Shown here piece after piece: positions 1 through 64,000 of a DNA stretch of 64,000 bases. Origin of the DNA: Coriobacterium glomerans PW2 (GTDB lineage Bacteria > Actinomycetota > Coriobacteriia > Coriobacteriales > Coriobacteriaceae); the NCBI RefSeq assembly GCF_000195315.1, contig NC_015389.1:496001-560000 (forward strand), in the 5' to 3' direction. The position numbers were made by a program, and so were the translations under genes. Under the pieces are notes generated by a model that searched no databases, was not told where the DNA came from, and worked only from the letters and a program-made list of their open reading frames with translations. Numbering within the stretch: position 1 is the stretch's first letter; every line of letters starts with the position of its first letter.

Positions 1-93
1 TGGGAACCAATGAAACTGTGTGCTGCGGATGTAAAGCACTTTTGCTTTAATAAAAACAGCTACAAAGATGGGTTTCATACCAGATAATTAAGT
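1..93 (+). promoter_or_regulatory. CRISPR leader (partial)
   Basis: AT-rich, non-coding DNA directly before the first repeat. It holds a short hairpin at 32-49 (TAAAGCA / TGCTTTA) and an A/T-rich stretch up to 93. I place the leader here because repeats at this end are uniform while those at the far end are mutated, and because the repeat strand has the type I-E polarity (GTG at the 5' end, GATCC at the 3' end). The cas genes are expected further left, outside the window. Confidence 0.6.
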
Positions 94-988
94 GTGCTCC
101 CCGCGCATGCGGGGATGATCCCAGCAATTGGTCAGATGATCATTACGATGATGATGTGCTCCCCGCGCATGCGGGGATGATCCCCCCGACGGCTCATCGG
201 CAGAGACCATCTCTCGCGTGCTCCCCGCGCATGCGGGGATGATCCTGGTACGACACGCATCCCACGACATCCGCCACGGGTGCTCCCCGCGCATGCGGGG
301 ATGATCCCCCGGACTGACACCGACGTGTCCGCAGGTGAGCCGTGCTCCCCGCGCATGCGGGGATGATCCCACTTCGGAGTCACCACCGAGGCCGCGCAGG
401 AGAGTGCTCCCCGCGCATGCGGGGATGATCCCATATCGGTGCGCGCCGGCGACGACGCGCTCAAGGTGCTCCCCGCGCATGCGGGGATGATCCTGTGTTG
501 GCCCGCAGTCGCTTGGCCTTCTCGATCGTGCTCCCCGCGCATGCGGGGATGATCCCGCCAAGGACCTAAAGGCGCTCGACCAGATTGACGTGCTCTCCGC
601 GCATGCGGGGATGATCCCCTTTGAGGCAGACGCGCGTTTAGAAGAGCCCTTGTGCTCCCCGCGCATGCGGGGATGATCCCTCCAACGGAGAGTACCATTC
701 GAGCTGCGTCGAGTGCTCCCCACGCATGCGGGGATGATCCTATCAATATATACGGCACTGCTGGGAACGGGATAGTGCTTCCCGCGCATGCGGGGATGAT
801 CCGGTCGCGTTGCCCTGCGTGGCCGACATGGCCCAGGTGCTCCCCGCGCATGCGGGGATGATCCCTCGACGAGTGGGCTGCGCCTGTCGAAGTACATCGT
901 GCTCCCCGCATGTGCGGGGATGATCCCGACAGGATCGCGACCACCGCCAGTGTTGTCAGCGTGCTCCCCGCACATGCGGGGATGATCC
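94..988 (+). CRISPR. Type I-E-like CRISPR array, 15 repeats / 14 spacers
   Basis: The repeat is 28 nt, starting GTGCTCCCC and ending GGGGATGATCC, with a palindromic core (CCCCGC / GCGGGG). Repeat starts are 94, 156, 218, 280, 342, 404, 466, 528, 590, 652, 713, 775, 837, 899 and 961. The period is 62 except one step of 61, so spacers are 34 nt (one 33). Variant repeats are at 590 (CTCTCC), 713 (CCACGC), 775 (CTTCCC), 899 (GCATGTGC) and 961 (GCACATGC). The degeneracy towards the right end marks it as the old, leader-distal end. The repeat resembles E. coli and actinobacterial type I-E repeats. No cas gene is in the window, so the subtype rests on the repeat alone. The long Pro/His/Gly-rich reading frames through the array are artefacts of its periodicity. 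Confidence 0.97.
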
Positions 989-1469
989 TTTCGAGCTGAA
1001 GCTGCCGGATGCCCCCCCCCGCATACGAACAGCTAATTCTTTTTACGCAAAGATTTAATGAGGTGACATCAACGTAGTTACAGAAAGGGAATGACCTACG
1101 CTCAGTACATTGCAGAGTTCATTTTGCCTTCTGCAGTTTATTGGCATTTGCAGTGATCTATCAGAATTTCTCTTAGTAGATGCGTAAATCTGATGCATAA
1201 AAAAGTATCTTCAATTTCCATAGGAGAAGTTTTCTCTTTCATCCCATTCAAAATTCCGATCATGATAACACTTAAATATATCACCATGGTTCCGCTCATT
1301 GTAACAGGGCGACTTATGATCTCACGATCGTCATCTGGGTAAGATACCCCCATTTGACATGGACGTGTATACTGTGTGGCTTGGTAGCGCCATGTTGAGG
1401 CTGGACCCGCGCCTGCGCGCGCAGCGGAGGTTGAGCCACAGCGTCACATGATGTAGGTGAGGAGTTTTC
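989..1469. other. Intergenic region after the CRISPR array
   Basis: About 480 bases. It begins with a truncated spacer-like stretch and a C9 run at 1012-1020 next to GCATACG, possibly a decayed terminal repeat. An AT-rich part (about 1030-1320) follows whose only sizeable frame is 71 codons on the - strand (1138-1353), without a recognisable domain. The last 100 bases lead into topA. No gene can be supported here. Confidence 0.5.
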
Positions 1470-4079
1470 TTGGTACTCGTAATCGCTGAGAAGAACATCG
1501 CGGCGAAAAAGATCGCGCAGCTGCTTGCAGACGGCGCGCCGAAAACCGACAAGGTCTACAGCACGCAGGTCTACCGTTTCTCGGTGGACGGCGAGGAGTG
1601 GGTCTCCATGGGGCTCGCCGGACACATCCTGGCTCCGGACTTCCCTGAAGCCATCCTGTTCGACGCCGAGCGCGGCTGGTACTCGCTCACAGACGACGGT
1701 GAGATCCTGCCCGCCGACGTGCCCGACGGCCTCGCGCGGCCGCCCTATGACTCCAAGCGTCGTCCCTATCTGCCCGACGGCATCAACATCAAGAGCTGGA
1801 AAGTCGATAGCCTGCCCTATCTCACGTGGGCACCCGTCGTGAAGCATCCCGCGGAGAAGGAGATCATCCGCGTTCTCAAGAACCTCGCGAAGAAGGCCGA
1901 CTCCATCATCATCGCGACCGACTTCGATCGCGAGGGCGAGCTGATTGGTGCCGACGCCCTCTCGCAGGTGCGCGAGGTCGCCCCTGACGTGCCGGTCGCG
2001 CGCGCCCGCTATTCCGCGCTCATCAAAGGCGAGGTCTGCGGGGCCTTCGACAATCTGGTTGAGCTCGATCGGGATCTGGCCGATGCCGGCGAGAGCCGTC
2101 AGCACATCGATCTCATCTGGGGCGCGGTGCTCACGCGCTATCTCACCCTCGCGAAATTCGGCGGCTTCGGCAACGTGCGCTCGGCCGGCCGCGTGCAGAC
2201 GCCGACGCTGGCTCTAGTCGTCGCGCGCGAGCGCGAGCGACTCGCTTTTGTGCCAGAGGACTACTGGCAGATCCGCGGCATCGGCGCGTCGGGTGACACC
2301 GCGTTCAAGATCGCGCACGCCACCGCGCGCTTCACCGACGAGCAGAAGGCGAAGACCGCCTTCGCCCATGTCCAGGGCAAGACATCCGGCACGATCGTCA
2401 AGGTCGCCACGCGCGCGCGCAAGCAGGCCCCCCCGGCGCCGTTCAACACCACGTCGCTGCAGGCCGCCGCGGCCTCGGAAGGCATCTCGCCGGCGCGGAC
2501 GATGCGCATCGCCGAGTCTCTCTACATGTCCGGTCTCATCTCCTACCCGCGCGTCGACAACACGGTCTATCCTCCATCGGAGGACCTCGCGGCCATCGTC
2601 TCCGGGCTGGCTGCGAGCTCACCGGCTCTGGCACCGGTCTGCAAGAAGGTGCTCGCCGGGCCCATGAAGCCGACGCGCGGCAAGACCGAGACGACCGACC
2701 ATCCGCCGATCCACCCCACCGGACAGGGCAGCCCCGAGTCGCTCGACGGCGGCCAGCGCAAGCTCTACAACCTCATCGCGCGGCGCTTTCTGGCGACGCT
2801 CATGGGGCCGGCCACCATAGAGAACACGAAGCTCTCGATCGACGTGGCAGGCGAGCCCCTCACGGCCTCCGGCGACGTGCTCGTCACCGCGGGCTTTCGC
2901 GAGGCCTACCCCTACGGTCTGAAGCGCGATGAGCAGCTTCCCCCGCTCTCCGCCGGCGACGTCATCGAGGTGCGCGATCTCGCACTCGAGGCCAAGCAGA
3001 CGGAGCCGCCGGCGCGCTACAGCCAGGGTCGCCTCGTGCAGGAGATGGAGAAGCGCGGCCTGGGCACGAAGTCCACGCGCGCGAGCATCATCGAGCGCCT
3101 CTATCAGGTGCGCTACCTCAAGAACGACCCGATCGAGCCCAGCCGGCTCGGCATGGCGATCATCGATGCGCTGGCCGCCTACGCGCCGCGCATCACCACC
3201 CCGGACATGACCGCCGAGCTCGACGGCGACATGACCAAGGTCGCCGAGGGCGCCGACACGGAGGCTCACGTCGTCGACCACTCCCGTGCGCTGCTCGCCG
3301 GCCTCATCGACAACCTGATCGATCACAAGGACGATCTCGGCGAGGCGATCTCGGACGCCGTCACCGCCGACGCAAAGGTGGGAGTGTGTCCCACCTGCGG
3401 GCGCGACCTCGTCATGAAGGCGAGCGCGAAGACGCGCGGCAACTTCATCGGCTGCATGGGCTGGCCGGAGTGCGACGTCACCTATCCGGTGCCCTCCGGA
3501 GTGAAGCTCGAACCCATCGAGGGCGACGACGGCGTGTGCCCGGAGTGCGGTGCGCCCAAAATCAAGTGCAAGCCGTTTCGATCGAAAGCCTACGAGGTGT
3601 GCGTGAACCCAAGGTGCCCGACGAACTACGAACCGGATCTCAAGGTCGGGGAGTGCGCGGTGTGCGCCGAGGCGGGACGTCACGGCGATCTGATCGCGCA
3701 CAAGTCCGAGCGCAGCGGCAAGCGCTTCATCCGCTGCACGAACTACGATGAGTGCGCCGTGAGCTATCCGCTGCCCGCTCGCGGCAAGCTTCAGGCGACC
3801 GGAGAGACCTGCGAGCACTGCGGCTCCCCGATCGTCGTCGTCGAGACGGCGCGGGGGCCCTGGCGGATCTGCGTCAACATGGACTGCCCGGGCAAGGAGA
3901 AGCGGCCCGCCCGAGGCAGACGCGGCACCGCGGCGGCGAGCAAGCCGGCTGCCAAGAAGACCGCGGCCGCCAAGAAATCGGCTGCCAAGAAGTCGCCCGC
4001 GAAGAGAAAGCCGGCTGCCAAGAAGACCGCGGCCGCCAAGAAGACCGCGGCCGCGAAGAAGTCCGCATCGAGCCGATGA
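1470..4079 (+). CDS. topA: DNA topoisomerase I, archaeal-type (type IA)
   Basis: Relaxes negatively supercoiled DNA through a transient 5'-phosphotyrosine. The 869-residue product opens with a Toprim domain (LVIAEKNIAAKKIA; acidic motif DFDREGE from residue 151) and has the active-site segment SYPRVDNTVYP with the catalytic tyrosine at about 359. Both motifs follow the archaeal TopA pattern rather than the usual bacterial YMRTDS form. Residues 640-830 hold a series of four-cysteine zinc ribbons (CPTC, CPEC, CAVC, CEHC). The last 40 residues are Lys/Ala repeats like the DNA-binding tails of actinobacterial TopA. The start is TTG, chosen because a GGTGAGGAG ribosome-binding site lies 7-10 bases upstream and the protein then begins exactly at the conserved VLVIAEKN strand. 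It heads a same-strand run with tmk and holB. Confidence 0.93.
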   Translation: MVLVIAEKNIAAKKIAQLLADGAPKTDKVYSTQVYRFSVDGEEWVSMGLAGHILAPDFPEAILFDAERGWYSLTDDGEILPADVPDGLARPPYDSKRRPYLPDGINIKSWKVDSLPYLTWAPVVKHPAEKEIIRVLKNLAKKADSIIIATDFDREGELIGADALSQVREVAPDVPVARARYSALIKGEVCGAFDNLVELDRDLADAGESRQHIDLIWGAVLTRYLTLAKFGGFGNVRSAGRVQTPTLALVVARERERLAFVPEDYWQIRGIGASGDTAFKIAHATARFTDEQKAKTAFAHVQGKTSGTIVKVATRARKQAPPAPFNTTSLQAAAASEGISPARTMRIAESLYMSGLISYPRVDNTVYPPSEDLAAIVSGLAASSPALAPVCKKVLAGPMKPTRGKTETTDHPPIHPTGQGSPESLDGGQRKLYNLIARRFLATLMGPATIENTKLSIDVAGEPLTASGDVLVTAGFREAYPYGLKRDEQLPPLSAGDVIEVRDLALEAKQTEPPARYSQGRLVQEMEKRGLGTKSTRASIIERLYQVRYLKNDPIEPSRLGMAIIDALAAYAPRITTPDMTAELDGDMTKVAEGADTEAHVVDHSRALLAGLIDNLIDHKDDLGEAISDAVTADAKVGVCPTCGRDLVMKASAKTRGNFIGCMGWPECDVTYPVPSGVKLEPIEGDDGVCPECGAPKIKCKPFRSKAYEVCVNPRCPTNYEPDLKVGECAVCAEAGRHGDLIAHKSERSGKRFIRCTNYDECAVSYPLPARGKLQATGETCEHCGSPIVVVETARGPWRICVNMDCPGKEKRPARGRRGTAAASKPAAKKTAAAKKSAAKKSPAKRKPAAKKTAAAKKTAAAKKSASSR

Positions 4080-4129
4080 GCGGCGCGCGCACGTCTCGTC
4101 GGACTGGGTGATCTATCCAAGGGGGAGCA

Positions 4130-4858
4130 ATGTCTCGCAACATGCATGCCAAGGTGGCGGGTATCACGGCTCGTCACGATCGCCCGAAGGCCCCCTCGCC
4201 GGCGTTCATCACGCTCGAGGGCATCGACGGGTGCGGCAAGTCCACGCAGGCGCGGCTGCTGGCAGCGACGTTGGAGCACGCGGGCTACGAGGTCGAGCTG
4301 CTCCGCGAGCCGGGCGGCGCGGCCATCTCGGAGAAGATTCGTCAGCTGCTGCTGGATCCTGCCAACGCCGAGATGAGCGCGACCTGCGAGCTCATGCTCT
4401 ACGAGGCGGCTCGAGCCCAATTGGTCCATCAGCTCATCGTACCGGCTCTGCAGACGGGTCGCGTCGTCGTATGCGATCGCTTTTACGACTCTACCACGTC
4501 CTACCAGTCGTTCGGCTCCGGCATCGATCGCGCGACCGTCGATACGGCAAACGGTTTGGCCGTCGGCGCGATTCGCCCGCTCATCACGATCGTCTGCGAT
4601 ATCGCTCCGGATCTCGCCGCCGAGCGGATGCCCGGCCGCGCACGGGATCGAATGGAGGCCAAGGGCGCCGCATTCCAGCAGCGCGCCGCGGAGGGCTTTC
4701 GCGCCATCGCGGCAGAGGAGCCCGAGCGCGTGAGGCTGATCGATGCATCCGAGGACGTGGCGCACGTCCTGCTTCGCTCGGTCGCCGAACTCATCGCAGT
4801 CGGATTTCAGATCACCGATACCGATGCTCACGTCGCATTCACCGCGGCCTACGCGTGA
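4130..4858 (+). CDS. tmk: Thymidylate kinase
   Basis: Phosphorylates dTMP to dTDP with ATP for DNA synthesis in the cytoplasm. The 242-residue product has about 25 extra N-terminal residues and then FITLEGIDGCGKST, with the P-loop at about residues 31-38. Further motifs are VVCDRFYDSTTSYQ (the DR(F/Y) nucleotide-binding motif) and an arginine-rich lid segment RDRMEAKGAAFQQR, which is typical of Tmk. The ATG has AAGGGGGAG just upstream. The gene sits between topA and holB, a common tmk-holB pairing in gram-positive bacteria. The length is slightly above the usual 205-215 residues because of the N-terminal extension. Confidence 0.95.
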   Translation: MSRNMHAKVAGITARHDRPKAPSPAFITLEGIDGCGKSTQARLLAATLEHAGYEVELLREPGGAAISEKIRQLLLDPANAEMSATCELMLYEAARAQLVHQLIVPALQTGRVVVCDRFYDSTTSYQSFGSGIDRATVDTANGLAVGAIRPLITIVCDIAPDLAAERMPGRARDRMEAKGAAFQQRAAEGFRAIAAEEPERVRLIDASEDVAHVLLRSVAELIAVGFQITDTDAHVAFTAAYA

Positions 4859-4968
4859 CCCGACTCGCCCGGAGCCTGTGGAGCCGCTCGGGCTCGGCTG
4901 GGCGCGTCGCTCTTCGCGCTATCATGTAGGGCAGCTGAAGCGCGATCGCTGCGAGCAGAAGGAGGGAC

Positions 4969-6111
4969 ATGACGCGGGATAGGGCAGACGCGGCCGGTCA
5001 GGCGCTGCTGGCGCACCTTGAAGCGCAACCGCGCGTGCGCGATTTCCTCGAGCGCGCGCTCGAGGCGGGTAGGACCTCGAGCGCCTATCTTTTTCTGGGT
5101 GCCACCGGATCGGGTGCAGGCGATGCCGCCCGCGCGCTCGCCCAGGCGCTGCTGTGCGACGAGCGAGGATGCGGAAGATGCGACACGTGCGTGCGCGTCG
5201 CGCGCGGCACCCATCCCGATGTGCATGTGCTGGAGCCGGAGAGCGCTATGGGCTACATCATCACCCAGATTCGCGAGCTGCTCGGCGACGTCGCGCTGGC
5301 TCCCATCCGCGCGCATCGCAAGGTATACATCATCACCCGTGCCGATCTGCTGCGCCCGAATTCCGCCAACGCGTTGCTGAAGACGCTTGAGGAACCGCCG
5401 GATGGCGTGACGTTCATCCTGATCGGCGCCTCGACCGACACGATCCTGCCCACCATCGTCTCTCGCTGCCAGTGCGTCTTGTTCCGCACGGTTCCGCCGA
5501 CCGAGGTCGCCGCTATCGTGTCCCGTGCGACGGGTCTGCCCGAGGGGCGCTGCCGCATAGCCGCCGCGATCGCCGGGAGCCCCAGCGCCGCGCAGGAGTA
5601 CCTGAGAAGCGCGGCGCGACAGGACGCCCGACGCCAGATCGTCCATGCGATCGATGCCCTGCCTGGTGCGGACGAGGCAGATATCCTGGCTGCCGCGAAG
5701 GCGCTGATGGCGGCTGTGCGCGCTCCGCTCGCCGAAGTCGCCTCGACGCAGCGGGCCGTGTTGGAGCGCGATGCGGACTACCTCTCCCGTGGAGCAATGA
5801 AGCAGCTTGAAGACAGAAACAAGCGCGAGCTGAATGCTCACGAGCGATCAGCTATCATGGAGGTGCTGGCGAGTGCTCGCTCGCTGCTGCGCGACGTTCT
5901 GCTCTGCGCGGAGTCGATGTCGACAGATATCGTGAACGAGGACGTCCGCGATGTCATCGACCGCCTCGCCTCGGTCGCCGGGCCCGTCGGTGCCGCGCGC
6001 GCGCTTCAGTCGGTCGCCGCCGCCGAGCGTCACATCGCTCGCAATGTCACTCCTCAGCTGGCCTTCGAGGTCATGCTCTTCGATATCAGGAAGGCTCTTC
6101 TATGCCAGTAG
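4969..6111 (+). CDS. holB: DNA polymerase III subunit delta'
   Basis: Clamp-loader subunit that helps load the beta sliding clamp. The 380-residue product has an AAA+ fold with a degenerate P-loop (GATGSGAGDAA, lacking the GKT/S lysine), as expected for delta', which does not hydrolyse ATP. The zinc module CDERGCGRCDTC comes next, then the segments NALLKTLEEPP and PTIVSRCQ (SRC motif) characteristic of DnaX/delta' proteins. The start has GGAGGG upstream. The 3' end overlaps the next gene by 10 bases, so the two are likely translated together, and the holB-PSP1 pair is conserved in gram-positive genomes. Confidence 0.92.
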   Translation: MTRDRADAAGQALLAHLEAQPRVRDFLERALEAGRTSSAYLFLGATGSGAGDAARALAQALLCDERGCGRCDTCVRVARGTHPDVHVLEPESAMGYIITQIRELLGDVALAPIRAHRKVYIITRADLLRPNSANALLKTLEEPPDGVTFILIGASTDTILPTIVSRCQCVLFRTVPPTEVAAIVSRATGLPEGRCRIAAAIAGSPSAAQEYLRSAARQDARRQIVHAIDALPGADEADILAAAKALMAAVRAPLAEVASTQRAVLERDADYLSRGAMKQLEDRNKRELNAHERSAIMEVLASARSLLRDVLLCAESMSTDIVNEDVRDVIDRLASVAGPVGAARALQSVAAAERHIARNVTPQLAFEVMLFDIRKALLCQ

Positions 6112-7694
6112 TCGTTCCCGTCAAGTTCCCCTTCGCCAGCCGCGCGCTCTGGTTCGATCCCCATGGGCTCGATATCGAGAAAGGCGATTACGCGATCTGC
6201 TCCACGGAGCGCGGCACGGAGTTCGGCCTCGTCACGGCTGATCCCTTCGAGGTGCCTCGATCTCAGCTGATCGCCCCGCTCAAAGCTATCGTCCGTATCG
6301 CAACCGATGAGGATTTGAACCGCGCCGATGCTCTTGCGGCGCGCGGTGAGGCCGCGATGAGCGACTTTCGCCAGCTCATCAACAGCAACGGTTTGGATAT
6401 GAAGCCCGTCGGCGTCGAGTTCCTGTTCGGGGGCGAGAAGACCGTCTTCTATTTCGCGGCAGAGGATCGCGTCGACTTTCGTCAGCTCATCAAGGATCTG
6501 TGCGCGCGGTTCCACGAGCGCGTGGACATGCGCCAGATCGGCGTGCGCGATGAGACGCGTCTCATCGGCGGATTCGCGCACTGCGGTCAGGAGCTGTGCT
6601 GTTCACGGTTCGGGCGTCAATTCCAGCCAGTGTCCATCCGCATGGCCAAAGAGCAGGATCTGCCCCTCAACTCGGCGAAGATCTCGGGCATGTGCGGTCG
6701 GCTCATGTGCTGCCTTCGCTACGAATTCGAGGCATATAAGGATTTCAAGAGTCGCGCGCCCAAGAAGAAGACCCTCATCGACACACCGCTCGGTCACGCG
6801 CGGATCCTCGAGTACGACACGCCCAAGGAGCAGCTCGTCTTGAGGCTTGAAAGCGGACGCGTCTTCCGCGTCGACCTCTCGGAGATGAGCTGCAGCGAGG
6901 CGTGCATCAAGCACTCCGAGGAGGCGCGGTGCCCGTGCCGGCCGGACAGCGTGACCCGCGAGGTGCTCGAGCGCATCGAGGCGCCCGAGATATCACTCGC
7001 CCTGCTCGAACTCGATCGCGAGATGGGTGTCGATGTCGGAGACGGGCTGAGCAACGACGATCGAATCGAGGGTCGCTCGACCGGAGGGCGGCGCTCTCGC
7101 CGCAGCGGGGCGGCGGCCTGCGGCGGCAGCGATGATCGCTCCGCGCACAGGCGCGAGAGACGCCGGAGCGACCGGCAGGCAGAGGATGCGGCCCGCACCC
7201 CCGCCGGCGGCCGCAAGCGTCGGCGTCGCGCGTCGACGACCGCACCGGAGGCGCGCGCGGGGGAGCCCGCTGGCAAGGCGGCCGCACCCGTCGACGGCGA
7301 GCAGGCACCGCGCCAGAAGCAGAATCGACGACGTCGTCGCCACAGCGGGCAGGGCTCCGCCTCAGACTCCGGTCTCACCGCTCGCACCCCCGGCGGCGTC
7401 CGCGCCGACGCGACGCCGCAGGGTGCCCAGGAGACCCCGCGTCGCCGTCATCGCGGGACGTCCGCGCGCAAGCCTGAAACGCCCTCGGTCGCCGATCAGC
7501 TCGCCGACGGGCGCTTCGCCGTCAGGCGCCGTCCCGGCGATCAGGGCGGCTCTGAGCCCGAAGGGCCCCAGCGCCGCGCTCAGCAGACCGATCGGGAGAC
7601 GAAGCCGCCGCAGCGCCGCCGTCGTCGAAGCCGTGGCCCGCGCAGGGGCGCAGGGGGAACCGACGCGCCCCAGGATTCTCGATCCGAGAAGTAG
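6102..7694 (+). CDS. PSP1 domain protein (RicT/YaaT-like) with long Arg-rich tail
   Basis: The first ~280 of 530 residues match the PSP1/RicT family: KGDYAICSTERGTEFGLV near the start, then GGFAHCGQELCCSRFG, KISGMCGRLMCCLRYE and a further Cys-containing stretch. In Bacillus, RicT belongs to the RicAFT complex, which carries iron-sulfur clusters and affects RNase Y-dependent processing and sporulation/competence. I infer only a related role here. From about residue 310 the protein becomes low-complexity Arg/Gly/Ala/Pro sequence (many RRRR and RRSR runs) to the end, about 220 residues that a typical RicT (~275) lacks. The start overlaps holB by 10 bases. The tail may bind RNA, but nothing in the sequence proves it. 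Confidence 0.85.
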   Translation: MPVVVPVKFPFASRALWFDPHGLDIEKGDYAICSTERGTEFGLVTADPFEVPRSQLIAPLKAIVRIATDEDLNRADALAARGEAAMSDFRQLINSNGLDMKPVGVEFLFGGEKTVFYFAAEDRVDFRQLIKDLCARFHERVDMRQIGVRDETRLIGGFAHCGQELCCSRFGRQFQPVSIRMAKEQDLPLNSAKISGMCGRLMCCLRYEFEAYKDFKSRAPKKKTLIDTPLGHARILEYDTPKEQLVLRLESGRVFRVDLSEMSCSEACIKHSEEARCPCRPDSVTREVLERIEAPEISLALLELDREMGVDVGDGLSNDDRIEGRSTGGRRSRRSGAAACGGSDDRSAHRRERRRSDRQAEDAARTPAGGRKRRRRASTTAPEARAGEPAGKAAAPVDGEQAPRQKQNRRRRRHSGQGSASDSGLTARTPGGVRADATPQGAQETPRRRHRGTSARKPETPSVADQLADGRFAVRRRPGDQGGSEPEGPQRRAQQTDRETKPPQRRRRRSRGPRRGAGGTDAPQDSRSEK

Positions 7695-7798
7695 CTCGCG
7701 CGCGCCGATCGCCGACGGCGATCCATGGCGGTCGGCGACGCGACGCGCTATGATGAACCCAGAGCTGCCCTGTCCTCCCTATCCGGGAGTGATCGGTC

Positions 7799-8569
7799 AT
7801 GCGCAGCGAAGCCATCGAAGATACGGTCAGCCGCCGCGGGGCGTTCCTCGAGAGCGCGTTCGCACGTCTGAGGGAAGGCGCTCTCGAGATCCTCTCGCCG
7901 ACGCGATGCGCCGCATGCGAGCGGCCCGGCTCGCTGCTGTGCGACCGCTGTCGCTCCGAGCTCAGCCTGATAGATCCGCGTCACGCGTGCACCGCGTGCG
8001 GAGCGCCTTTCGGCGAGCTGGTGTGCACGGAGTGCCGTGGCTCTCCGACGGGCTTGGATCTGTGCTTGGCGGCAGCCGCCTTCGAGGGACCGCTCCGCCG
8101 CGTCATTCGCGTCTACAAGGACGCCGGCGAGCGACGTCTCGCCGAAACGCTCGCAGGTCTGATCGCCGACGCCGTCGCTCGCGCGCAACGCGCCGCTCCG
8201 CAGCGCTACCGAGGGGTGCTGCTCGAATCCGACGCCATAGTGTTCGTACCTGTTACGCAGGCGGCGCTCAGGCGGCGCGGCTTCGATCACATGGAAGCGG
8301 TCGCGCATGCCCTGGCGCGCATGAGCTCGGTGCCCGTGCTCGACGCCCTCGCGAAGCGCGGCAGCGCCGATCAGCGCGCCCTGGACCGCGTCGAGCGCCG
8401 AGCGAGCACCGAGGGCGTCTACGAGATCGTCGCCGACGTGCGCGGCCTGCGGCTCACCCTCATCGACGACGTGATCACGACCGGCGCGACCATGCAGGCG
8501 GCTGCGGACGCCCTGCGAGGCGCGGGCGCCGTAGAGATCGCGGGTCTGGCCGTCGCTCGCGTCTGGTAG
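7799..8569 (+). CDS. ComF-family phosphoribosyltransferase-like protein
   Basis: The 256-residue product has an N-terminal zinc-finger-like segment (CAACERPGSLLCDRC and CTACGAPFGELVCTEC), the conserved ComF stretch containing VIRVYKDAGERRLAE, and a C-terminal type I PRTase nucleotide-binding loop LTLIDDVITTGATM. ComF proteins support DNA uptake in competent bacteria, but homologues are widespread in non-competent ones, so its role here is open. The ATG at 7799 lies 104 bases after the PSP1 gene on the same strand. The middle of the protein (VTQAALRRRGFDHM) also fits the family's usual QxxRxRGFNQ region, slightly altered. Confidence 0.88.
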   Translation: MRSEAIEDTVSRRGAFLESAFARLREGALEILSPTRCAACERPGSLLCDRCRSELSLIDPRHACTACGAPFGELVCTECRGSPTGLDLCLAAAAFEGPLRRVIRVYKDAGERRLAETLAGLIADAVARAQRAAPQRYRGVLLESDAIVFVPVTQAALRRRGFDHMEAVAHALARMSSVPVLDALAKRGSADQRALDRVERRASTEGVYEIVADVRGLRLTLIDDVITTGATMQAAADALRGAGAVEIAGLAVARVW

Positions 8570-8966
8570 CAGGCTGTGGCCTTCTGCGACCGAACTGGTA
8601 TAATCCTTGTGTTCCTCCCAGGCTGTGGTTGCGGATCGGGTCTTTTCCCGGTCCAAGTCCATGATAGACGCGGTCAAAGGGATCCACGTAAGCGCGCTCA
8701 TCAGCGCGCGATCATGGCGCGTCCTAGAGGTAAGTCGCACCGTCCGTTCCAGAAGAGGGCATGCGCCCCGCGGACGAGCGGGTCAGTCGTGACGAGCGCC
8801 CCGGCGCTCCGAGCAAACGCCCCGGTGCGCAGGTGTGGGGTCAAAGACCAGGTCAGCTGGGAGGACTTGCAGCAGGTGGATCATGCACCTCTCCGTGTCT
8901 GCGCGCGTCGCAGACGTTCGCGGCGGCGGGGAGGCGCGTGTTGGACGCGAAGGCGGGATTGCGAGA
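8570..8966 (+). other. Non-coding region with promoter-like box and strong hairpins
   Basis: About 400 bases without a convincing gene. A perfect TATAAT lies at 8599-8604. Downstream are two clear stem-loops, 8633-8654 (GGATCGGG / CCCGGTCC) and 8692-8709 (GCGCGC / GCGCGC), and more GC-rich inverted segments to about 8850. It could be a structured 5' leader of the solute-binding protein gene or a small RNA. I could not match it to 6S, SRP, tmRNA or RNase P RNA. Confidence 0.35.
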
Positions 8967-9929
8967 ATGATCCGAGGCATGAAGTCACATATCGTCCGAT
9001 CGGGTGTCTGTCTGTGCGCGATGGTCTGCGCGCTGTCCATGGGTGGCTGCTCGCTGCTCACCCCGACGATCTCCGATGCGCAAAGCAAGACCCACGCGAC
9101 GGTGTCCGACATGATGCTCGTTCGGAGCGGAACGCTCACCGTGGGGCTCAACACCTCCGACGCGCCGCAGGCCATGATGGACTCCAGGGGAGAGTTGAAC
9201 GGCTACACCGTCGACGTCGCGCGCTCGATCGCCGAGCGGCTCGGTCTCAAGGTCTCGTTCGTGAACGCCAGCTCGCCTGGCAGCGCGCTGTCGGAGAAGA
9301 AGATCGATATCTATCTGGGCACGCAGCCCGATGCGAGAAGCGATGCGCTCAAGGTGTCCGCGAGCTATCTCACGAGTGCGGTGTCGCTCTTCGGTCATGA
9401 TGCACAAGAGGCGCGCTCGCTGTCCGCGGCGGATCTGAGCGGCGTCAGCGTCGGGGTGCAGGATGCCTCGGCCTCGCAGCGCGTGCTGACCCATACGGGA
9501 ATCACCTCGAAGATCACGACGTTCAAAAACGTCAACGAGTGCTTCGAGGCGTTGGCGGCGGGCAAGGTCGACTATGTCGCGTGCGAGGCCACGGCCGGCG
9601 CCTACCTGGCGCGCCAGTACAGCGGCCTGGGTTTTGTCGCCGCGATCGCCTCGCCGAAGGAATACGATATCCTCTTGCGGTCGACCTCCATCGATCTGTC
9701 GGAGCGGGTCACCAAGGTCGTAGACAGCATCTCCGAAGACGGGGTGCTCGAGGCGATCCATACCGCGTGGTACGGCGAGCTGCCCATGGCCCTGTCCGAC
9801 AGGCTCGTCTCCGGTATCAAGCCCGAAGCGGCCTCCGCGGATCAGGACTCGGTGCTCGACGAGCTCGGAGGCGGCACGGGGCAGACCGGCTCCGCCGGAT
9901 CCGATAAGAGCGCCTCTTCCGGTGCGTGA
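8967..9929 (+). CDS. Extracellular solute-binding lipoprotein, family 3 (amino-acid type)
   Basis: A 320-residue secreted protein. A short basic N-terminus, a hydrophobic core (VCLCAMVCALSM) and a lipobox-like GGC indicate a lipid-anchored lipoprotein. The mature part has the family 3 signature: GTLTVGLNTSDAPQAM, then GELNGYTVDVARSIAERLGLKVSFVN, and later KVDYVACEATAGAYLAR. This fold binds amino acids or similar polar solutes for ABC importers. No permease or ATPase gene is adjacent, so it is an orphan or works with a transporter elsewhere. The longer reading frame back to 8835 is rejected because it would bury the signal peptide; ATG 8979 is an alternative start. The C-terminus ends in a Gly/Ser-rich stretch. 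Confidence 0.85.
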   Translation: MIRGMKSHIVRSGVCLCAMVCALSMGGCSLLTPTISDAQSKTHATVSDMMLVRSGTLTVGLNTSDAPQAMMDSRGELNGYTVDVARSIAERLGLKVSFVNASSPGSALSEKKIDIYLGTQPDARSDALKVSASYLTSAVSLFGHDAQEARSLSAADLSGVSVGVQDASASQRVLTHTGITSKITTFKNVNECFEALAAGKVDYVACEATAGAYLARQYSGLGFVAAIASPKEYDILLRSTSIDLSERVTKVVDSISEDGVLEAIHTAWYGELPMALSDRLVSGIKPEAASADQDSVLDELGGGTGQTGSAGSDKSASSGA

Positions 9930-10171
9930 GCAGCGCCGGCGCGTCGCCTTATCCAAGGTGCCCGGCATCGCGGCGGGACTCTTCCGGTGTCCGGGCTCAC
10001 CGCTGAGCCGCCGACGGCGCGCTCGGCTTGAAATGGAGGTTTTGTCCCAGGGATCGGTGACCGGTCGCAGTCGTCTCGCTAATGGCGCGCCAGCGCCACG
10101 AAATTTGCTATTAACGGGTGCTGGGTAGAAGCTATAGGGGACACTATCCGCTGAAGAGTGAGGAGACGGTT

Positions 10172-10756
10172 ATGGATATCAGGGTCTCGGGTCGCAAGAC
10201 CACGGTGACGGATGCGCTGCGCGCCCATGTGACCGAAAAGATCGCCGATGCGCTCAAGGTGTTCGACATCGAGCCGATGACCGTCGATGCGGTGCTGCGC
10301 TATGAGAAGAACCCGTCCAATCCGCAGCCGGCCATCGTGGAGGTCACCCTGCGTGTGCGAAAATCGGTCATCCGGGCGGTCGAGCACGGCGCGGACATGT
10401 ATGCGGCAATCGATCTCGCTGCGGAAAAGGTAGAGCGTCAGCTGCGCAAATACAAGACCAAGGTCGTTGACATGCGTCAGCAGGGCGCATCCGCCGCGCA
10501 GGTCGTTCCCGTGCAGCGCGTCGAGGATCTCGCCGATCTGCTTGTACCCGAGGATCAAGATGACCAGTTGGTTCGAGAGAAGATCATCGAGATCACGCCT
10601 ATGTCCGAGGAGCAGGCGCTCGTTCAGATCGATCTGCTCGGCCATGACTTCTATGTGTTCGAAAACGACGCGACCGGCCTCATCAATGTGGTATATCACC
10701 GTAAGAATGGTGGATATGGCATCATCAAGCCGAAACTCGAGAGCCCAGACGAGTAA
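10172..10756 (+). CDS. hpf: Ribosome hibernation promoting factor, long form
   Basis: Binds the 30S subunit and dimerises ribosomes (100S) in stationary phase. The 194-residue protein has the N-terminal ribosome-binding domain (MDIRVSGRKTTVTDALR, with a beta-alpha-beta-beta-alpha pattern to about residue 105). A short linker leads to the C-terminal dimerisation domain with the conserved segments EEQALVQIDLLGHDFYVF and VVYHRKNGGYGIIKP. That two-domain length marks the long HPF of gram-positive bacteria. ATG 10172 is chosen over the upstream frame start at 10118 because GAGGAGA precedes it and homology begins there. A strong terminator follows. Confidence 0.95.
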   Translation: MDIRVSGRKTTVTDALRAHVTEKIADALKVFDIEPMTVDAVLRYEKNPSNPQPAIVEVTLRVRKSVIRAVEHGADMYAAIDLAAEKVERQLRKYKTKVVDMRQQGASAAQVVPVQRVEDLADLLVPEDQDDQLVREKIIEITPMSEEQALVQIDLLGHDFYVFENDATGLINVVYHRKNGGYGIIKPKLESPDE

Positions 10757-10785
10757 AATGTATCGTCTGGCATGAATGAAGGATG

Positions 10786-10815
10786 GCGGCCATCCCATGC
10801 GGATGGCCGCTTTTT
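10786..10815 (+). terminator. Rho-independent terminator after hpf
   Basis: A perfect 10-bp stem GCGGCCATCC / GGATGGCCGC (10786-10795 with 10801-10810) with a 5-base loop, followed directly by TTTTT. It sits 30 bases after the hpf stop codon and just before the degV ribosome-binding site. Confidence 0.92.
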
Positions 10816-10831
10816 GCTTGGAAAGGCGCGT

Positions 10832-11809
10832 ATGATGAACCCGCCAGCTGCTGTTGCACGTCCCGATCGCTGCCGTATCGTGATCGACACCTGCGCCGAT
10901 CTCACACCCGAGATCGCCGCGGCGCTCGACGTCGATATTCTGGGCTTTCCATATATCTTGGACGGCAAGGAGTTCATCGACGACATCTGGAGCACCATGA
11001 CCCCAGAGGCCTTCTATGACAGACTGCGGGCGGGGACGCCGGCATCGACGTCAGCGGTGTCGCTCGGTCGCTATCTCGAGTTTCTCACGGAGTGCGCCCG
11101 GGAGGGGACGCCCACGGTGTATCTGTGCTTCACCTCGGCCTTGTCGTCGAGCTACGATGCGGCGTGCCGCGCCGCCCAAGATGTCCGGGAGGCCTACCCC
11201 GACTTCGAGCTCTACATCGTGGACAACGGTCTGCCGTGCGCTGCCGGCGAGCTGCTCGCCCTGGAGGCCGTCCGACAGCGCGACGCAGGGCTCAGCGCCC
11301 GAGAGCTGGCGCGCTGGGCGCAGGAGGCCAAGTTCTACGTGCACGGCTACTTCACGCTCGACAGCCTCCAGGCTCTTGCCGCCGGTGGTCGGATACCGCC
11401 GGCCGCCGCCCAGCTTTCGAGCAAGCTCGACGTCAAGGCGAATCTCACGTTCGATCGCACGGGGTCGCTGTCGCTCACCGGGGTCTCTCGAGGCCGAAAG
11501 AAGGCGCTGCGCTCGCTCATCAAGATGTTCCGCGAGAACTACGTGCTCGATCCGACGATGCCGATCGCGATCGCCTCCGCCGATGCGGAGCGTGACGCCG
11601 ACTGGGTCGAGAGCGCCGTTCGCAAGGAGGAGGGCTGCGAGGACCTCACGATCATCCGAGGTGCCGTCGGACCGACGATCGGTGCGCATGTGGGACCGGG
11701 CATGGTTGCGCTTGTTTTCTGGGGGCGCAACCGAGCTGATAAGATATCTCTGACCGATCGGATCGCGCGACGCGTCCGCGAGGCGGAGGGTGTTCGCGCA
11801 AGATCCTAG
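10832..11809 (+). CDS. DegV family fatty-acid-binding protein
   Basis: A 325-residue protein with the DegV fold. It has IVIDTCADLTPEIAAALDVD at the N-terminus, the SxxxSY-type loop SALSSSYDAA, and LDSLQALAAGGRIPPAAAQL (the conserved LxxLxxGGRI segment). DegV/FakB proteins bind a fatty acid and present it to the kinase FakA in gram-positive bacteria; no fakA is in this window. ATG 10832 (MMNPP) follows GAAAGG at a good distance and lies after the hpf terminator. The frame extension to 10772 would run through the terminator hairpin and is rejected. ATG 10835 is equally possible. Confidence 0.88.
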   Translation: MMNPPAAVARPDRCRIVIDTCADLTPEIAAALDVDILGFPYILDGKEFIDDIWSTMTPEAFYDRLRAGTPASTSAVSLGRYLEFLTECAREGTPTVYLCFTSALSSSYDAACRAAQDVREAYPDFELYIVDNGLPCAAGELLALEAVRQRDAGLSARELARWAQEAKFYVHGYFTLDSLQALAAGGRIPPAAAQLSSKLDVKANLTFDRTGSLSLTGVSRGRKKALRSLIKMFRENYVLDPTMPIAIASADAERDADWVESAVRKEEGCEDLTIIRGAVGPTIGAHVGPGMVALVFWGRNRADKISLTDRIARRVREAEGVRARS

Positions 11810-11812
11810 CTC

Positions 11813-11853
11813 GCGCCTCGGCCCCTTGAAGCGAAACAGGGGGGCCGAGGCGC
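11813..11853 (+). terminator. Long GC hairpin after degV
   Basis: A 13-bp stem (11813-11825 GCGCCTCGGCCCC with 11841-11853 GGGGCCGAGGCGC) and a 15-base loop just after the degV stop. There is no T-tract, so it may stabilise the 3' end or act as a weak or Rho-assisted terminator. Confidence 0.55.
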
Positions 11854-11899
11854 TCGGGAACCCATCGTATTGACGCACCCTGTTGATTGAGGAGATCAT

Positions 11900-12931
11900 A
11901 TGACAGACAGCAGACCCACCGTGGCGTTTATCGGGACCGGCATCATGGGCGCGCCCATCGCCGGCAACCTGCTTGATGCCGGCTATCCGCTCACGGTGCA
12001 CAATCACACCAGATCCAAGGCGGACGGCCTCGTCGAGCGCGGTGCCCGCTGGGCGGCATCTCCCTCTGAGGCGGCTCGAGATGCGGATTTCATCTTCACC
12101 ATGGTGGGCTTCCCCGAGCAGGTCGAGGAGATCTACCTTTCCGGTGACGGATTGCTCGCCGTCTCCAAGCCCGGGGCCGTCCTCATCGATCTCACCACGA
12201 GTTCGCCATCGCTGGCGCGCGACATCGCCGCAGCCGCCCAGGTCGAGGAAAAACTCGCCTTCGACTGTCCGGTGACCGGAGGCGATCGCGGCGCGATCGC
12301 GGGGACCCTCACGGCTATCGTCGGCGCGACTGAGCGCGACATCCGAAGCGTCCGACCGCTGCTCGATGCGTTCACGTCGAAGATATGCTGCTTCGGCGCA
12401 CCGGGTGCCGGTCAGGCCGCGAAGCTCGCAAACCAGGTGTCGCTCGCCTCATGCATGGTCGGCATGGCCGATGCGCTCGCCTATGCTGAGAGCTGCGGGC
12501 TCGATCTCGATCAGACGCGCGATATGATCCTCGGCGGCACGGGGTCGTCCGGGGCGATGGCGCAACTCGCTCCGCTCGCGCTCGCCGGCGACTGGGAACC
12601 CGGCTTCATGGTCAAGCACTTCTTGAAGGATCTGGGTCTCGCGATCCAAGACGCCGAGGAGCACGAGGTCTCGCTGCCCGGGACCGAGACGGCCTTCTCG
12701 CTCTACGACATGCTCGAGACCATCGGCGGGGGTCAGCGCGGCACGCAGGCCATCTCCTTGTTGTATCAAGACGAGGACGCCGCCTCGGATGCGGGCCTGG
12801 ATTGGTCGCTCTATACGGCGAACCATGAGCATGATAGCTGCTCCTGCGCATCCGCAGACACGTCGGATCACGATGGTTGCGCATGCGGCTGCCGCGCCGA
12901 GCGAGCCGATGAGCAGGGGTCCGAGCTATGA
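11900..12931 (+). CDS. NAD(P)-dependent 3-hydroxyisobutyrate dehydrogenase-like oxidoreductase
   Basis: A beta-hydroxyacid dehydrogenase family member of 343 residues. The N-terminal Rossmann domain begins VAFIGTGIMGAPIAGNL (GxGxMG dinucleotide motif). The substrate-site motif DCPVTGGDRGAIAGTL is at about 120, and the catalytic-lysine region GAGQAAKLANQV at about 175. The substrate cannot be told from sequence (3-hydroxyisobutyrate, tartronate semialdehyde or similar). Oddity: after residue ~305 there is an extra tail rich in Cys, His and Asp (HEHDSCSC, HDGCACGC) that is not part of the family and looks metal-binding. The gene has GAGGAG upstream and its stop overlaps the next start (ATGA), so the two are translationally coupled. 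Confidence 0.87.
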   Translation: MTDSRPTVAFIGTGIMGAPIAGNLLDAGYPLTVHNHTRSKADGLVERGARWAASPSEAARDADFIFTMVGFPEQVEEIYLSGDGLLAVSKPGAVLIDLTTSSPSLARDIAAAAQVEEKLAFDCPVTGGDRGAIAGTLTAIVGATERDIRSVRPLLDAFTSKICCFGAPGAGQAAKLANQVSLASCMVGMADALAYAESCGLDLDQTRDMILGGTGSSGAMAQLAPLALAGDWEPGFMVKHFLKDLGLAIQDAEEHEVSLPGTETAFSLYDMLETIGGGQRGTQAISLLYQDEDAASDAGLDWSLYTANHEHDSCSCASADTSDHDGCACGCRAERADEQGSEL

Positions 12932-13377
12932 CGGATCCGGCGTTCATCATCTGTTCGCTGCTCCTGCTCTTCTTCGGTATCTACATCGGGTTCGCGATCG
13001 GCTCGGAGTGGGCGAAGCGCGTCGAGACGAAGGCGGGTTTCTGGGGCGCCACCGTGGCATGCGTATGCGTCGCGGCGATCGCCTTCGCCGCGCTCAGCGC
13101 TCTGCCCCTGATGTACTCGGCTGTCGTCGGTCTGATGGCGGGCTGCCTCGTCGGGCTCAAGACCGGCTTCGGCTCGTCCACGGGCCCTTGGCGCGCGATA
13201 GATCATCTGTTCGGTGCGGACGAGGCCCGCCGACAGCGCGCGACACGCGGCACCCGCCGCGCTCACCGCGGAGCTCCGGGCATGCGAGATCGCGATCTCA
13301 TGTCGGTTTCCGGCGGCGGGCGCGATGAAGCGAATCAGCAGACGGGTACTTCCAGTCGACGACGCAAGAAGAGGTAG
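12928..13377 (+). CDS. Small membrane protein of unknown function
   Basis: 149 residues, unrecognised. Two or three hydrophobic segments occupy residues ~4-25, 40-60 and 65-85 (IICSLLLLFFGIYIGFAIG; VACVCVAAIAFAALSALP; SAVVGLMAGCLVGLKTGFG). A basic cytoplasmic-type tail follows, ending in RRRKKR. It overlaps the dehydrogenase gene by 4 bases (ATGA) and abuts the next gene, so these three are probably one operon. No function can be assigned. Confidence 0.75.
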   Translation: MTDPAFIICSLLLLFFGIYIGFAIGSEWAKRVETKAGFWGATVACVCVAAIAFAALSALPLMYSAVVGLMAGCLVGLKTGFGSSTGPWRAIDHLFGADEARRQRATRGTRRAHRGAPGMRDRDLMSVSGGGRDEANQQTGTSSRRRKKR

Positions 13378-13383
13378 GTGGCC

Positions 13384-14085
13384 ATGACAGAAACCAACGA
13401 TGTGGAGCTCAGCGCCGAGGAGCGCGAGCGACTCGAACTCGTTGAGACCGACTCGTCGGCGCTCTCAGCGCTTATCGAAGACCTGAGCAGCGCGTCTCGT
13501 CGCTCTCGACAGTTTTCCGCACGTGTCGTCGCCCTGCTCAGCGCGCGCGACCCCGGCATGGTCGCTCCGTTCGCAGCCGAGCTCATCGACGCGCTCTACC
13601 GCCCTGAGGCTCAGACCCGATGGGAGATCCTGGACGCGCTCACCTCGCTCGTTCCGGTGTGCGCAAAGGAGGTCGGGTCCGCGTTCGACGGCGCGGAGGC
13701 GGCCTTGTTCGACGAGCTGTCGCCCGCGCTCAGGCTGTCTGCGTTTCGCTTGCTCACAACGTGGGGCGCCACGGATCGCGGACGCTCGAAGAAGGTGTGG
13801 CCCATGCTGGACGAGGCCATCCAGTGCTACCACGGGGATCTCGAGTATCGCGATATGCTGGGGTGCCTGTATGTCTTCGCGTCAGGCAAGATCACCGGCA
13901 GCGTCGCCGAGGAGCTGGCGGGCCGCATCCAATTTGATGCGGAGAACGGCAAGGGCAGCTATCTCAAGGCCCGTTCGCGCGAGATCTACGATATGCTCTC
14001 GAAGCGATTCAAGTTCAACGCGCCGAAGAAGCGCGCCCGCGTGAAGCCGGCATCCGATGATGACGAGGCCGATGTCGTCCGTTAG
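13384..14085 (+). CDS. Hypothetical all-helical (HEAT-like) protein
   Basis: 233 residues, no family recognised with certainty. The N-terminus is acidic (ELSAEERERLEL). The body consists of regularly spaced amphipathic helices (SRRSRQFSARVVALLS, VAPFAAELIDALY, RWEILDALTSLVPV, LRLSAFRLLTTWG) resembling HEAT/ARM repeats, and the tail is mixed basic then acidic (PKKRARVKPASDDDEAD). ATG 13384 is preferred over GTG 13378 because AGAGGT lies at a proper distance. It directly follows the membrane protein gene and probably shares its transcript. Confidence 0.72.
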   Translation: MTETNDVELSAEERERLELVETDSSALSALIEDLSSASRRSRQFSARVVALLSARDPGMVAPFAAELIDALYRPEAQTRWEILDALTSLVPVCAKEVGSAFDGAEAALFDELSPALRLSAFRLLTTWGATDRGRSKKVWPMLDEAIQCYHGDLEYRDMLGCLYVFASGKITGSVAEELAGRIQFDAENGKGSYLKARSREIYDMLSKRFKFNAPKKRARVKPASDDDEADVVR

Positions 14086-14267
14086 AGATCGCAAGGATAT
14101 CGTATGACGAACCTGTGCCGACCTCGTGATCGCGCGCGTTCTTTGTCCCCCTGAGATGCGACTCCGCAAATCGAGCCGCTTTTGCTGCTCTGCGATCGGG
14201 ACGCCGTAGTATTCTTTGTTCATTCGCATCGCCTGGATGGGCGCACCGACAAAAGGAGTTCTGGCAG

Positions 14268-15581
14268 ATGGGCCTTTTTCAGAAGAGGGACGAGCGGGAT
14301 GAGGTCAGCGGCATCGAGATCATCGAGCGATCTGATGTTCCGGGTGATCTGCCGGAAAGCGAGGTCGATATCGTAGAGGGCGCCTCAGCCGAGGAGATAT
14401 CGGCCGATCAGAGCACGGCGCGGACCGACGCGACCGACGAGGATGCCGGAAGCGTCGAGGACGCCGACACCGATGTCGCGAGCGAGCCGGATGCCGCGGA
14501 GCATCCCGACGATGACTCCGGACGGGATTCAACGGGCGACGGCGCCCGCGATTCGCGACGAGATCTGGGTCATGAGGAACCCGAGCCCGGCACGCTCGAT
14601 GACGTCATCCCCGATGATCTCGACAGCTGCGATGCTCTCGACGCTGGAGATGCGGATGCGGATGGCTCGGCGTCACGCTGCGAGCCTCGAAGTCACGCCG
14701 CCTCGGAAGGCGTCGGAGGATCGGACTTTGGCTCGGCCGCGCATCGCAAGCGCCGCCGCAAGATCACCGCCTTCATCGCCGCGGCCGTGCTCGTCGTCAT
14801 CGTCTGCGGCGTCGCGCTGTTCGCGCTGGGGGGCGGCTTCGCCCCTCACGGCATTCGAAAGCCTACATTCGGCGAGGACCAGCTCGCAACCGTGGTCGCC
14901 AGCTACACCTATGAGGGCCAGCATCACGTTATCACGGCGCGTGACGCCATCGAGGGGCAGGCCAGCGTTGACATGTCGAAGAATGAGGAAGGTACCTACA
15001 CGACGCCTTCGGTTGAGTCGATCTTGGATGAGGTGCGCAGCAAGATCCTGACCGACGTCGCGTCCGAGCGCGGCCTCTCCGTGTCGGACAACGAGATGAC
15101 CGATTACGCGCAGACGAAGATCGGCGTCAGCGATTACTCCACGATCGCGTCGCGCTTCAAGGTGAGTGAGGATCAGGCGAAGAAGATCGTCAAGGATCAG
15201 GCGCTGATCCAAAAGCTCTACGCGCAGGTCGTCGGCGATTCCGCAGCAGGAGCATCTATGCCCCTGCCGCCCGATGAACCCCCCGGGGGCAAGGGCGACG
15301 CGGCATCGAAGGGCTACGCCGACTACATCATCAAGCTCCTCGGCAAGGAGTGGGACGCTGCGAAGGGCACGTGGGCGGACGAGACCGGACCGCTCCACGC
15401 GGTCTTGAAGGATCAGCACTTCACATCGGACTCCGCCACCTATGATCAGGCGATGGCGGTATACTATGTGGCATACCAGCAATACAGTGAATCGAACTCC
15501 AAAGCCACCTCGGCGTGGAGCGATTTTCAAAATGATCTGTTCTCCAAGGTGGATATCACATTCTATGGGATGTGCGCCTGA
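14268..15581 (+). CDS. Membrane-anchored extracytoplasmic protein, SurA-N-like
   Basis: 437 residues. The N-terminal ~160 residues are very acidic and low in complexity (many Asp/Glu/Ala). A basic stop HRKRRRKI and one transmembrane helix (FIAAAVLVVIVCGVALFALGG, ~164-185) follow. The outside part carries DAIEGQASVDMS, then TTPSVESILDEVRSKILTDVASERGLSVSDNEMTDYA in which helices resemble the SurA/trigger-factor N-terminal chaperone fold, and a helical C-terminus. I infer an exported folding factor or anchored surface protein. The long acidic cytoplasmic segment is unusual. The start has AAAAGGAG upstream. It lies 227 bases before the first sortase gene. Confidence 0.7.
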   Translation: MGLFQKRDERDEVSGIEIIERSDVPGDLPESEVDIVEGASAEEISADQSTARTDATDEDAGSVEDADTDVASEPDAAEHPDDDSGRDSTGDGARDSRRDLGHEEPEPGTLDDVIPDDLDSCDALDAGDADADGSASRCEPRSHAASEGVGGSDFGSAAHRKRRRKITAFIAAAVLVVIVCGVALFALGGGFAPHGIRKPTFGEDQLATVVASYTYEGQHHVITARDAIEGQASVDMSKNEEGTYTTPSVESILDEVRSKILTDVASERGLSVSDNEMTDYAQTKIGVSDYSTIASRFKVSEDQAKKIVKDQALIQKLYAQVVGDSAAGASMPLPPDEPPGGKGDAASKGYADYIIKLLGKEWDAAKGTWADETGPLHAVLKDQHFTSDSATYDQAMAVYYVAYQQYSESNSKATSAWSDFQNDLFSKVDITFYGMCA

Positions 15582-15808
15582 ATCTGGCTCTCCCATGTGC
15601 GCCGGTGCCGTCGAGTGCGGAAAGAACCGCCTATCTTGACAATTCAGACAAGCATCCTTTTGCAGATTCCTCTATCATTACTATGTTGAGTCGAAAATGA
15701 GATAACGGGAGTCTCTTCGACCGGAGCTGCATGATGGAACAACGAAGCGCATCTGCTGTGGCCTGAGCCATCTTTGCGATGCGAAGGGGACGCAGGAGGA
15801 CCAGCGGG

Positions 15809-16840
15809 ATGCCTAGAGCAAGGAAGAGGGGTGCGCAATGTCCGGCGAGCAAGGTCTCGCTTGTGCTGAGCATCGTTTTGTTTATGCTCGGAGCCGCGTT
15901 CATCTTCTATCCCGCCGCCTCGAGCATCGCTGCGCGCGGAGAATCAGACGCCGCACTCAGCAAGATGCGAAGGGAGCTCGTGCAGGGTTCCGCCGCACAG
16001 CAAACCTCGGTCGATGGGGGAGTCACATATCGCTCGAAGAGCAACGACTCAACCTATCTCAAGCTCCAGCGCTACAACGAGGCCGTTCGCACCGGCACCA
16101 GCCAGCAGATCAACGATCCGTTCGCATTCAACGGCGGCGAGCTCAATGATCTCGGTCTGCCCGACGGCATCATCGGCAGCATAACGATACCCCGTATGAG
16201 CGTGACCCTTCCGCTGTATCTCGGTGCGACGGACGATCATATGAACAAGGGGGCCGGCATCATAGCGGGCACCTCGATGCCGCTCGGCGAGAAGGATTCC
16301 AACACCGTGGTCGCCGCCCATCGCGGCGCCTTGCACGGTCTGCTCATGTTCAGGAATATCGAGAGCATGCAGCCGGGCGATCAAGTCGTCGTCGAGACGC
16401 CCTGGGAGACCATCGTTTACGCGACCGTCTCAACCAAGATCATCGACAAGGCGGATGCTGATGCGCTGAACATTCAGAGCGGTCGCGATATGCTGACGCT
16501 GTTCACCTGTCACCCTTACGGACAGAACTCACAACGCTACCTCGTATTCTGCGAGAAGACCGACGCCAAGCCCAAGGCAGCCGACCCAGGGGCGATCGCC
16601 GATGCGATCACGGGCTTTCTGCCGCCGACCGCATCGACCGCCTCGCCGATGCTCGTCTTCGAGGATTGGCTGCGCATCTTGGGTCTCGCGCTCACGGTCC
16701 TGTGCGGGCTCGCGATCTTGACGAGCGCGTGGCGGCTGTACCGGCAGTCGCGCGAGCGCAAGCACGCGGCGCGCGTGCGCGCGCTGACCGCTCGCAATGA
16801 TGCCGAGCGCTGCCGCGAAGGTCGCGACGATCGGCAGTGA
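15809..16840 (+). CDS. Class C sortase
   Basis: Membrane transpeptidase that cleaves LPXTG-type signals and joins pilin subunits or anchors them to the wall. 343 residues: an N-terminal TM helix (VSLVLSIVLFMLGAAFIFYP), then the sortase barrel with IGSITIPRMSVTLPLY, catalytic His at about 171 (VVAAHRG), catalytic Cys at about 234 in TLFTCHPYG and the Arg-containing SQRYLV strand. A second TM helix (ILGLALTVLCGLAILTSAW) and basic tail give the two-TM topology of class C (pilus) sortases. Start ATG 15809 has GGAGGA upstream. No pilin gene is adjacent; the nearest surface proteins are at 43-52 kb, beside a second class C sortase. Confidence 0.93.
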   Translation: MPRARKRGAQCPASKVSLVLSIVLFMLGAAFIFYPAASSIAARGESDAALSKMRRELVQGSAAQQTSVDGGVTYRSKSNDSTYLKLQRYNEAVRTGTSQQINDPFAFNGGELNDLGLPDGIIGSITIPRMSVTLPLYLGATDDHMNKGAGIIAGTSMPLGEKDSNTVVAAHRGALHGLLMFRNIESMQPGDQVVVETPWETIVYATVSTKIIDKADADALNIQSGRDMLTLFTCHPYGQNSQRYLVFCEKTDAKPKAADPGAIADAITGFLPPTASTASPMLVFEDWLRILGLALTVLCGLAILTSAWRLYRQSRERKHAARVRALTARNDAERCREGRDDRQ

Positions 16841-16949
16841 CCCTTCTGCGCGGTCGCGGAGGCGCGCGTCCGTCACGTGGATGCGCAATGTGGAGAACTC
16901 GTCGCGTCTTGGCATCACATGTCACAAGGATTATACTTCGCTCGGTTTC

Positions 16950-17100
16950 ATTACCGACTCGGTAGGTGAGGCTACCGCAGGGATACGGGTTGCTGCCGCG
17001 AAGTGATGGAGACATCACCAGCAGGCCAGCAGTCCATGTCGAGTGAAGGCATGGACTAACGCAACAGCATCGCCCTGCGAAGCCGAAACTCAGACGACGG
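16950..17100 (+). promoter_or_regulatory. M-box (ykoK) magnesium riboswitch
   Basis: The leader contains the hallmark M-box core: TAGGTGAGGCTACC at 16963-16976, GATACGGGTTGCTGCC at 16982-16997, a stem GTGATG gaga CATCAC around 17003-17018, CAGCAGGCCAGCAG, and a later GGACTAACGCAACAGCA segment. This order and spacing match the Mg2+-sensing M-box RNA. It is followed by an intrinsic terminator and then mgtA on the same strand, so high Mg2+ should promote termination and shut off the transporter. The outer helix boundaries are approximate. Confidence 0.93.
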
Positions 17101-17140
17101 GGTCACAGGTGCTTGTCGAGTGCCTGCATCTGCTTGCGCA

Positions 17141-17177
17141 ATCCCCTGTCGCACATGGGTTCGGCAGGGGATTTTTC
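17141..17177 (+). terminator. Riboswitch-controlled intrinsic terminator
   Basis: Stem ATCCCCTG / CAGGGGAT (17141-17148 with 17165-17172) followed by TTTTC. It lies 40-70 bases after the M-box core and before any coding sequence, the standard expression platform of this riboswitch. Confidence 0.9.
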
Positions 17178-17193
17178 ATTAAGGAGGTGGGAC

Positions 17194-17307
17194 ATGGATG
17201 ACTGTTCACGAAGTCGAAGTCGCTGCTCCTTGGCAGCTCTAGCAACCGGTGCGGGCGCATGTCCCGCTCCGTGCGCGGCCAAGGCGCGCCTCTTCGACAT
17301 TTCCTGA
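17194..17307 (+). CDS. Small ORF between M-box terminator and mgtA
   Basis: A 37-codon frame starting ATG 17194, directly after a near-perfect ribosome-binding site (AAGGAGGTGG, 17181-17190), the strongest in the neighbourhood. The product starts MDDCSRSRSRC and ends ARLFDIS. It has five cysteines and an early Arg-rich part and is not hydrophobic. It ends 90 bases before the mgtA start. It may be a regulatory leader peptide, as uORFs precede mgtA in enterobacteria (mgtL), but there is no sequence likeness. Translation is inferred only from the ribosome-binding site and position. Confidence 0.5.
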   Translation: MDDCSRSRSRCSLAALATGAGACPAPCAAKARLFDIS

Positions 17308-17397
17308 TACATCCGTATGCGCAGCTGTGATCCTCACGGCTGCCGGACCCGGGACGGGGCGCTGCGCGCTGCCGTTCCACGGGAGGAATGATCGAAG

Positions 17398-20133
17398 ATG
17401 ATCAATCAATCTGCACTCACAGTGCAACCGAATACCAGAAGCGGCACCGCGGCCGATCATCGCCGCATGGCCGTCGAGGAGCGCATGGTCTTCGCCGCGC
17501 GAGCGGACGTCCCCAAGCTCTTCGAGAAGTTTTCCACCTCCGAGCTCGGAGTGCACGTGAATGCCGTCGAGGACGCGCGCGAGCGCTTCGGCGCGAACGT
17601 CGTCACGCGCGGCGATCGCGATTCGCTTGCCAAACGGCTCGTGTCCGCATTCATCAACCCCTTCACAGGAATCCTGATCTTTCTCGGCGTGGTCTCGCTG
17701 TTCACCGATGTGATCTTGGCCGAACCGGGCAGCGGCGACTTCACCAAGGTCGTCATCATCGCGGTGATGTTTCTGATCTCGGGTCTTCTGCGCTTCGTTC
17801 AGGAGATGCGCAGCGGCAACGCCGCGGAGAACCTGCTCAAGATGATCACGACCACGGCGCTCGTGAGCAGGCGCGGTGCCGATCAGCCCGAGCGCGAGAT
17901 CGATATCGAGGACATCGTGGTCGGAGACATCGTCAGACTCGCCGCCGGTGACATGGTCCCCGCGGACATGCGCATCTTCTCCGCGAAGGACCTCTTTGTG
18001 AGCCAGTCGGCCCTCACCGGGGAGAGCATCGCGGTCGAAAAGATAGCTGGATCGATCGAGCCCCCCTATGACACGCTCACCGAGGTTCCCGACCTGGCGT
18101 TCATGGGCACCACGGTGGTGTCGGGCAGCGCGTCGGGCGTGGTCGTGGCGACCGGGGACGACACGCTGTTCGGATCGATGTCCCAGGCGATCGAGGAACC
18201 GGTTCAAACGGGTTTCGAGAAAGGTGTGAATTCCGTTTCCTGGCTGCTCATCCGCTTCATGGCCATCATGGTCCCTGTCGTGTTCATCATCAACGGTGTC
18301 ACGAAGGGCGACTGGGTGGCGGCTCTGACCTTTGCGATCTCGGTGGGGGTCGGTCTCACGCCCGAGATGCTCCCCACGATCATCACGGTGTGTCTGGCCA
18401 AGGGCGCCACGTCGATGTCCAAGAAGAAAGTCATCATGAAGAACCTGAACTCGATCCAGAATCTGGGATCGATGGATGTGCTCTGCACGGACAAGACCGG
18501 AACCCTCACGCAAGACAAGGTGGTGCTCGAGTACCATCTTGATGTCGACGGCGAAAAATCTGATCGCGTGCTGCGCCATGCGTATCTGAACAGTCACTTT
18601 CAGACCGGTCTGCGCAATCTCATGGACTCTGCGATCATCAGCAGCCTGGAGGAGGCGCAGGCCGATGGAACGATCTCCATGGGTCTCGCCGAGCACGTTC
18701 TCAAGGTGGACGAGATCCCGTTCGATTTCGAGCGGCGCCGCATGAGCGTCGTCGTGGCCGACCGCCATGGCGCGACGCAGATCATAACGAAGGGCGCCGT
18801 CGAGGAGATGATATCCATCTGCGATTTTGTCGAGCGCGACGGACATGCCGTCGAGTTGACCGACGAGATCAAGAGATCGGTGCTCAAAAAAGCCGATGAG
18901 CTCAACGAGGACGGCATGCGCGTCGTGGTCGTCGCGCGCAAGGATGTCTCGAACGATACGGCGGATTTCGGCGTGAGGGACGAGCGCGGCATGACCCTGC
19001 TCGGCTACCTCGCCTTCCTCGATCCGCCCAAGCCCTCGGCTGCGACGGCGATAGAGACGCTCAACCGGCACGGCGTGGACGTGAAGATTCTGACGGGGGA
19101 CAACGACAAGGTCACCCGGACGATCTGCCGGCAGGTGAACATACCGGTCAAGCGCATCGTCCTGGGTTCGGAGGTCGAGGCGATGAGCGAGCGCAAGCTT
19201 GCCAGCGTCGTGCGCGAGCACAACGTGTTCGCCAAGCTGTCTCCGAAGCAGAAGTCGCGCGTCGTGAGCGCGCTTCGCGAGAACGGCTCCAATGTGGGCT
19301 ATATGGGCGACGGCATCAACGACGCCGCGGCCATGCAGGCGGCGGACATCGGGATCTCTGTGGACACGGCAGTCGACGTCGCGAAAGAGTCCGCCGACGT
19401 CATCCTGCTCGAAAAGGATCTCACAGTCTTGGAGTCAGGCATCATAGAGGGCCGCAAGACCTATGCGAACATGATCAAGTACATCAAGATGACCGCCAGC
19501 TCGAACTTCGGCAACGTGTTCTCCGTGCTGCTCGCCAGCGCGTTTCTGCCCTTCGAGCCGATGGTGGGTCTGCAGCTCATATTGCTGAACCTGATCTACG
19601 ATCTTTCATGCACCGCCATCCCCTGGGACAACGTGGACAGCGACTATCTGCTTGTTCCGCGCCGCTGGAACGCGTCGAGCATCGGCCGGTTCATGCTGTG
19701 GATCGGTCCGACCAGCTCGGTGTTCGATATCACGACGTATCTGCTGATGTACTTCGTCGTGTGCCCGGCGCTGACGGGAGGGCGCCTGTTCGGCGATATC
19801 ACGGATCCCGCGCTCGCGGCGACATATATAGCGCTGTTCCAGTCGGGCTGGTTCATCGAGTCCATGTGGACGCAGACGCTGGTGATTCATATGATTCGCA
19901 CGCCGAGGATCCCATTCATCCAGAGCCGCGCCGCAGCTCCTCTGACGCTGCTCACCGTCGTCGGCATCTCGGTGCTGACCGCAATCCCGTTCACGCCGTT
20001 CGGCGCCGGTATCGGTCTGACATCGCTTCCGTTCATCTACTTCCCCGGCCTCATCGTGACCGTGATGCTCTATATGGGCCTGGCCCAGATCGCAAAACGT
20101 CACTTCATCGCTCGTTACGGCGAGCTGCTCTGA
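17398..20133 (+). CDS. mgtA: Magnesium-importing P-type ATPase
   Basis: Inner-membrane Mg2+ importer of the P3B class, 911 residues. An N-terminal cation-ATPase domain precedes two TM helices ([38 protein letters not shown]). The actuator domain has ALTGES, the phosphorylation site is the aspartate at about 365 in CTDKTGTLT, the hinge is [17 protein letters not shown], and a C-terminal TM block includes the MgtA-typical [13 protein letters not shown]. Length and motifs match MgtA/MgtB. The start has GGGAGGA 10 bases upstream. Control by the M-box riboswitch and terminator upstream is strongly indicated. Confidence 0.96.
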
Positions 20134-20298
20134 GTCGCGCTGCTGTCGCGCGCAGATCCGGTCTGTGAAAATATGCCGTTTGTCTGCGCGCGATCCCATG
20201 CGGGACGCGTTTTCCGGGGAACCGTCTATGGTTGGGTCTGTCGGCAGGGGCGCGCCCGCGTCGCGCCTCGCAGGATTCAAGACGGGAGCTGGGTCGCG

Positions 20299-21414
20299 AT
20301 GGATCAGCCGCGTGAGCCGCGAAAGAAGTCATCACGTGCGCGCCTGCTGAGGCGCGTCGTCTCAGGGATGCGCGACCCGTCCGACCGCGCGGTCAGACGA
20401 TCTCGGGAGGAGCGCGAGGCGCGCAGGCGCGAAGTGCTCGACCGGATAGACGAAAGGCGACGGCAGGCGTCCGCGCGCGAGACCAAGCATGCTTGGATCG
20501 GCCTGCCCGAGGCCAAGATCGACCTCAAGGCAGAGCTCGCCCGCCTGAAGGATCTTCGCCGTCGGACCATCGTCCGCAGGTGCGTCACGCTCTCCTCGGT
20601 CGTTCTCTCGGCATTTTTGCAGGCGTACACGATTCAGGTTTTCGTGCAGCCCGCTGGTCTGCTCTCGAGCGGTTTCACGGGACTGGCGATTCTGATCGAT
20701 CGCGTGACCTCGCTGTTCGGGGTCTCGTTTCCCACATTCGCCGGCATGCTCGTTTTAAACGTTCCGGTGGCGCTCCTGTGCTGGAGAAGCATCAGCAAGC
20801 GCTTTGTCATCTTCTCCATGGTGCAGGTGGTGTCCGCGAGCATGTTTCTGAGGTTTCTGAACTTCGCGGCCATCATCAGAACGCCGATGCTCGAGGTTGT
20901 GTTCGGTGGCTTCCTCTATGGATTCTCCATCGCCCTCGCTCTGCGCGGGGGCGCATCCACCGCGGGTACCGATTTCATCTCGCTCATGGTCTCGAACAGA
21001 ACCGGAAAGTCGATCTGGGGATCGGTCTTCGTTGGGAACTGCATCGTCCTCGCCGTATTCGGTGCGCTGTTCGGTTGGGAGGCCGCAGCGTATTCGATTA
21101 TATTCCAGTTCATCTCGACCAAGACCATCGAGATGTTCTACCATCGCTACGATAGGCTGACGCTGCAGGTGATAACCCAGAAACCAGATCAGATCCTCGC
21201 CGCCTACAACAGGGTTCACAAGCATGGCTCATCGGTCATGGAGGTGCTCGGCGGGCGCAGTCGCGATCGCTACTGGCTGATCAACACCGTCATCTCAGCC
21301 TATGAACTCGATGACGTCATCCAACTCGTGCGCGTCGAAGACGGCGGGGCCGTCGTGAACGTGATGCGGACCGAGAACTTCTTCGGCAACTTCTATCGGC
21401 CGCCGATCGATTAG
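20299..21414 (+). CDS. YitT family membrane protein (DUF161/DUF2179)
   Basis: 371 residues. A highly charged N-terminal ~95 residues (REEREARRREVLDRIDERRRQ) is an extension compared with typical YitT proteins (~290). Five or six TM helices follow (TLSSVVLSAFLQAYTIQVF, GLAILIDRVTSLFG and later ones), with the family motifs QPAGLLSSGFTGLAIL and RGGASTAGTDFISL. The C-terminal soluble DUF2179 domain starts near LQVITQKPDQI. The function of the family is unknown. ATG 20299 has GGGAGC upstream; frames reaching further back lack similarity. The gene converges with the - strand operon that ends at 21432. Confidence 0.87.
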   Translation: MDQPREPRKKSSRARLLRRVVSGMRDPSDRAVRRSREEREARRREVLDRIDERRRQASARETKHAWIGLPEAKIDLKAELARLKDLRRRTIVRRCVTLSSVVLSAFLQAYTIQVFVQPAGLLSSGFTGLAILIDRVTSLFGVSFPTFAGMLVLNVPVALLCWRSISKRFVIFSMVQVVSASMFLRFLNFAAIIRTPMLEVVFGGFLYGFSIALALRGGASTAGTDFISLMVSNRTGKSIWGSVFVGNCIVLAVFGALFGWEAAAYSIIFQFISTKTIEMFYHRYDRLTLQVITQKPDQILAAYNRVHKHGSSVMEVLGGRSRDRYWLINTVISAYELDDVIQLVRVEDGGAVVNVMRTENFFGNFYRPPID

Positions 21415-21431
21415 CCGCGCCGCAGGCGACA

Positions 21432-22439
21432 TCAGGGCCTCTGGGAATCCGCACCGGCCTCGGCGATGAGCCGATCGACGCGTCGATCGTAACGCGCGAG
21501 CGCGGTCTCCCATCCCCGGTATGCGGGGTCGCCGCGATGATCGGGCAGGTTGTACCTCGAGCTCAGGATCTCGCCGAGGGAGGCGGAGACCTTCTTCGCC
21601 CCGAAGATGTTCACATGATCGCCAAAGTCTCTCGTGTCATGGCTCCAGTCCACCCCGGTGTCATGCTTCTCATCGTTGAGGTCGATGTAGTCCACATGCA
21701 GTTCATCGGCGATCTGCTGGATTCTTGCGTGCCGTGCGTCATTCATGTTCTTCATGCTCGGCACGGTCGCGATCACGAGTTCGCTTCCGTGGTCGCGGCA
21801 GATCCGAGCGATATCGGCGATGTAGAGCCGATTGATCCAGGGCAGCTCGGCATCGCTCCTGACGCGGTTCATGTCGGCCAGCGCATCGACCGGCTTAATC
21901 GAGGCGTTCAGGCGAAAGCCCTTGAGATCGTCGGTCCAGGTGTGGCGCAGCGGCCCCAAGAGGTCCTGCGGGCCCAGGCTCTTCCAGCGGTCATGGTACT
22001 CGAAGACGGGGAATACATCCTGTATCTCGCGCTTGAGACCGTCAGCCGCCGTGAAGGGATAGAAGAAGCAATCCGACTCGAGTACGACGACCCGGGGATG
22101 CTGTCGCGCGAGCGCGCGCAGCAGCAGCGTGCGCGTGTAGCACAGCTGCTGGGCCGTCGTCGAGCACGCATAGGAGGTGAATCCCCGCTCGCCCCACATC
22201 TGCAGCGGCGAGACCGCGCTGAACACCTCGCTGTCACCGATGAACACGGCGTCGATCGAGTCGTCCGGCTCACCGAGCACGCCATTCGCCCGCGCCTCGA
22301 TCATACCGAATTCGGCTTGGTTGTTCTTGGGCTCCACGATGTAGGACGCCGCCGAGAGAACGCCAGCGCCTCCGGCGAGGGCGACAACCAAAGCGAGCGC
22401 CGCGCGAGCGCCGCGCGCGCGGAATCTGAGATCGACCAT
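21432..22439 (-). CDS. SGNH-type protein of dlt-like operon (DltD analogue)
   Basis: 335 residues with one N-terminal TM helix (ARAALALVVALAGGAGVLSAA) and an outward-facing domain. AVFIGDSEVFSAVSP carries the GDS(E) block I serine of SGNH hydrolases, and the late FGDHVNIFGAKK holds a D-x-x-N/His block, so a Ser-Asp-His triad is plausible. The operon position after an MBOAT gene is that of DltD, which helps transfer D-alanine onto lipoteichoic acid. Sequence likeness to DltD itself is not obvious, and it may instead be an AlgX/AlgJ- or PatB-like acyl-transfer partner. It starts 13 bases after the MBOAT stop. Confidence 0.75.
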   Translation of the reverse strand: MVDLRFRARGARAALALVVALAGGAGVLSAASYIVEPKNNQAEFGMIEARANGVLGEPDDSIDAVFIGDSEVFSAVSPLQMWGERGFTSYACSTTAQQLCYTRTLLLRALARQHPRVVVLESDCFFYPFTAADGLKREIQDVFPVFEYHDRWKSLGPQDLLGPLRHTWTDDLKGFRLNASIKPVDALADMNRVRSDAELPWINRLYIADIARICRDHGSELVIATVPSMKNMNDARHARIQQIADELHVDYIDLNDEKHDTGVDWSHDTRDFGDHVNIFGAKKVSASLGEILSSRYNLPDHRGDPAYRGWETALARYDRRVDRLIAEAGADSQRP

Positions 22440-22451
22440 CGGTCCCTCTCC

Positions 22452-24029
22452 TTAGAATTGAGCGTACATCGGATCGACGGGCATGTATCCGGCTCCGTAG
22501 GCTCCGAACACGACGGTTGCCATGGCCAAGGCGCACAGCACCGCCCAGCGCAGCGGCACCCGTCCGCGACAGATCGTCTCGCTCGGCGATGCGCCGTGCT
22601 CGCGAGCGAGGCTCACGGCGACGATGACGATGAGCGCGCATCCGACAACGACGAAATCGGCCGCGTCCATGCCGACCGCCAGCGCCGTGCCATCAACCAG
22701 GGAGGCGAGCGAGAACCTTGTGAGGACGGCGCCGACCATCGAGAGCGCAGCCTGGGCGCTCGAAGCGCGGAACAGCATCTCTCCGGTGCAGATGACCGCG
22801 ATCGTTCGGGCGATGCGCAGCCTGCGATACCATGCCGCATCCCGATCGATGCCGGCTTTCGCGCACAGCGCGGCCACGGTGGGCTCGATCGCGCCTCCGG
22901 CGAGTATGAGCACGAAATAGTACATGCCGAACAGAACGTATTGGGTTCCCGCCCCATGCCACAGCCCGTTTCCGAGCCAGACGAAAAACAACGCGATGGC
23001 GCTCGACGCGATCGATCCGTAGACGTTGCCGAGACGGCGCCGGGCGAATCTGCCGAATCGCTTGACGGGACCGGAGAGCGAGATCGGATAGAACACGTAG
23101 TCGCGCAACCAGGTTCCGAGCGTGATATGCCAGCGCTGCCAGAACTCCGAAGCCGTTTTGGAGAGAAACGGCTGACGGAAGTTCTCGGGCATCCTCACGC
23201 CGAACATCTGTCCTGTTCCGACGACGAAATCCATCGTGCCGGAGAAGTCGCAGTACAGCTGGAACGTGTAGAGCACCGCAGCGAGAGCGATCATGCCGCC
23301 GTCAAAGGAGGCGTACCCTTCGAAGACCGGTTTCACGAACGCGTTCAGCCGATTGGCGACGACCATCCGCTTCGCCAGGCCGTACAGAATGCGCATCGAG
23401 CCCTGAAGCAGGTTCTGCGCCGTCACGTCCGAGCCCGCCCACAGCTGCTCGGCGGTATCAGCGTAGCGGCAGATCGGGCCCTCGGTCATCTCGGGGAAAA
23501 AAGCCATGAACAGGGCGAGTCGGGCCAGATTGCGATCGGCTGGAATCGTGCAGCGATAGACATCGATGAGGTAGGAGGCCGCCTGCAGCGTGTAGAACGA
23601 GATGCCGATCGGAATGCCCACCGCCGGCACCACCCAGGGCACGCGGATGCCGAGTCCGGCGACGAGCGAGCCGAAGAATCCGAGGTATTTGACGGCGATC
23701 AGCGCGCCGAAGTTCGCCGCGACGCCGAGCGCGAGCCAGAAGCGCATGCGCCGCCGGTAGGCCCTCTTGATCGCTCGTCTGTCCGCGCCCGCGCGCTTCA
23801 TCGCGGCGCGTCGGCGCCGCTGCAGCGCTCCGAGCCGCAATCCGAGTGCCCAGATCGATACGGTCGAGCCGAGAAGAAAGACGATGAGGTCGCCGCTGAT
23901 GCTCCAGAAGAACACGTAGCTCGCCACGAGCAGCACGATCCAGCGGGCACGCCGCGTGGTGAGGCGGTAGACGAGAAGGGTGGCGGGCAGAAAGATCGCG
24001 AGCACCGCCACGGAGAAATAGGATGTCAT
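22452..24029 (-). CDS. MBOAT family acyltransferase (DltB-like)
   Basis: 525-residue polytopic membrane protein. It moves acyl groups across or at the membrane onto an envelope acceptor. Many TM helices, the MBOAT central motif WHITLGTWLRDYVFYPISLSG region and the catalytic histidine in GNGLWHGAGTQYVLFG are visible. The order ACP-MBOAT-SGNH is that of dltC-dltB-dltD type systems. ATG 24029 begins MTSYFSVAVLAIF, 10 bases after the ACP stop. The frame extends upstream to 24086 inside the ACP gene, which is unlikely to be used. The ribosome-binding site is weak, so coupling to the ACP gene is probable. Confidence 0.9.
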   Translation of the reverse strand: MTSYFSVAVLAIFLPATLLVYRLTTRRARWIVLLVASYVFFWSISGDLIVFLLGSTVSIWALGLRLGALQRRRRAAMKRAGADRRAIKRAYRRRMRFWLALGVAANFGALIAVKYLGFFGSLVAGLGIRVPWVVPAVGIPIGISFYTLQAASYLIDVYRCTIPADRNLARLALFMAFFPEMTEGPICRYADTAEQLWAGSDVTAQNLLQGSMRILYGLAKRMVVANRLNAFVKPVFEGYASFDGGMIALAAVLYTFQLYCDFSGTMDFVVGTGQMFGVRMPENFRQPFLSKTASEFWQRWHITLGTWLRDYVFYPISLSGPVKRFGRFARRRLGNVYGSIASSAIALFFVWLGNGLWHGAGTQYVLFGMYYFVLILAGGAIEPTVAALCAKAGIDRDAAWYRRLRIARTIAVICTGEMLFRASSAQAALSMVGAVLTRFSLASLVDGTALAVGMDAADFVVVGCALIVIVAVSLAREHGASPSETICRGRVPLRWAVLCALAMATVVFGAYGAGYMPVDPMYAQF

Positions 24030-24039
24030 GTGTTCGGGC

Positions 24040-24273
24040 CTACAGATCCTCTTCGCGCAGTCGCTGTACCATCTTCCAGATCGCATCGAGTGAGTTGAAA
24101 TTATCGGTGACGATCTCGACGGCGGGAATCACGATGTCAAACGTGTCCTCCAGCTCTGAGACGAGCGCGATGATCGTGAGGGAGTCGAGCGTTCTGCTGT
24201 CGACGAGATCGGTGCGCCCGCGATAGTCCTGACCGGGCTTGAGTTCTTCTAGAATATCCAGTATCGCGTCCAT
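24040..24273 (-). CDS. Acyl/aminoacyl carrier protein (DltC-like)
   Basis: 77 residues, acidic, helical. The phosphopantetheine serine is in the motif LDSLTIIALVSELEDTF, typical of carrier proteins, at about residue 34. It carries the activated amino acid as a thioester. ATG 24273 has a strong GAAGGAG upstream; the longer frame to 24336 would overlap the decarboxylase end and lacks similarity. It lies between the PLP decarboxylase and the MBOAT gene, so it should accept its cargo from the adenylation enzyme at 25527-27152. Confidence 0.92.
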   Translation of the reverse strand: MDAILDILEELKPGQDYRGRTDLVDSRTLDSLTIIALVSELEDTFDIVIPAVEIVTDNFNSLDAIWKMVQRLREEDL

Positions 24274-24319
24274 GTGCTCTCCTTCTTGTCGTGACGATCG
24301 GGTTCGATCGTCAACTCCG

Positions 24320-25534
24320 TTACTGATGACGTTCAAGCTCGGATGCGAGGCCCCCCGGAGCGTTCAGCACGTCGGTTCGCATCCTCTCGCGCGCGAGCCG
24401 GGGTGCTCCATCGACGCCCAGCAGCACCACCGCCGGAAGATCCCGACTGAGGAACAGTGACATCCCCTCCGTGACGCAATAGGCCCCGGCTGTCTCGAAC
24501 GCGAGCACGCGGCCCACATCGAGCCCCTCCACGGGCAGCTGCTTGGCGAGGATGTCGTTGATCGTGCACAGCGCGCCGCAGATGTTCCACGGCTGCGCCT
24601 GCTCGGCCCCGCTGCTCCCCGCCGCTCCGAGCAGGCGCACGGGAGGCTGTCTCATCGCCATGGAATGGCCATAGTAGACGAGCTGGTGCATGCCGCCGTC
24701 CACGATGGCATAGCGCTGGGAGGCGTTGACCTTCGTGTCGACGACGCTCGTGAGATAGGTCCCGCAGGACGCCGCGATGGATCGACCGATCTCCAGCGTG
24801 ATGCGGCCGCCGAACGCCATGCCCCTCAGCATGTCCCCCAGCTCGGCGAGAAGCGCCGTCTCGTCGAACCTGTCGGCCTCGAAATAGCTGACCGGCAGAC
24901 CCGGTCCGTATTCGAGTTCGCCGGGGGCCCATCCGTGCTCATCTACCAGCTCGGCGACAAGTCGGTCCAGTCGGTCCAGCTCGCGTCCGATGCGGCGAAG
25001 GGAGGTCTTCTGGGTGCCCGAGAAGAACTGTATCCCCAAAAGCTCCACGCGCTCATCTTCGGCGAAGCGATCGACGGCGCGCAGGATCTCGGAGCGATCG
25101 AGCCCGAACTGGTTGCCGCTCGTGAGGCGCAGCAGCACCGGAGCGCGCACGCCCGCCGCGGCGGCGGCGTCGGCGATGAGCTCGAGCTGCGAGCTCGACT
25201 CGACGGTGAGCGCCGCGGGCATCGCAGGGCCGGCCAGCGCGTGCTCGACGGTGGCGGCATCCTTGTAGACCCCGGAGATGACCATATCGCTCGCGGGCGC
25301 ACCGACTGCTTCGCAGATGGCGAGCTCGCCCGGCGAGCAGACCTCGAAGCGCTCCACCGAGCCGGCGAGGCCGGGCACGATGAACGTGTTCGCCTTCACG
25401 GCGTAGCACAGATCGACGACGTCGGGCAGCGCCCGTCTCAGCGCATCCACCCGTGCCGCGAGCACCGCCTCATCGAAGATGTACAGCGGCGTGCCGAAGG
25501 CGGCCGCCAGCTCCAAAAGTCGGTCGTCACTCAT
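24320..25534 (-). CDS. Fold-type III PLP-dependent amino-acid decarboxylase
   Basis: 404 residues of the ornithine/diaminopimelate decarboxylase superfamily. The PLP lysine is K47 in CYAVKANTF; further motifs are VEVCSPGEL-like FEVCSPGELAICEAVGA, YGPGLPVSYF, LEIGRSIAASCGTYL (E-x-G-R), VDGGMHQL and CGALCTINDIL (active-site Cys). Its closest functional model may be BtrK, which decarboxylates glutamate while bound to a carrier protein in butirosin synthesis; this is inference from context and superfamily. Its start overlaps the adenylation gene stop by 8 bases (ATGAGTGA), so it is an integral member of the operon. Standard dlt operons have no such gene. A lysine- or polyamine-forming role on free substrate is the alternative. 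Confidence 0.87.
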   Translation of the reverse strand: MSDDRLLELAAAFGTPLYIFDEAVLAARVDALRRALPDVVDLCYAVKANTFIVPGLAGSVERFEVCSPGELAICEAVGAPASDMVISGVYKDAATVEHALAGPAMPAALTVESSSQLELIADAAAAAGVRAPVLLRLTSGNQFGLDRSEILRAVDRFAEDERVELLGIQFFSGTQKTSLRRIGRELDRLDRLVAELVDEHGWAPGELEYGPGLPVSYFEADRFDETALLAELGDMLRGMAFGGRITLEIGRSIAASCGTYLTSVVDTKVNASQRYAIVDGGMHQLVYYGHSMAMRQPPVRLLGAAGSSGAEQAQPWNICGALCTINDILAKQLPVEGLDVGRVLAFETAGAYCVTEGMSLFLSRDLPAVVLLGVDGAPRLARERMRTDVLNAPGGLASELERHQ

Positions 25535-27152
25535 GATCGCTCCTGTTCGATGCGTTGGCGATGCCTGCCAGGGCACCCGCCGGATCGGTGCGGCCCGCAT
25601 GGGCGCGCCCCCCGCGTTCGCGGGACCGCGCCGCGCGCCGCGCGCTGCGCGCGAACTCCAGCAGGGCTGCGCGGTCGACCTTGCCGTTCTTCGTGAGCGG
25701 CATCGTCTCCACGCGGCTGATGGAGGTCGGCACCATGGGCGCGGGCAGATACGCCGCAATCGCCTCGCGCAGCGTCTCCGCGCGGGCATCGCCCTCAAAG
25801 AACGCGTGTATCTGCTTGAAGCGGGCGTTGTAGGCGCAGCGGCACCGCTCGACGCCGTCTTGGCGCTCGAACGCCGCATCGATCTCCTCGAGTTCTATGC
25901 GGTGCCCCTGATGCTTGATCTGGTTGTCCGCTCGACCGCAGAAGTACAGCTCGCCGTCAGCCGAGCGCCGAGCCAGATCTCCGGTTCGGTAGACGATCTC
26001 GGGATAGGCGCTCTGGAGCGGGTTCTGGATGAAGGCGGTCGCGGTGCGCGCCTCGTCGCCGTAATAGCCCAGAGCGACCGAGGTCCCGCCGACATAGAGC
26101 TCACCGACCTCATCGGCGCGCTCCACGGGCCTGCCGTTCTCGTCGAGCAGCAGCACCCGCCGGTTCGCGAACGGAGCGCCGAGCGGGATGCCCTCATCGT
26201 AGGATCGCGTTCGATCGACGACGTGGTACAGGCAGTTGCACGTGATCTCCGTGGGTCCGTACAGGTTCACGAAGAGGGCCTGCGGCAGGTGGCTCTGCCA
26301 GGCGCGCAGGTGCTTGAGCGGCATGACCTCCCCGCTGAACATGACACGGCGAACGCAGGGAAGCTCAGCGTAGTCGAGCCCGTGAAGGGTGCTCACCAGG
26401 CACAGCGCCGCGGCGGCCCAGATCATCGTCGTCACGCGATGGGCGCGCAGCGCGTCTATGAGGGCGGCGGGCTCGGAGAACAGCCGCCTGGGCAGCATGA
26501 CGAGCGTGGCACCGACCGCCATCGAGCCGTAGATGTCCTTGACTGAGACGTCGAAGTCAAACGGAGCCTGATTGCCGATGATGTCATCGCAGGTGAGGTC
26601 GAAGGTCGATGTGAACTGAGTGATGAAGTCCACGAGCGCGCGATGGCTCACGACGACGCCCTTCGGCGTGCCGGTAGAACCCGATGTGAACAGAACGTAG
26701 GCCGGATCGGTGTCCAGACGCGCCGCCGCGGCGCGATCAAGCGCGCGCGGATCGAGCCGCCCGGCGAGCAACGCGCTGACGTCCTCGATCGCCTCGGCGG
26801 GAAAGGCGCTCTCCGCTGAGGGGCGCGTCCGCTCGTTCACGACGACCAGGCAATCCGAGAGCGTGGAGAACACGGCCCGGGCTCGCTCTGGGGGCGTGGT
26901 GGGATCGAGGGGGACATAGAAGCTCCCCGAGAAGAGCGCCCCGAGCATCGTCGAGAGAGCATCGATGCTCTTCTCCATGAAGACGATGACCGGGCGCGGC
27001 GCGCCGTCGCGAGCGAGCAGCGCGGAGCCGACGCGTCGGCTGCGATCGAGCAGCTCGGCGTAGGTGAGCGAGCCGTTCTCATCCACTGCGGCACGCGCGT
27101 CGGCGTGCCGCGTCGCGCTTCGCTCGAGAAATGTCAGTGCGCTTGATACCAT
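25527..27152 (-). CDS. Amino-acid adenylation enzyme (DltA-like)
   Basis: 541-residue stand-alone adenylation domain that activates an amino acid with ATP and loads it on a carrier protein. The core motifs are complete: LFTSGSTGTPKGVVVSH (A3), PFDFDVSVKD (A4, with the Asp that normally binds the alpha-amino group), NLYGPTEITCN (A5), YRTGDLARRSADGELYFCGR (A7/A8) and PLTKNGKVDR (A10, catalytic Lys). Overall architecture resembles DltA (D-alanine:carrier ligase), but the pocket residues cannot be read with confidence. The last ~50 residues are an extra Arg/Ala-rich tail. It is the first gene of a five-gene - strand operon and lies 177 bases downstream of a two-component system. Confidence 0.88.
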   Translation of the reverse strand: MVSSALTFLERSATRHADARAAVDENGSLTYAELLDRSRRVGSALLARDGAPRPVIVFMEKSIDALSTMLGALFSGSFYVPLDPTTPPERARAVFSTLSDCLVVVNERTRPSAESAFPAEAIEDVSALLAGRLDPRALDRAAAARLDTDPAYVLFTSGSTGTPKGVVVSHRALVDFITQFTSTFDLTCDDIIGNQAPFDFDVSVKDIYGSMAVGATLVMLPRRLFSEPAALIDALRAHRVTTMIWAAAALCLVSTLHGLDYAELPCVRRVMFSGEVMPLKHLRAWQSHLPQALFVNLYGPTEITCNCLYHVVDRTRSYDEGIPLGAPFANRRVLLLDENGRPVERADEVGELYVGGTSVALGYYGDEARTATAFIQNPLQSAYPEIVYRTGDLARRSADGELYFCGRADNQIKHQGHRIELEEIDAAFERQDGVERCRCAYNARFKQIHAFFEGDARAETLREAIAAYLPAPMVPTSISRVETMPLTKNGKVDRAALLEFARSARRAARSRERGGRAHAGRTDPAGALAGIANASNRSDHE

Positions 27153-27329
27153 GGGGAGCTACCGCCTAAGTCCGTACCGGTTATCATGATTGTCGTGAGG
27201 GTCATGTGAGGCAACTGAGACGTACTCATCATACGAGGCTCGTCTTAAGGCAGACTGAGTGGATCCTAAAGATTTCTTTATATGTCTCGATTCGCCTCGC
27301 TCGGCCGGCCTGCGATCCATGTGCCGTTC

Positions 27330-29006
27330 TCATCTGGATCCGACCAACCCGCTCGCCGGCCCCTCGGCTAGGGGGATCCTCACCAGGATCTCGGTGCGCC
27401 AGGGCGCGTGCGGCCGCTCGGCGATGGCGATGGTTGCCCCGTTCAGCTCCGCGCATCGTCTGGCTATCGCGAGCCCCAATCCGCATCCGCCCCCCGGCGT
27501 GCGCGCCGTGTTCTCGGTCACGAAGGGCTCGAAGGCGCGCTCCGCTATATCGGGCGGAATGCCCGCGCCGTCATCGGCGACGCTCAGCTCGGCATATGCG
27601 CCCTGCTGTCTCAGGCTCACGAGGATTTGCGTACCGGCGGGGTTGTGGGCGCACGCGTTCGCGATCAGGTTCAAGAGCATGTGCCCTATGAGCTGCGCGT
27701 CGACGAATGCCGCCATCTCGTGATCGGGCAGCGAGATATCGAGCGAGCAGGCGGACTGCTCGACCTGGGCGTCAGCCTCCTCGCCGATGCGGCGAATCAG
27801 CTCACCGAGGATCTCGCGCTTCATCTGGGGCCGGTACTCGGGGTGCTCCATCTTGGCGTAGGCGAACAGGTCGTCGATCATCTCGGCGGCGTCTACCGCC
27901 TTGTCGCTGATGGCGGAGAAGTACGCGCGCCGCCTGTCGGCCGGAACCCGATCGTCCAGAAAGGCCCGGGCGTATCCGCGTATCACGGTGAGCGGCGTCT
28001 TGAGATCGTGCGAGATGTCCGTGATGAGACGCTGGCGCTCGTCATGTGCTCGCTCGACCTGCCTCATGAGCTCGACGAAGCTGTCGTAGACCGGAACCAG
28101 CTCGGTGGGGATCCCCTCTCGGTCGACCAGAGAGACCCTCTGCGTGCGCCACGCTCCGATCGCCCGGTCGAGCGGCCGGGTCGCACGCCTGATCTGGTGG
28201 GCCATACACCATCCGGCTCCCGCGGTGGCGGCGAGAAACAGCGGGGCGGCGAAGATCCACACGCGGTTCGCCTCGGCGACGACGCGCGCGTAGGCCGCAT
28301 CGCTCACCAGCGGGGCGATGAGCACGAGGGTGCGCGCCTCGCCGCTGGCGGTTCGGTAGTCATAGCGCTCGACGGACATGCTCGTGTTGTAGATGCCCTT
28401 GATGAAGTCGAATTCCTGTTTCTTGAGGGCGCGCCGTCCCTGGAACAGCGAGCCGCCCAAGATGTTGAGGTCGCTGTCCAAGGTGCAGCTCGATTTGATG
28501 CGCTTCATGTAACCTGCATCGAAGGTGCAGCTCAGAATCGTGTAACCGTCATCTCCGTCAGCCCTTCCAGAGAATACCTCGTAGAACGTTCGCTGGTCGT
28601 AGTCGTTGATGACGGATAGCTCATCGGGACTGATCTGCCTGGCGATCCTTCTGCTCGATGCGTACAGCCTGCCGCCGTCCGCGTCGAAGATGACGATGTG
28701 ACATCGGGCCAGAGCGGTGTCCGAAAGCTCCTCGAAATCGTCGCGCGCCAGCGCGGAGCTGTGGGCGAGCACGGTGGACATAGAGGGAAACGCGTTGTCG
28801 AACATCGAATTGCGCACCGAATCGACCGCGAAGAGCAGAGCTGCGATCACGAGCGCATAGAGCAAGACGCTCGCCAGGCATCGCATGGCCAGACTCGCCT
28901 TGGCGGCACCGAGCGCCCGGGCGATCCCGCTGCGCGCCGAGCGCCAGCTCATCTGGCGGCCGCGGAGCCGCCCCCGCGGCCCTCGGGCGGCTCCGCTAGC
29001 CTTCAA
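27330..29006 (-). CDS. Two-component sensor histidine kinase
   Basis: 558 residues. TM helix 1 (LASVLLYALVIAALLFAVD) and TM helix 2 (VWIFAAPLFLAATAGAGWCM) enclose a ~190-residue extracellular sensor part. A HAMP-like linker is followed by HisKA with the phospho-acceptor histidine in DISHDLKTPLTVIRGYARAF, then HATPase_c with the N box NLIANACAHN and G boxes (DDGAGIPPDIAERAF; GGGCGLGLAIARR). Its frame overlaps the response regulator end by 11 bases; an internal ATG at 28952 is a possible alternative start. It sits just upstream of and co-oriented with the dlt-like operon, suggesting envelope-stress control, which is an inference. Confidence 0.92.
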   Translation of the reverse strand: MKASGAARGPRGRLRGRQMSWRSARSGIARALGAAKASLAMRCLASVLLYALVIAALLFAVDSVRNSMFDNAFPSMSTVLAHSSALARDDFEELSDTALARCHIVIFDADGGRLYASSRRIARQISPDELSVINDYDQRTFYEVFSGRADGDDGYTILSCTFDAGYMKRIKSSCTLDSDLNILGGSLFQGRRALKKQEFDFIKGIYNTSMSVERYDYRTASGEARTLVLIAPLVSDAAYARVVAEANRVWIFAAPLFLAATAGAGWCMAHQIRRATRPLDRAIGAWRTQRVSLVDREGIPTELVPVYDSFVELMRQVERAHDERQRLITDISHDLKTPLTVIRGYARAFLDDRVPADRRRAYFSAISDKAVDAAEMIDDLFAYAKMEHPEYRPQMKREILGELIRRIGEEADAQVEQSACSLDISLPDHEMAAFVDAQLIGHMLLNLIANACAHNPAGTQILVSLRQQGAYAELSVADDGAGIPPDIAERAFEPFVTENTARTPGGGCGLGLAIARRCAELNGATIAIAERPHAPWRTEILVRIPLAEGPASGLVGSR

Positions 29007-29700
29007 GGCGGTAACCCAGCCCGCGGACGGTCTTGATGAAGCGCGGGCTCAGCGGATCGTCCTCGAGCTTCGCTCGGATGTTCGAGATGTGGACCATGAC
29101 GCTGTTCGCCCCGCTGTCGCAGGGACGGCCGTTCACGCAGGCATAGAGCTGGGCCTTTGTGAAGATGCGGCCCGGACGTGACATGAGAGCCGCGACGATT
29201 CTCAGCTCGGCTGCGGTCAGCGCGATGGGTTCGCCGCCCTTCGCCAAGCACAGGCGCTCGGTGTCGAACTCGAGATCGCCCACCTGAATGCGGCCATCGC
29301 CTCTGCCGGAGAGGCTCTGCGTCGCGTGGCCATGGGAGCCTCCGCGCCTCAGGACCGCGCGGATGTATGCGGTGACCTCCAAGGGGTCGAACGGCTTGGT
29401 GATATAGCCGTCGGCGCCCGCATCGAGTCCGATGATCTTGTCAGCCGCCTCGGCGCGCGCGGATATGATGATGATGGGGACCTGGCTTTCGGCGCGCGCG
29501 GCCTTGATGAGGTCGTATCCGTTCATCTTGGGCATCATGATGTCAACGAGCGCGACGGCCACCTGCTCCCGACGCAGAATCTCAAGGGCATCGGCTCCGT
29601 TGCGCGCGGCGCGCACCTCGTAGCCGCTGCCTCCGAGATACAACGAGAGTATCTCGATGATGTCCCCGTCGTCCTCGGCGATGAGAACGGTGTCCGCCAC
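28996..29700 (-). CDS. OmpR/PhoB-family response regulator
   Basis: 234 residues. The receiver domain has an acidic pocket (AEDD), the phospho-acceptor D53 in ALVDIMMPK, and the conserved Lys in ITKPFDP. A winged-helix DNA-binding domain follows (LTAAELRIVAALMSRPGRIFTKAQL; HISNIRAKLEDD; KTVRGLGYRLEG). The start is GTG 29700, set by a strong GGGGAGG ribosome-binding site 8 bases upstream and by homology beginning at VADTVLIAEDD. The frame runs on to 29898 but that part has no receiver homology. It pairs with the overlapping kinase gene. Confidence 0.94.
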   Translation of the reverse strand: MADTVLIAEDDGDIIEILSLYLGGSGYEVRAARNGADALEILRREQVAVALVDIMMPKMNGYDLIKAARAESQVPIIIISARAEAADKIIGLDAGADGYITKPFDPLEVTAYIRAVLRRGGSHGHATQSLSGRGDGRIQVGDLEFDTERLCLAKGGEPIALTAAELRIVAALMSRPGRIFTKAQLYACVNGRPCDSGANSVMVHISNIRAKLEDDPLSPRFIKTVRGLGYRLEG

Positions 29701-29875
29701 AGATGTGCACCTCCCCGTACCGCTTGCGCATGCAAGAGCTGCTCTACATTCTAGTCGCCGGGCGCACCTGAGATCGGCGCATACATGTATTTGACAAGTT
29801 CCCTGCAATCGAGTGGGCCTCGCATGCGCTATCGTATGCGAGGATGGAGCCGCAGACGAAAGTTCGGAGGTCATC

Positions 29876-31132
29876 ATGAACGAGATCAAGTGTCCCAAGT
29901 GCGCGACGGTGTTCCAGGTCGACGAGAGCGGTTACGCCGCGATCGTCAAGCAGGTGCGCGATCGGGAGTTTCTGCGGGAGCTGGAGGCGCGCGAGCAGGC
30001 TCACGAGCGCGAGGAGAAGCAGGCGGCCGAGCTCGCCGCCGCCTCCGCGAAATCCGAGCTCGAGCGCATCGTGGCCGCGCGCGACGCCGAGCTCGCGCAG
30101 TTGAGGGAACGCTTGAGCGCAACGCAGACCGAGCGGCAGCTGGCCGTCGCGCAGGCCGTCGGCCGAGCTGAGCGAGCGCGCGACGAGATCGCCGCCGCAC
30201 TCGAGCGCGAGAGGATCCAGCGCACCTCGGATCTGCGCGAGGCGGCCGCCGCGCTCGAGCGCGAGCAGGCGCGGCGCGCCACCGAGATCGAGCAGGTCAA
30301 ACGCACCAGCGAGGAGATGGTGCGATTCAAGGACGAGGAGATCGAGCGCCTGCGCGACATGAGAGCGCGCCTCTCAACGAAGATGGTGGGGGAGAGCCTG
30401 GAGCAGCACTGCGAGACGGAGTTCAACCGGCTCCGCATGACCGCGTTTCCGCGAGCCTACTTCGAAAAGGACAGCGAGGTGGTCGAGGGCACGAAGGGAG
30501 ACTACATCTTCCGAGAGCTCGACGACGACGGCACCGAGATCATCTCGATCATGTTCGAGATGAAAAACGAGATCGATACCACGGCATCGAGGCATAGAAA
30601 CGAGGACTTCTTCCGCAAGCTCGATCAGGACCGAAAGAAGAAGGGCTGCGAGTACGCGATCCTGGTCAGTCTGCTCGAGCCGGACAGCGAGCTGTACAAC
30701 GCCGGCATCGTGGACGTGTCCTATCGCTTCCCCAAGATGTATGTCATCCGGCCGCAGTTCTTCATCCCGATGATCACCCTGCTGCGCAGCGCAGCGCTGG
30801 GCGCGCTGGCCGCCAAGCGCGAGCTGGCCGCCGTGCGACAGCAGAACATCGACGTCACCACATTCGAGCGGAAGGTGAATGACTTCAAGGACGGCTTCGC
30901 GAAGAACTACGAGCTCGCGAGCAGAAAGTATCGAAGCGCGATCGATGAGATCGATAAGACGATCGATCACCTGAACAAGGTGAAGGACAACCTGATGTCC
31001 TCCGATCGCAATCTGCGGTTGGCCAACGACAAGGCCGAGCGCCTCACGATACGCCGGCTCACGCGGGGCAACGAGACCATGAAGAAGAAGTTCGAGCAGG
31101 CCCGCGGCGACGAGGTCGACGCGTCCGAATAG
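29876..31132 (+). CDS. DUF2130 domain protein
   Basis: 418 residues. An N-terminal zinc-ribbon-like start (EIKCPKCATVFQVDESGYAA) leads to a long coiled coil (residues ~30-165, rich in Glu/Arg/Ala heptads). The C-terminal DUF2130 domain contains GESLEQHCETEFNRLRM, ISIMFEMKNE, DFFRKLDQDR and the EYAILVSLLEPDSELYN segment. The D...ExK-like arrangement resembles PD-(D/E)XK nucleases, but the biological role is unknown. ATG 29876 has CGGAGG upstream; the frame extension to 29813 lacks similarity. It is divergent from the two-component genes. Confidence 0.88.
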   Translation: MNEIKCPKCATVFQVDESGYAAIVKQVRDREFLRELEAREQAHEREEKQAAELAAASAKSELERIVAARDAELAQLRERLSATQTERQLAVAQAVGRAERARDEIAAALERERIQRTSDLREAAAALEREQARRATEIEQVKRTSEEMVRFKDEEIERLRDMRARLSTKMVGESLEQHCETEFNRLRMTAFPRAYFEKDSEVVEGTKGDYIFRELDDDGTEIISIMFEMKNEIDTTASRHRNEDFFRKLDQDRKKKGCEYAILVSLLEPDSELYNAGIVDVSYRFPKMYVIRPQFFIPMITLLRSAALGALAAKRELAAVRQQNIDVTTFERKVNDFKDGFAKNYELASRKYRSAIDEIDKTIDHLNKVKDNLMSSDRNLRLANDKAERLTIRRLTRGNETMKKKFEQARGDEVDASE

Positions 31133-31315
31133 CTCAGCGCCACCGCGCCCGGGCCCGTCGCCCCCGCACGATGAAGCGCATCGACGCGAGGCTCGCGAGC
31201 TCGACCGCCCGCGGTCCGCGAGCTCGCCTTTGCTCCATGCGGATCCGTGTGCTATCCGCGTGTCGCTTGACGCGGCCTCGCCGCGGGGAGCCGCGCGCGG
31301 GTGTATCACAGATAG

Positions 31316-31325
31316 GAAACGTTTC
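31316..31325. promoter_or_regulatory. Possible LacI-family operator
   Basis: Perfect palindrome GAAACGTTTC, within TAGGAAACGTTTCACA, 14 bases before the MFS start codon. The central CG and flanking AAA/TTT are typical of LacI/GalR-family operators. It would overlap the ribosome-binding region and could block transcription or initiation. No LacI-family gene is in the window. Confidence 0.35.
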
Positions 31326-31339
31326 ACACCGCAGATTGG

Positions 31340-32722
31340 ATGAGCATGAGATCGCACACGACCGACCGCCCGATGTCCTTCGATCCGATTCCGACCGCCG
31401 TGGCCTGCGCGGCGTTTTTTCTGGCCTGCATGGACGTGCTCATCACCAACATCGCGCTGCCCACGATCAGCTCCGAGCTGGGCGGTGGCATGGCCGCTCA
31501 GCAGTGGATCGTGGACGGTTACACGCTGCCGTTCGCCACGCTGCTGCTGCTCGCGGGCAACCTGTCGGATCGCTTTGGGGCCAAGCGCATCTTTCTCGCC
31601 GGGACCGTCGGCTTCGCGCTGAGCTCGCTGGTGTGCGCGCTGGCGCCCACCGTCCAGATCCTCATCGGCGGACGTCTGCTTCTGGGCATATCGGCGGCGC
31701 TCATCCTGCCCTCCTCGATGTCGATCATCAACGAGGCATACAGTCGCGAACACGATCGCTCGCTCGCGCTGTCGATCTGGGGCATCGGGGGCTCGGCTGC
31801 GACCGCGTGCGGACCTCTGCTCGGAGGACTCCTCGTGCCGATCCATTGGAGTCTCGTGTTCGCGATCAACGTGCCGGTCTGCATCGTGCTGCTGGGGCTG
31901 TGTCGCGGCCTCAAGCGCTCGCCGTCGGTGAGCGTTCCGTTCGACTTCATCGGGCAGGTGCTGGCCATCATCGGGCTGGGCTGTCTGGTCGGTGGCATCA
32001 TCGAGGGCGGCTCGATCGGATTTTCCGATCCGCTTCCGGTCGGGTTGCTGGCCGTCGGCGTGATCGGCGTCGCGGCGTTTCTCGTTTCGCAGACGAGGGT
32101 GGCCCATCCCATGATGCCGCTGGGTCTGTTCGGACCGCATGGGATGCGCGTCGCGCTTCTCGGCGGCTTCGTCATGATCCTCAACTGGAACGGCGTGGTG
32201 TTCATGTGCACGCTCTTCCTGCAGCAGCAGCTCGGGCTGTCACCGCTGGCGAGCGGCCTCGTCTTCGTTCCCACCGCTTTCATCTCGGCCGCCGGCAATC
32301 TGCTCGGCGCCCGTCTCTCCAACTGGCGCGGCATCAAGTTCACGATGATCGTCGGCGTGAGTCTCATGGCTGTGGGCTTCGCGGCGCTTCTGGCCTGCTC
32401 CCGGGCGCTGGGCGCTCTCGAGATCGCCGCGGCGGTCTCGCTGGTGGGCATCGGCAACGGCATCTCGGCGCCTGCCTTCGCCAACCTCGTGCTCACAAGC
32501 GCGCCGTCCTCGGAGGCCGGTATCGCCAGCGCGATGTTCAACATGCTCAGACAGGTGGGCGGCGCGATCGGCATCGCGGTGTTCGGTGTGCTCGCGACCG
32601 CGTTCTCGACGTTTGCCGTGGGACTTTCGGCATCGTTTGCGATCTCGTTTCTTATGGTGGCCGTGCTGATCGGCTACATCGCTCGCTCGCCGGTGGGGGC
32701 CTCGCGCAGACGTCGATCCTGA
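31340..32722 (+). CDS. MFS transporter, DHA2 (14-TM) drug-efflux family
   Basis: 460-residue multipass protein. Motif A-like GNLSDRFGAKRIFLAG lies after TM2, preceded by the DHA2 signature LACMDVLITNIALPTISSELGG and QWIVDGYTLPFA. Motif C-like GIGGSAATACGPLLGGLL is in TM5. The family exports drugs or dyes by proton antiport; the substrate cannot be told. About 12-14 hydrophobic segments are seen. The first ATG has no clear ribosome-binding site; ATG 31346 or 31373 are alternatives. It may be regulated at the palindrome immediately upstream. Confidence 0.87.
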   Translation: MSMRSHTTDRPMSFDPIPTAVACAAFFLACMDVLITNIALPTISSELGGGMAAQQWIVDGYTLPFATLLLLAGNLSDRFGAKRIFLAGTVGFALSSLVCALAPTVQILIGGRLLLGISAALILPSSMSIINEAYSREHDRSLALSIWGIGGSAATACGPLLGGLLVPIHWSLVFAINVPVCIVLLGLCRGLKRSPSVSVPFDFIGQVLAIIGLGCLVGGIIEGGSIGFSDPLPVGLLAVGVIGVAAFLVSQTRVAHPMMPLGLFGPHGMRVALLGGFVMILNWNGVVFMCTLFLQQQLGLSPLASGLVFVPTAFISAAGNLLGARLSNWRGIKFTMIVGVSLMAVGFAALLACSRALGALEIAAAVSLVGIGNGISAPAFANLVLTSAPSSEAGIASAMFNMLRQVGGAIGIAVFGVLATAFSTFAVGLSASFAISFLMVAVLIGYIARSPVGASRRRRS

Positions 32723-32866
32723 CGCTGGTCCTGAGAAAGACTTGATTGCATACGGAAGGCAGGAAAAGCTTTTGTGCTTATGCATCGCCATGCCGATCTG
32801 TGTTCATGCGCCATGGTAGTTTGGTTCTATACGTGCCGGAAGCGCTGAGTGTCAAAGGAAGAGGAC

Positions 32867-33928
32867 ATGACAGGCGAGCGTTTTCCGTTTCATGAGTTCT
32901 TCGCGGGCTCCGGCCTGGTGGGCTGCGGGCTGGCACCTTGGTTTCGCTCCGTGTGGGCCAATGATATCAGCGAGCGCAAAGCCGCCGTGTATCGCGCCAA
33001 TCTGGATCCGTCGGTTCTGCACGTGGGAGATATCTCGCGCGTGAGCGGAGCGGATCTGCCCGCGGCGTCTCTCTCTTGGGCGTCCTTTCCCTGCCAGGAC
33101 CTGTCCCTGGCCGGGAATATCGATGGGATCTATTCCGATCGCTCCGGTTCGGTCTGGCAGTGGCTGAGGGTCCTCGATGAAGTCGGCGAAGACCCTCCTG
33201 GCGTGATCTGCCTGGAGAACGTCGCGGGTCTCGTGAGCGCGCACGGCGGACGCGACTATCGGTGCCTGCACGCCGCTCTCGTCCGACGGGGCTACTCCGT
33301 CGGGGCGCTTCTGATCAACGCGGATCGCTTCGCCCCCCAGTCGAGGCCGCGCGTGTTCGTCGTCGGGACGAGGGGCCGGATACCTGAGGTCCTGCTCGGC
33401 GATGGCTGCTCATGGGCGCATCCGGCCGCTCTGGTCGGGCTCGGCGAGGCGATCGAGGGCTTCACTTGGTGGAGCCTTCCCGAGCCGAGAGGGCGGACCG
33501 CGTCGCTGGAGGACATCGTCGACCCGGATGCTCCCTTTGACAGAGACGATGTGCTGGCGCTCATTCCCGATTCCCATGTCGCGAAGCTCAGCGCCTCACG
33601 GCAGCGCTACGCGACCGGCTACCGGCGCACGAGAGCCGGCAGGCAGGTTCTCGAGCTGCGATGCGACGGCACCGCCGGCTGCCTGCGAACGCCCTCGGGG
33701 GGCTCTTCGCGTCAGTACCTCATCGCTTGGGACGGCGAGGGGATGCGCGCCCGTCTGCTGACGGTACGGGAGGTCGCGCGCCTCATGGGTGCGCCGGAGG
33801 GGTACAGACTGCCGGGATCCTATAACGACGGATATCTCGCCATGGGCGACGCCGTCGTCCCCGTGGCACGCCACTTGGCGAACAACCTTCTCTCAAAGCT
33901 TGTCGAGGCAGCTTATGCGGTGGGATGA
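32867..33928 (+). CDS. DNA (cytosine-5-)-methyltransferase
   Basis: Transfers a methyl group from SAM to C5 of cytosine in a specific site. 353 residues with the ordered C5-MTase motifs: FHEFFAGSGLVGCGL (I), the catalytic Cys76 in SFPCQDLSLAG (IV), CLENVAGL (VI, ENV), QSRPRVFVVG (VIII), a variable target-recognition region ~190-285, then LTVREVARLMGAPEGY (IX) and GDAVVPVARHLANNL (X). ATG 32867 follows AAGGAAGAGG; the GTG at 32849 is less likely. Its 3' end overlaps the next frame by 14 bases, so it was paired with a restriction-type partner. That partner looks broken, so the enzyme is now probably an orphan methyltransferase. Confidence 0.93.
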   Translation: MTGERFPFHEFFAGSGLVGCGLAPWFRSVWANDISERKAAVYRANLDPSVLHVGDISRVSGADLPAASLSWASFPCQDLSLAGNIDGIYSDRSGSVWQWLRVLDEVGEDPPGVICLENVAGLVSAHGGRDYRCLHAALVRRGYSVGALLINADRFAPQSRPRVFVVGTRGRIPEVLLGDGCSWAHPAALVGLGEAIEGFTWWSLPEPRGRTASLEDIVDPDAPFDRDDVLALIPDSHVAKLSASRQRYATGYRRTRAGRQVLELRCDGTAGCLRTPSGGSSRQYLIAWDGEGMRARLLTVREVARLMGAPEGYRLPGSYNDGYLAMGDAVVPVARHLANNLLSKLVEAAYAVG

Positions 33929-34219
33929 ATTGGATGACTTCCGCCATGCCAACGGGATAAAGGGCAAGGGTGCTTTGGCACTGATGGTACAGATCACGAG
34001 GGCATTCTCCGAGGATTCGCTTCCCATCGATCCGCGCGAATACGTGACCGGAAGACAAGGGCAGGTCGACGGCTTGGGGGAGGGGAATCTAAGGAAGATC
34101 CTCAAGGAGCATGACATCACACGGCAACTAGCCAAGGAGGCGGGCCGCACCGATTATACAACGGCATCATCGATGACTTCGAAACAGACCCGAGCTTGCA
34201 TATCGAGTATGACGGCTGA
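33915..34219 (+). pseudogene. Broken restriction-type partner (DUF4928-like N-terminus)
   Basis: Starts ATG 33915 inside the methyltransferase end. The first ~80 codons give a sensible helical protein with GIKGKGALALMVQITRAF, GRQGQVDGLGEGNLRKILKEH and AKEAGRT, which I recognise as like DUF4928 proteins that accompany C5-methyltransferases. After GRTDYT (about 34155) this frame turns into unrelated Ser/Thr-rich sequence. The adjacent frame continues sensibly (GIIDDFETDPSLHIEYDG) and stops at 34219. Family members are ~300 residues, so a large internal part is missing and the frame is shifted at the join. The family assignment is from memory. Confidence 0.6.
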
Positions 34220-34252
34220 GCCGAACAAGGAGCGCTCTGCGCTATCGCGCGC

Positions 34253-34279
34253 GACCGCACCGTGACCGGAGGTGCGGTC
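34253..34279. terminator. Hairpin after the restriction-modification remnant
   Basis: Perfect 9-bp stem GACCGCACC / GGTGCGGTC with a 9-base loop and no T-tract. It is itself enclosed by an 11-bp inverted repeat, GCTATCGCGCG at 34241-34251 and CGCGCGATAGC at 34325-34335. It may be a terminator between the convergent genes or a mobility scar. Confidence 0.4.
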
Positions 34280-34363
34280 TGTCGTCGGCCCCGATGCGGA
34301 ATCCGAGGGCGCCCGGGGTAGTTACGCGCGATAGCACCATGTTGGAGCCCAACGGGATCAGGT

Positions 34364-35113
34364 TTACAGCAGCTGTCCGCCTGCGTCTATCTTGGCATGA
34401 AAAGACATGCTGTCCGCTCGCCATATCATTGTCGAGAATGCGACCGGGTGATCGTCTTGAAGCAGATAGCGCAGATCAAGCGAAAATGTTGGACCGCCGC
34501 TGATATATGAAAGCTGCTTCGCTTCCTCTGGTGTGGCTGCTGTCGAGTGCAGGGTCAGGTCGGTGGTGAGATTGGTCATGCCGTATCTTCTGAGCACCCG
34601 GGCGATGCTCACGTTTTCCGTCAAGGAGATGAACAGGTTCGGAAGCTGCTCTTCGCCCCCGTATACCACCTCGATAGCCCGAGGAGCATCGTCGACCATG
34701 ATCAGACGCTCGATCTGCTGGACAGCGGACTGTTCGGGAAGTCGAAGCTGTCTGCATATCGTCGGAGAAGCTTCGACTGTTCCGCACGAGAGAATGCGTA
34801 TGGCCGTCGTCGGGCCCAATTGCGAAAGATCGGACATGTCGATGAGCAGCGCGGATCGTTTTGAAGCGAACACCTGAGATAACGTGACGAAGGTGCCTGT
34901 TCCACGGATTTTGATGAGAAGGTCTTCCTCGACGAGAAGCTCAATTCCTTTTCGAATGGTCGATAGACTGTATCCGTATTGTTTGGCGAGCTCTCTTTCG
35001 GTGGGGAGACACTCACCGTCGTGCAGGGCTCCGGTGATGATCTTCTGCCGCAAGTCGTTCTTCACGATCTGGTAGAGAGGCATCGGTTTTGAGCGCTCGT
35101 TGCAATTTTCCAT
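34364..35113 (-). CDS. GntR/HutC-family (UTRA) transcriptional regulator, copy 1
   Basis: 249 residues. The N-terminal winged helix starts PLYQIVKNDLRQKIITGAL and includes LPTERELAKQYGYSLSTIRKGIELL; the C-terminal ligand-binding UTRA-type domain contains RLIMVDDAPRAIEVVYG. In this copy the last part (FSTMIWRADSMSFHAKID) keeps the usual end of the fold. It should bind DNA in response to a small metabolite, often a sugar phosphate or amino-acid derivative. No metabolic operon lies beside it. It is about half identical to the next regulator, clearly a paralogue in tandem. Confidence 0.9.
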   Translation of the reverse strand: MENCNERSKPMPLYQIVKNDLRQKIITGALHDGECLPTERELAKQYGYSLSTIRKGIELLVEEDLLIKIRGTGTFVTLSQVFASKRSALLIDMSDLSQLGPTTAIRILSCGTVEASPTICRQLRLPEQSAVQQIERLIMVDDAPRAIEVVYGGEEQLPNLFISLTENVSIARVLRRYGMTNLTTDLTLHSTAATPEEAKQLSYISGGPTFSLDLRYLLQDDHPVAFSTMIWRADSMSFHAKIDAGGQLL

Positions 35114-35545
35114 ATTGATGTCGATTCTCGCGTTTCCAGAGGATGCTTATGCCTGCTGACGATTTCCATGGCCATGTTGAGTATATCGTACGCATGGTTC
35201 GACCGCATCGAGAGCACCTCGGGTATCGGCAAGAAGCTGTTGTGGCTAGCGCAGGTCGCGGTTTTGATGTCATCTTGCCCCGAATCGGGCCGGGGCACCG
35301 CTCACGTCGACTGCGTGCATGAGGGTGCATCCCCATCTCTTCCCCTCGGATTGGTGCATCGCAATACGCGGAGCGGCTTACTGATCCCGTAGCGGTCACG
35401 TGCGTATTTTCAACTGGTATCGCTTGATTACCGTTTACCAGATAAAATCAACCGTTCATAGAAGATTGATCATATTGATAACGAATATAGTATGATCTAT
35501 TAGCGTTCAAAAGCGCAGTGACGAGGAGAACCATGTACTCAGAAC
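35114..35545. other. Intergenic region between the two GntR genes
   Basis: About 430 bases. The part near 35400-35520 is AT-rich (for example TTGATCATATTGATAACG) and should hold regulatory sequence for copy 1 and the terminal region of copy 2. No open frame here shows a domain or plausible start. It is noticeably lower in GC than the flanking genes. Confidence 0.4.
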
Positions 35546-36301
35546 TCAACGCAGCTGTTCGTTTGCATCTACTTCGGCATGAAAGACCAAGTTGTCGGCT
35601 CGCCATGTCATCGTTGAGAACGCGATTGTCTGGCATAGCCGTTGACGATGGCAAATCTCGAATGAGAAGGTGGGACCACCGATGACATAGGAAAGCAAGG
35701 TGGCCTCTTCTGATGTTGCAGCCGATGAGCGGAATGTCAGATCTGAGGTGAGAGCGGCCATGCCGTAGTTCTCGAGTGCCCGCTCGATGCTGGCGTTCGA
35801 AGACAGGTGATCAAACAAATGGGGGAGCATCTCTTCGGTTGCGTATACCACTTGGATTGCTTGAGGCGCGTCGTCGACCATGATCAACCGGCCGATCTGC
35901 TGAACAAGGGTCTGACGAGGAATACCCAGCCGTTTGCATATCGTGTCAGATGCCTCGATGGTGTTGTAAGACAGCATACGGATGGACGTTTCATCATTCT
36001 GAGGCGAGAGTTGGCAGAAATCGATACGGAGCTCTGAGCCCTTCGACCCGCCTGGAGGGGAGAACGTTACAAAGGTGCCGTTTCCTCGAATTTTGATGAC
36101 GAGGTCCTCTTCAGCAAGAAGTTCGATGGCAGTTCGAATGGTCGCCCTGCTGTACCCGTACTGATTGCAAAGTTCCTTCTCCGTCGGAAGGCAGACGCCA
36201 TCTCGCAGTGCTCCGGTGATGATCTTCTGCCGCAAGTCGTTCTTCACGATCTGATAGAGAGGTAGAGGGGTGATCCGCTCGCTATGGTTCTTCATGTGCA
36301 T
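35546..36301 (-). CDS. GntR/HutC-family (UTRA) transcriptional regulator, copy 2
   Basis: 251 residues, the same layout as copy 1. The winged helix begins PLYQIVKNDLRQKIITGAL (the two proteins are identical over these 19 residues) with LPTEKELCNQYGYSRATIRTAIELL, followed by a UTRA domain (RLIMVDDAPQAIQVVYATEE). ATG 36301 is set by CGGAGGAC 5 bases upstream; the frame runs on to 36385 without similarity. Codon use and GC are lower than in the surrounding housekeeping genes, hinting at acquired DNA. Its target is unknown. Confidence 0.9.
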   Translation of the reverse strand: MHMKNHSERITPLPLYQIVKNDLRQKIITGALRDGVCLPTEKELCNQYGYSRATIRTAIELLAEEDLVIKIRGNGTFVTFSPPGGSKGSELRIDFCQLSPQNDETSIRMLSYNTIEASDTICKRLGIPRQTLVQQIGRLIMVDDAPQAIQVVYATEEMLPHLFDHLSSNASIERALENYGMAALTSDLTFRSSAATSEEATLLSYVIGGPTFSFEICHRQRLCQTIAFSTMTWRADNLVFHAEVDANEQLR

Positions 36302-36467
36302 GCCGTCCTCCGTGCGCCTAGAAAGCGCGAATGTCTCGCAAGCGAGTGTAATTACGAAGTTGAGTATAACGTAGGTGCAGCTCATGCGTATATGTCGTAT
36401 GAACCGTTGTCGTCGCCAGCGGAGACAGCGGTCCCGGTGTCATCTCGGCTCGAAGCGCAGCTCTGTG

Positions 36468-36588
36468 GCACTCGAGCAGGACAGCTGGTAGATCACCGGC
36501 AAGACGTTCGCTCAACGCTTCATCGTCGGATCGGGAAAGCGCATCAACGATCTCGTGGAGGCGGCCTTGCGCTGCGTGGGCGCGCAGC
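36468..36588 (+). pseudogene. Decayed fragment of a second thiG
   Basis: Read in one frame, this 121-base stretch gives ALEQDSW, a stop codon, ITGKTFAQRFIVGSGKR, then INDLVEAALRCVGAQ. That closely follows the start of the intact ThiG at 39151 (ALEQDSWQIAGKTFTSRF, then LGSGKYSNELVEAAVRCAGAQ). It has an in-frame TAG where intact thiG has CAG, no upstream start and no downstream remainder. It is therefore a remnant of a duplicated thiazole synthase gene. Confidence 0.85.
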
Positions 36589-36591
36589 CCC

Positions 36592-36774
36592 CTAGCTCTC
36601 GGCCTTCTCAGGGTGCCCGTGCTCCTTCTGCCATCGATCCCAGGTGGAGTAGCAGATCGCGGCTCGCTGGTCCTCCTGCGGGAAGCGCTTCTTCTCGTTT
36701 CTCGTGACGGTCTCCATGCAGCGTGAGATGTAGGTGTCCTTCTTTTCGTTTGCGCGCGGGTCCGGTATCGGCAT
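36592..36774 (-). CDS. 60-residue phage-associated-like protein
   Basis: A short frame starting ATG 36774 with GGAG 7 bases upstream. The product is very charged: MPIPDPRANEKKDTYISRCM and later FPQEDQRAAICYSTWDRW. The pattern 'ISRCM...FP...QR.A.CYS.W' resembles small proteins found in phage and prophage packaging regions. This is recalled likeness, not a search result. It is a lone gene with no other phage genes beside it. The frame continues upstream to 37404 without sense. Confidence 0.6.
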   Translation of the reverse strand: MPIPDPRANEKKDTYISRCMETVTRNEKKRFPQEDQRAAICYSTWDRWQKEHGHPEKAES

Positions 36775-36924
36775 GATGGCTCCAATCTTTCTCGGTGCGG
36801 GGCTCGGAAGCCTCGTTGCGGCTCCTCGGACTGACATCCGCATGGCCACGTTGTGGGCTATGCTTATACCCGAGCGAACAGCCTCGTGTGGAGACGAGGC
36901 GTCCGAGATGGAAGTGGTCTGGTC

Positions 36925-37236
36925 ATGGCTGGAGAGGCGATCGAGATACCCCGCTCCGAGGATCCGATATCGGTCGAAGGGCTCCGGCTCGCGCGCACCG
37001 AAGATCTGCCCGAGGTTCGCGCCCTGTTTCGCGAGATCCTCGCCGATTTGGAGCAGCGCGCCCTGCCGGTCTGGGATGAAGACCATCTCGCGCACGTTCT
37101 CGAGAAGGATATCTTCAACAACCCGGCCATCAACTTCTACCGACGCAACGGATTCACGAGGGTCCCCGGTGTCTTCGTCCGCGCGATCGACGGCGAGTTC
37201 GTGCTCACCGAGCTTCCCTATGAGAGGCGGCTCTGA
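36925..37236 (+). pseudogene. Internally deleted GNAT acetyltransferase
   Basis: Open frame of 103 codons. The first half (VEGLRLARTEDLPEVRALF, DEDHLAHVLEKDI) is the N-terminal part of a GNAT N-acetyltransferase. It jumps directly to FNNPAINFYRRNGFTRV, the C-terminal NPAxxFYxxxGF motif, and ends FVLTELPYERRL. The ~60-70 residues between them, which carry the acetyl-CoA-binding loop (R/QxxGxG/A), are missing. The frame stays open across the deletion, but the product cannot be a working acetyltransferase. It ends overlapping the convergent hydrolase gene by 32 bases. Confidence 0.75.
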
Positions 37237-37987
37237 GGATCGCCCCAGCGAGCCCGGAAGGGTTCTCCCAGGCCATCGAGTGGCCCGCGTTCGGAACTGT
37301 CTCGAGCGCCACCCCGTGGGCGGCAAGCGCCGCGCGCTCATCTTCTGAAGGCGTGTTCGCGCCGAAGATACAGGCTGAGGGGATCGGCAGGCAATACAGC
37401 GCATCGCGCCAGGAAGGATCGCCGCCCGCGGCGCCGCTGCAGGCGAAGCGATGCAGCGCCGCGGGGTACCAGCGGGCGGCCGTCGCCGCCCACATCGTGT
37501 TTCCGTCGCGAAGGCTCGCCTCGATCAGCTCGCGAAAGCCGCGCTGGACGAAGGTGCGCTCCGATGCGCTCGCGATGGCGCGGCTCGTCGAGCCCTCGCC
37601 GCTCGGATCGAGATTGGGCTCGGTCAGGATGAGCCGCATGATCGCGTCGGGTCGCAGCGCGGCGAGCTCGATCGCGACCGGGCCGCCCAAGCTGTGTCCG
37701 ATCGCGATCACCTCGTGCAGGCCGAGCGTGTCGATGAAGCGGCTCAGGTAGCGCGCGTGCGAGCTCACCCGGTAATCGAAGTCGGCGGGCGCGTCGCTGT
37801 ATCCGGCTCCCAGCAGGTCGACGAGGATGCGCCGATGGCCTGCGAGCGCGGGCTGCGCGGCGACCTCCGTGTTATCGAAGGATCCGGCGCATCCCAGACC
37901 GTGGATGAAGAGCAGCGGCCGTTCCGTGCCGGGAAGATCCTGATAGCGCATACGGCATCCCAGCGCTTCGATCAGATGCTCTCTCAT
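37205..37987 (-). CDS. Alpha/beta hydrolase
   Basis: 260 residues, alpha/beta-hydrolase fold. It has the oxyanion-hole HGLG motif (LLFIHGLGCAGSFDNTE), the nucleophile elbow GHSLGGP with Ser at about residue 101, and the C-terminal catalytic His in VPNAGHSMAWENP. These are typical of small esterases, epoxide or ester hydrolases; the substrate is not deducible. ATG 37987 has GGGAG upstream (AAGGGAGCACACCT). Frames extending to 38128 lack similarity. It is divergent from thiS and overlaps the GNAT remnant tail-to-tail. Confidence 0.9.
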   Translation of the reverse strand: MREHLIEALGCRMRYQDLPGTERPLLFIHGLGCAGSFDNTEVAAQPALAGHRRILVDLLGAGYSDAPADFDYRVSSHARYLSRFIDTLGLHEVIAIGHSLGGPVAIELAALRPDAIMRLILTEPNLDPSGEGSTSRAIASASERTFVQRGFRELIEASLRDGNTMWAATAARWYPAALHRFACSGAAGGDPSWRDALYCLPIPSACIFGANTPSEDERAALAAHGVALETVPNAGHSMAWENPSGLAGAILRAASHREAR

Positions 37988-38119
37988 AGGTGTGCTCCCT
38001 TCCCCTGCGCCCGACCGGGCCGATAGATCGCCTTGCGTCCGGACATCCATCTTAACAGCTTGACATCGCCGCCGCTGTTGTCTATGATCTCGCGCAGAGT
38101 ACGAGACGCGTACGAAGGG

Positions 38120-38186
38120 GCGCACCACCTTGGGTGCGGCGTTCCTCGTGCGCGTTTTTTCTTGCGCCGCCGGGCTGCGGCGGCGC
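38120..38186 (+). promoter_or_regulatory. Terminator-like switch upstream of thiS
   Basis: GCGCAC at 38120-38125 can pair with GTGCGC at 38148-38153, followed by GTTTTTT, a terminator. Almost the same 5' arm, CGCACC at 38121-38126, can instead pair with GGTGCG at 38133-38138, which would prevent the first pairing. A third strong stem, GCGCCGCC / GGCGGCGC (38164-38171 with 38179-38186), lies just before the thiS ribosome-binding site. I do not see the conserved TPP riboswitch boxes (CUGAGA, ACCUGAU). Confidence 0.45.
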
Positions 38187-38205
38187 GCTCGGAAGGGAGG
38201 AAGGT

Positions 38206-38403
38206 ATGGCGCAGGTCAACGGCGTGGCGCGCGCGGATGTCATCGGGATGCCGCTCGACGAGCTGCTCGCCGCCGAGGGCTACGATCCGTGCCGCGTCGC
38301 GTGCGAGGCGGACGGCGAGATCGTCGCGCGCGCAAACTACCACGCGCATCGGATCGCCGCCGACGAGCAGCTGGAGATCGTCAGCTTCGTAGGGGGTGGT
38401 TGA
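38206..38403 (+). CDS. thiS: Sulfur carrier protein ThiS
   Basis: 65 residues, ubiquitin-like beta-grasp protein ending in Gly-Gly-Gly, whose C-terminal glycine is adenylated and then thiocarboxylated to donate sulfur to the thiazole ring. It has a V-N-G start, the central PLDELLAAEGYDP segment, and the EIVARANYHAHRI...LEIVSFVGGG end. ATG 38206 has GGAAGGGAGGAAGG upstream. It is the first gene of the thi cluster; thiF begins next to its stop. Confidence 0.92.
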   Translation: MAQVNGVARADVIGMPLDELLAAEGYDPCRVACEADGEIVARANYHAHRIAADEQLEIVSFVGGG

Positions 38404-38404
38404 T

Positions 38405-39034
38405 ATGAATCGCGCGCAGGAGGTGCTCGCGGATCGCATCGGCCGGGAGCCCGCCGAGCGGCTGGCCTGCGCGCGCGTGGGCATCGCCGGGCTCGGTGGG
38501 CTGGGCTCAAACATCGCCGTGCATCTCGTGCGCAGCGGTGTGGGGGCTCTGCATCTGGTCGATTTCGACATCGTGGACGAGAGCAACCTGAACCGGCAGC
38601 ACTACTTCCGCGACCATCTCGGCATGCGCAAGACCGAGGCGCTCGCCGAGCAGCTGCGTCGCATCAATCCGGACGTGGAGCTCGACCTCGACGCGGCGCG
38701 GATCGATGCGGACAACGCCGTCGCGCTCTTCGCGGACGAGCGGATCGTCTGCGAGGCCTTCGATAAGCCCGATGCGAAGGCGCTGCTCGTCAACGCGTTG
38801 CTCGCCGAGGCGCCGCAGACCGTCGTGATCGCCGCGAGCGGGGTCGCCGGAGCGGGGCCGGCATCAGAGGTCGCGACCAGGCGGCTCTCGCCGCGCTTCT
38901 ACCTGTGCGGCGACGGCACGACCGACGTCGCGAGCGGCACAGCCCTCTTTGCGCCCCATGTGGCGCTGTGCGCCGCGCAGCAGGCTCTGGTCGCGGTGCG
39001 GCTCATCCTGGGCTTGGAGCAGGCTCCGGCGTGA
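38405..39034 (+). CDS. thiF: ThiS adenylyltransferase ThiF
   Basis: 209 residues, E1-like. It adenylates the ThiS C-terminus. The nucleotide-binding motif is VGIAGLGGLGSNIAVHLVRSG, followed by LHLVDFDIVDESNLNRQHYF, with the conserved Arg and Asp of the family. It is shorter than E. coli ThiF, as usual for the gram-positive/anaerobe form. ATG 38405 is one base after the thiS stop and follows GGGGGTGG; a GTG at 38396 is possible. It is co-transcribed with thiS and thiG. Confidence 0.92.
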   Translation: MNRAQEVLADRIGREPAERLACARVGIAGLGGLGSNIAVHLVRSGVGALHLVDFDIVDESNLNRQHYFRDHLGMRKTEALAEQLRRINPDVELDLDAARIDADNAVALFADERIVCEAFDKPDAKALLVNALLAEAPQTVVIAASGVAGAGPASEVATRRLSPRFYLCGDGTTDVASGTALFAPHVALCAAQQALVAVRLILGLEQAPA

Positions 39035-39150
39035 GGCGGCCAGAGACGCCGGACTCGGCGGGAATCTCGCGGACGCGCGATCGGCTCGGAGCAAGAATTC
39101 GGCAGGAAAGCGGTGTGGCAACATCGCAGACGATGACAGGAGCATGGACC

Positions 39151-39957
39151 ATGACAGACATGAAGACGGGCGCGCCGGCGCTCGAGCAGGACAGTTGGCA
39201 GATCGCGGGCAAGACGTTCACCTCGCGGTTCATTCTCGGCTCCGGAAAGTACAGCAACGAGCTCGTGGAGGCGGCCGTGCGATGCGCGGGCGCGCAGATC
39301 GTGACCGTCGCGGTGCGCCGCGCCGGGGCGACAGGAGCCGGCGGGATCCTGGAGGCTATACCGGCGGGCGTGACCGTTTTGCCCAACACGTCGGGCTCAA
39401 CGACAGCCGAGGAGGCCGTGCGCACCGCTGCGCTCGCGCGCGAACTGGGTTGCGGCGACCTCGTGAAGCTCGAGGTCATCCCCGATCCGAAGTACCTCAT
39501 GCCCGACAACGCCGAGACCGTGCGCGCATGCGCGTCGCTCGTGGAGCGCGGTTTCACCGTGCTGCCCTACGTCTATCCCGATCTCAACACGGCGCGCGAG
39601 CTTGAGGCGGCTGGGGCAGCCGCTATCATGCCGCTCGGCTCGCCCATAGGCTCGAACCGTGGTCTGCTCACGCGTGAGTTCATCCGCATCATCATCGACG
39701 AGATCAACCTGCCCGTCATCGTGGACGCCGGGCTCGGCCGCCCCTCGGAGGCATGCGAGGCGATGGAGATGGGTGCGACGGCGTGCATGGTGAACACCGG
39801 CGTCGCCACGGCCGGCGATGTGGCGCGCATGGCTTGGGCGTTCGGCCGCGCGATCGAAGCGGGCCGTCAGGCCCGCCTGGCCGGACCCGGCCGCGTGCTC
39901 GACCGCGCCTCGGCGTCTTCTCCGATCACCGGCGTCATCACGAACCAAGCGCGATGA
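39151..39957 (+). CDS. thiG: Thiazole synthase
   Basis: 268-residue TIM-barrel enzyme. It forms the thiazole phosphate from 1-deoxyxylulose 5-phosphate, dehydroglycine and ThiS-thiocarboxylate. Motifs include FTSRFILGSGKYSN at the start, the lysine-containing LVKLEVIPDPKYLMPDN, GAAAIMPLGSPIGSN and IVDAGLGRPSEACEAMEMGATACMVNT. The start ATG 39151 has AGGAG upstream; the ATGs at 39133 and 39160 are alternatives. The stop overlaps thiE (ATGA). A decayed copy of its 5' part lies at 36468-36588. Confidence 0.95.
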   Translation: MTDMKTGAPALEQDSWQIAGKTFTSRFILGSGKYSNELVEAAVRCAGAQIVTVAVRRAGATGAGGILEAIPAGVTVLPNTSGSTTAEEAVRTAALARELGCGDLVKLEVIPDPKYLMPDNAETVRACASLVERGFTVLPYVYPDLNTARELEAAGAAAIMPLGSPIGSNRGLLTREFIRIIIDEINLPVIVDAGLGRPSEACEAMEMGATACMVNTGVATAGDVARMAWAFGRAIEAGRQARLAGPGRVLDRASASSPITGVITNQAR

Positions 39958-40574
39958 CGTCCATCGCCGCGACGGCGACCTGTCAGCTCGGAGAGCCCGC
40001 ACGCTCCGACCCGCCCTTCGCGAGCGGGTTCGCCCGCGTCGCGCTCACCGATCGCGTGCACTGCGCCCGGCCGCTCCCCGAACAGGTGCTCCGTATCGCC
40101 GGGCGCATCGACGCCATCGTTGTGCGCGAGCGCGATCTGGATGATGACGCCTACGAGCGTCTCGCCCGCGCGGTCGCCGCCGCGTGCGACGAGGCCGGTG
40201 TCGCCCTCATCGTCCACGGCAGACCCGCGGTGGCGCGAAGGATGGGCTTGAACGCGGTCCACCTTCCGTTGCCGCAGCTGGTCGAGCAGGGCAGACCCGC
40301 GGGAATCGCTTGGGTGGGCACCAATGTCCACGAGCCCGATGAGGTCGAGCTCGCGCAGCGATCGGGAGCCGACTACCTCATGGCGAGTCCGATCTTCAAA
40401 CCCTCCTGCAAGCCCTTGGCAGCTGCGCGCGGCCTCGAATTCCTCGAGCGGGTCCTTGCCTGCGCGCGGTTGCCCGTGCTCGCGCTCGGCGGGATCGACG
40501 ACGCGGCCGAGCGCGCCGTGCGCTCGACCGGAGCGGCCGGAGCCTGCAGAATGAGTGGCTATATGCTGCTGTGA
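39954..40574 (+). CDS. thiE: Thiamine phosphate synthase-like protein (ThiE/TenI)
   Basis: 206 residues, TIM barrel of the ThiE/TenI family. ThiE joins the thiazole and pyrimidine moieties; TenI is a thiazole tautomerase, and sequence alone leaves both open. Visible blocks are IDAIVVRERDLDDDAYERLA, LIVHGRPAVARRMGLNAVHLP, GADYLMASPIFKPSCKP and PVLALGGIDD. The segment VRERDL replaces the usual (Q)LRxKD pattern, and SPIFKPSCKP is the normal phosphate-binding loop. Start ATG overlaps the thiG stop by 4 bases. No thiH or thiO accompanies it. Confidence 0.85.
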   Translation: MTSIAATATCQLGEPARSDPPFASGFARVALTDRVHCARPLPEQVLRIAGRIDAIVVRERDLDDDAYERLARAVAAACDEAGVALIVHGRPAVARRMGLNAVHLPLPQLVEQGRPAGIAWVGTNVHEPDEVELAQRSGADYLMASPIFKPSCKPLAAARGLEFLERVLACARLPVLALGGIDDAAERAVRSTGAAGACRMSGYMLL

Positions 40575-40717
40575 GCCGGAGGCGCGCGAAGACCGCACGT
40601 CTCCGCGCTTTGATGGGGCCCGGCGGAGCGCCCGAGCGCCATTTCCCGCGAGACTTGACGGCGCCCCAGCGAAAGACCTAGCATTCTCGAAACATATGGG
40701 CAGGCTAGGGGGTCCAG

Positions 40718-41383
40718 ATGACATCTGCAGACGAGCAGCCGCTTCTCGATGCGTTTGATCTTTCGATTCGCTACGGGCGCGCTTTGGTGTGGAACCATGT
40801 CGATATAGCACTGTATCCCGGTGACATCGCCTTTCTCGTCGGTCCCAATGGATCCGGCAAGACCACGCTGCTCAAATGTCTCGCGGGTTGGATGCGACCT
40901 GCCAGTGGTGAGATCCGGGTGCTCGGAGAGACGCTGACCGGTCGTTCCGCGCGTCTTCGCGGCGCGATCTCGTTTGTCAGCGACGTGCCGGCGTTCTATG
41001 ACGATCTCACGGCGCGCGAGCACATCGAGTTTTTGTTGCGGGCAAACCGGGAGGAGGGGCGCAGAGCCGAGGCCGAGGAGATGCTCGAGGCATTCGGGCT
41101 CACCGGCTCATGCGATGCCTACCCGAGCGCGTTCTCGCGCGGCATGCGCGAGAAGCTCGCGCTTGTGATCTGTCTCATGACGCATCCCCGCCTGCTGCTG
41201 CTCGATGAGCCCACCGGGCCGCTCGATCCGCAATCATGCGAGCTTTTTGGCCGCTACGTCAAGAAGGCCGCTGAGATGGGCGCCGCCGTGCTGATGAGTT
41301 GCCATCACGACCTGCCTCATGTCAGTGCCGACGTGGTCTACGAGCTGTCCGGCGGTCACGTTCGCATTCTCGATCATGAGTAG
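40718..41383 (+). CDS. ABC transporter ATP-binding protein
   Basis: 221 residues, standard ABC ATPase: Walker A GPNGSGKTT at residues 42-50, signature FSRGMREKLALV (a variant of LSGGQ), Walker B LLLLDEPTGPLDP, and the switch His in SCHHDLPH. The domain is short and most like the drug- or lipid-export type that pairs with a separate permease. Its stop overlaps the permease start by 8 bases. The ATG lies after GGGGGTCC, a fair ribosome-binding site. Confidence 0.93.
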   Translation: MTSADEQPLLDAFDLSIRYGRALVWNHVDIALYPGDIAFLVGPNGSGKTTLLKCLAGWMRPASGEIRVLGETLTGRSARLRGAISFVSDVPAFYDDLTAREHIEFLLRANREEGRRAEAEEMLEAFGLTGSCDAYPSAFSRGMREKLALVICLMTHPRLLLLDEPTGPLDPQSCELFGRYVKKAAEMGAAVLMSCHHDLPHVSADVVYELSGGHVRILDHE

Positions 41384-42920
41384 CGTCTCGATGGATAGAA
41401 TCCGTCTGCTCATCTGGCTCCGGCGCCGGCACCTGCGGACCGCGGTGACGTTTTGGAGCACCGCGCTCGGCGTCGATCTCGAGGAGCGACCCGATCTGAT
41501 CGATCGCCTCTACCGCGCGTATCTGATCATCGCGCTCGGCGGGTGGGCCATCATGTCTTGGTCTGCACTGCGCGCCGCCGTCGAGGCCGCAGCGGTCGCG
41601 GCCCCATCGTCCCTGTTCCAGATGCTCTCGATAACAGCGCTCGGCGTACCTTGGATCGCGCTTTTCATCGCGACGATCGCCGGGCTGATCCGATCGCCGC
41701 TCAAGCTCATCGATGCCGACATCACGTTTCTGGTGTCTTCCGGGTTCTCGATGCGATCTATGGCCGTCCTTGACGTCCTTGAGACGGCGGGGGCCGTCGC
41801 GATCGTTGGATTCGTCGTGATGTTCATGCTGGGCTTCGGGTTCGAGGCCGCCGGTTACGGCATCTCGGCGGGCGCGCTCGCCTCAGGCTTGGCGATCCAG
41901 ACCGCCGCAGCCGTCTCGATCGGTCGCTCTTTCGGCTACGCCAGGCTCTCCATCGCGGGCGCGCCCGTCGTCCGCACGCGCATCAGCCGCGTCGCGTGCT
42001 CGATCGGCGTCATAGCGATCGAGATCGCACTCGCTTGGGGCGCATGGAACCTGTCGGGCCTGGGGGGCGCTGCGTCCGCGTCGCGCCTGCTCGGTGTCGT
42101 GAGCGGCGCGCCCGCCCTCGACGCCGCGCTCGTCGTCGCGGCCGCGGCGGCCGCGGCGGCCGGTTCCGTGTCGATCGACGCCGTGCGCGTGATCGAGGAC
42201 AGCGGGCTCTACGCCGCTCTGTTCGGCGTTCGCCGTCTGGTCTGGCTCGATTCGATCGCCTACCACGATATCCGTCGCCGCCTGCGCATCGCGCGCCGTT
42301 CCCATCTGCTGAGGGTTCGGTTTGCCGCCGGGGCGGCGGCACCGCTGTCGCGGGCCGTCTTCGCCCATATACGACAGTATGAGAGCATCATTCGCCTGTT
42401 GCTGCTGGGGGCGCTCGAGGTGCCCCTCGGCGCGCTTCTGCTCGCTCGGCCCGTTCCCGCGCCTCTGCTCGTCGTCTGGGGATTGCAGCTCATCTATGCG
42501 GTTCCGCTCGTTCGCGAGCTGGGGCTTGCGTTTCGCGCCGATATGGCAGTGAGCATAGTCCGCCAGGCTCTGCCCTTCTCAGACGCTCGGCTGGCCCTGA
42601 TCGATGCGGTCCCCGCCGTCTCGTTCACCTGCCTGTGCTCCGTCGCGTCGCTGCTGATGATCGCCGCTGTCGGCCACGTCGGGATCTCACTTGCTCAGGT
42701 TCTGGTGGCGCCGCTCATCACCGTGGCCCTCTCGCTTGCCGCGGCGTTTGACGGCGTTCAGATCACGCTGCGGCGCATGCGCATGTCCTGTCTGGTCGGC
42801 ACTGCCTTGCTGGTGATATGTGCCGGGTTGCTCGCGCTCTTCGGAATCGCTCCGCTTCTGTGCGGTCTTGCCGGTCTCGATATCGTACTCATGGCGCTTC
42901 TGGCGCGCCGGTCCAGCTGA
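41376..42920 (+). CDS. ABC transporter permease (export type)
   Basis: 514 residues with about 10-12 hydrophobic segments and no clear soluble domain. Its gene starts at ATG 41376 inside the last codons of the ATPase gene, so the two form one unit. TM stretches include LIIALGGWAIMSWSAL, MLSITALGVPWIALFIATIAGLI, AIVGFVVMFMLGFGFEAAG and a cluster at the end (FTCLCSVASLLMIAAVGHVG; LVVICAGLLALFGIAPLLCG-like). No substrate-binding protein is encoded nearby, favouring export. The family is not identified beyond ABC-2-like. Confidence 0.8.
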   Translation: MSSVSMDRIRLLIWLRRRHLRTAVTFWSTALGVDLEERPDLIDRLYRAYLIIALGGWAIMSWSALRAAVEAAAVAAPSSLFQMLSITALGVPWIALFIATIAGLIRSPLKLIDADITFLVSSGFSMRSMAVLDVLETAGAVAIVGFVVMFMLGFGFEAAGYGISAGALASGLAIQTAAAVSIGRSFGYARLSIAGAPVVRTRISRVACSIGVIAIEIALAWGAWNLSGLGGAASASRLLGVVSGAPALDAALVVAAAAAAAAGSVSIDAVRVIEDSGLYAALFGVRRLVWLDSIAYHDIRRRLRIARRSHLLRVRFAAGAAAPLSRAVFAHIRQYESIIRLLLLGALEVPLGALLLARPVPAPLLVVWGLQLIYAVPLVRELGLAFRADMAVSIVRQALPFSDARLALIDAVPAVSFTCLCSVASLLMIAAVGHVGISLAQVLVAPLITVALSLAAAFDGVQITLRRMRMSCLVGTALLVICAGLLALFGIAPLLCGLAGLDIVLMALLARRSS

Positions 42921-43298
42921 TGGCCGTCGCGCCTAGCAGACTCGCCTGCACCAGCTGAGGGCAGCGTGCATCGCACAGTGTTTCTCCGAGTATGTTACCT
43001 TTGTGGGAGCAGAGGGGATTTGTATCAAAATCTATACCAACTTGCCCTCCGGGTAATATAGTTAATTGCCAAGGTGGTTGTTCATTTGTCGTGAATTTGT
43101 CATTTAAGCAGGTGAAACCATGATATGGCGATTTGCTCGAGTAGCGCTGAGAGGGTTTTGTTGCGCATGCGGGAACGGTTGGATGCAAATGTTAAATGTA
43201 TATAACGCCATATAAATGATACTATAACTGTTTCATTTTAGTTCAGGTATTCGATACGGTGCGCTCGCGAGGCCGTCGACAGAAGGTTGGGGAGAAGG
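42921..43298 (+). other. AT-rich leader of the first surface-protein gene
   Basis: About 380 bases without a gene; much richer in A/T than the surroundings. A promoter-like run ATATAAATGATACTAT lies at 43210-43225, 75-90 bases before the start codon. A near-copy, ATATAAATGATACTATTACTG, is at 46911-46931 before the second surface gene, suggesting a shared duplicated promoter. The end of this stretch begins the long direct repeat that covers both 5' gene ends. Confidence 0.5.
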
Positions 43299-43560
43299 AT
43301 GCACAGATCTGCACGCTACATAGCCCATAGGATCGTGGCGCCGCTTGCATGCGCCCTGCTCTTTCTGCTCATCTTGATAGTCCCCAACGTCTGGGCGGAC
43401 AGCTCCTCGGCCGCGAAGGCCGATCAGATCTCGCGAGGCGAGGAGGCCACCGTGGACCCCCATCACGACGGGGACAAGAAGAGCGGCGACGCCGACAAGA
43501 CCGACAAGTCCCACGAGGGCAAGAAGACCGACGAGGACAAGAAGGCCGACAAGGGCAACA
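43258..43560 (+). repeat. Direct repeat, copy 1 (5' end of surface gene 1)
   Basis: From TGCGCTCGCGAGG (43260) through the start codon and about the first 87 codons, this sequence matches 46961-47263 base for base as far as I can compare by eye, at an offset of 3,703. Divergence begins inside the Lys/Asp repeat, where the copies differ in repeat number. Such a repeat would allow recombination between the two genes. Confidence 0.85.
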
Positions 43561-46500
43561 ACAAGGGCGAGAAAGCCGACAAGGATAAGAAGGCCGACAA
43601 GTCCGACAAGGATAAGAAGGCCGACAAGTCCGACAAGAGCAAGAAGGCCGACGAGGACAAGAAGGCCGACAAGACCGACGGGGACACTTCAGTTGCTCCC
43701 GCGCCCGACCCCCGCGATCCGGCGCAGCGGGACACCAGCGGATCGGGTGGCGTCAATGACCGAGAAAAGAAAGATTTTACGAGCTACATCACCATCGGCG
43801 ATAAGCAGGTCGAGTGTGCGTTTCAAGAGACAATAGATAAAGATGAGGACGGCAAGATTACTGCAGACCATGTTGCAGTCTGTTCTGGCAAAGGTGGTAT
43901 AGCAGCAATCAACACGGCGCTCAGCGGGGATGTTTTCATTCCAAAAACAGTTACGGCTATTGAGGATGGCACAAGCTATACCGTCGATACGATAGGCAAC
44001 TACGCATTCTATAAATGCACGAGAATCACGAGCACTGGGCTGCTGAGCTTTAAGAGCAAGAGTCTCGAAGGCGCCACGATAAGATCGATCGGGAGCAACG
44101 CCTATTGTGGCTGTCAAAACCTTCGGTCTACCGACCTGAAGGACAGCGGGGTCGAGGAACTCGGGGAATACGCCTTCGGCAACTCGGGAGTAACGGCCAC
44201 AGGTCTCGCGGACAACGAGACGATCAAAACGCTCCCCGGCTATGCGTTCTATGGCTGCGGGAGCCTCGAAAGCACCGATCTGGAGACAAGCAAGGTGACA
44301 AAGATTGTTGGATGGTATACGTTTGCATCGTGCCCGCGGCTGAAGGATACCGGTCTCGCTGGCAACACATGTTTGGAGAGCATTGAGCAAGGCTGTTTCT
44401 CTTCGTGCATAGCCTTGACGGAAACAGGCTTGGCTAAGACGGGTAATGGTCGCGAAGGCAATAACAAGCTGACATTACTCCCTAAACAAGTTTTCGATAA
44501 CTGCCCCAAACTCACCTCTACCGGTCTCGCTGGCAACACGGCGATCGAAACTATCGGAGATGATGCGTTTGCCAGCTGCTATCAGTACGACAAAGCCACC
44601 GGGGCCGAAATCGGCCTCAAGAAGACAGGACTGGAGAATAACAGCAAGGTCACCAAAATCGGAGCTGATGCATTTCTATTCGATAAATTGCTCGAAAGCA
44701 CCGGTCTGGAGAATACCAGCTCCGAAGAGGAGGGTACCGGCTGCAAAGTCAGGTGGGTCGGAGACTACGCCTTTCAGGGTTGTTCCGCTTTGCGCTCGAC
44801 CGGATTGGCGAAAAATAGAACGGTTGAGACCCTCGGAAAATACGCATTTGCTCAAACAGGCGTCACTTCGACGGGCTTGGGGCAGAATCCATACGACCCC
44901 GACGACCCCAAAGACTACAGGCATATAACGGAGCTCGAGAAGGCTGTGTTCTCAGGGTGCGGAAGCTTGACCGACACCGGTTTGGCCACCAACACGCATA
45001 TAAAGACGATCGGAGAGAGCGCGTTTGCAGGTTGTTATTCTACGAACTTGAAGACCTCGACCGGACTCGCGACGACCGGACTCGCGACGAATCACACCGT
45101 CGAGACGATCGGCAAGCAGGCTTTTCTCGGCGATGTGCTTTTAGGTACAGTCAACAAAGATGATAAAAATGAGAACCCTGGCGATCTGGTGCTCAACGGC
45201 TGCGAGGGGAGGCTCAGCATCGGGGAGCAGGCGTTCTCGGGGGCACCGAAATATACATCAGTCTACATCCTGTGCGAAAAAGAAAACTTGAAAATAGGCA
45301 AAAGGGCATTCGACTACGATATCGATAGTCGAAAGACGTCGCAGTCATACATCCCAAATCTCTACGTGTCAGCCTCATGGAAGGACACTACAAACTACAG
45401 CTTCGGTGAGGGGCAAGACAAATCATCGTATAGCGTCGATGCTTATGCAGGCTTCCCGAGGCTCACCATCATGAATCCCCTCTACGGGATGCACGCGGTG
45501 CGAATCTCGAAGACGTCCGACGTCGAGCTCTCATACTCCTACAACCTGAACAGCAACGTGAGCGTGAGCTACCGCGATGCCGGTAACGCGGTCGTCGTCG
45601 ACTCGTTCAACGTCAAGCTGGATCCTAAAAAAAACCGTGGTTCAGGGAAGCATACAATCGTCTATGATTCCTCCAGCAAGACCAACCTTCCCTTTGGCGC
45701 GACCACTATCGTGGTGACCCTGACCCTCCCCAATGACGGGCACATCACCTACCCGGCTGGGGCCAAGTCGCATTCTTACAATGGCGACACCGCAGGATCT
45801 CACGAACGTGACCTCGACCCTGTGACCTTCGAGATCAACTTCGACGGGAACGGCGGTAAGACCGACGATGGAAAAAAAGCAGACTCCGTCACGAAGACAG
45901 AAGTCCCTTATGGGAACAGAAAGATCGACGATGTGCTCGGCGTCGAGTTCAAGCGAGGTGATGATGAGTTCTTGGACTGGATTGAGACCGCGGGCCAAAG
46001 CGAGAACCGGCTCTGGCCGGCCCAAGCTGAGGTGGCCGGTATGTGCAACATCCAAGACGGATCGGTGACACTCAAGGCCCGATGGAAATCCGAGTCGGCC
46101 GTCGGTCTGAGAGTGCTGAGCAAGAAGAAGACGGATGACCCGCTGGGCAAGGTGAGCTATGTCATCAGCAATTCGTCGGACGAGAGAGACGCTCCAACTG
46201 GCCTGGACGACCTCTACACCGACGATAAAGAGATCAACCGGGTCACATGGCCGCTTGTATCGGACGAAGAAAGCGGCCTCACCCCCACCGTCTACTGGCT
46301 CGACCCCAAGGCGGACGGGCCCAAAACCGAGGACGAATCCAGAACCTACTATCTGCACGTCGCCAGTGTGCCCGCAGGCTACGATGCGCCCTCCGAGGCC
46401 ACTAAAATCGTCGTGAGCAGCAATGGCGTCAAGGTCAACGATGAGGATGCGACTATCACAGACGATCGCATCTTGGATCTGTCCATCTCATACGGGAAGG

Positions 46501-46634
46501 CACCCAACCTGCCGGGCACGGGATGGTTCACCGGCGCTGCGACCCTGGCCTTGGCGGAGGCGGGCGCCTCGATAGCCGTGCTGTCGATCTTCGCGGTGAC
46601 GATGTGGCTCATGAGACGCAACAGCACCTGCTGA
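43299..46634 (+). CDS. BspA-like leucine-rich-repeat surface protein 1 (LPGTG)
   Basis: 1,111-residue wall-anchored protein. Signal peptide: RIVAPLACALLFLLILIVPNVWA. Residues ~45-130 are Lys/Asp repeats (KADKSDKSKK pattern), likely a charged spacer. A central region of about a dozen repeats follows the pattern 'TGLxxNxxIxxIGxxAFxxC', i.e. LRR_5/BspA-type repeats in which TGL replaces the usual xxIP. Near the C-terminus is a Listeria-Bacteroides/InlB-B-type domain (FEINFDGNGGKT...LKARWK) and a SpaA-like segment. LPGTG (Leu ~1071) then precedes a TM helix and a basic tail, so sortase anchoring is expected. ATG 43299 follows GGGAGAAGG; the TTG at 43287 is rejected. GC of the repeat region is lower than the rest. 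Confidence 0.9.
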   Translation: MHRSARYIAHRIVAPLACALLFLLILIVPNVWADSSSAAKADQISRGEEATVDPHHDGDKKSGDADKTDKSHEGKKTDEDKKADKGNNKGEKADKDKKADKSDKDKKADKSDKSKKADEDKKADKTDGDTSVAPAPDPRDPAQRDTSGSGGVNDREKKDFTSYITIGDKQVECAFQETIDKDEDGKITADHVAVCSGKGGIAAINTALSGDVFIPKTVTAIEDGTSYTVDTIGNYAFYKCTRITSTGLLSFKSKSLEGATIRSIGSNAYCGCQNLRSTDLKDSGVEELGEYAFGNSGVTATGLADNETIKTLPGYAFYGCGSLESTDLETSKVTKIVGWYTFASCPRLKDTGLAGNTCLESIEQGCFSSCIALTETGLAKTGNGREGNNKLTLLPKQVFDNCPKLTSTGLAGNTAIETIGDDAFASCYQYDKATGAEIGLKKTGLENNSKVTKIGADAFLFDKLLESTGLENTSSEEEGTGCKVRWVGDYAFQGCSALRSTGLAKNRTVETLGKYAFAQTGVTSTGLGQNPYDPDDPKDYRHITELEKAVFSGCGSLTDTGLATNTHIKTIGESAFAGCYSTNLKTSTGLATTGLATNHTVETIGKQAFLGDVLLGTVNKDDKNENPGDLVLNGCEGRLSIGEQAFSGAPKYTSVYILCEKENLKIGKRAFDYDIDSRKTSQSYIPNLYVSASWKDTTNYSFGEGQDKSSYSVDAYAGFPRLTIMNPLYGMHAVRISKTSDVELSYSYNLNSNVSVSYRDAGNAVVVDSFNVKLDPKKNRGSGKHTIVYDSSSKTNLPFGATTIVVTLTLPNDGHITYPAGAKSHSYNGDTAGSHERDLDPVTFEINFDGNGGKTDDGKKADSVTKTEVPYGNRKIDDVLGVEFKRGDDEFLDWIETAGQSENRLWPAQAEVAGMCNIQDGSVTLKARWKSESAVGLRVLSKKKTDDPLGKVSYVISNSSDERDAPTGLDDLYTDDKEINRVTWPLVSDEESGLTPTVYWLDPKADGPKTEDESRTYYLHVASVPAGYDAPSEATKIVVSSNGVKVNDEDATITDDRILDLSISYGKAPNLPGTGWFTGAATLALAEAGASIAVLSIFAVTMWLMRRNSTC

Positions 46635-47001
46635 GAGCCGAGGCGCGCACCCCGATAGTTCTCAATAATCGGAGGATCAGCGCTCCGGAGCCGACGGAAG
46701 GGAGGATGCGGTCGATGGCCCCGGTGCCGTTGGCGCAGCCCGTCTCGAGGCCATCAGAAGAGAAGACCTCGGGGCGATTGAAACCGCAATGGTGCCACCG
46801 GACGGAAAGGGCGTCCGGTCTCGAGGAATCGATGTGCGCAAGCAATGCCGTGATGATTATGGTGGGTTTGTGCGAACGTCCAACTATGAATAGAATATAT
46901 GTGCATGGCTATATAAATGATACTATTACTGTTCCATTGTATATTCGCTATCTCGAATACGGTGCGCTCGCGAGGCCGTCGACAGAAGGTTGGGGAGAAG
47001 G
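46635..47001 (+). other. Region between the two surface-protein genes
   Basis: About 370 bases, no gene. It carries the copy-2 promoter-like run at 46911-46931 and the beginning of the repeated 5' sequence from 46961. The first ~200 bases have a few GC-rich inverted segments (GACCTCGGGG; CCGGACGG / CCGTCCGG around 46799-46820) but no clear terminator with a T-tract. Confidence 0.4.
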
Positions 47002-47263
47002 ATGCACAGATCTGCACGCTACATAGCCCATAGGATCGTGGCGCCGCTTGCATGCGCCCTGCTCTTTCTGCTCATCTTGATAGTCCCCAACGTCTGGGCG
47101 GACAGCTCCTCGGCCGCGAAGGCCGATCAGATCTCGCGAGGCGAGGAGGCCACCGTGGACCCCCATCACGACGGGGACAAGAAGAGCGGCGACGCCGACA
47201 AGACCGACAAGTCCCACGAGGGCAAGAAGACCGACGAGGACAAGAAGGCCGACAAGGGCAACA
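46961..47263 (+). repeat. Direct repeat, copy 2 (5' end of surface gene 2)
   Basis: The matching partner of 43258-43560. Identity covers the ribosome-binding site, the signal peptide and the start of the Lys/Asp spacer; downstream the two genes drift apart to clearly related but different repeats. The conserved 5' end next to diverged bodies points to a recent exchange or selection on expression and secretion signals. Confidence 0.85.
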
Positions 47264-50200
47264 AGGGCGACAAGGGCGAGAAAGCCGACAAGGATAAGAA
47301 GGCCGACAAGTCAGACAAGAGCAAGAAGACCGACGAGGGCAAGAAGGCCGACAAGGATAAGAGGTCTGACAAGTCCGACAAGAGCAAGAAGGCCGACGGG
47401 GACGCCTCGGCTGCTCCCGTGCCCGCCCCCCGCGATCCGGCGCAGCGGGACACCAGCGGATCGAGTGGCGTCGCAGCCGGAAGAATCTTCACGAGCTACA
47501 TCACCGTCGGCGAGAACGACCACGTCCCGTGTACGTTCCAAGTGTCGGAAGATGGCCAGGCTCTGCTTGGCGGAGGTACTGATCCGGCGATCGACGCCGG
47601 GCTCACGGGGAAGGTCTTCATCCCGGCGACCGTCATAGATTCGGCGTGGGGAGACGCAAGCTACAGCATCAAACAAATCAACAAACGCGCATTCGATGGA
47701 TGCTCGATCACGAGCACCGGGCTGCTGAGCTATAAGAATCCCGGTGGTGCCACGATAACATCGATCGGGGAAGATGCGTATCGGGGCTGCGCGAACCTTA
47801 CAGACACGGACCTGAAGGATAGCATGGTCGAGGAGATCGGGGCTTATGCCTTCAGCGAATCGGGAATAACGACCACGGGTCTGGCGCGCGACACGAGAAT
47901 CACAAAGCTTCCCGACTACATATTCAATAACTGCAGAAACCTTGAGAAGACCGATCTGGAGCTCAGCGCCGTGCAGTTGTTGGGAAATTACGCATTCGCA
48001 GGCTGCACCTCTTTGAAGAATACCGGTCTCGCGAACAATGAAGTGTTGATAAACAAGGACCCTGAAGAAGATGACAAAACTAAAATAGCTACGGGCTGCT
48101 TCGCCGCGTGCGCCGCATTGCAGGACACGGGCTTGGCGCACAACGACATGCTGAAAGTAATTCCCGACCACGCTTTCGCGAATTGTTACCGCCTCAGCTC
48201 CACCGGTCTCGCGAGCAACACGACGATCACAGATATCGGACCCAGTGCGTTTTACACCTGCTGTGACAAAGACGCAAAAACCGGGCTCAAGAAGACCGGA
48301 CTCGAGAATAACAGCACCGTCATCAATATCGGAGATACTGCGTTCGCGTACGATAAATTGCTTGAAAGCACCGGTCTGGAGAATCCCGATTGCGCTGTCA
48401 CGACGGTCGGAGAGTATGCCTTTCAGTTCTGCTCCGGTTTGAGCTCGACCGGATTGGAGAACAACAGCAAGGTCGAGACCCTCGGAAGATGGGCCTTTGG
48501 TAATTCAGGCGTGAAGTCGACGGGCTTGGGCAACCACACGACAGGCGTAACGGAGCTCGAGAGCAACGTGTTCTATGGCTGCGGAAAATTGACCGCCACC
48601 GGCTTGGAAACCAACAGTGCTATAACGACGATCAAAACGAGCGCGTTTGCAAAGTGTATATGTTTGACCTCGACCGGGCTCGAAACGAACAATACTGTCA
48701 AGACGATCGGTGACAGCGCGTTTTCAGATTGCTTCGATACCACTAATAAACGCGGCTTGACCTCGACGGGGCTCGCGACGAACAAGACTGTCGAGAAGAT
48801 CGGCAAGCAGGCTTTTTACAACGACCCATACTTGGGGTCAGAGGGCAACGCTGATGAGAACAAAGGCGATCTGGTGCTCAACGGCTGCGAAGGGAAGCTC
48901 AGCATCGGGGATCAGGCATTCTCGGCGGCGTCCGCTGCAAATGAATCGGCCTATAAAGCGGTCTACATCCTGTGCGAAAAAGAAAAATTGAAGATCGGCA
49001 AAAAAGCATTCGACTACTTCAACACCACATTATCGCGAAAATACATCCCCAGTCTCTACGTGCAGGGCTCATGGGAGGGCACCGAAAGCTACATCTTTGG
49101 CCGGAAGGATCCAAACAAATCTGATAACGACGAATCAATTTATGAGGTCACACCGCATACAAAAAAAGCCGAGAAGCTCATCATCATGAATCCGCTCTGC
49201 GGGATGGCCGCAGAGCGAACCGCGAACACGTCCAAAGCCCTGCTCTCATACTCCTACAACAGAAGCGGCAACGTCAAGCTGAGCGACACCGGTGGCGATG
49301 ATCTCGGCTCGTTTGTTGCCGAACCGGGCCCCAAACCGGACCTCGCCAATCATGACATCGACCCTGAGGACACCGGGGTCACAGTCGATCCCCATTCCTT
49401 CTTCTGCGCGACCGTTATCGAGGCGACCTTCACCGACCCCGATGGCTGGCCCATCACCTATCCGAAGAAGACTTCGGACGGCAAGGGAGTGTCCCCTCAT
49501 CCATACAACGCCGTCGGCAACGAAGACGATAATTACACGACGCTCACGCGCAAGTGTAACCTCGACCCTGTGACCTTCAATGTCACCTTCGACGGGAACG
49601 GCGGTAGGTCCCGCGACGGAAAAGACACTGTCACGAAGACGCGCGTGTCTTACGGAGGCACCACGTTCCACGATCTCGTCGGTGACTTCAAGCGAGAAAA
49701 CTACGAGTTTCTAGCTTGGGCCAAGAGCGCTGACGAGCACTGGTATGCCGACGACAAGGTGGAAGTGTGCAACATCCAAGACGGATCGGTGACGCTCAAG
49801 GCCCGATGGAAATCCGAGGCGGCCGTCGGTCTGAGAGTGCTGAGCAAGAAGAAGGATAGCACGGACCCACTGGGCGGCGTGAGCTATGTCATCACCGATT
49901 CGGAGGACAGCGACGAGTCGCACTATGTAACCGACCTCTACACTAACGAAGATGAGACCAAAAAGGTCGATTGGCCGCTCACATCGGGTGGAGACGGTCT
50001 CATCACCACCTACTGGCTAAAACCGCTTGATATCAAGGCGGGCGAATCCGAGGACGACGCCAGAACCTACTATCTGCACGTGGTCGGCGTGCCCGCGGGC
50101 TACGATGCGCCTTCCGAGCCCACTGTAATCGTCGTGAGCAGTGCCGGGGTCACCGTCAACGGTGCGACCCCAAGTATCGAAGGCGACGCCGTGAAAGTGA

Positions 50201-50352
50201 CCATCTCATACGGGAAGGCGCCCGACCTGCCGGGCACGGGATGGTTCACCGGCGTCGGGGCCGCGGCCCTGACGGAGGCGGGCGCCTCGATAGCCGTGTT
50301 GTCGATCTTCGCGGCGACGATGTGGCTCATGAGGCGCAACGGCACCTGCTGA
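47002..50352 (+). CDS. BspA-like leucine-rich-repeat surface protein 2 (LPGTG)
   Basis: 1,116 residues, a paralogue of protein 1. The same signal peptide, Lys/Asp spacer (with a different number of repeat units), TGL-type leucine-rich repeats, InlB-B-like segment (FNVTFDGNGGRSRDG), SpaA-like domain and C-terminal LPGTG (Leu ~1076) are present, followed by a TM helix (AAALTEAGASIAVLSIFAATMWL) and a basic end. The first ~90 residues and the last ~45 residues are nearly identical to protein 1; the repeats between differ. Anchoring by the class C sortases at 15809 or 52745 is likely. ATG 47002 follows GGGAGAAGG. Confidence 0.9.
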   Translation: MHRSARYIAHRIVAPLACALLFLLILIVPNVWADSSSAAKADQISRGEEATVDPHHDGDKKSGDADKTDKSHEGKKTDEDKKADKGNKGDKGEKADKDKKADKSDKSKKTDEGKKADKDKRSDKSDKSKKADGDASAAPVPAPRDPAQRDTSGSSGVAAGRIFTSYITVGENDHVPCTFQVSEDGQALLGGGTDPAIDAGLTGKVFIPATVIDSAWGDASYSIKQINKRAFDGCSITSTGLLSYKNPGGATITSIGEDAYRGCANLTDTDLKDSMVEEIGAYAFSESGITTTGLARDTRITKLPDYIFNNCRNLEKTDLELSAVQLLGNYAFAGCTSLKNTGLANNEVLINKDPEEDDKTKIATGCFAACAALQDTGLAHNDMLKVIPDHAFANCYRLSSTGLASNTTITDIGPSAFYTCCDKDAKTGLKKTGLENNSTVINIGDTAFAYDKLLESTGLENPDCAVTTVGEYAFQFCSGLSSTGLENNSKVETLGRWAFGNSGVKSTGLGNHTTGVTELESNVFYGCGKLTATGLETNSAITTIKTSAFAKCICLTSTGLETNNTVKTIGDSAFSDCFDTTNKRGLTSTGLATNKTVEKIGKQAFYNDPYLGSEGNADENKGDLVLNGCEGKLSIGDQAFSAASAANESAYKAVYILCEKEKLKIGKKAFDYFNTTLSRKYIPSLYVQGSWEGTESYIFGRKDPNKSDNDESIYEVTPHTKKAEKLIIMNPLCGMAAERTANTSKALLSYSYNRSGNVKLSDTGGDDLGSFVAEPGPKPDLANHDIDPEDTGVTVDPHSFFCATVIEATFTDPDGWPITYPKKTSDGKGVSPHPYNAVGNEDDNYTTLTRKCNLDPVTFNVTFDGNGGRSRDGKDTVTKTRVSYGGTTFHDLVGDFKRENYEFLAWAKSADEHWYADDKVEVCNIQDGSVTLKARWKSEAAVGLRVLSKKKDSTDPLGGVSYVITDSEDSDESHYVTDLYTNEDETKKVDWPLTSGGDGLITTYWLKPLDIKAGESEDDARTYYLHVVGVPAGYDAPSEPTVIVVSSAGVTVNGATPSIEGDAVKVTISYGKAPDLPGTGWFTGVGAAALTEAGASIAVLSIFAATMWLMRRNGTC

Positions 50353-51026
50353 GAGCTGGGTCGGCCTCCCGCGCACCCGACGGACCCGCGCATGGCCCCG
50401 GAACCCCCCCCCCTTCCGCCTGACGCCCCCGCCCGCCCGCAGGCGGGGGGGGGGGCGGAACGGGCGTCCGTTTACGGGGATTCGAGCGGAAATATGTTGC
50501 CATATGACGACATCGGCGATATTCTAGATATGGATGGTTTGTGAGAGAGACATATTTTAGAGGTTTATCTATATAATGACATTTATGAAATACCATTAAG
50601 AGGATCTTAAGTATTGATATGTGTTCCGACCAGCGGTATTTCATCGCTCAGATTTTGATATTTTGCTTGCTCTGGTTCGGTTTTCAGGTGTTCAATGGGG
50701 GTTGGGAGAAATGACCGGCTATGCTTAGCAGCGAAAACGCATCAATTCGTGTTTCGATCTCTTCGGTTGAGCGGCTAGGCGAGCGTTTCTCGGGCCCCGG
50801 TGAACTTCTGAGATGCATCAGCGATCATCTCGCATGCGCGACATCGGTCGCATCGGGGGTTCGGTGCCATGCCGTCTCAAAATAAGGGTTATCCTTGAAC
50901 AGCAAACACCGTTTCGTTGCTCCCGGTCGGGCGAGGGCGCACGAACGTCGTGAGGAAATAAACGTGTGCAGGCTAGAGCATGAGCGGCAATTCGGCCGCC
51001 TGAGGACACACAAGAAGGAGAGCATT
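50353..51026 (+). other. Long leader of the pilin gene with GC inverted repeat
   Basis: About 670 bases. Just after the second surface gene are a C10 run (50404-50413) and a G11 run (50445-50455), together with arms TTCCGCC / GGCGGAA-like, forming a very GC-rich inverted structure that may end transcription. After 50500 the DNA becomes AT-rich: a TATAAT-like box at 50572-50577 is the best promoter candidate, far upstream of the pilin start at 51027. No gene is supported. Confidence 0.45.
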
Positions 51027-52637
51027 ATGAGACATAATTCAAAAACATGGTTGGGGGTCTTCCTTGCGCTGTTCTTCGCAGTGGCGATGGTGGTTCTCCA
51101 AACACCCGGCACGGCGTCGGCCCTCGAGGACGGTCCCGACGATGCGGCGGATACCCCCGACTGGGATCCGACGGTCGATAACGGCATAGCTACCTTCACC
51201 AATCTCAACCCGGGCGACAAGGTGACCATGTACCAGATCGGTCGCACCAAGCTGGATACGAGCAATCGGCTTTATACGAGGTGGGTCGATCCGGATGATA
51301 AGGATCAAGAGACTCCTGAAGGATCCACAATATATGGCTGTGAGGTGCAAACCTGGATCGACGCGGCGAGTAATGAAGATACCTCCGTACTCGAGGAATT
51401 ATCGAACGTGATCTCCGGGAAAGCAAATGATTTCCTCGGTAAGCTGCCTAATTTTTCCAGTACTGGTGTTGTCGCTGATGGGGTATTGACTGTTGAAAAC
51501 CTTCCGGCCGGTTTGTACTATACCGTTATCGACAACAGTGATAACGCGACCTACGTCTATCAGAACCTGATCACGGCCGTGATTCCTCAGCCGGACAATA
51601 AAGGTCATTGGCATCAACCCAAAGGCGGAAGCGGGCCGAAGCGCACGCAGATGGACAAGGCTATCAACCAGTTTGTCTCCGATAAGGCTGCCGGACCTTT
51701 TGACCAAAACGTAGTCGATACGGTCGGCCGCGACCAGACTGCATATTTCCAGACGACCGCGATGATCCCTAGGTATGTGGGCACCGACAAAGACCTCAAC
51801 TCCAGAACGCTGTCCTTCACGATCCAGTACCCGAACGACACGAAAGAAACGCCCGGGAAAATTGAAATTCAAGATAATTCGTTCGCAATCAAGAGTAATG
51901 GAGAGGATGTCAAGGATCTCCTCAAAATCCAAGACAATAAGGAGGCTAACCCCGGCGTCATCACGATCTCTCCGGATGAGGGTAAGATGGCAGAGTTCTT
52001 GAAGAAAGCTCAAGGTAAGCCGATCGCGATCACCTATCAGGGAATGGTTGGCGAAAAAGTCGCTCCCGGAACCAAGATGGTGGTTCCTATTTCACAGACG
52101 TTCTCAAAGAACAGTTACGGTATTGATCCCGAAAAAGACATCATGACGATCGACAGCACGGGAACGGGAAAAGATAAGAAACCAATCCAAGCTGAGATCA
52201 ACGAGTACGGACTCAAGGTCAAAAAGGTAAGCGTTAAGGACCCGAGCGCGCTTCTGGAAGGAGCGGTATTCGATCTCTACCGCGCGAAGTCAGATGGTAC
52301 AAAGGAGGATAATCCTGTGACGACGGTTACGACCACCACTGAGCATGGATACTCCGCGACCATCCCCGCTCTGGGTCTGGGTACATATTATCTTGTAGAG
52401 ACAAAGACACCCGCCGGCTTTATAGCTCCGACGGATGACACCAAGGTTACGCTGACGACTGAAGGTATGGATAATTCGGTCCTGACTCAAACCATAGCCA
52501 ACACACCTAACAACACGCCCGATCAGAAGATTCTTCCTACAACCGGTGGGCCCGGCACGATCGCTCTGACCGTCATCGGTGTTGGTCTGATGGTTGCGGC
52601 GCTTGTCTGGATCGTTCGTTCGCGCAGGCACGAGTAA
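51027..52637 (+). CDS. LPTTG pilin, isopeptide-forming (SpaA-type) fimbrial protein
   Basis: 536 residues. Signal peptide: WLGVFLALFFAVAMVV...TASA. Multiple immunoglobulin-like domains; the C-terminal one carries the SpaA/Cna-B E-box YYLVETKTPAGF and the segment LLEGAVFDLYRAKSDG. The sorting signal LPTTG (Leu ~503) is followed by a hydrophobic stretch (TIALTVIGVGLMVAALVWIV) and the basic end RSRRHE. The middle contains VVDTVGRDQTAYFQTTAMIPRY, typical of fimbrial isopeptide domains. It should be polymerised by the class C sortase encoded just downstream. ATG 51027 follows AAGAAGGAG; frames back to 50895 lack a signal peptide. Confidence 0.93.
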   Translation: MRHNSKTWLGVFLALFFAVAMVVLQTPGTASALEDGPDDAADTPDWDPTVDNGIATFTNLNPGDKVTMYQIGRTKLDTSNRLYTRWVDPDDKDQETPEGSTIYGCEVQTWIDAASNEDTSVLEELSNVISGKANDFLGKLPNFSSTGVVADGVLTVENLPAGLYYTVIDNSDNATYVYQNLITAVIPQPDNKGHWHQPKGGSGPKRTQMDKAINQFVSDKAAGPFDQNVVDTVGRDQTAYFQTTAMIPRYVGTDKDLNSRTLSFTIQYPNDTKETPGKIEIQDNSFAIKSNGEDVKDLLKIQDNKEANPGVITISPDEGKMAEFLKKAQGKPIAITYQGMVGEKVAPGTKMVVPISQTFSKNSYGIDPEKDIMTIDSTGTGKDKKPIQAEINEYGLKVKKVSVKDPSALLEGAVFDLYRAKSDGTKEDNPVTTVTTTTEHGYSATIPALGLGTYYLVETKTPAGFIAPTDDTKVTLTTEGMDNSVLTQTIANTPNNTPDQKILPTTGGPGTIALTVIGVGLMVAALVWIVRSRRHE

Positions 52638-52687
52638 CCCGAAGTCCGTTGCTCTATAATGTGAGTTCTGTATAGTTGCATTCTCAT

Positions 52688-52711
52688 GCGGAGGACCCTC
52701 GGGTCCTCCGC
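52688..52711 (+). terminator. Hairpin between pilin and sortase genes
   Basis: Perfect 10-bp stem GCGGAGGACC / GGTCCTCCGC with a 4-base loop. It is followed by TCTTGCTC, a weak T-tract. It may reduce read-through from the abundant pilin message into the sortase gene. Confidence 0.65.
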
Positions 52712-52744
52712 TCTTGCTCACGGGATGACCGACAGGGGAAGAAG

Positions 52745-54280
52745 ATGGCGAAGCGGCGAAAAGGTAGGTTGTTTGCATCGATCATCGCCGCGCTGGTGTT
52801 TTTCGTCGGCGTCGGGTGCATCCTCTACCCCTATGTCAGCGATTGGTATCAGAAGTATCTACAATCGAAGGTCATCCGCAACCAGCAGGAGATCATTCAA
52901 GAGAAGGACAGATCGAGCCTCGAGGATGAGCTGCAGCAGTGCATCGACTACAACGCGCGGCTGCTGGACAATCGCACAGTCCTCACCGACCCGTTCGATC
53001 CCAACAACCAGCCCGTTACCGCGCGCGAGTACTCCGAGAGACTCAATCTCGCCGGCGACGGCGTCATGGGCGACATCGTCATCCCCAAGATCAAGGTCAA
53101 GCTGCCGATATATCACAGCACGACAGAAGATGTTCTGCAAAGGGGAGCCGGACACCTCGAGGGGACATCGCTTCCGGTGGGGGGCAAGAGCACCCACGCT
53201 GTGATCGCCGGACACAACGGTCTGCCCTCGGTGAAGATCTTCGATGATATCGGCAAGCTGAAGGTCGGCGACTACTTCGTCATACAGGTTCTCGGGGAGG
53301 ATCACGCCTATTCCGTCACATCCACCGAGGTCGTTCTGCCGGAGGAGACGAACAGTCTGGTCATAGAACATGGGCAGGATTTGGTCACGCTCGTGACCTG
53401 CACGCCCTACGGGGTCAACACGCACCGGCTTCTTGTTCACGCCAAGCGCACCGAGCTGCCGGATACCTGGTTGAATCGGGACAGCAAGAACACCGACTTC
53501 ATTCCCACGAGTCCGAAGGACATCCCGCTTTGGGTCTACACGATCGGCGGCTTGGGAATCGCGGGCCTCATTTTCTCGATCTATCTCATCCTCAAGCGCC
53601 GCAAGAGGCGCAAGCGCATGCAGGCGCAGGCTATCGATGCCGCTGAGACCGCCGCGCAGATCGCAAATCTCACCGGCATCAAATCGCCGCCGAAGCCGGC
53701 GAACGCGCGGTCTGCGCCGCAGCGTCTGAGCCGGCGAGAGCTTTCAGCGCTTCAGGAGCACGCGAGACGGCGGGAGCGCGCGAGCCGTCGGCATCGGGCG
53801 TCTCGATTGGATTCGTCGCGCGCACCCGGCGCCGATTTCACAGGGCGCCTCGACGCCGAGGCACCCGGCGCTGTCCCCGTTCTGTCGAAAAGCTCTGTGC
53901 GACCGTCGCACAGAGCCCCCGCCGGTTCTCCAGCGCCGGCTGCGGACGTGACCGCATCCATGGCACCCAAGCGCAAGCGCAAGGCGGCTCCTCTTCAGAG
54001 CTCCAGCGATCTCAAGGGCTTCAACAAGCTGATCGAGGAGCTCGCGTTCGAGGATGCGCGGGCAGAGAAGACGGCGAAGAAGAAGCGCAAGCAGGACAAG
54101 GTCAAGAAGGGCTCCAAGGCGCAGAAGGCCGCCAAGCGCGAGAAGGAATCGAAATCAAACCGCGATTCGAAGCGTCATCACGATTCCAAGCGTGATCGCG
54201 ATGCCAAGGCGGACCGCACCTCCAAGAGCGGCAAGTCCGCGAAGACGAAGAAGGGCTCCAAGAGAAAGAAGCGGGCGTAG
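52745..54280 (+). CDS. Class C sortase with long basic tail
   Basis: 511 residues. The N-terminal TM helix is ASIIAALVFFVGVGCILYPYV. The sortase barrel follows: MGDIVIPKIKVKLPIYHST, catalytic His ~157 in VIAGHNG, catalytic Cys ~219 in TLVTCTPYG, and the Arg in THRLLVHAKR. A second TM helix (GGLGIAGLIFSIYLIL) gives class C topology. Unusually, ~220 further residues follow on the cytoplasmic side, mostly Lys/Arg/Ser/Ala-rich (RRKRRKRM, KKKRKQDK and similar) with no domain. ATG 52745 follows AGGGGAAG. It is the likely pilus sortase for the adjacent LPTTG pilin. Confidence 0.94.
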   Translation: MAKRRKGRLFASIIAALVFFVGVGCILYPYVSDWYQKYLQSKVIRNQQEIIQEKDRSSLEDELQQCIDYNARLLDNRTVLTDPFDPNNQPVTAREYSERLNLAGDGVMGDIVIPKIKVKLPIYHSTTEDVLQRGAGHLEGTSLPVGGKSTHAVIAGHNGLPSVKIFDDIGKLKVGDYFVIQVLGEDHAYSVTSTEVVLPEETNSLVIEHGQDLVTLVTCTPYGVNTHRLLVHAKRTELPDTWLNRDSKNTDFIPTSPKDIPLWVYTIGGLGIAGLIFSIYLILKRRKRRKRMQAQAIDAAETAAQIANLTGIKSPPKPANARSAPQRLSRRELSALQEHARRRERASRRHRASRLDSSRAPGADFTGRLDAEAPGAVPVLSKSSVRPSHRAPAGSPAPAADVTASMAPKRKRKAAPLQSSSDLKGFNKLIEELAFEDARAEKTAKKKRKQDKVKKGSKAQKAAKREKESKSNRDSKRHHDSKRDRDAKADRTSKSGKSAKTKKGSKRKKRA

Positions 54281-54357
54281 CCGCCGGCGCCTCTTGCTGC
54301 GAAGCCCTTCTTCTTCGCGTGCCGCAAACGCTCGCGCACGCGCTGTGTCTGACTCGC

Positions 54358-55065
54358 TCAGACCAAGCGGACGATCTTTGTGCCGTGCAGCTCGCGTACG
54401 CCGAGTGCCGATGCGACGTCTTCAACGTTCTTGTAGGTTATGCCGCCGCCGGGCATGATCTCGATCCGAGGTCTTGCGTTTTCGATGAGCTGGGCGAGCC
54501 GGGGAAGGTTGTCCTCGATCGGGGTTCCCGCGGGCCCACCATGAGTGAGGATGCGATCGACACCGAAATCCGCCAGGATCTCCAGAGCGGCGATCTGTTT
54601 GTCCTCGGCTATATAGTCAAAAGCCATATGAAATGTGACCTGTACGGGAATGACATGAGGATCGGCCGACAGAGCAGACAGATTGGTCCAGGGCCTGTTC
54701 CGTGCCGCGCGCATGAGCAGCTCGAGCTGCTCGTAATTGATCTCGAGGCCGCCTTCGGGTGCTTGCTGCAAACAACCGATGACCACGCCGTTCGTACCGA
54801 GAGCGCGAGCCACTGAGATGTCTTGCAACATGATTTCAAGCTCAGAGCGGGAGTACACGAAGCCACCCCCGCGCGGGCGGATCATCGTCATAAGGGTGAC
54901 CCTGCGCCTCTCCGCGAAGTCGACAGCTGCTTTTATCGTGCCGTAGCTTGGGGTGGTTCCGCCTACGGACAGATTGTCGCACAGCTCGATGCGCCGTGCC
55001 CCTGCCATCACCGCCTCTGGTACATCGAGCATGTTCTCCGTGCAATACTCCTTGAGCAGGTCCAT
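54358..55065 (-). CDS. cutC: Copper homeostasis protein CutC-like
   Basis: 235-residue TIM-barrel protein. The visible blocks are AGARRIELCDNLSVGGTTPSYG, MIRPRGGGFVYS, GVVIGCLQQAPEGGLE, VTFHMAFDYI and RILTHGGPAGTPIED with MPGGGI near the end, all typical of CutC. Once tied to copper tolerance, its biochemical activity remains unsettled. It is placed beside a copper ATPase module on the other strand, but separated by repeat DNA. ATG 55065 is chosen because the GGAGG ribosome-binding site abuts the upstream ATG 55071 and fits the second. Confidence 0.9.
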   Translation of the reverse strand: MDLLKEYCTENMLDVPEAVMAGARRIELCDNLSVGGTTPSYGTIKAAVDFAERRRVTLMTMIRPRGGGFVYSRSELEIMLQDISVARALGTNGVVIGCLQQAPEGGLEINYEQLELLMRAARNRPWTNLSALSADPHVIPVQVTFHMAFDYIAEDKQIAALEILADFGVDRILTHGGPAGTPIEDNLPRLAQLIENARPRIEIMPGGGITYKNVEDVASALGVRELHGTKIVRLV

Positions 55066-55181
55066 GATCATCCTCCGTTTCGAGAGATCGCGCTTGAAAG
55101 CGCAGCGCGTGCATTGATTCTAACCCAAGTGAGCTGGGCTGCGCGTTATGCCAGCGGCCCGGCCGTGGTGGCGCTTTGTGC

Positions 55182-55299
55182 GCGGCCGGGCTGCGGCCGG
55201 GCGGATTGAGTGCGGCCGGGCTGCAACACTGCAGTTGCCGGCGGCCGGGCTGCGGCCGGGCGGATTGTGTGCGGCCGGGCTGCGAAAGCGCGGCTGGCG
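55182..55299. repeat. 59-nt GC-rich tandem repeat (2 copies)
   Basis: Two copies of a unit beginning GCGGCCGGGCTGCGGCCGGG, at 55182 and 55241 (period 59), each with a GGCGGATTG(A/T)GTGCGGCC core. It lies in a ~480-base gene-free stretch between cutC and the copper module and directly precedes the palindromic element. Confidence 0.75.
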
Positions 55300-55350
55300 G
55301 CCGTGGCGGCGCGCGCGACTGCGGTGGCGTTGCCAGCGGCCGACTCACAG

Positions 55351-55413
55351 CCGCGCGCTTTTTGACTGCAATCAGGGGGTTATTCAGCAGTATTCTAGTC
55401 AAAAACCGCGCTT
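55351..55413. repeat. Palindromic repeat element, copy A
   Basis: A 62-63-bp element with near-inverted ends: GCGCGCTTTTTGAC on the left and GTCAAAAACCGCGC on the right (14-nt arms, one mismatch). Between them are CAATCAGGGGGTTA and AGTATTCTA. The same element recurs at 59797-59859. It is followed by C-rich, G-poor low-complexity DNA to ~55520. Confidence 0.85.
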
Positions 55414-55547
55414 CTGTCGCGCTTCGCGCCCGCACCCGCCCGCCCCCTCCGCGTCCGCGCGTGCGGCCGCGCCTCGGCCGCGCCCGCTCGCCTTCGCCCG
55501 CCCGCCCGCACCCGCACCCGCGCATGATGCGGTCGCAGCTGGGTATC

Positions 55548-56111
55548 ATGTCCAGTGATCGAGACATCAGGTTCTTGCAACCGCGACATGAAATGAGGCG
55601 CATTTTGACAGAGCACGAGAGAAAGACGGCAGACGGGCTTTCGGCCCCGCTCGATGAGAAAACGGCGCGCACGCTCGCGCACTGCATGATTGCGATTCTG
55701 GCGGCCGCGCTGCTTCACGACGCCGATCACATTCGCCAAGCCATCAACTGGGGCTATATCATCCCACTTTCCGTTTGGGGTGTGAATCTCACGGTGTACG
55801 TGCTGCCTGCGATCGCGATCTTCCTGATCAAGATGAGGAGGATCTCGGCTGGTGTCGTCACGACGATAGCCGGTCTGTATATCACGGTTTCGTTTCTGAT
55901 GCTTCACCTGCTGGGCTCGTTCACCGGCGCGTGGGGGGTCTGGAACAACTCCTACCCGGCCCTGATGAAGGGCGTCATGTACGACGGCGTCTGGTTCCAG
56001 GGTGTCGATTGGATCAGCTGGGTCTTTCTCATCGAGGTGCCCATCTTGTGCCTGCCCGCGAGCTTTATCGCGATCCGCGCCTTCATGCGGGCGCGCCGGC
56101 GGAATCTGTAG
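55548..56111 (+). CDS. Membrane protein beside copper ATPase (HDADHIRQ)
   Basis: 187 residues with four or five TM segments. After a soluble N-terminus come CMIAILAAALLHDADHIRQAINWGY, LTVYVLPAIAIFLIKM, VVTTIAGLYITVSFLMLHLLG and FLIEVPILCLPASFIAIRAF. The His/Asp motif HDADHIRQ resembles conserved small membrane proteins of Actinobacteria whose role is unknown. The start is unsure (55524, 55548 or 55593). The copper ATPase gene starts 7 bases after its stop, so a metal role is inferred from context only. Confidence 0.75.
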   Translation: MSSDRDIRFLQPRHEMRRILTEHERKTADGLSAPLDEKTARTLAHCMIAILAAALLHDADHIRQAINWGYIIPLSVWGVNLTVYVLPAIAIFLIKMRRISAGVVTTIAGLYITVSFLMLHLLGSFTGAWGVWNNSYPALMKGVMYDGVWFQGVDWISWVFLIEVPILCLPASFIAIRAFMRARRRNL

Positions 56112-56117
56112 ACGGAC

Positions 56118-58460
56118 ATGCGAGAGTTCGCACTTCGCGTCGCGGGCATGGACTGTCCGGCGTGCGCTCGACAGCTTGAGCGGGTGCTGATGCGCTCGAA
56201 CGATGTCCTCGGCGCCACCGGTAGCTACGCCGGGGGCACCGCTTCGGTCACCTGCGAGGACACGGTCGATCTCGCGCGCATCGAGTCATCCGTCCGGCGT
56301 TGCGGCTTCTCTTTGCCGCGCGAGCGCGTCACGATCGAGTGCGGGGCCTCGCCAGCCGGCCGGACCACCGCACTCGAGCGGCTGACAGCCGATTTGCGCG
56401 AGGTGTTCGGCGTAGCGTCCGTCCAGCGCGATCACGATCGAATCGACGTGGAGCTCTGGCCGGTCGGCGTGCGCGCCGCCGAGTTGCTCGCCTGCGCGCG
56501 CGCAGGCGGCATCGAGGCGCGAATCACCGCGTGGGACGCCCGCGAGCAGGAGGCGGCTCAAGACGCGCAGATCTCAGAGCTCAAACGACTCGTCGTCGCC
56601 GCCGTGCTCACCGCACCGCTCATGTGGAACCCCGCTCCTTGGATTCAGCTCGCTTTGGCCACCGCTGTCGAGTTCGGTCCGGGGCGCGTGTTCTGGCGCG
56701 GCGCATGGCGCTCGCTTCTCGCGGGGCATCTCGGCATGGATGTCCTGGTGGTGATTTCCACGCTGAGCGTCTACGCGCACAGCGCTTGGATCTCGCTGAC
56801 CGCCGTCTCCGACATACAGCTGTATTTCATGTCGCAATGCCTGCTGGTGACCCTTATTTTGTTCGGACGCTATCTGGAGGGCATCGCGCGCGGCGAGACC
56901 ATGCGCTCGCTGCGCGCGCTTATCACGCTGCAGCCCCGCAGGGCGTTCGTCGAGCGCGCGGGCGGGCCCCGTGAGGTCGATGTCGATGAGCTCGTTGCGG
57001 GCGACGAGCTCATCGTGCGCAGCGGAGAGCGCATCGCCGCCGACGGAATCGTGCTGGCCGGCGAGCTCGTGGTCGATGAGTCCATGCTCACCGGTGAGAG
57101 CGCACCACAAGTTCGGCGGGCATCAGATGAGGTGAGCGCCGGTACGCTCAATCGCGCCGGGACGGGGCGCGTTTCGGTGTCCGCTCTCGGTGCTCGATCT
57201 CGCCTCGGGCAGATCATCGAAGCGGTTCAGCGCGCGCAGGCCTCGCGAGCACCGATTCAGGAGCTCGCCGATCGCATCGCGGGGTGGTTCGTCCCGCTCG
57301 TCATCGGCGCGGGAGCGGCGACGTTTGCGGTGTGGTATCTGCTGGCGGCACCCGGCCAGCTGGCCTTGGCTATTCTGGCTGCGTGCGGCGTGCTCATCGT
57401 CGCGTGCCCGTGCGCACTCGGTCTGGCGACGCCCACGTGCGTCATGGTGGGCACCGGGAGGGCGGCCGAGCTGGGAATCCTGTTTCGCGATGCCACGCAG
57501 CTCCAGCGCGCCTGCGAGATCACGCGCATCGTCTTCGACAAGACCGGGACGCTCACCTATGGCGCCCCGGAGGTGAGCGCGGTCATACCGCGGGCGGGAT
57601 TCACTCAGGAGGAGCTGATCGCACTCGCCGCGGCCGCCGAGCGCGACTCGAGCCATCCGTTCGCCGATGCCATCATCAAGCGCGCGGTCGGCTCCGAGCG
57701 GGGTGCCGCCGCGCTGCCTATGCCGGCGAGTGAGTTCGCGGAGCGCGTGGGTCTGGGCGTCGAGGCCACTGTGGCCGGCCATCGTGTCGCCGTGGGCGGT
57801 CGTGCGCTCATGGCCGAGCTGGGCGTCGAGTCGGCGCGCTCCCGGAGCAGCGAGCCGGCGGCTGGCATCCGCTCGCGTGTTCGCGTCATCGTGGACGGGG
57901 TGCTCGCCGGCGAGATACTCATCGCCGACGCCGTTCGCGGCGAGGCGGTGAGCTGCGTGCGCGAGCTTACGGCGATGGGCGTGCGCTGCGTGCTCGCCAC
58001 CGGTGACGAGCGCCGCATCGCAGAGGCCGTCGGGGCATCGATCGGTGTGGCGGAGGTTCGCGCCAATGTGACTCCCGCGGGCAAGGAGGCGCTTGTTCGC
58101 GAGCTCAAAGAGGATGGCGGTCGCGTCGCGGTCGTTGGCGACGGTGTGAACGACGCTCCGGCTCTGGCGGCCGCCGACGTGTCCTTCGCGATGGGCGGCG
58201 GCGTCGATGTTGCAAGGGACGCCGCAGGTATCGTTCTAGTAGGCGGCAGATTGGCCTCGGTGCCGCGTGCGATTCGCCTTTCCGGCCAGGTCATGCGGAC
58301 CGTCCGCGGCAATCTCGCCTGGGCCCTGGCGTACAACGCCGGGTTCGTCCCGCTGGCGGCGGCCGGCGTCGTGAATCCCTCGCTGGCTGCCGCTGCGATG
58401 TCGGTCTCCTCCATCATCGTGCTCATGCGTTCGCTGCGCCTGCGCCGCGCGCGAGCATGA
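56118..58460 (+). CDS. copA: Copper-exporting P1B-type ATPase
   Basis: 780 residues. The N-terminal HMA metal-binding domain has the CxxC motif (AGMDCPACARQL, Cys 13 and 16); a second, degenerate HMA-like segment lacks the cysteines. Eight TM helices surround CPC (Cys 430 and 432, ACPCALGLATP), the Cu+ signature of the P1B-1 class. The phosphorylation Asp is ~474 in DKTGTLT; the HP motif is SSHPFADA and the hinge GDGVNDAPALAAADVS. The C-terminal helices hold YNAGFVPLAAAG and MSVSSIIV, the other Cu+-site residues of this class. It exports Cu+ from the cytoplasm. It overlaps in context with a downstream HMA fusion gene starting 2 bases after its stop. Confidence 0.95.
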   Translation: MREFALRVAGMDCPACARQLERVLMRSNDVLGATGSYAGGTASVTCEDTVDLARIESSVRRCGFSLPRERVTIECGASPAGRTTALERLTADLREVFGVASVQRDHDRIDVELWPVGVRAAELLACARAGGIEARITAWDAREQEAAQDAQISELKRLVVAAVLTAPLMWNPAPWIQLALATAVEFGPGRVFWRGAWRSLLAGHLGMDVLVVISTLSVYAHSAWISLTAVSDIQLYFMSQCLLVTLILFGRYLEGIARGETMRSLRALITLQPRRAFVERAGGPREVDVDELVAGDELIVRSGERIAADGIVLAGELVVDESMLTGESAPQVRRASDEVSAGTLNRAGTGRVSVSALGARSRLGQIIEAVQRAQASRAPIQELADRIAGWFVPLVIGAGAATFAVWYLLAAPGQLALAILAACGVLIVACPCALGLATPTCVMVGTGRAAELGILFRDATQLQRACEITRIVFDKTGTLTYGAPEVSAVIPRAGFTQEELIALAAAAERDSSHPFADAIIKRAVGSERGAAALPMPASEFAERVGLGVEATVAGHRVAVGGRALMAELGVESARSRSSEPAAGIRSRVRVIVDGVLAGEILIADAVRGEAVSCVRELTAMGVRCVLATGDERRIAEAVGASIGVAEVRANVTPAGKEALVRELKEDGGRVAVVGDGVNDAPALAAADVSFAMGGGVDVARDAAGIVLVGGRLASVPRAIRLSGQVMRTVRGNLAWALAYNAGFVPLAAAGVVNPSLAAAAMSVSSIIVLMRSLRLRRARA

Positions 58461-58461
58461 G

Positions 58462-59586
58462 ATGGATGCGCGGGCCGCAAAGCTCGATGCCGGATCCGAA
58501 CCGCGTGATGAGGGTCCGGTGAGCGCCATGCTGCCGGCGACGGCGCTTCAGACCGTCACGCTCCGCGTTCGCGGCATGTACTGCCGACGTTGCGAGGACG
58601 TGATCGGCGGAGAGCTCGCGGCGGTGCGCGGAGTGGCCGCCGCCGAGGCGCGATGGATCCGGGGCGCGGTCACGATCCGCTTCGATCCCGCCTTCGTGGA
58701 GGAAGCGGAGCTCGTCCGCCTGCTTGCCGACATCGGCTATCCTCCGGGCAAGGGACTGCATGGCGTCTTCGCCAACGTGCTGAGCGTCGCTGCGATCGCC
58801 GCTGTCGTGCAGGCGTTGGGATTGATCCGACTGCCCGGCATCCCTCACGCGGACCAGGGCTCGTCTCTGGTGTACCTGCTTGCGGTCGGGCTCGCGACGA
58901 GCGCGCACTGCGTCGTCATGTGCGGCGGTCTGATGCTCTCGCAGACTTCGCGAGCGGGAAGGGGTAGCTGGAGGCGCGGGCTGGGTCTGGCTGCGACATA
59001 CAACGCAGGTCGGGTCGCGGCGTGCACGGCGCTCGGCGCCCTCTTCGGCGCATTCGGTGCGGCGCTGTCCTTTTCCGCAATCGAGCGGGGAGGGCTCCAT
59101 GCTCTGACGGGCGCCGCCGTCGCATGCACGGGTCTTGTCATGTGGGGCGTGTTGCCGGGTATCGGCACGTCCCGGAACCGGAGCCCGGCGGCGGATCGCT
59201 CGGATCGCTCGGGTCATGCGTTGCGCTCTCGTCGCGGCATCAAGCTCGGTCGGACTTCGGCGGTGTCACGGCTGCTCGCTCTCGTGCGCGAGCGCTTCGG
59301 TTCGGGCCCGTTCGGTCCGGTCGCGGTCGGCGCGCTCAACGCAATCCTGCCGTGCGGGGCATCCTCGACGATGTGGCTCGTCGCGGCATCCAGCGGCCAG
59401 CCGCTGAGTGGTGCGCTCGCGATGCTCGCATGGGGTCTGGGCACCGTACCGCTCATGTTGGTGCTGGGCGCTCTCGCTCAGGCGTTTCCCAAGCGCGGCG
59501 TCGGCTTCGCTACCAGGGTGAATGTCATCCTCGTGGTCGCCCTCGGCATCCGGATGCTGCTGTCTGGTCTGCGTATGGTCCTCTGA
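58462..59586 (+). CDS. HMA domain fused to UreH/DsbD_2-like membrane protein
   Basis: 374 residues. An N-terminal HMA copper-binding domain (VRGMYCRRCEDVIGGELAAVRGV, CxxC) precedes a polytopic region with GLATSAHCVVMCGGLML, TYNAGRVAACTALGALFGA, ALNAILPCGASSTMWLVAAS and a final helix. These are the hallmarks of UreH/DsbD_2 (CcoH-neighbour, 'sulfite exporter TauE/SafE-like') proteins. Conserved cysteines and histidines within the membrane (HCVVMCGG, LPCGAS) suggest copper handling. ATG 58462 overlaps the end of the ATPase operon context, so the products likely act together in copper export or assembly. Confidence 0.85.
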   Translation: MDARAAKLDAGSEPRDEGPVSAMLPATALQTVTLRVRGMYCRRCEDVIGGELAAVRGVAAAEARWIRGAVTIRFDPAFVEEAELVRLLADIGYPPGKGLHGVFANVLSVAAIAAVVQALGLIRLPGIPHADQGSSLVYLLAVGLATSAHCVVMCGGLMLSQTSRAGRGSWRRGLGLAATYNAGRVAACTALGALFGAFGAALSFSAIERGGLHALTGAAVACTGLVMWGVLPGIGTSRNRSPAADRSDRSGHALRSRRGIKLGRTSAVSRLLALVRERFGSGPFGPVAVGALNAILPCGASSTMWLVAASSGQPLSGALAMLAWGLGTVPLMLVLGALAQAFPKRGVGFATRVNVILVVALGIRMLLSGLRMVL

Positions 59587-59692
59587 GGCGATCGCGCATC
59601 GCCGGATACGTCCTCGCTCCGCGTCCGCCCCGCCCGCTTCTTAGCTGACTCCGCAACTGCGGCGACATCTGCGACCGCGGTGGCGTCGCACA

Positions 59693-59790
59693 CGCCCGTG
59701 GAGGCGTTGGCGGCCGTGGCGGCACGCGCCCGTGGAGGCGTTGGCGGCCGTGGCGGCACGCGCCCGTGGAGGCGTTGGCGGCCGTCCGAC
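59693..59790. repeat. 34-nt GC-rich tandem repeat (3 copies)
   Basis: Three copies of CGCCCGTGGAGGCGTTGGCG plus GCCGTGGCGGCACG, starting at 59693, 59727 and 59761 (period 34). They end directly at copy B of the palindromic element. Confidence 0.85.
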
Positions 59791-59796
59791 CCACAA

Positions 59797-59859
59797 CCGC
59801 GCGCTTTTTGACCACAATCAGGGGGTTACAAAATAGTATTCTAGTCAAAAACCGCGCTT
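59797..59859. repeat. Palindromic repeat element, copy B
   Basis: Same element as 55351-55413: left arm GCGCGCTTTTTGAC, internal CAATCAGGGGGTTA, TAGTATTCTA, right arm GTCAAAAACCGCGC, with differences only in the middle (TTCAGCAG versus CAAAATA). It is again preceded by tandem GC repeats and followed by C-rich DNA. Confidence 0.85.
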
Positions 59860-59879
59860 TTGTTGCCGCACGCCTCAGG

Positions 59880-60180
59880 TGCGCCCCCGTCCCCACCGCC
59901 ACCGCCCGCCGCCGCGCCACCGCCCGCAGCCGCCCGCCCCGCGCCACCGCCACCGCCCCGCCACCGCCTGCTGCCGAGCCTCCGTCCGCGTCCGCCCGCG
60001 GCCACCGCCCTCGCCACCGCCACCGCCCGCCGCCGCGCCACCGCCCGCAGCCGCCCGCCACCGCGCCACCGCCACCGCCACCGCCTGCCACCGCCCGCCG
60101 CCGCCCGCTACTCAGCCGTTCCCGCTCGCGCCCGCCCGCAGCCGCCCGTGGCCGGCTGCGTCGCCCCGTGCCAGCGCCGC
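59880..60180. repeat. C-rich low-complexity tract with 121-nt duplication
   Basis: About 300 bases of almost pure C/G/A with very few T and a strong C excess on this strand (CCACCGCCCGCC-type). A stretch of ~75 bases around 59895-59970 recurs nearly unchanged at 60016-60091, offset 121. The apparent Pro/Arg/Ala-rich frames in it are compositional artefacts. Confidence 0.8.
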
Positions 60181-60337
60181 AGCCGCATGTCATTAAGGTG
60201 AATAGGTACCCGGGCGGCCATCCTATATCGTTATCAGGTCGTATCATGAAGGGACTGCCTGCCGGGTTGAGATCTCGCGCGACTCGTCGTCGCGCGTCTT
60301 GACTGGATCGCAAGACTCGAGCGAAAGGGGTGTCCCG

Positions 60338-62245
60338 GTGTCAGATTCCAATGGTATCGCTCTGACGCGGCTGGAACAGCCCGTCGAGATATTCGCGAAC
60401 TTCTGCAGCGTCGCGCTGCCCGATGCTCTGGATGCATTTCTCTTCCGCGTCGACGCCAGAGACGCGCCATCGGGGATAGAGCGCTTCGCGTTCGCAACGT
60501 TTAGAGATATCGATCTGCGCCGTCTCAGATCGCTCATGCTGAAATCGCGTATTCGGCTGTGCAAGCAGGAGGATAACCGGTTTTATCTCGCCTTTGATGA
60601 GTTCCAGGTTTCCAAAAGAGACAAGCAGTTCCTGCTGAGCGTCGAGTCGGCGATCAACAGGGTTCAGTTCTGCCTCAGCTATCTGGGCTTCAGCAGCGAA
60701 CCGGCGACGTCCTCGCCTTCGGCTGAGGACTGCTCGCTTATCGAGCAGCGGATTCTGACCACGCTCACCTCCGGCGCGCAGGATCTGATTCAGACGATCG
60801 ACCAGCCCAATCCATGGATGGACTGCTCCTCGAGCAGGCCCGCGGTCGGCGGCGAATGGGACCTCAGGAGCCGCTTCGCAAAGGCGTGCTCGAAGCTCGA
60901 TGTCGTCGTTCGCCTGGAGTTCACCTACGATTGCCTCGCGTCTGCGAAGGTCATGCGAATCAGATTTCGCGCTCCCGATGCGTCGGAGATGCCGCGGCGC
61001 ATCCTGGACGCCAAGGACGCCCAGTGGATCGAGCTGTCCTGGGAGAAGCGCTGCGTCATGGCGAAGGAGTACGGATACCGCATAGCGCTTCTGCTGGCCG
61101 CGGCCGGTTTCGCTTCGGGCATCCTCATCGAACGATGCAGCCTTGAGATGTACGATGCCTCCATGCCCGACGGCACCATTCGTCTGCAATTCGAGCGAGC
61201 CGAGTTTCTCGGCAGATATCTTGATCTCGCGAGCAGCCTGAGCGGTCAGCCCCTCGACGGCACTGCCGCTCGCGGTCTCGCCGATGCGATGGTGAAGCGC
61301 ATCGCCGCGCTCAGGGGCGCGCGCGGCCGCAAGCTCGCGCCGGGGCGCGATGATCGCGCGCTTCCCGAGGCGCTGCGCGAGCTGCTGCTCGCCGATGCGG
61401 TGAGCGATCTCGAGGTCATGGAGAGCCCCGACAGCCGCTCCCGGAATCGCGTGAACGAGCTCAAGGCCATGCTGGCGACGGACCGCGCCGCGGCGCTGGA
61501 CGGCTTGAAAGCGCTCATCGAGAGCCTGGAGGCGACGTGCGTCGCGAACGAGCTGCTGAGCGATGTTCCGATGCGCAGTCAGTTCTGCGAGAACTACATC
61601 GGACGGATCCTGCTGCCCTTGGATGAGGACGATCGCGCCACGCGCATCCAGCGCGTACCCGATGCGCTGTACTTCGCCCGCTATGAGCTCGTGAACGCCT
61701 CTATGAGGGACGGGGACCTCGAGGCGGCGCTCATCGAGGCGCGCAGGCTGCTGGATATCGCGTCGACCTCGATGCAGGCCCACTTCGCCCTCATCAACGT
61801 CTTGGGAGCGCTGGGTCGCCATCAGGATCTGATCGAGGTTGCCGAGCACGGTCTGGGCCTGGCATGCGATCGTGATTCTGCTGCCTACCTGTTCTACAGG
61901 ATCGCCTACTCGCTGTGGCAGGTGGGGAGCCGCGATGAGGCGCTCGCAAGCTACAGCATGGTGCTCGGCGACGATCATTTGCGCGACCAGGTCAACGTGG
62001 AGTCCGCCTGTCTCATGCGCCAGATGGGCGTCGAGACGCCACCGTCCCCGGAGGACGCCGCGCTCACGCTGGCTGCGGCCGGTCTTCCGCTTCCGCCCAC
62101 CGACCAGGTGAGGCGGCAGCTCTGCGACGCTCTTGTTCTGTTCACCGAGGGAGGATTTCATTTTCTGGCCTGCCGCTGCGCGACATACCTCTCAGATCTT
62201 CTCGGAGACAAGGAGCTGAGCGCCATGAGCGGCTCGTTCACGTAA
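60338..62245 (+). CDS. Large helical-repeat (TPR-like) protein of unknown function
   Basis: 635 residues, no family recognised with certainty. The first ~330 residues are mixed alpha/beta (a phrase such as SALPDALDAFLFRVDARD and a middle FTYDCLASAKVMRIRFRAPDAS). The second half is helical with TPR-like pairs: LYFARYELVNASMRDGDLEAALIEARRLLDIASTSMQAHFALINVLGALGRHQDLIEVAEHGL and AYLFYRIAYSLWQVGSRDEALASYSMVL. It looks cytoplasmic; no signal or TM segment is visible. GTG 60338 follows AAAGGGG and is preferred over the longer TTG frame from 60299. Confidence 0.75.
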   Translation: MSDSNGIALTRLEQPVEIFANFCSVALPDALDAFLFRVDARDAPSGIERFAFATFRDIDLRRLRSLMLKSRIRLCKQEDNRFYLAFDEFQVSKRDKQFLLSVESAINRVQFCLSYLGFSSEPATSSPSAEDCSLIEQRILTTLTSGAQDLIQTIDQPNPWMDCSSSRPAVGGEWDLRSRFAKACSKLDVVVRLEFTYDCLASAKVMRIRFRAPDASEMPRRILDAKDAQWIELSWEKRCVMAKEYGYRIALLLAAAGFASGILIERCSLEMYDASMPDGTIRLQFERAEFLGRYLDLASSLSGQPLDGTAARGLADAMVKRIAALRGARGRKLAPGRDDRALPEALRELLLADAVSDLEVMESPDSRSRNRVNELKAMLATDRAAALDGLKALIESLEATCVANELLSDVPMRSQFCENYIGRILLPLDEDDRATRIQRVPDALYFARYELVNASMRDGDLEAALIEARRLLDIASTSMQAHFALINVLGALGRHQDLIEVAEHGLGLACDRDSAAYLFYRIAYSLWQVGSRDEALASYSMVLGDDHLRDQVNVESACLMRQMGVETPPSPEDAALTLAAAGLPLPPTDQVRRQLCDALVLFTEGGFHFLACRCATYLSDLLGDKELSAMSGSFT

Positions 62246-62349
62246 CCCGGGGAGGCGCTATGACGCGCCGGGGCAGCGAATCGCAACAGAGAACCAAGCC
62301 GACGCGAACGCGCGTCGACCAGACGGACACGTTAGGAGACATGATCGAT

Positions 62350-62868
62350 ATGGCTATGGACACAAAGGTCTACGAGGCTTTAAACGCGCAGATCAACGCT
62401 GAGTTCTACTCGGCGTATCTGTACGTCACCTTCGCCGATTACTACGAGGAGCGCGGGCTCAAGGGCTTCGCGAGCTGGTATGTGATCCAGTCGCGCGAGG
62501 AGCTTGACCACGGCATGGCGCTCAGGCGCTACCTGCTCGACAACGAGCAGACGCCCGTGCTCGAGGCGATCGAGAAGCCGACTGAGACATTCGACGACGA
62601 TCTGGCACCGGTGGTGGCCGGGCTCGTGCACGAGGAGTACGTAACCGGACTCATAAACCACTGCTACGAGGTGGCGAGCTCCGTTCACGATGTTCGCGCG
62701 ATGCAGATGCTCGACTGGTTCGTGCGCGAGCAGGCCGAGGAGGAGATGAACGCGCGCGATATGATCAGCAACATGAAGCTATTCGGATCCGACCCCAAAG
62801 GCCTGTTCGATCTCGACCGAGAGAATCAGATGCGGGTGTACACGCCGCTGACGGCCCTGCCGCTCTAG
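62350..62868 (+). CDS. Ferritin
   Basis: 172-residue FtnA-type ferritin that stores iron in a 24-mer shell. Four long helices are visible; ferroxidase ligands occur in ALNAQINAEFYSAYLY (Glu), SREELDHGMALRRYL (Glu, His) and the later QAEEEMNARDM (Glu cluster). The C-terminus YTPLTALPL is short. Three ATG codons (62341, 62350, 62356) are close; 62350 fits the GGAG at 62335-62338 best. The frame upstream to 62260 has no similarity. It lies between the helical-repeat gene and gluQ. Confidence 0.93.
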   Translation: MAMDTKVYEALNAQINAEFYSAYLYVTFADYYEERGLKGFASWYVIQSREELDHGMALRRYLLDNEQTPVLEAIEKPTETFDDDLAPVVAGLVHEEYVTGLINHCYEVASSVHDVRAMQMLDWFVREQAEEEMNARDMISNMKLFGSDPKGLFDLDRENQMRVYTPLTALPL

Positions 62869-62891
62869 AGTCGCCCTCGAGCGGCCCCGCC

Positions 62892-63869
62892 ATGTGCGCG
62901 GCACCCGGGGCCGCATGCGGGTCCGGCCCGTCGGTGGGGCGCTTCGCACCCTCCCCGTCGGGCCGCATGCATGCGGGAAACATCTATACGGCCCTTGTTT
63001 GCTGGCTCTCGCAGCGAAGCGCCGGGGGCTCCGTGGTCCTGCGCATCGAGGACCTCGACGAGCGGACGCGAAGCGGTCCGTGGGTCGATCTGCTGTTGGA
63101 CGATTTGCGCTGGCTCGGTCTGACGTGGGATATCGGGCCGCTGTGCCAGCGCGACCGTCTCGATCGATATGCCGCCGCGCTCGAGAGACTCGATCGGATG
63201 GGGCTCGTCTATCCGTGCTTCTGCACGCGCGCGGAGCTTCATAGCGTCTCGGCGCCGCATGGACCTTCTGACATGCCGATCTATCCGGGCACCTGCCGTT
63301 TCATGTCGAAGGCCGACATCGCGCGCGCCTCCGCCATCAGATCGCCTGCCAGACGCCTGAAGGTGCCCGATGCGGGAGATCCCGCCGGCAGGATCGATAT
63401 CCGCGATCGGGTCTACGGGTCCCGAACCGAGGTGCTCGCTCGCGATTGCGGAGATTTCGTGGTCCAGCGAAGCGATGGCGTCATCGCCTACCAATTGGCC
63501 GTGTGCGTCGACGACGCCGAGATGGGCGTCACCGAGGTGGTGCGCGGGCGCGATCTGCTGGGCTCGGTCGCCCCTCAGCGCTACCTTCAGAATCTACTGG
63601 GCTTCAAGCGGGTCTCCTATGCCCATGTCCCGCTTTTGGTGGCACCCGGCGGCAGACGGCTGTCGAAGCGCGATCGCGATCTGAATATGGGCGAGCTGCG
63701 CGCGCGCTTCGCGTCACCTGAGCGGCTTCTGGGTTGGCTCGCTCACCTCACGGGTCTGGCGCCTGATGCGACGCCCGTGAGCGCCGAGCGCCTCGCTGAG
63801 ACGTTCAGCTGGAGCCTCGTGCGCGCGCATCGCCGCGACATAGAGGTGTCCGCAGCCGATCTCGGATGA
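62892..63869 (+). CDS. gluQ: Glutamyl-Q tRNA(Asp) synthetase
   Basis: 325 residues, the class I catalytic fragment related to GluRS without the anticodon domain, which attaches glutamate to queuosine in tRNA(Asp). Motifs: the HIGH-like PSPSGRMHAGN, RIEDLDERTRSG, the zinc-binding CFCTRAE and later YPGTCR typical of GluQ, VRGRDLLGSVAPQRYL and the KMSKS-like RRLSKRD. It is shorter than GluRS (~470-490), as expected. ATG 62892 lies just after the ferritin stop with a weak ribosome-binding site. Confidence 0.92.
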   Translation: MCAAPGAACGSGPSVGRFAPSPSGRMHAGNIYTALVCWLSQRSAGGSVVLRIEDLDERTRSGPWVDLLLDDLRWLGLTWDIGPLCQRDRLDRYAAALERLDRMGLVYPCFCTRAELHSVSAPHGPSDMPIYPGTCRFMSKADIARASAIRSPARRLKVPDAGDPAGRIDIRDRVYGSRTEVLARDCGDFVVQRSDGVIAYQLAVCVDDAEMGVTEVVRGRDLLGSVAPQRYLQNLLGFKRVSYAHVPLLVAPGGRRLSKRDRDLNMGELRARFASPERLLGWLAHLTGLAPDATPVSAERLAETFSWSLVRAHRRDIEVSAADLG

Positions 63870-64000
63870 GCGATCACGGAGTTCTCGCGCGACGGGCCGC
63901 ATCCGCTCGATCGCCAGCTGGGAGAGATTTCGTTGCAAGAGAGCATATGATTGTGAAGAGTTCTGCGTTTTCGCTTGTGCAAGCGGGCGGAAGTGCGCTA
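63870..64000. other. Window end, non-coding as seen
   Basis: About 130 bases after gluQ without a gene. A small stem CGCTTG / CAAGCG lies near 63972-63986. Whatever follows is cut by the window edge. Confidence 0.35.

Follow-up and report, generated by a model that had tools for sequence, protein, structure and literature searches.

The window analysed here is a stretch of 64,000 nucleotides from Coriobacterium glomerans PW2 (Coriobacteriaceae), positions 496,001 to 560,000 of the forward strand of NC_015389.1 in assembly GCF_000195315.1. It harbours a five-gene operon on the minus strand, encoding in this order an adenylation enzyme, a fold-type-III PLP decarboxylase, a carrier protein, an MBOAT acyltransferase and an SGNH-fold protein.

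Gene organisation and conservation of the locus

The adenylation and decarboxylase genes share 8 bases (25527-25534), and the remaining gaps are, in order, 46, 10 and 12 bases long. The initial annotation had described five tightly spaced minus-strand genes with this overlap, which agrees with the gene calls; its gene identities were also recovered, by Pfam profiles for the first four products and by structure and motifs for the SGNH protein. A sigma-70-like scan and an Rfam scan of the locus gave no matches, and terminator-like matches at the locus were all located inside genes. The response regulator gene next to the operon overlaps the kinase gene. Many loci, in both phyla with the operon, have a kinase homologue beside it, and the response regulator is likewise conserved there. 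The pair forms a conserved two-component system that is often part of the locus and probably adjusts expression of the operon.

Features of the operon and its neighbours (positions in the window)
Feature	Position	Strand	Size	Basis
Five-gene operon	21432-27152	-		
Adenylation enzyme (first gene)	25527-27152	-	541 aa	TIGR01733, PF00501
Fold-type-III PLP decarboxylase	24320-25534	-	404 aa	PF02784/PF00278 above cut-off
Carrier protein (ACP)	24040-24273	-	77 aa	PP-binding PF00550 above cut-off
MBOAT acyltransferase	22452-24029	-	525 aa	PF03062 above cut-off
MBOAT C-terminal acyl-shuttle motif PMYAQF (Y522) with stop codon	22452-22472	-		YxxF at the C-terminus of homologues
SGNH-fold transferase	21432-22439	-	335 aa	AlphaFold model, conserved residues
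Sensor histidine kinase, likely regulator, just upstream of the operon	27330-29006	-		PF00512, PF02518
OmpR-type response regulator, likely regulator	28996-29898	-		PF00072, PF00486

All 80 nearest relatives of the decarboxylase, from Coriobacteriia and Clostridia, sit in the same operon of adenylation enzyme, decarboxylase, carrier, MBOAT and SGNH protein (77 loci complete, three cut by contig ends); these loci were picked by decarboxylase similarity, and the frequency of such sets without a decarboxylase is not readable from them. Within the Coriobacteriaceae, 13 of 37 genomes have the decarboxylase, and exactly these 13 have this MBOAT; 10 further genomes carry the operon, in two gene orders. 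The operon was present in 35 of the 250 Coriobacteriia genomes sampled and in many Clostridia, including Ruminococcus bromii. Because dozens of genomes from two phyla show the five genes in identical order, the arrangement is far beyond chance; the genes are a real functional unit. The initial annotation had made its reading depend on co-occurrence of the decarboxylase with the other four genes, and this is strictly conserved. Control dlt operons of the same family possess no decarboxylase.

Searches of the complete home genome found that its sole AMP-binding, MBOAT and LysA-like genes are those of the operon, and no DapB over cut-off was detected. Lacking any other AMP-binding enzyme or MBOAT, C. 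glomerans therefore has no canonical dlt, and with no other LysA and no DapB over cut-off it apparently has no DAP route. A plasmid search for closer adenylation-decarboxylase-carrier trios yielded distant ones only, below 33% identity. Neighbouring genes were clustered in search of an acceptor polymer; a generic ABC ATPase and the two-component system were all that emerged. No earlier description of this five-gene system was found in the open-access literature searched.

Predicted enzymes of loading and decarboxylation

In profile searches the adenylation enzyme scored 352 bits against TIGR01733 (cut-off 317) and matched the AMP-binding family, while its scores against DltA models (267-272 bits) were far below the cut-offs of 476-560. 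Its AF2 model corresponds to an A domain. Sequence searches placed NRPS domains, DltA and beta-amino enzymes about equally near, and structure comparison did not separate the DltA-like from the beta-amino type. The pocket is formed by D201, V202, K205, I244, M271, S273, L297, C305 and N306; its key residues (D-V-K-...-S-L-C-N) are invariant in an alignment of about 93 homologues and unlike those of DltA from relatives, which are mostly DLFVLCTVA. The DltA residues for D-Ala, Leu198 and Cys269, are replaced by V202 and S273, and the invariant K205 faces the side-chain pocket. The pocket comparison proposed in the initial annotation thus sets the enzyme apart from DltA.

In a variant form of D-alanylation, the enzyme would load a small amino acid, D-Ala or one like it, and all that the decarboxylase would do is supply or remove a free amino acid. 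The Dlt-like layout of ligase, carrier, MBOAT and SGNH protein and the matches to DltA models agree with such a role. Nonetheless, it is very improbable in view of the low DltA scores, the two exchanged D-Ala residues, the Lys facing the side chain, the carrier-acting motifs of the decarboxylase and the fact that its gene is never apart from the system in the 80 loci. A plain Dlt system is ruled out by the pocket, the type of MBOAT and the control dlt operons.

The predicted role of the enzyme is instead to charge the carrier with an acidic amino acid, joined through the side-chain carboxyl. V202 is the same change as A236V of TycA, which was present in all beta-amino-acid-selective variants (PMC11253843). 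We had considered that beta-amino-acid adenylation enzymes lose the Asp235-type residue; this is wrong, as VinN is such an enzyme and keeps it (PMC11253843). Of the VinN recognition residues Asp230, Ser299 and Arg331 (VinN numbering), the first two are kept here as D201 (the Asp235 equivalent) and S273, but N306 stands in place of the Arg, and Lys205 is gained. Arg331 binds the alpha-carboxylate in VinN, BolO and AfcQ; since it corresponds to Asn306 here, Asp is not proven as the substrate, and if Asp were the cargo, Lys205 would have to bind the alpha-carboxylate from a different pocket position. The beta13-beta14 loop, one residue shorter in VinN-type enzymes than in A domains for alpha-amino acids, is not clearly shortened in alignments made without a VinN sequence. 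A basic residue at position 239 occurs in side-chain-activating domains according to the microcystin and ACV synthetase codes; no supporting paper was found, and this was not used as evidence.

The catalytic Lys, Glu and Cys of the decarboxylase (K47, E248, C323) are invariant among homologues; invariance of E248 and C323 disfavours a racemase. The enzyme possesses a CTxND motif, as in CTPED of BtrK, where LysA has CExND, and it lacks the IRPxxY of LysA. In alignment, its active-site motifs are distinct from those of LysA from the same genomes. Among solved carrier-acting decarboxylases, BtrK was the nearest found; the two share the CTxxD and GTQ motifs at 26% identity. By its motifs the enzyme is assigned to the carrier-acting class of BtrK, VinO and AfcP, as the initial annotation had supposed from BtrK, and it is predicted to act on the loaded carrier. 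The carrier protein has its phosphopantetheine serine, S31, in the motif LDSLT, and S31 is kept in at least 95% of 92 homologues.

That the decarboxylase is the LysA of the genome, serving lysine supply, or that the cargo is DAP, decarboxylated to a lysyl group on the carrier, would agree with its HMM similarity to LysA and with the lack of another LysA in the home genome. However, it reached only 172 bits against the lysA profile (cut-off 298), the DAP-binding motifs CExND and IRPxxY are absent, and no DapB lies above cut-off. At least six relatives (G001, G004, G006, G015, G026 and G029) have a separate LysA-like gene as well, read as the true LysA in G004, G006, G015 and G029. Score, motifs and these separate genes rule out LysA, and we regard this whole group of explanations as extremely unlikely.

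The same machinery could load Glu via its gamma-carboxyl and decarboxylate it to GABA, as BtrK does in butirosin synthesis. This is a minor possibility, to which the kinship with BtrK and a Lys at pocket position 239, which might hold a distal carboxylate, lend some weight. GABA thioesters and esters cyclise to pyrrolidinone, and in butirosin synthesis the amine is protected through further glutamylation; the operon encodes no such protecting enzyme. S273 and V202 also suit the beta-amino pattern, and conversion of Asp to a beta-alanyl group is favoured over that of Glu to GABA.

The membrane transferase

The catalytic-type histidines H301 and H358 of the MBOAT are each kept in at least 96% of 91 homologues. 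Its C-terminus has two extra transmembrane helices, not in DltB, followed by PMYAQF with Y522, and a YxxF was found at the extreme C-terminus of 88 of the 91 homologues. The FXYXXF acyl-shuttle motif of DltX and PatA, and its mechanism, have been defined (PMC12148441). In PMYAQF, the first F of this motif is P; the shuttle motif is absent from DltB of relatives, and PatA-like MBOATs carry FIYFRF. Against the DltB model the MBOAT scored 152 bits (cut-off 375). A search for a DltX microprotein upstream of the adenylation gene revealed only small ORFs in 27153-27329 without a membrane helix or FXYXXF, and the gaps within the operon span 10-46 bases.

The protein thus combines the features of PatAB-type transferases, namely the catalytic His, an FXYXXF-like C-terminal motif on two extra transmembrane helices and an SGNH partner. 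Because it has its own C-terminal shuttle tyrosine and DltB has none, we read it from sequence as a carrier-fed PatAB-like transferase with the acyl shuttle fused at its C-terminus. The initial annotation had described a dlt-like operon with an added decarboxylase, which misdescribes a locus with a PatA-like MBOAT; it had also restricted dlt to ligase, carrier, MBOAT and DltD, although canonical dlt requires DltX as well.

Among Pfam and NCBIfam families, none matched the SGNH protein at E thresholds of 0.001-0.01, and Lipase_GDSL_2 appeared only weakly. Searched against the PDB, the AlphaFold model of the protein (pLDDT 93.7) gave E values of 1e-5 to 1e-4 with TesA/GDSL hydrolases and with DltD. 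The protein has one N-terminal membrane helix, S70 in GDSE and H275 in GDHxN, and the motifs GDSE and DxGDHxN are kept in nearly all of 89 homologues. Structure matches and motif conservation confirm the fold that the initial annotation had named.

Synthesis of a secreted small molecule, or modification of a lipid head group rather than an envelope polymer, could be considered, as the adenylation-decarboxylase-carrier trio otherwise occurs in natural-product pathways (vicenistatin, AFC-BC11, bolagladin). This is improbable: the operon has no condensation domain or PKS, it adjoins a two-component system, and an MBOAT with fused shuttle plus an SGNH protein is the hallmark of envelope polymer acylation (PMC12148441).

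Predicted pathway and biological meaning

With these parts conserved as a unit, a non-Dlt pocket, carrier-type decarboxylase motifs and a fused shuttle in the sequence, the operon would probably carry out carrier-fed MBOAT-SGNH aminoacylation, in which an acidic amino acid is decarboxylated on the carrier, most likely to a beta-alanyl group, and placed on the envelope. Judging from pocket and homology, the adenylation enzyme would activate the side-chain carboxyl of the acidic amino acid, likeliest L-Asp, and load it onto the carrier phosphopantetheine. The decarboxylase would remove the alpha-carboxyl on the carrier, giving an omega-aminoacyl thioester, likeliest beta-alanyl, as precedented by AfcP and VinO. 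The MBOAT may then carry the group across the membrane to the Tyr of its own PMYAQF, as its conserved residues and the precedents of DltB/DltX and PatA suggest. Ser70 of the SGNH protein would accept it for transfer to the hydroxyls of a glycopolymer outside the cell, which would gain positive charge, and the two-component system would tune expression. Both cargo and acceptor polymer are what we infer.

The trio is predicted to work like VinN/VinO/VinL, in which L-Asp, attached through its side chain, becomes beta-alanine by decarboxylation on the carrier (PMC11284099), and AfcQ/AfcP/AfcK, for which on-carrier decarboxylation of Asp to beta-Ala was reconstituted (PMC12186527). By analogy, these exact biochemical precedents make plausible the side-chain-activated acidic cargo proposed in the initial annotation. 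Both systems likewise comprise a stand-alone adenylation enzyme, a PLP decarboxylase and a carrier, but they feed polyketide or lipopeptide synthesis, whereas the product here would go to a membrane transferase; VinN also differs in its Arg331. BtrI/BtrK of butirosin similarly involve a fold-III decarboxylase of a carrier-bound amino acid, as predicted here, but serve an antibiotic pathway. Dlt (DltA-B-C-D-X) shares the AMP ligase, small carrier, MBOAT, SGNH protein and predicted aminoacyl ester on an envelope polymer; unlike it, this operon has a decarboxylase and a pocket not for D-Ala, carries the DltX motif on the MBOAT in place of the microprotein, and has an SGNH protein that HMM searches place outside the DltD family. 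PatA/PatB peptidoglycan O-acetylation and other MBOAT-SGNH systems share the two extra helices, the terminal YxxF and the SGNH partner, but PatA uses acetyl-CoA, whereas the operon has a dedicated adenylation enzyme, carrier and decarboxylase. The exosortase-A-associated TIGR03098/TIGR03099 systems also tie a ligase-decarboxylase-carrier trio to cell-surface polysaccharide clusters. However, their ligase, an acyl-CoA-synthetase type, lacks the amino-acid motif, they were not seen with an MBOAT-SGNH pair, and both models were far below cut-off on the operon proteins.

Surface charge of Gram-positive bacteria is usually discussed in terms of D-alanylation and MprF. The wider proposal is evenly balanced: in gut Actinomycetota and Clostridia, D-alanylation may have a widespread alternative, in which beta-alanyl (or other decarboxylated omega-amino) esters are made by on-carrier decarboxylation and set on envelope polymers by a carrier-fed MBOAT whose acyl-tyrosine shuttle is built in. 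These esters are expected to be chemically stabler than D-alanyl esters. If true, this would unite a carrier thioester donor and a fused acyl-tyrosine shuttle, which are treated separately in the literature, and would explain how dlt-less genomes could counter host and bacterial peptides by adjusting surface charge. A wide range of gut bacteria would then bear a different cationic envelope group, made by chemistry hitherto known from antibiotic pathways.

Operon composition and home-genome gene content

The minus strand of the window harbours the five genes that the initial annotation had described as a tightly spaced operon, encoding an adenylation enzyme (A), a decarboxylase, a carrier protein (ACP), an MBOAT and an SGNH protein. 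All five were confirmed in place, as was the 8-base overlap between A and the decarboxylase; the remaining gaps are 46, 10 and 12 bases. A Pfam and NCBIfam search placed A above the TIGR01733 cut-off for amino-acid adenylation enzymes and identified the next three products as fold-type-III PLP decarboxylase, carrier protein and MBOAT. The same search gave no family match at useful scores for the SGNH gene, the last in the operon; the confident AlphaFold model of its product (pLDDT 93.7) matches TesA/GDSL hydrolases and DltD. The window also encodes an adjacent pair of large BspA-type surface proteins and, after them, a SpaA-like domain protein.

In the complete home genome (G000), the AMP-binding protein, the MBOAT and the LysA-like protein of the operon are each the only one of their kind. 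Neither another LysA nor a DapB above cut-off was found in this genome, which therefore apparently has no DAP pathway, and its peptidoglycan is probably built with another diamino acid. Its sole sulfatase-family membrane protein, with an LtaS/MdoB-like layout, is a possible glycerol-phosphate polymer synthase and a candidate link to the acceptor.

Coordinates of the operon genes and of other features mentioned in the text
Feature	Location	Remark
A	window 25527-27152	minus strand
Decarboxylase	window 24320-25534	minus strand
ACP	window 24040-24273	minus strand
MBOAT	window 22452-24029	minus strand
SGNH	window 21432-22439	minus strand
BspA-type pair	window 43287-46634, 46990-50352	leucine-rich repeats
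SpaA-like domain protein	window 50895-52637	
Sulfatase-family protein	G000:C1:710394-712790 (L150 2395-4791)	798 aa
Truncated decarboxylase	L036 (G022) 7995-8573	192 aa; frame lost past about residue 148
Split A gene	L160 (G110) 6239-7780	two ORFs
Tandem SGNH genes	L087 13049-17038	
Tandem SGNH genes	L026 4035-6198	
Tandem SGNH genes	L125	
Tandem SGNH genes	L162	

Conservation of the five genes

Among the 61 related genomes compared are 37 of the window's family; 13 of these have a close decarboxylase and the same 13 have a close MBOAT, with the genes always in the order A-decarboxylase-ACP-MBOAT-SGNH as far as contigs reach. The operon is distinct from canonical dlt. Five genomes of the family that lack the five-gene system, and G054 of another family, have an ordinary dlt-like set (A, ACP and an MBOAT of 400 residues) with no decarboxylase in it. 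Both MBOAT types together were present in none of the 37 family genomes, a count that ignores kinship and is suggestive only.

The decarboxylase profile, run against bacterial genomes, yielded 80 loci in Coriobacteriia and Clostridia, with the complete set in 77 and the remaining three ending at contig edges. Gene order is altered in two Eggerthellaceae loci, and in one locus the carrier gene lies on the opposite strand. Because loci were picked by decarboxylase similarity, they show that a decarboxylase keeps the other four genes beside it, not that these four are always accompanied by a decarboxylase. Pairwise distances of the five proteins are correlated across 88 loci (Spearman 0.40-0.81). 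A class-wide sample of 250 genomes from 110 genera contains the decarboxylase in 35 genomes and 20 genera. All ten of these loci inspected in detail possess the five genes, in two architectures: regulator-kinase-A-decarboxylase-ACP-MBOAT-SGNH with related orders, and MBOAT-SGNH-A-decarboxylase-ACP, in which the MBOAT-SGNH pair is more distant. Genome G042 carries the A-decarboxylase-ACP trio on one contig and the MBOAT-SGNH pair on another.

Locus L036, from G022, one of the 13 family genomes with the system, has a truncated decarboxylase, through assembly error or decay, beside apparently intact A, ACP, MBOAT and SGNH genes; in L160 the A gene is split by a frameshift or error and the other four are intact. 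Some operons contain SGNH genes in tandem, two to four of them, and a single trio serves two MBOAT-SGNH pairs in L127 and L162, which suggests several acceptors or positions.

Predicted substrate and cargo

The pocket of A, mapped by alignment to a GrsA segment that served for numbering only, reads D-V-K-I-M-S-L-C-N, and that of relatives' DltA D-L-F/Y-V-V/L-C-T-V-A. Across about 93 A homologues there is little or no variation at D201, V202, K205, W245, S273, C305, N306 and C307. The Leu and Cys forming the D-Ala site of DltA (PMC11253843) are exchanged in A, whose lysine faces the side-chain pocket. In VinN, an enzyme loading methyl-aspartate through the side-chain carboxyl, Asp230 is important, as are Ser299 and a bulkier residue at position 231 (PMC11253843); Arg331 binds the alpha-carboxylate. 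Since A retains this Asp and Ser and has Val at position 236, like all TycA variants selective for beta-amino acids (PMC11253843), its pocket would suit a side-chain-activated acidic amino acid, although Arg331 is replaced by Asn; the residues fit this substrate without proving it.

Homologues of the operon decarboxylase keep the residues usual for such enzymes, K47, E248 and C323. This family carries CTxND and lacks the second DAP-binding motif (IRPAMY in LysA), a pattern similar to BtrK (CTPED) and other carrier-linked decarboxylases; true LysA of the same genomes has both DAP-binding motifs, CENND and IRPAMY. VinO decarboxylates carrier-bound methyl-aspartate (PMC11284099). In vitro, L-Asp is turned into beta-alanyl-carrier by AfcQ/AfcK/AfcP, and beta-alanine itself was excluded as a directly activated substrate (PMC12186527). 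Both are firm precedents for the trio.

GABA is an unlikely cargo, since its thioesters cyclise and the VinN-like residues of A speak for a beta-alanyl group, the reading we prefer and consider about evenly balanced between right and wrong. No description of the five-gene combination was found in the part of the open-access literature covered by the search.

Predicted transfer and regulation

In PatA and DltX, the tyrosine of a C-terminal FXYXXF motif shuttles the acyl group from MBOAT to SGNH protein (PMC12148441). The window MBOAT has two C-terminal membrane helices, absent from DltB, and ends in PMYAQF; a YxxF ending occurs in 88 of 91 homologues. Other MBOAT-SGNH pathways are stated to lack a carrier protein (PMC12148441), whereas the five-gene system includes one. 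With a carrier and a shuttle-like motif, the operon therefore unites a Dlt-type donor side and a PatA-type transfer side. The proposal of a dlt-like system loading, decarboxylating and transferring an acidic amino acid to the envelope is supported in outline. PatA-like MBOATs with FIYFRF or FIYYRF at the C-terminus are found in other Coriobacteriia families (L143, L144, L145, L146, L148, L151); no adenylation, decarboxylase or carrier gene was detected near them.

Directly upstream of the operon, on the same strand, lie genes for an OmpR-type regulator and a histidine kinase. Homologues of this pair, counted at 200 bits or more, account for 42 of the 439 genes that neighbour the operon, against none of the 190 lying further downstream; of the 65 loci that could be tested, 26 have at least one of the two. 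The parallel with dlt control points to a possible response to envelope stress.
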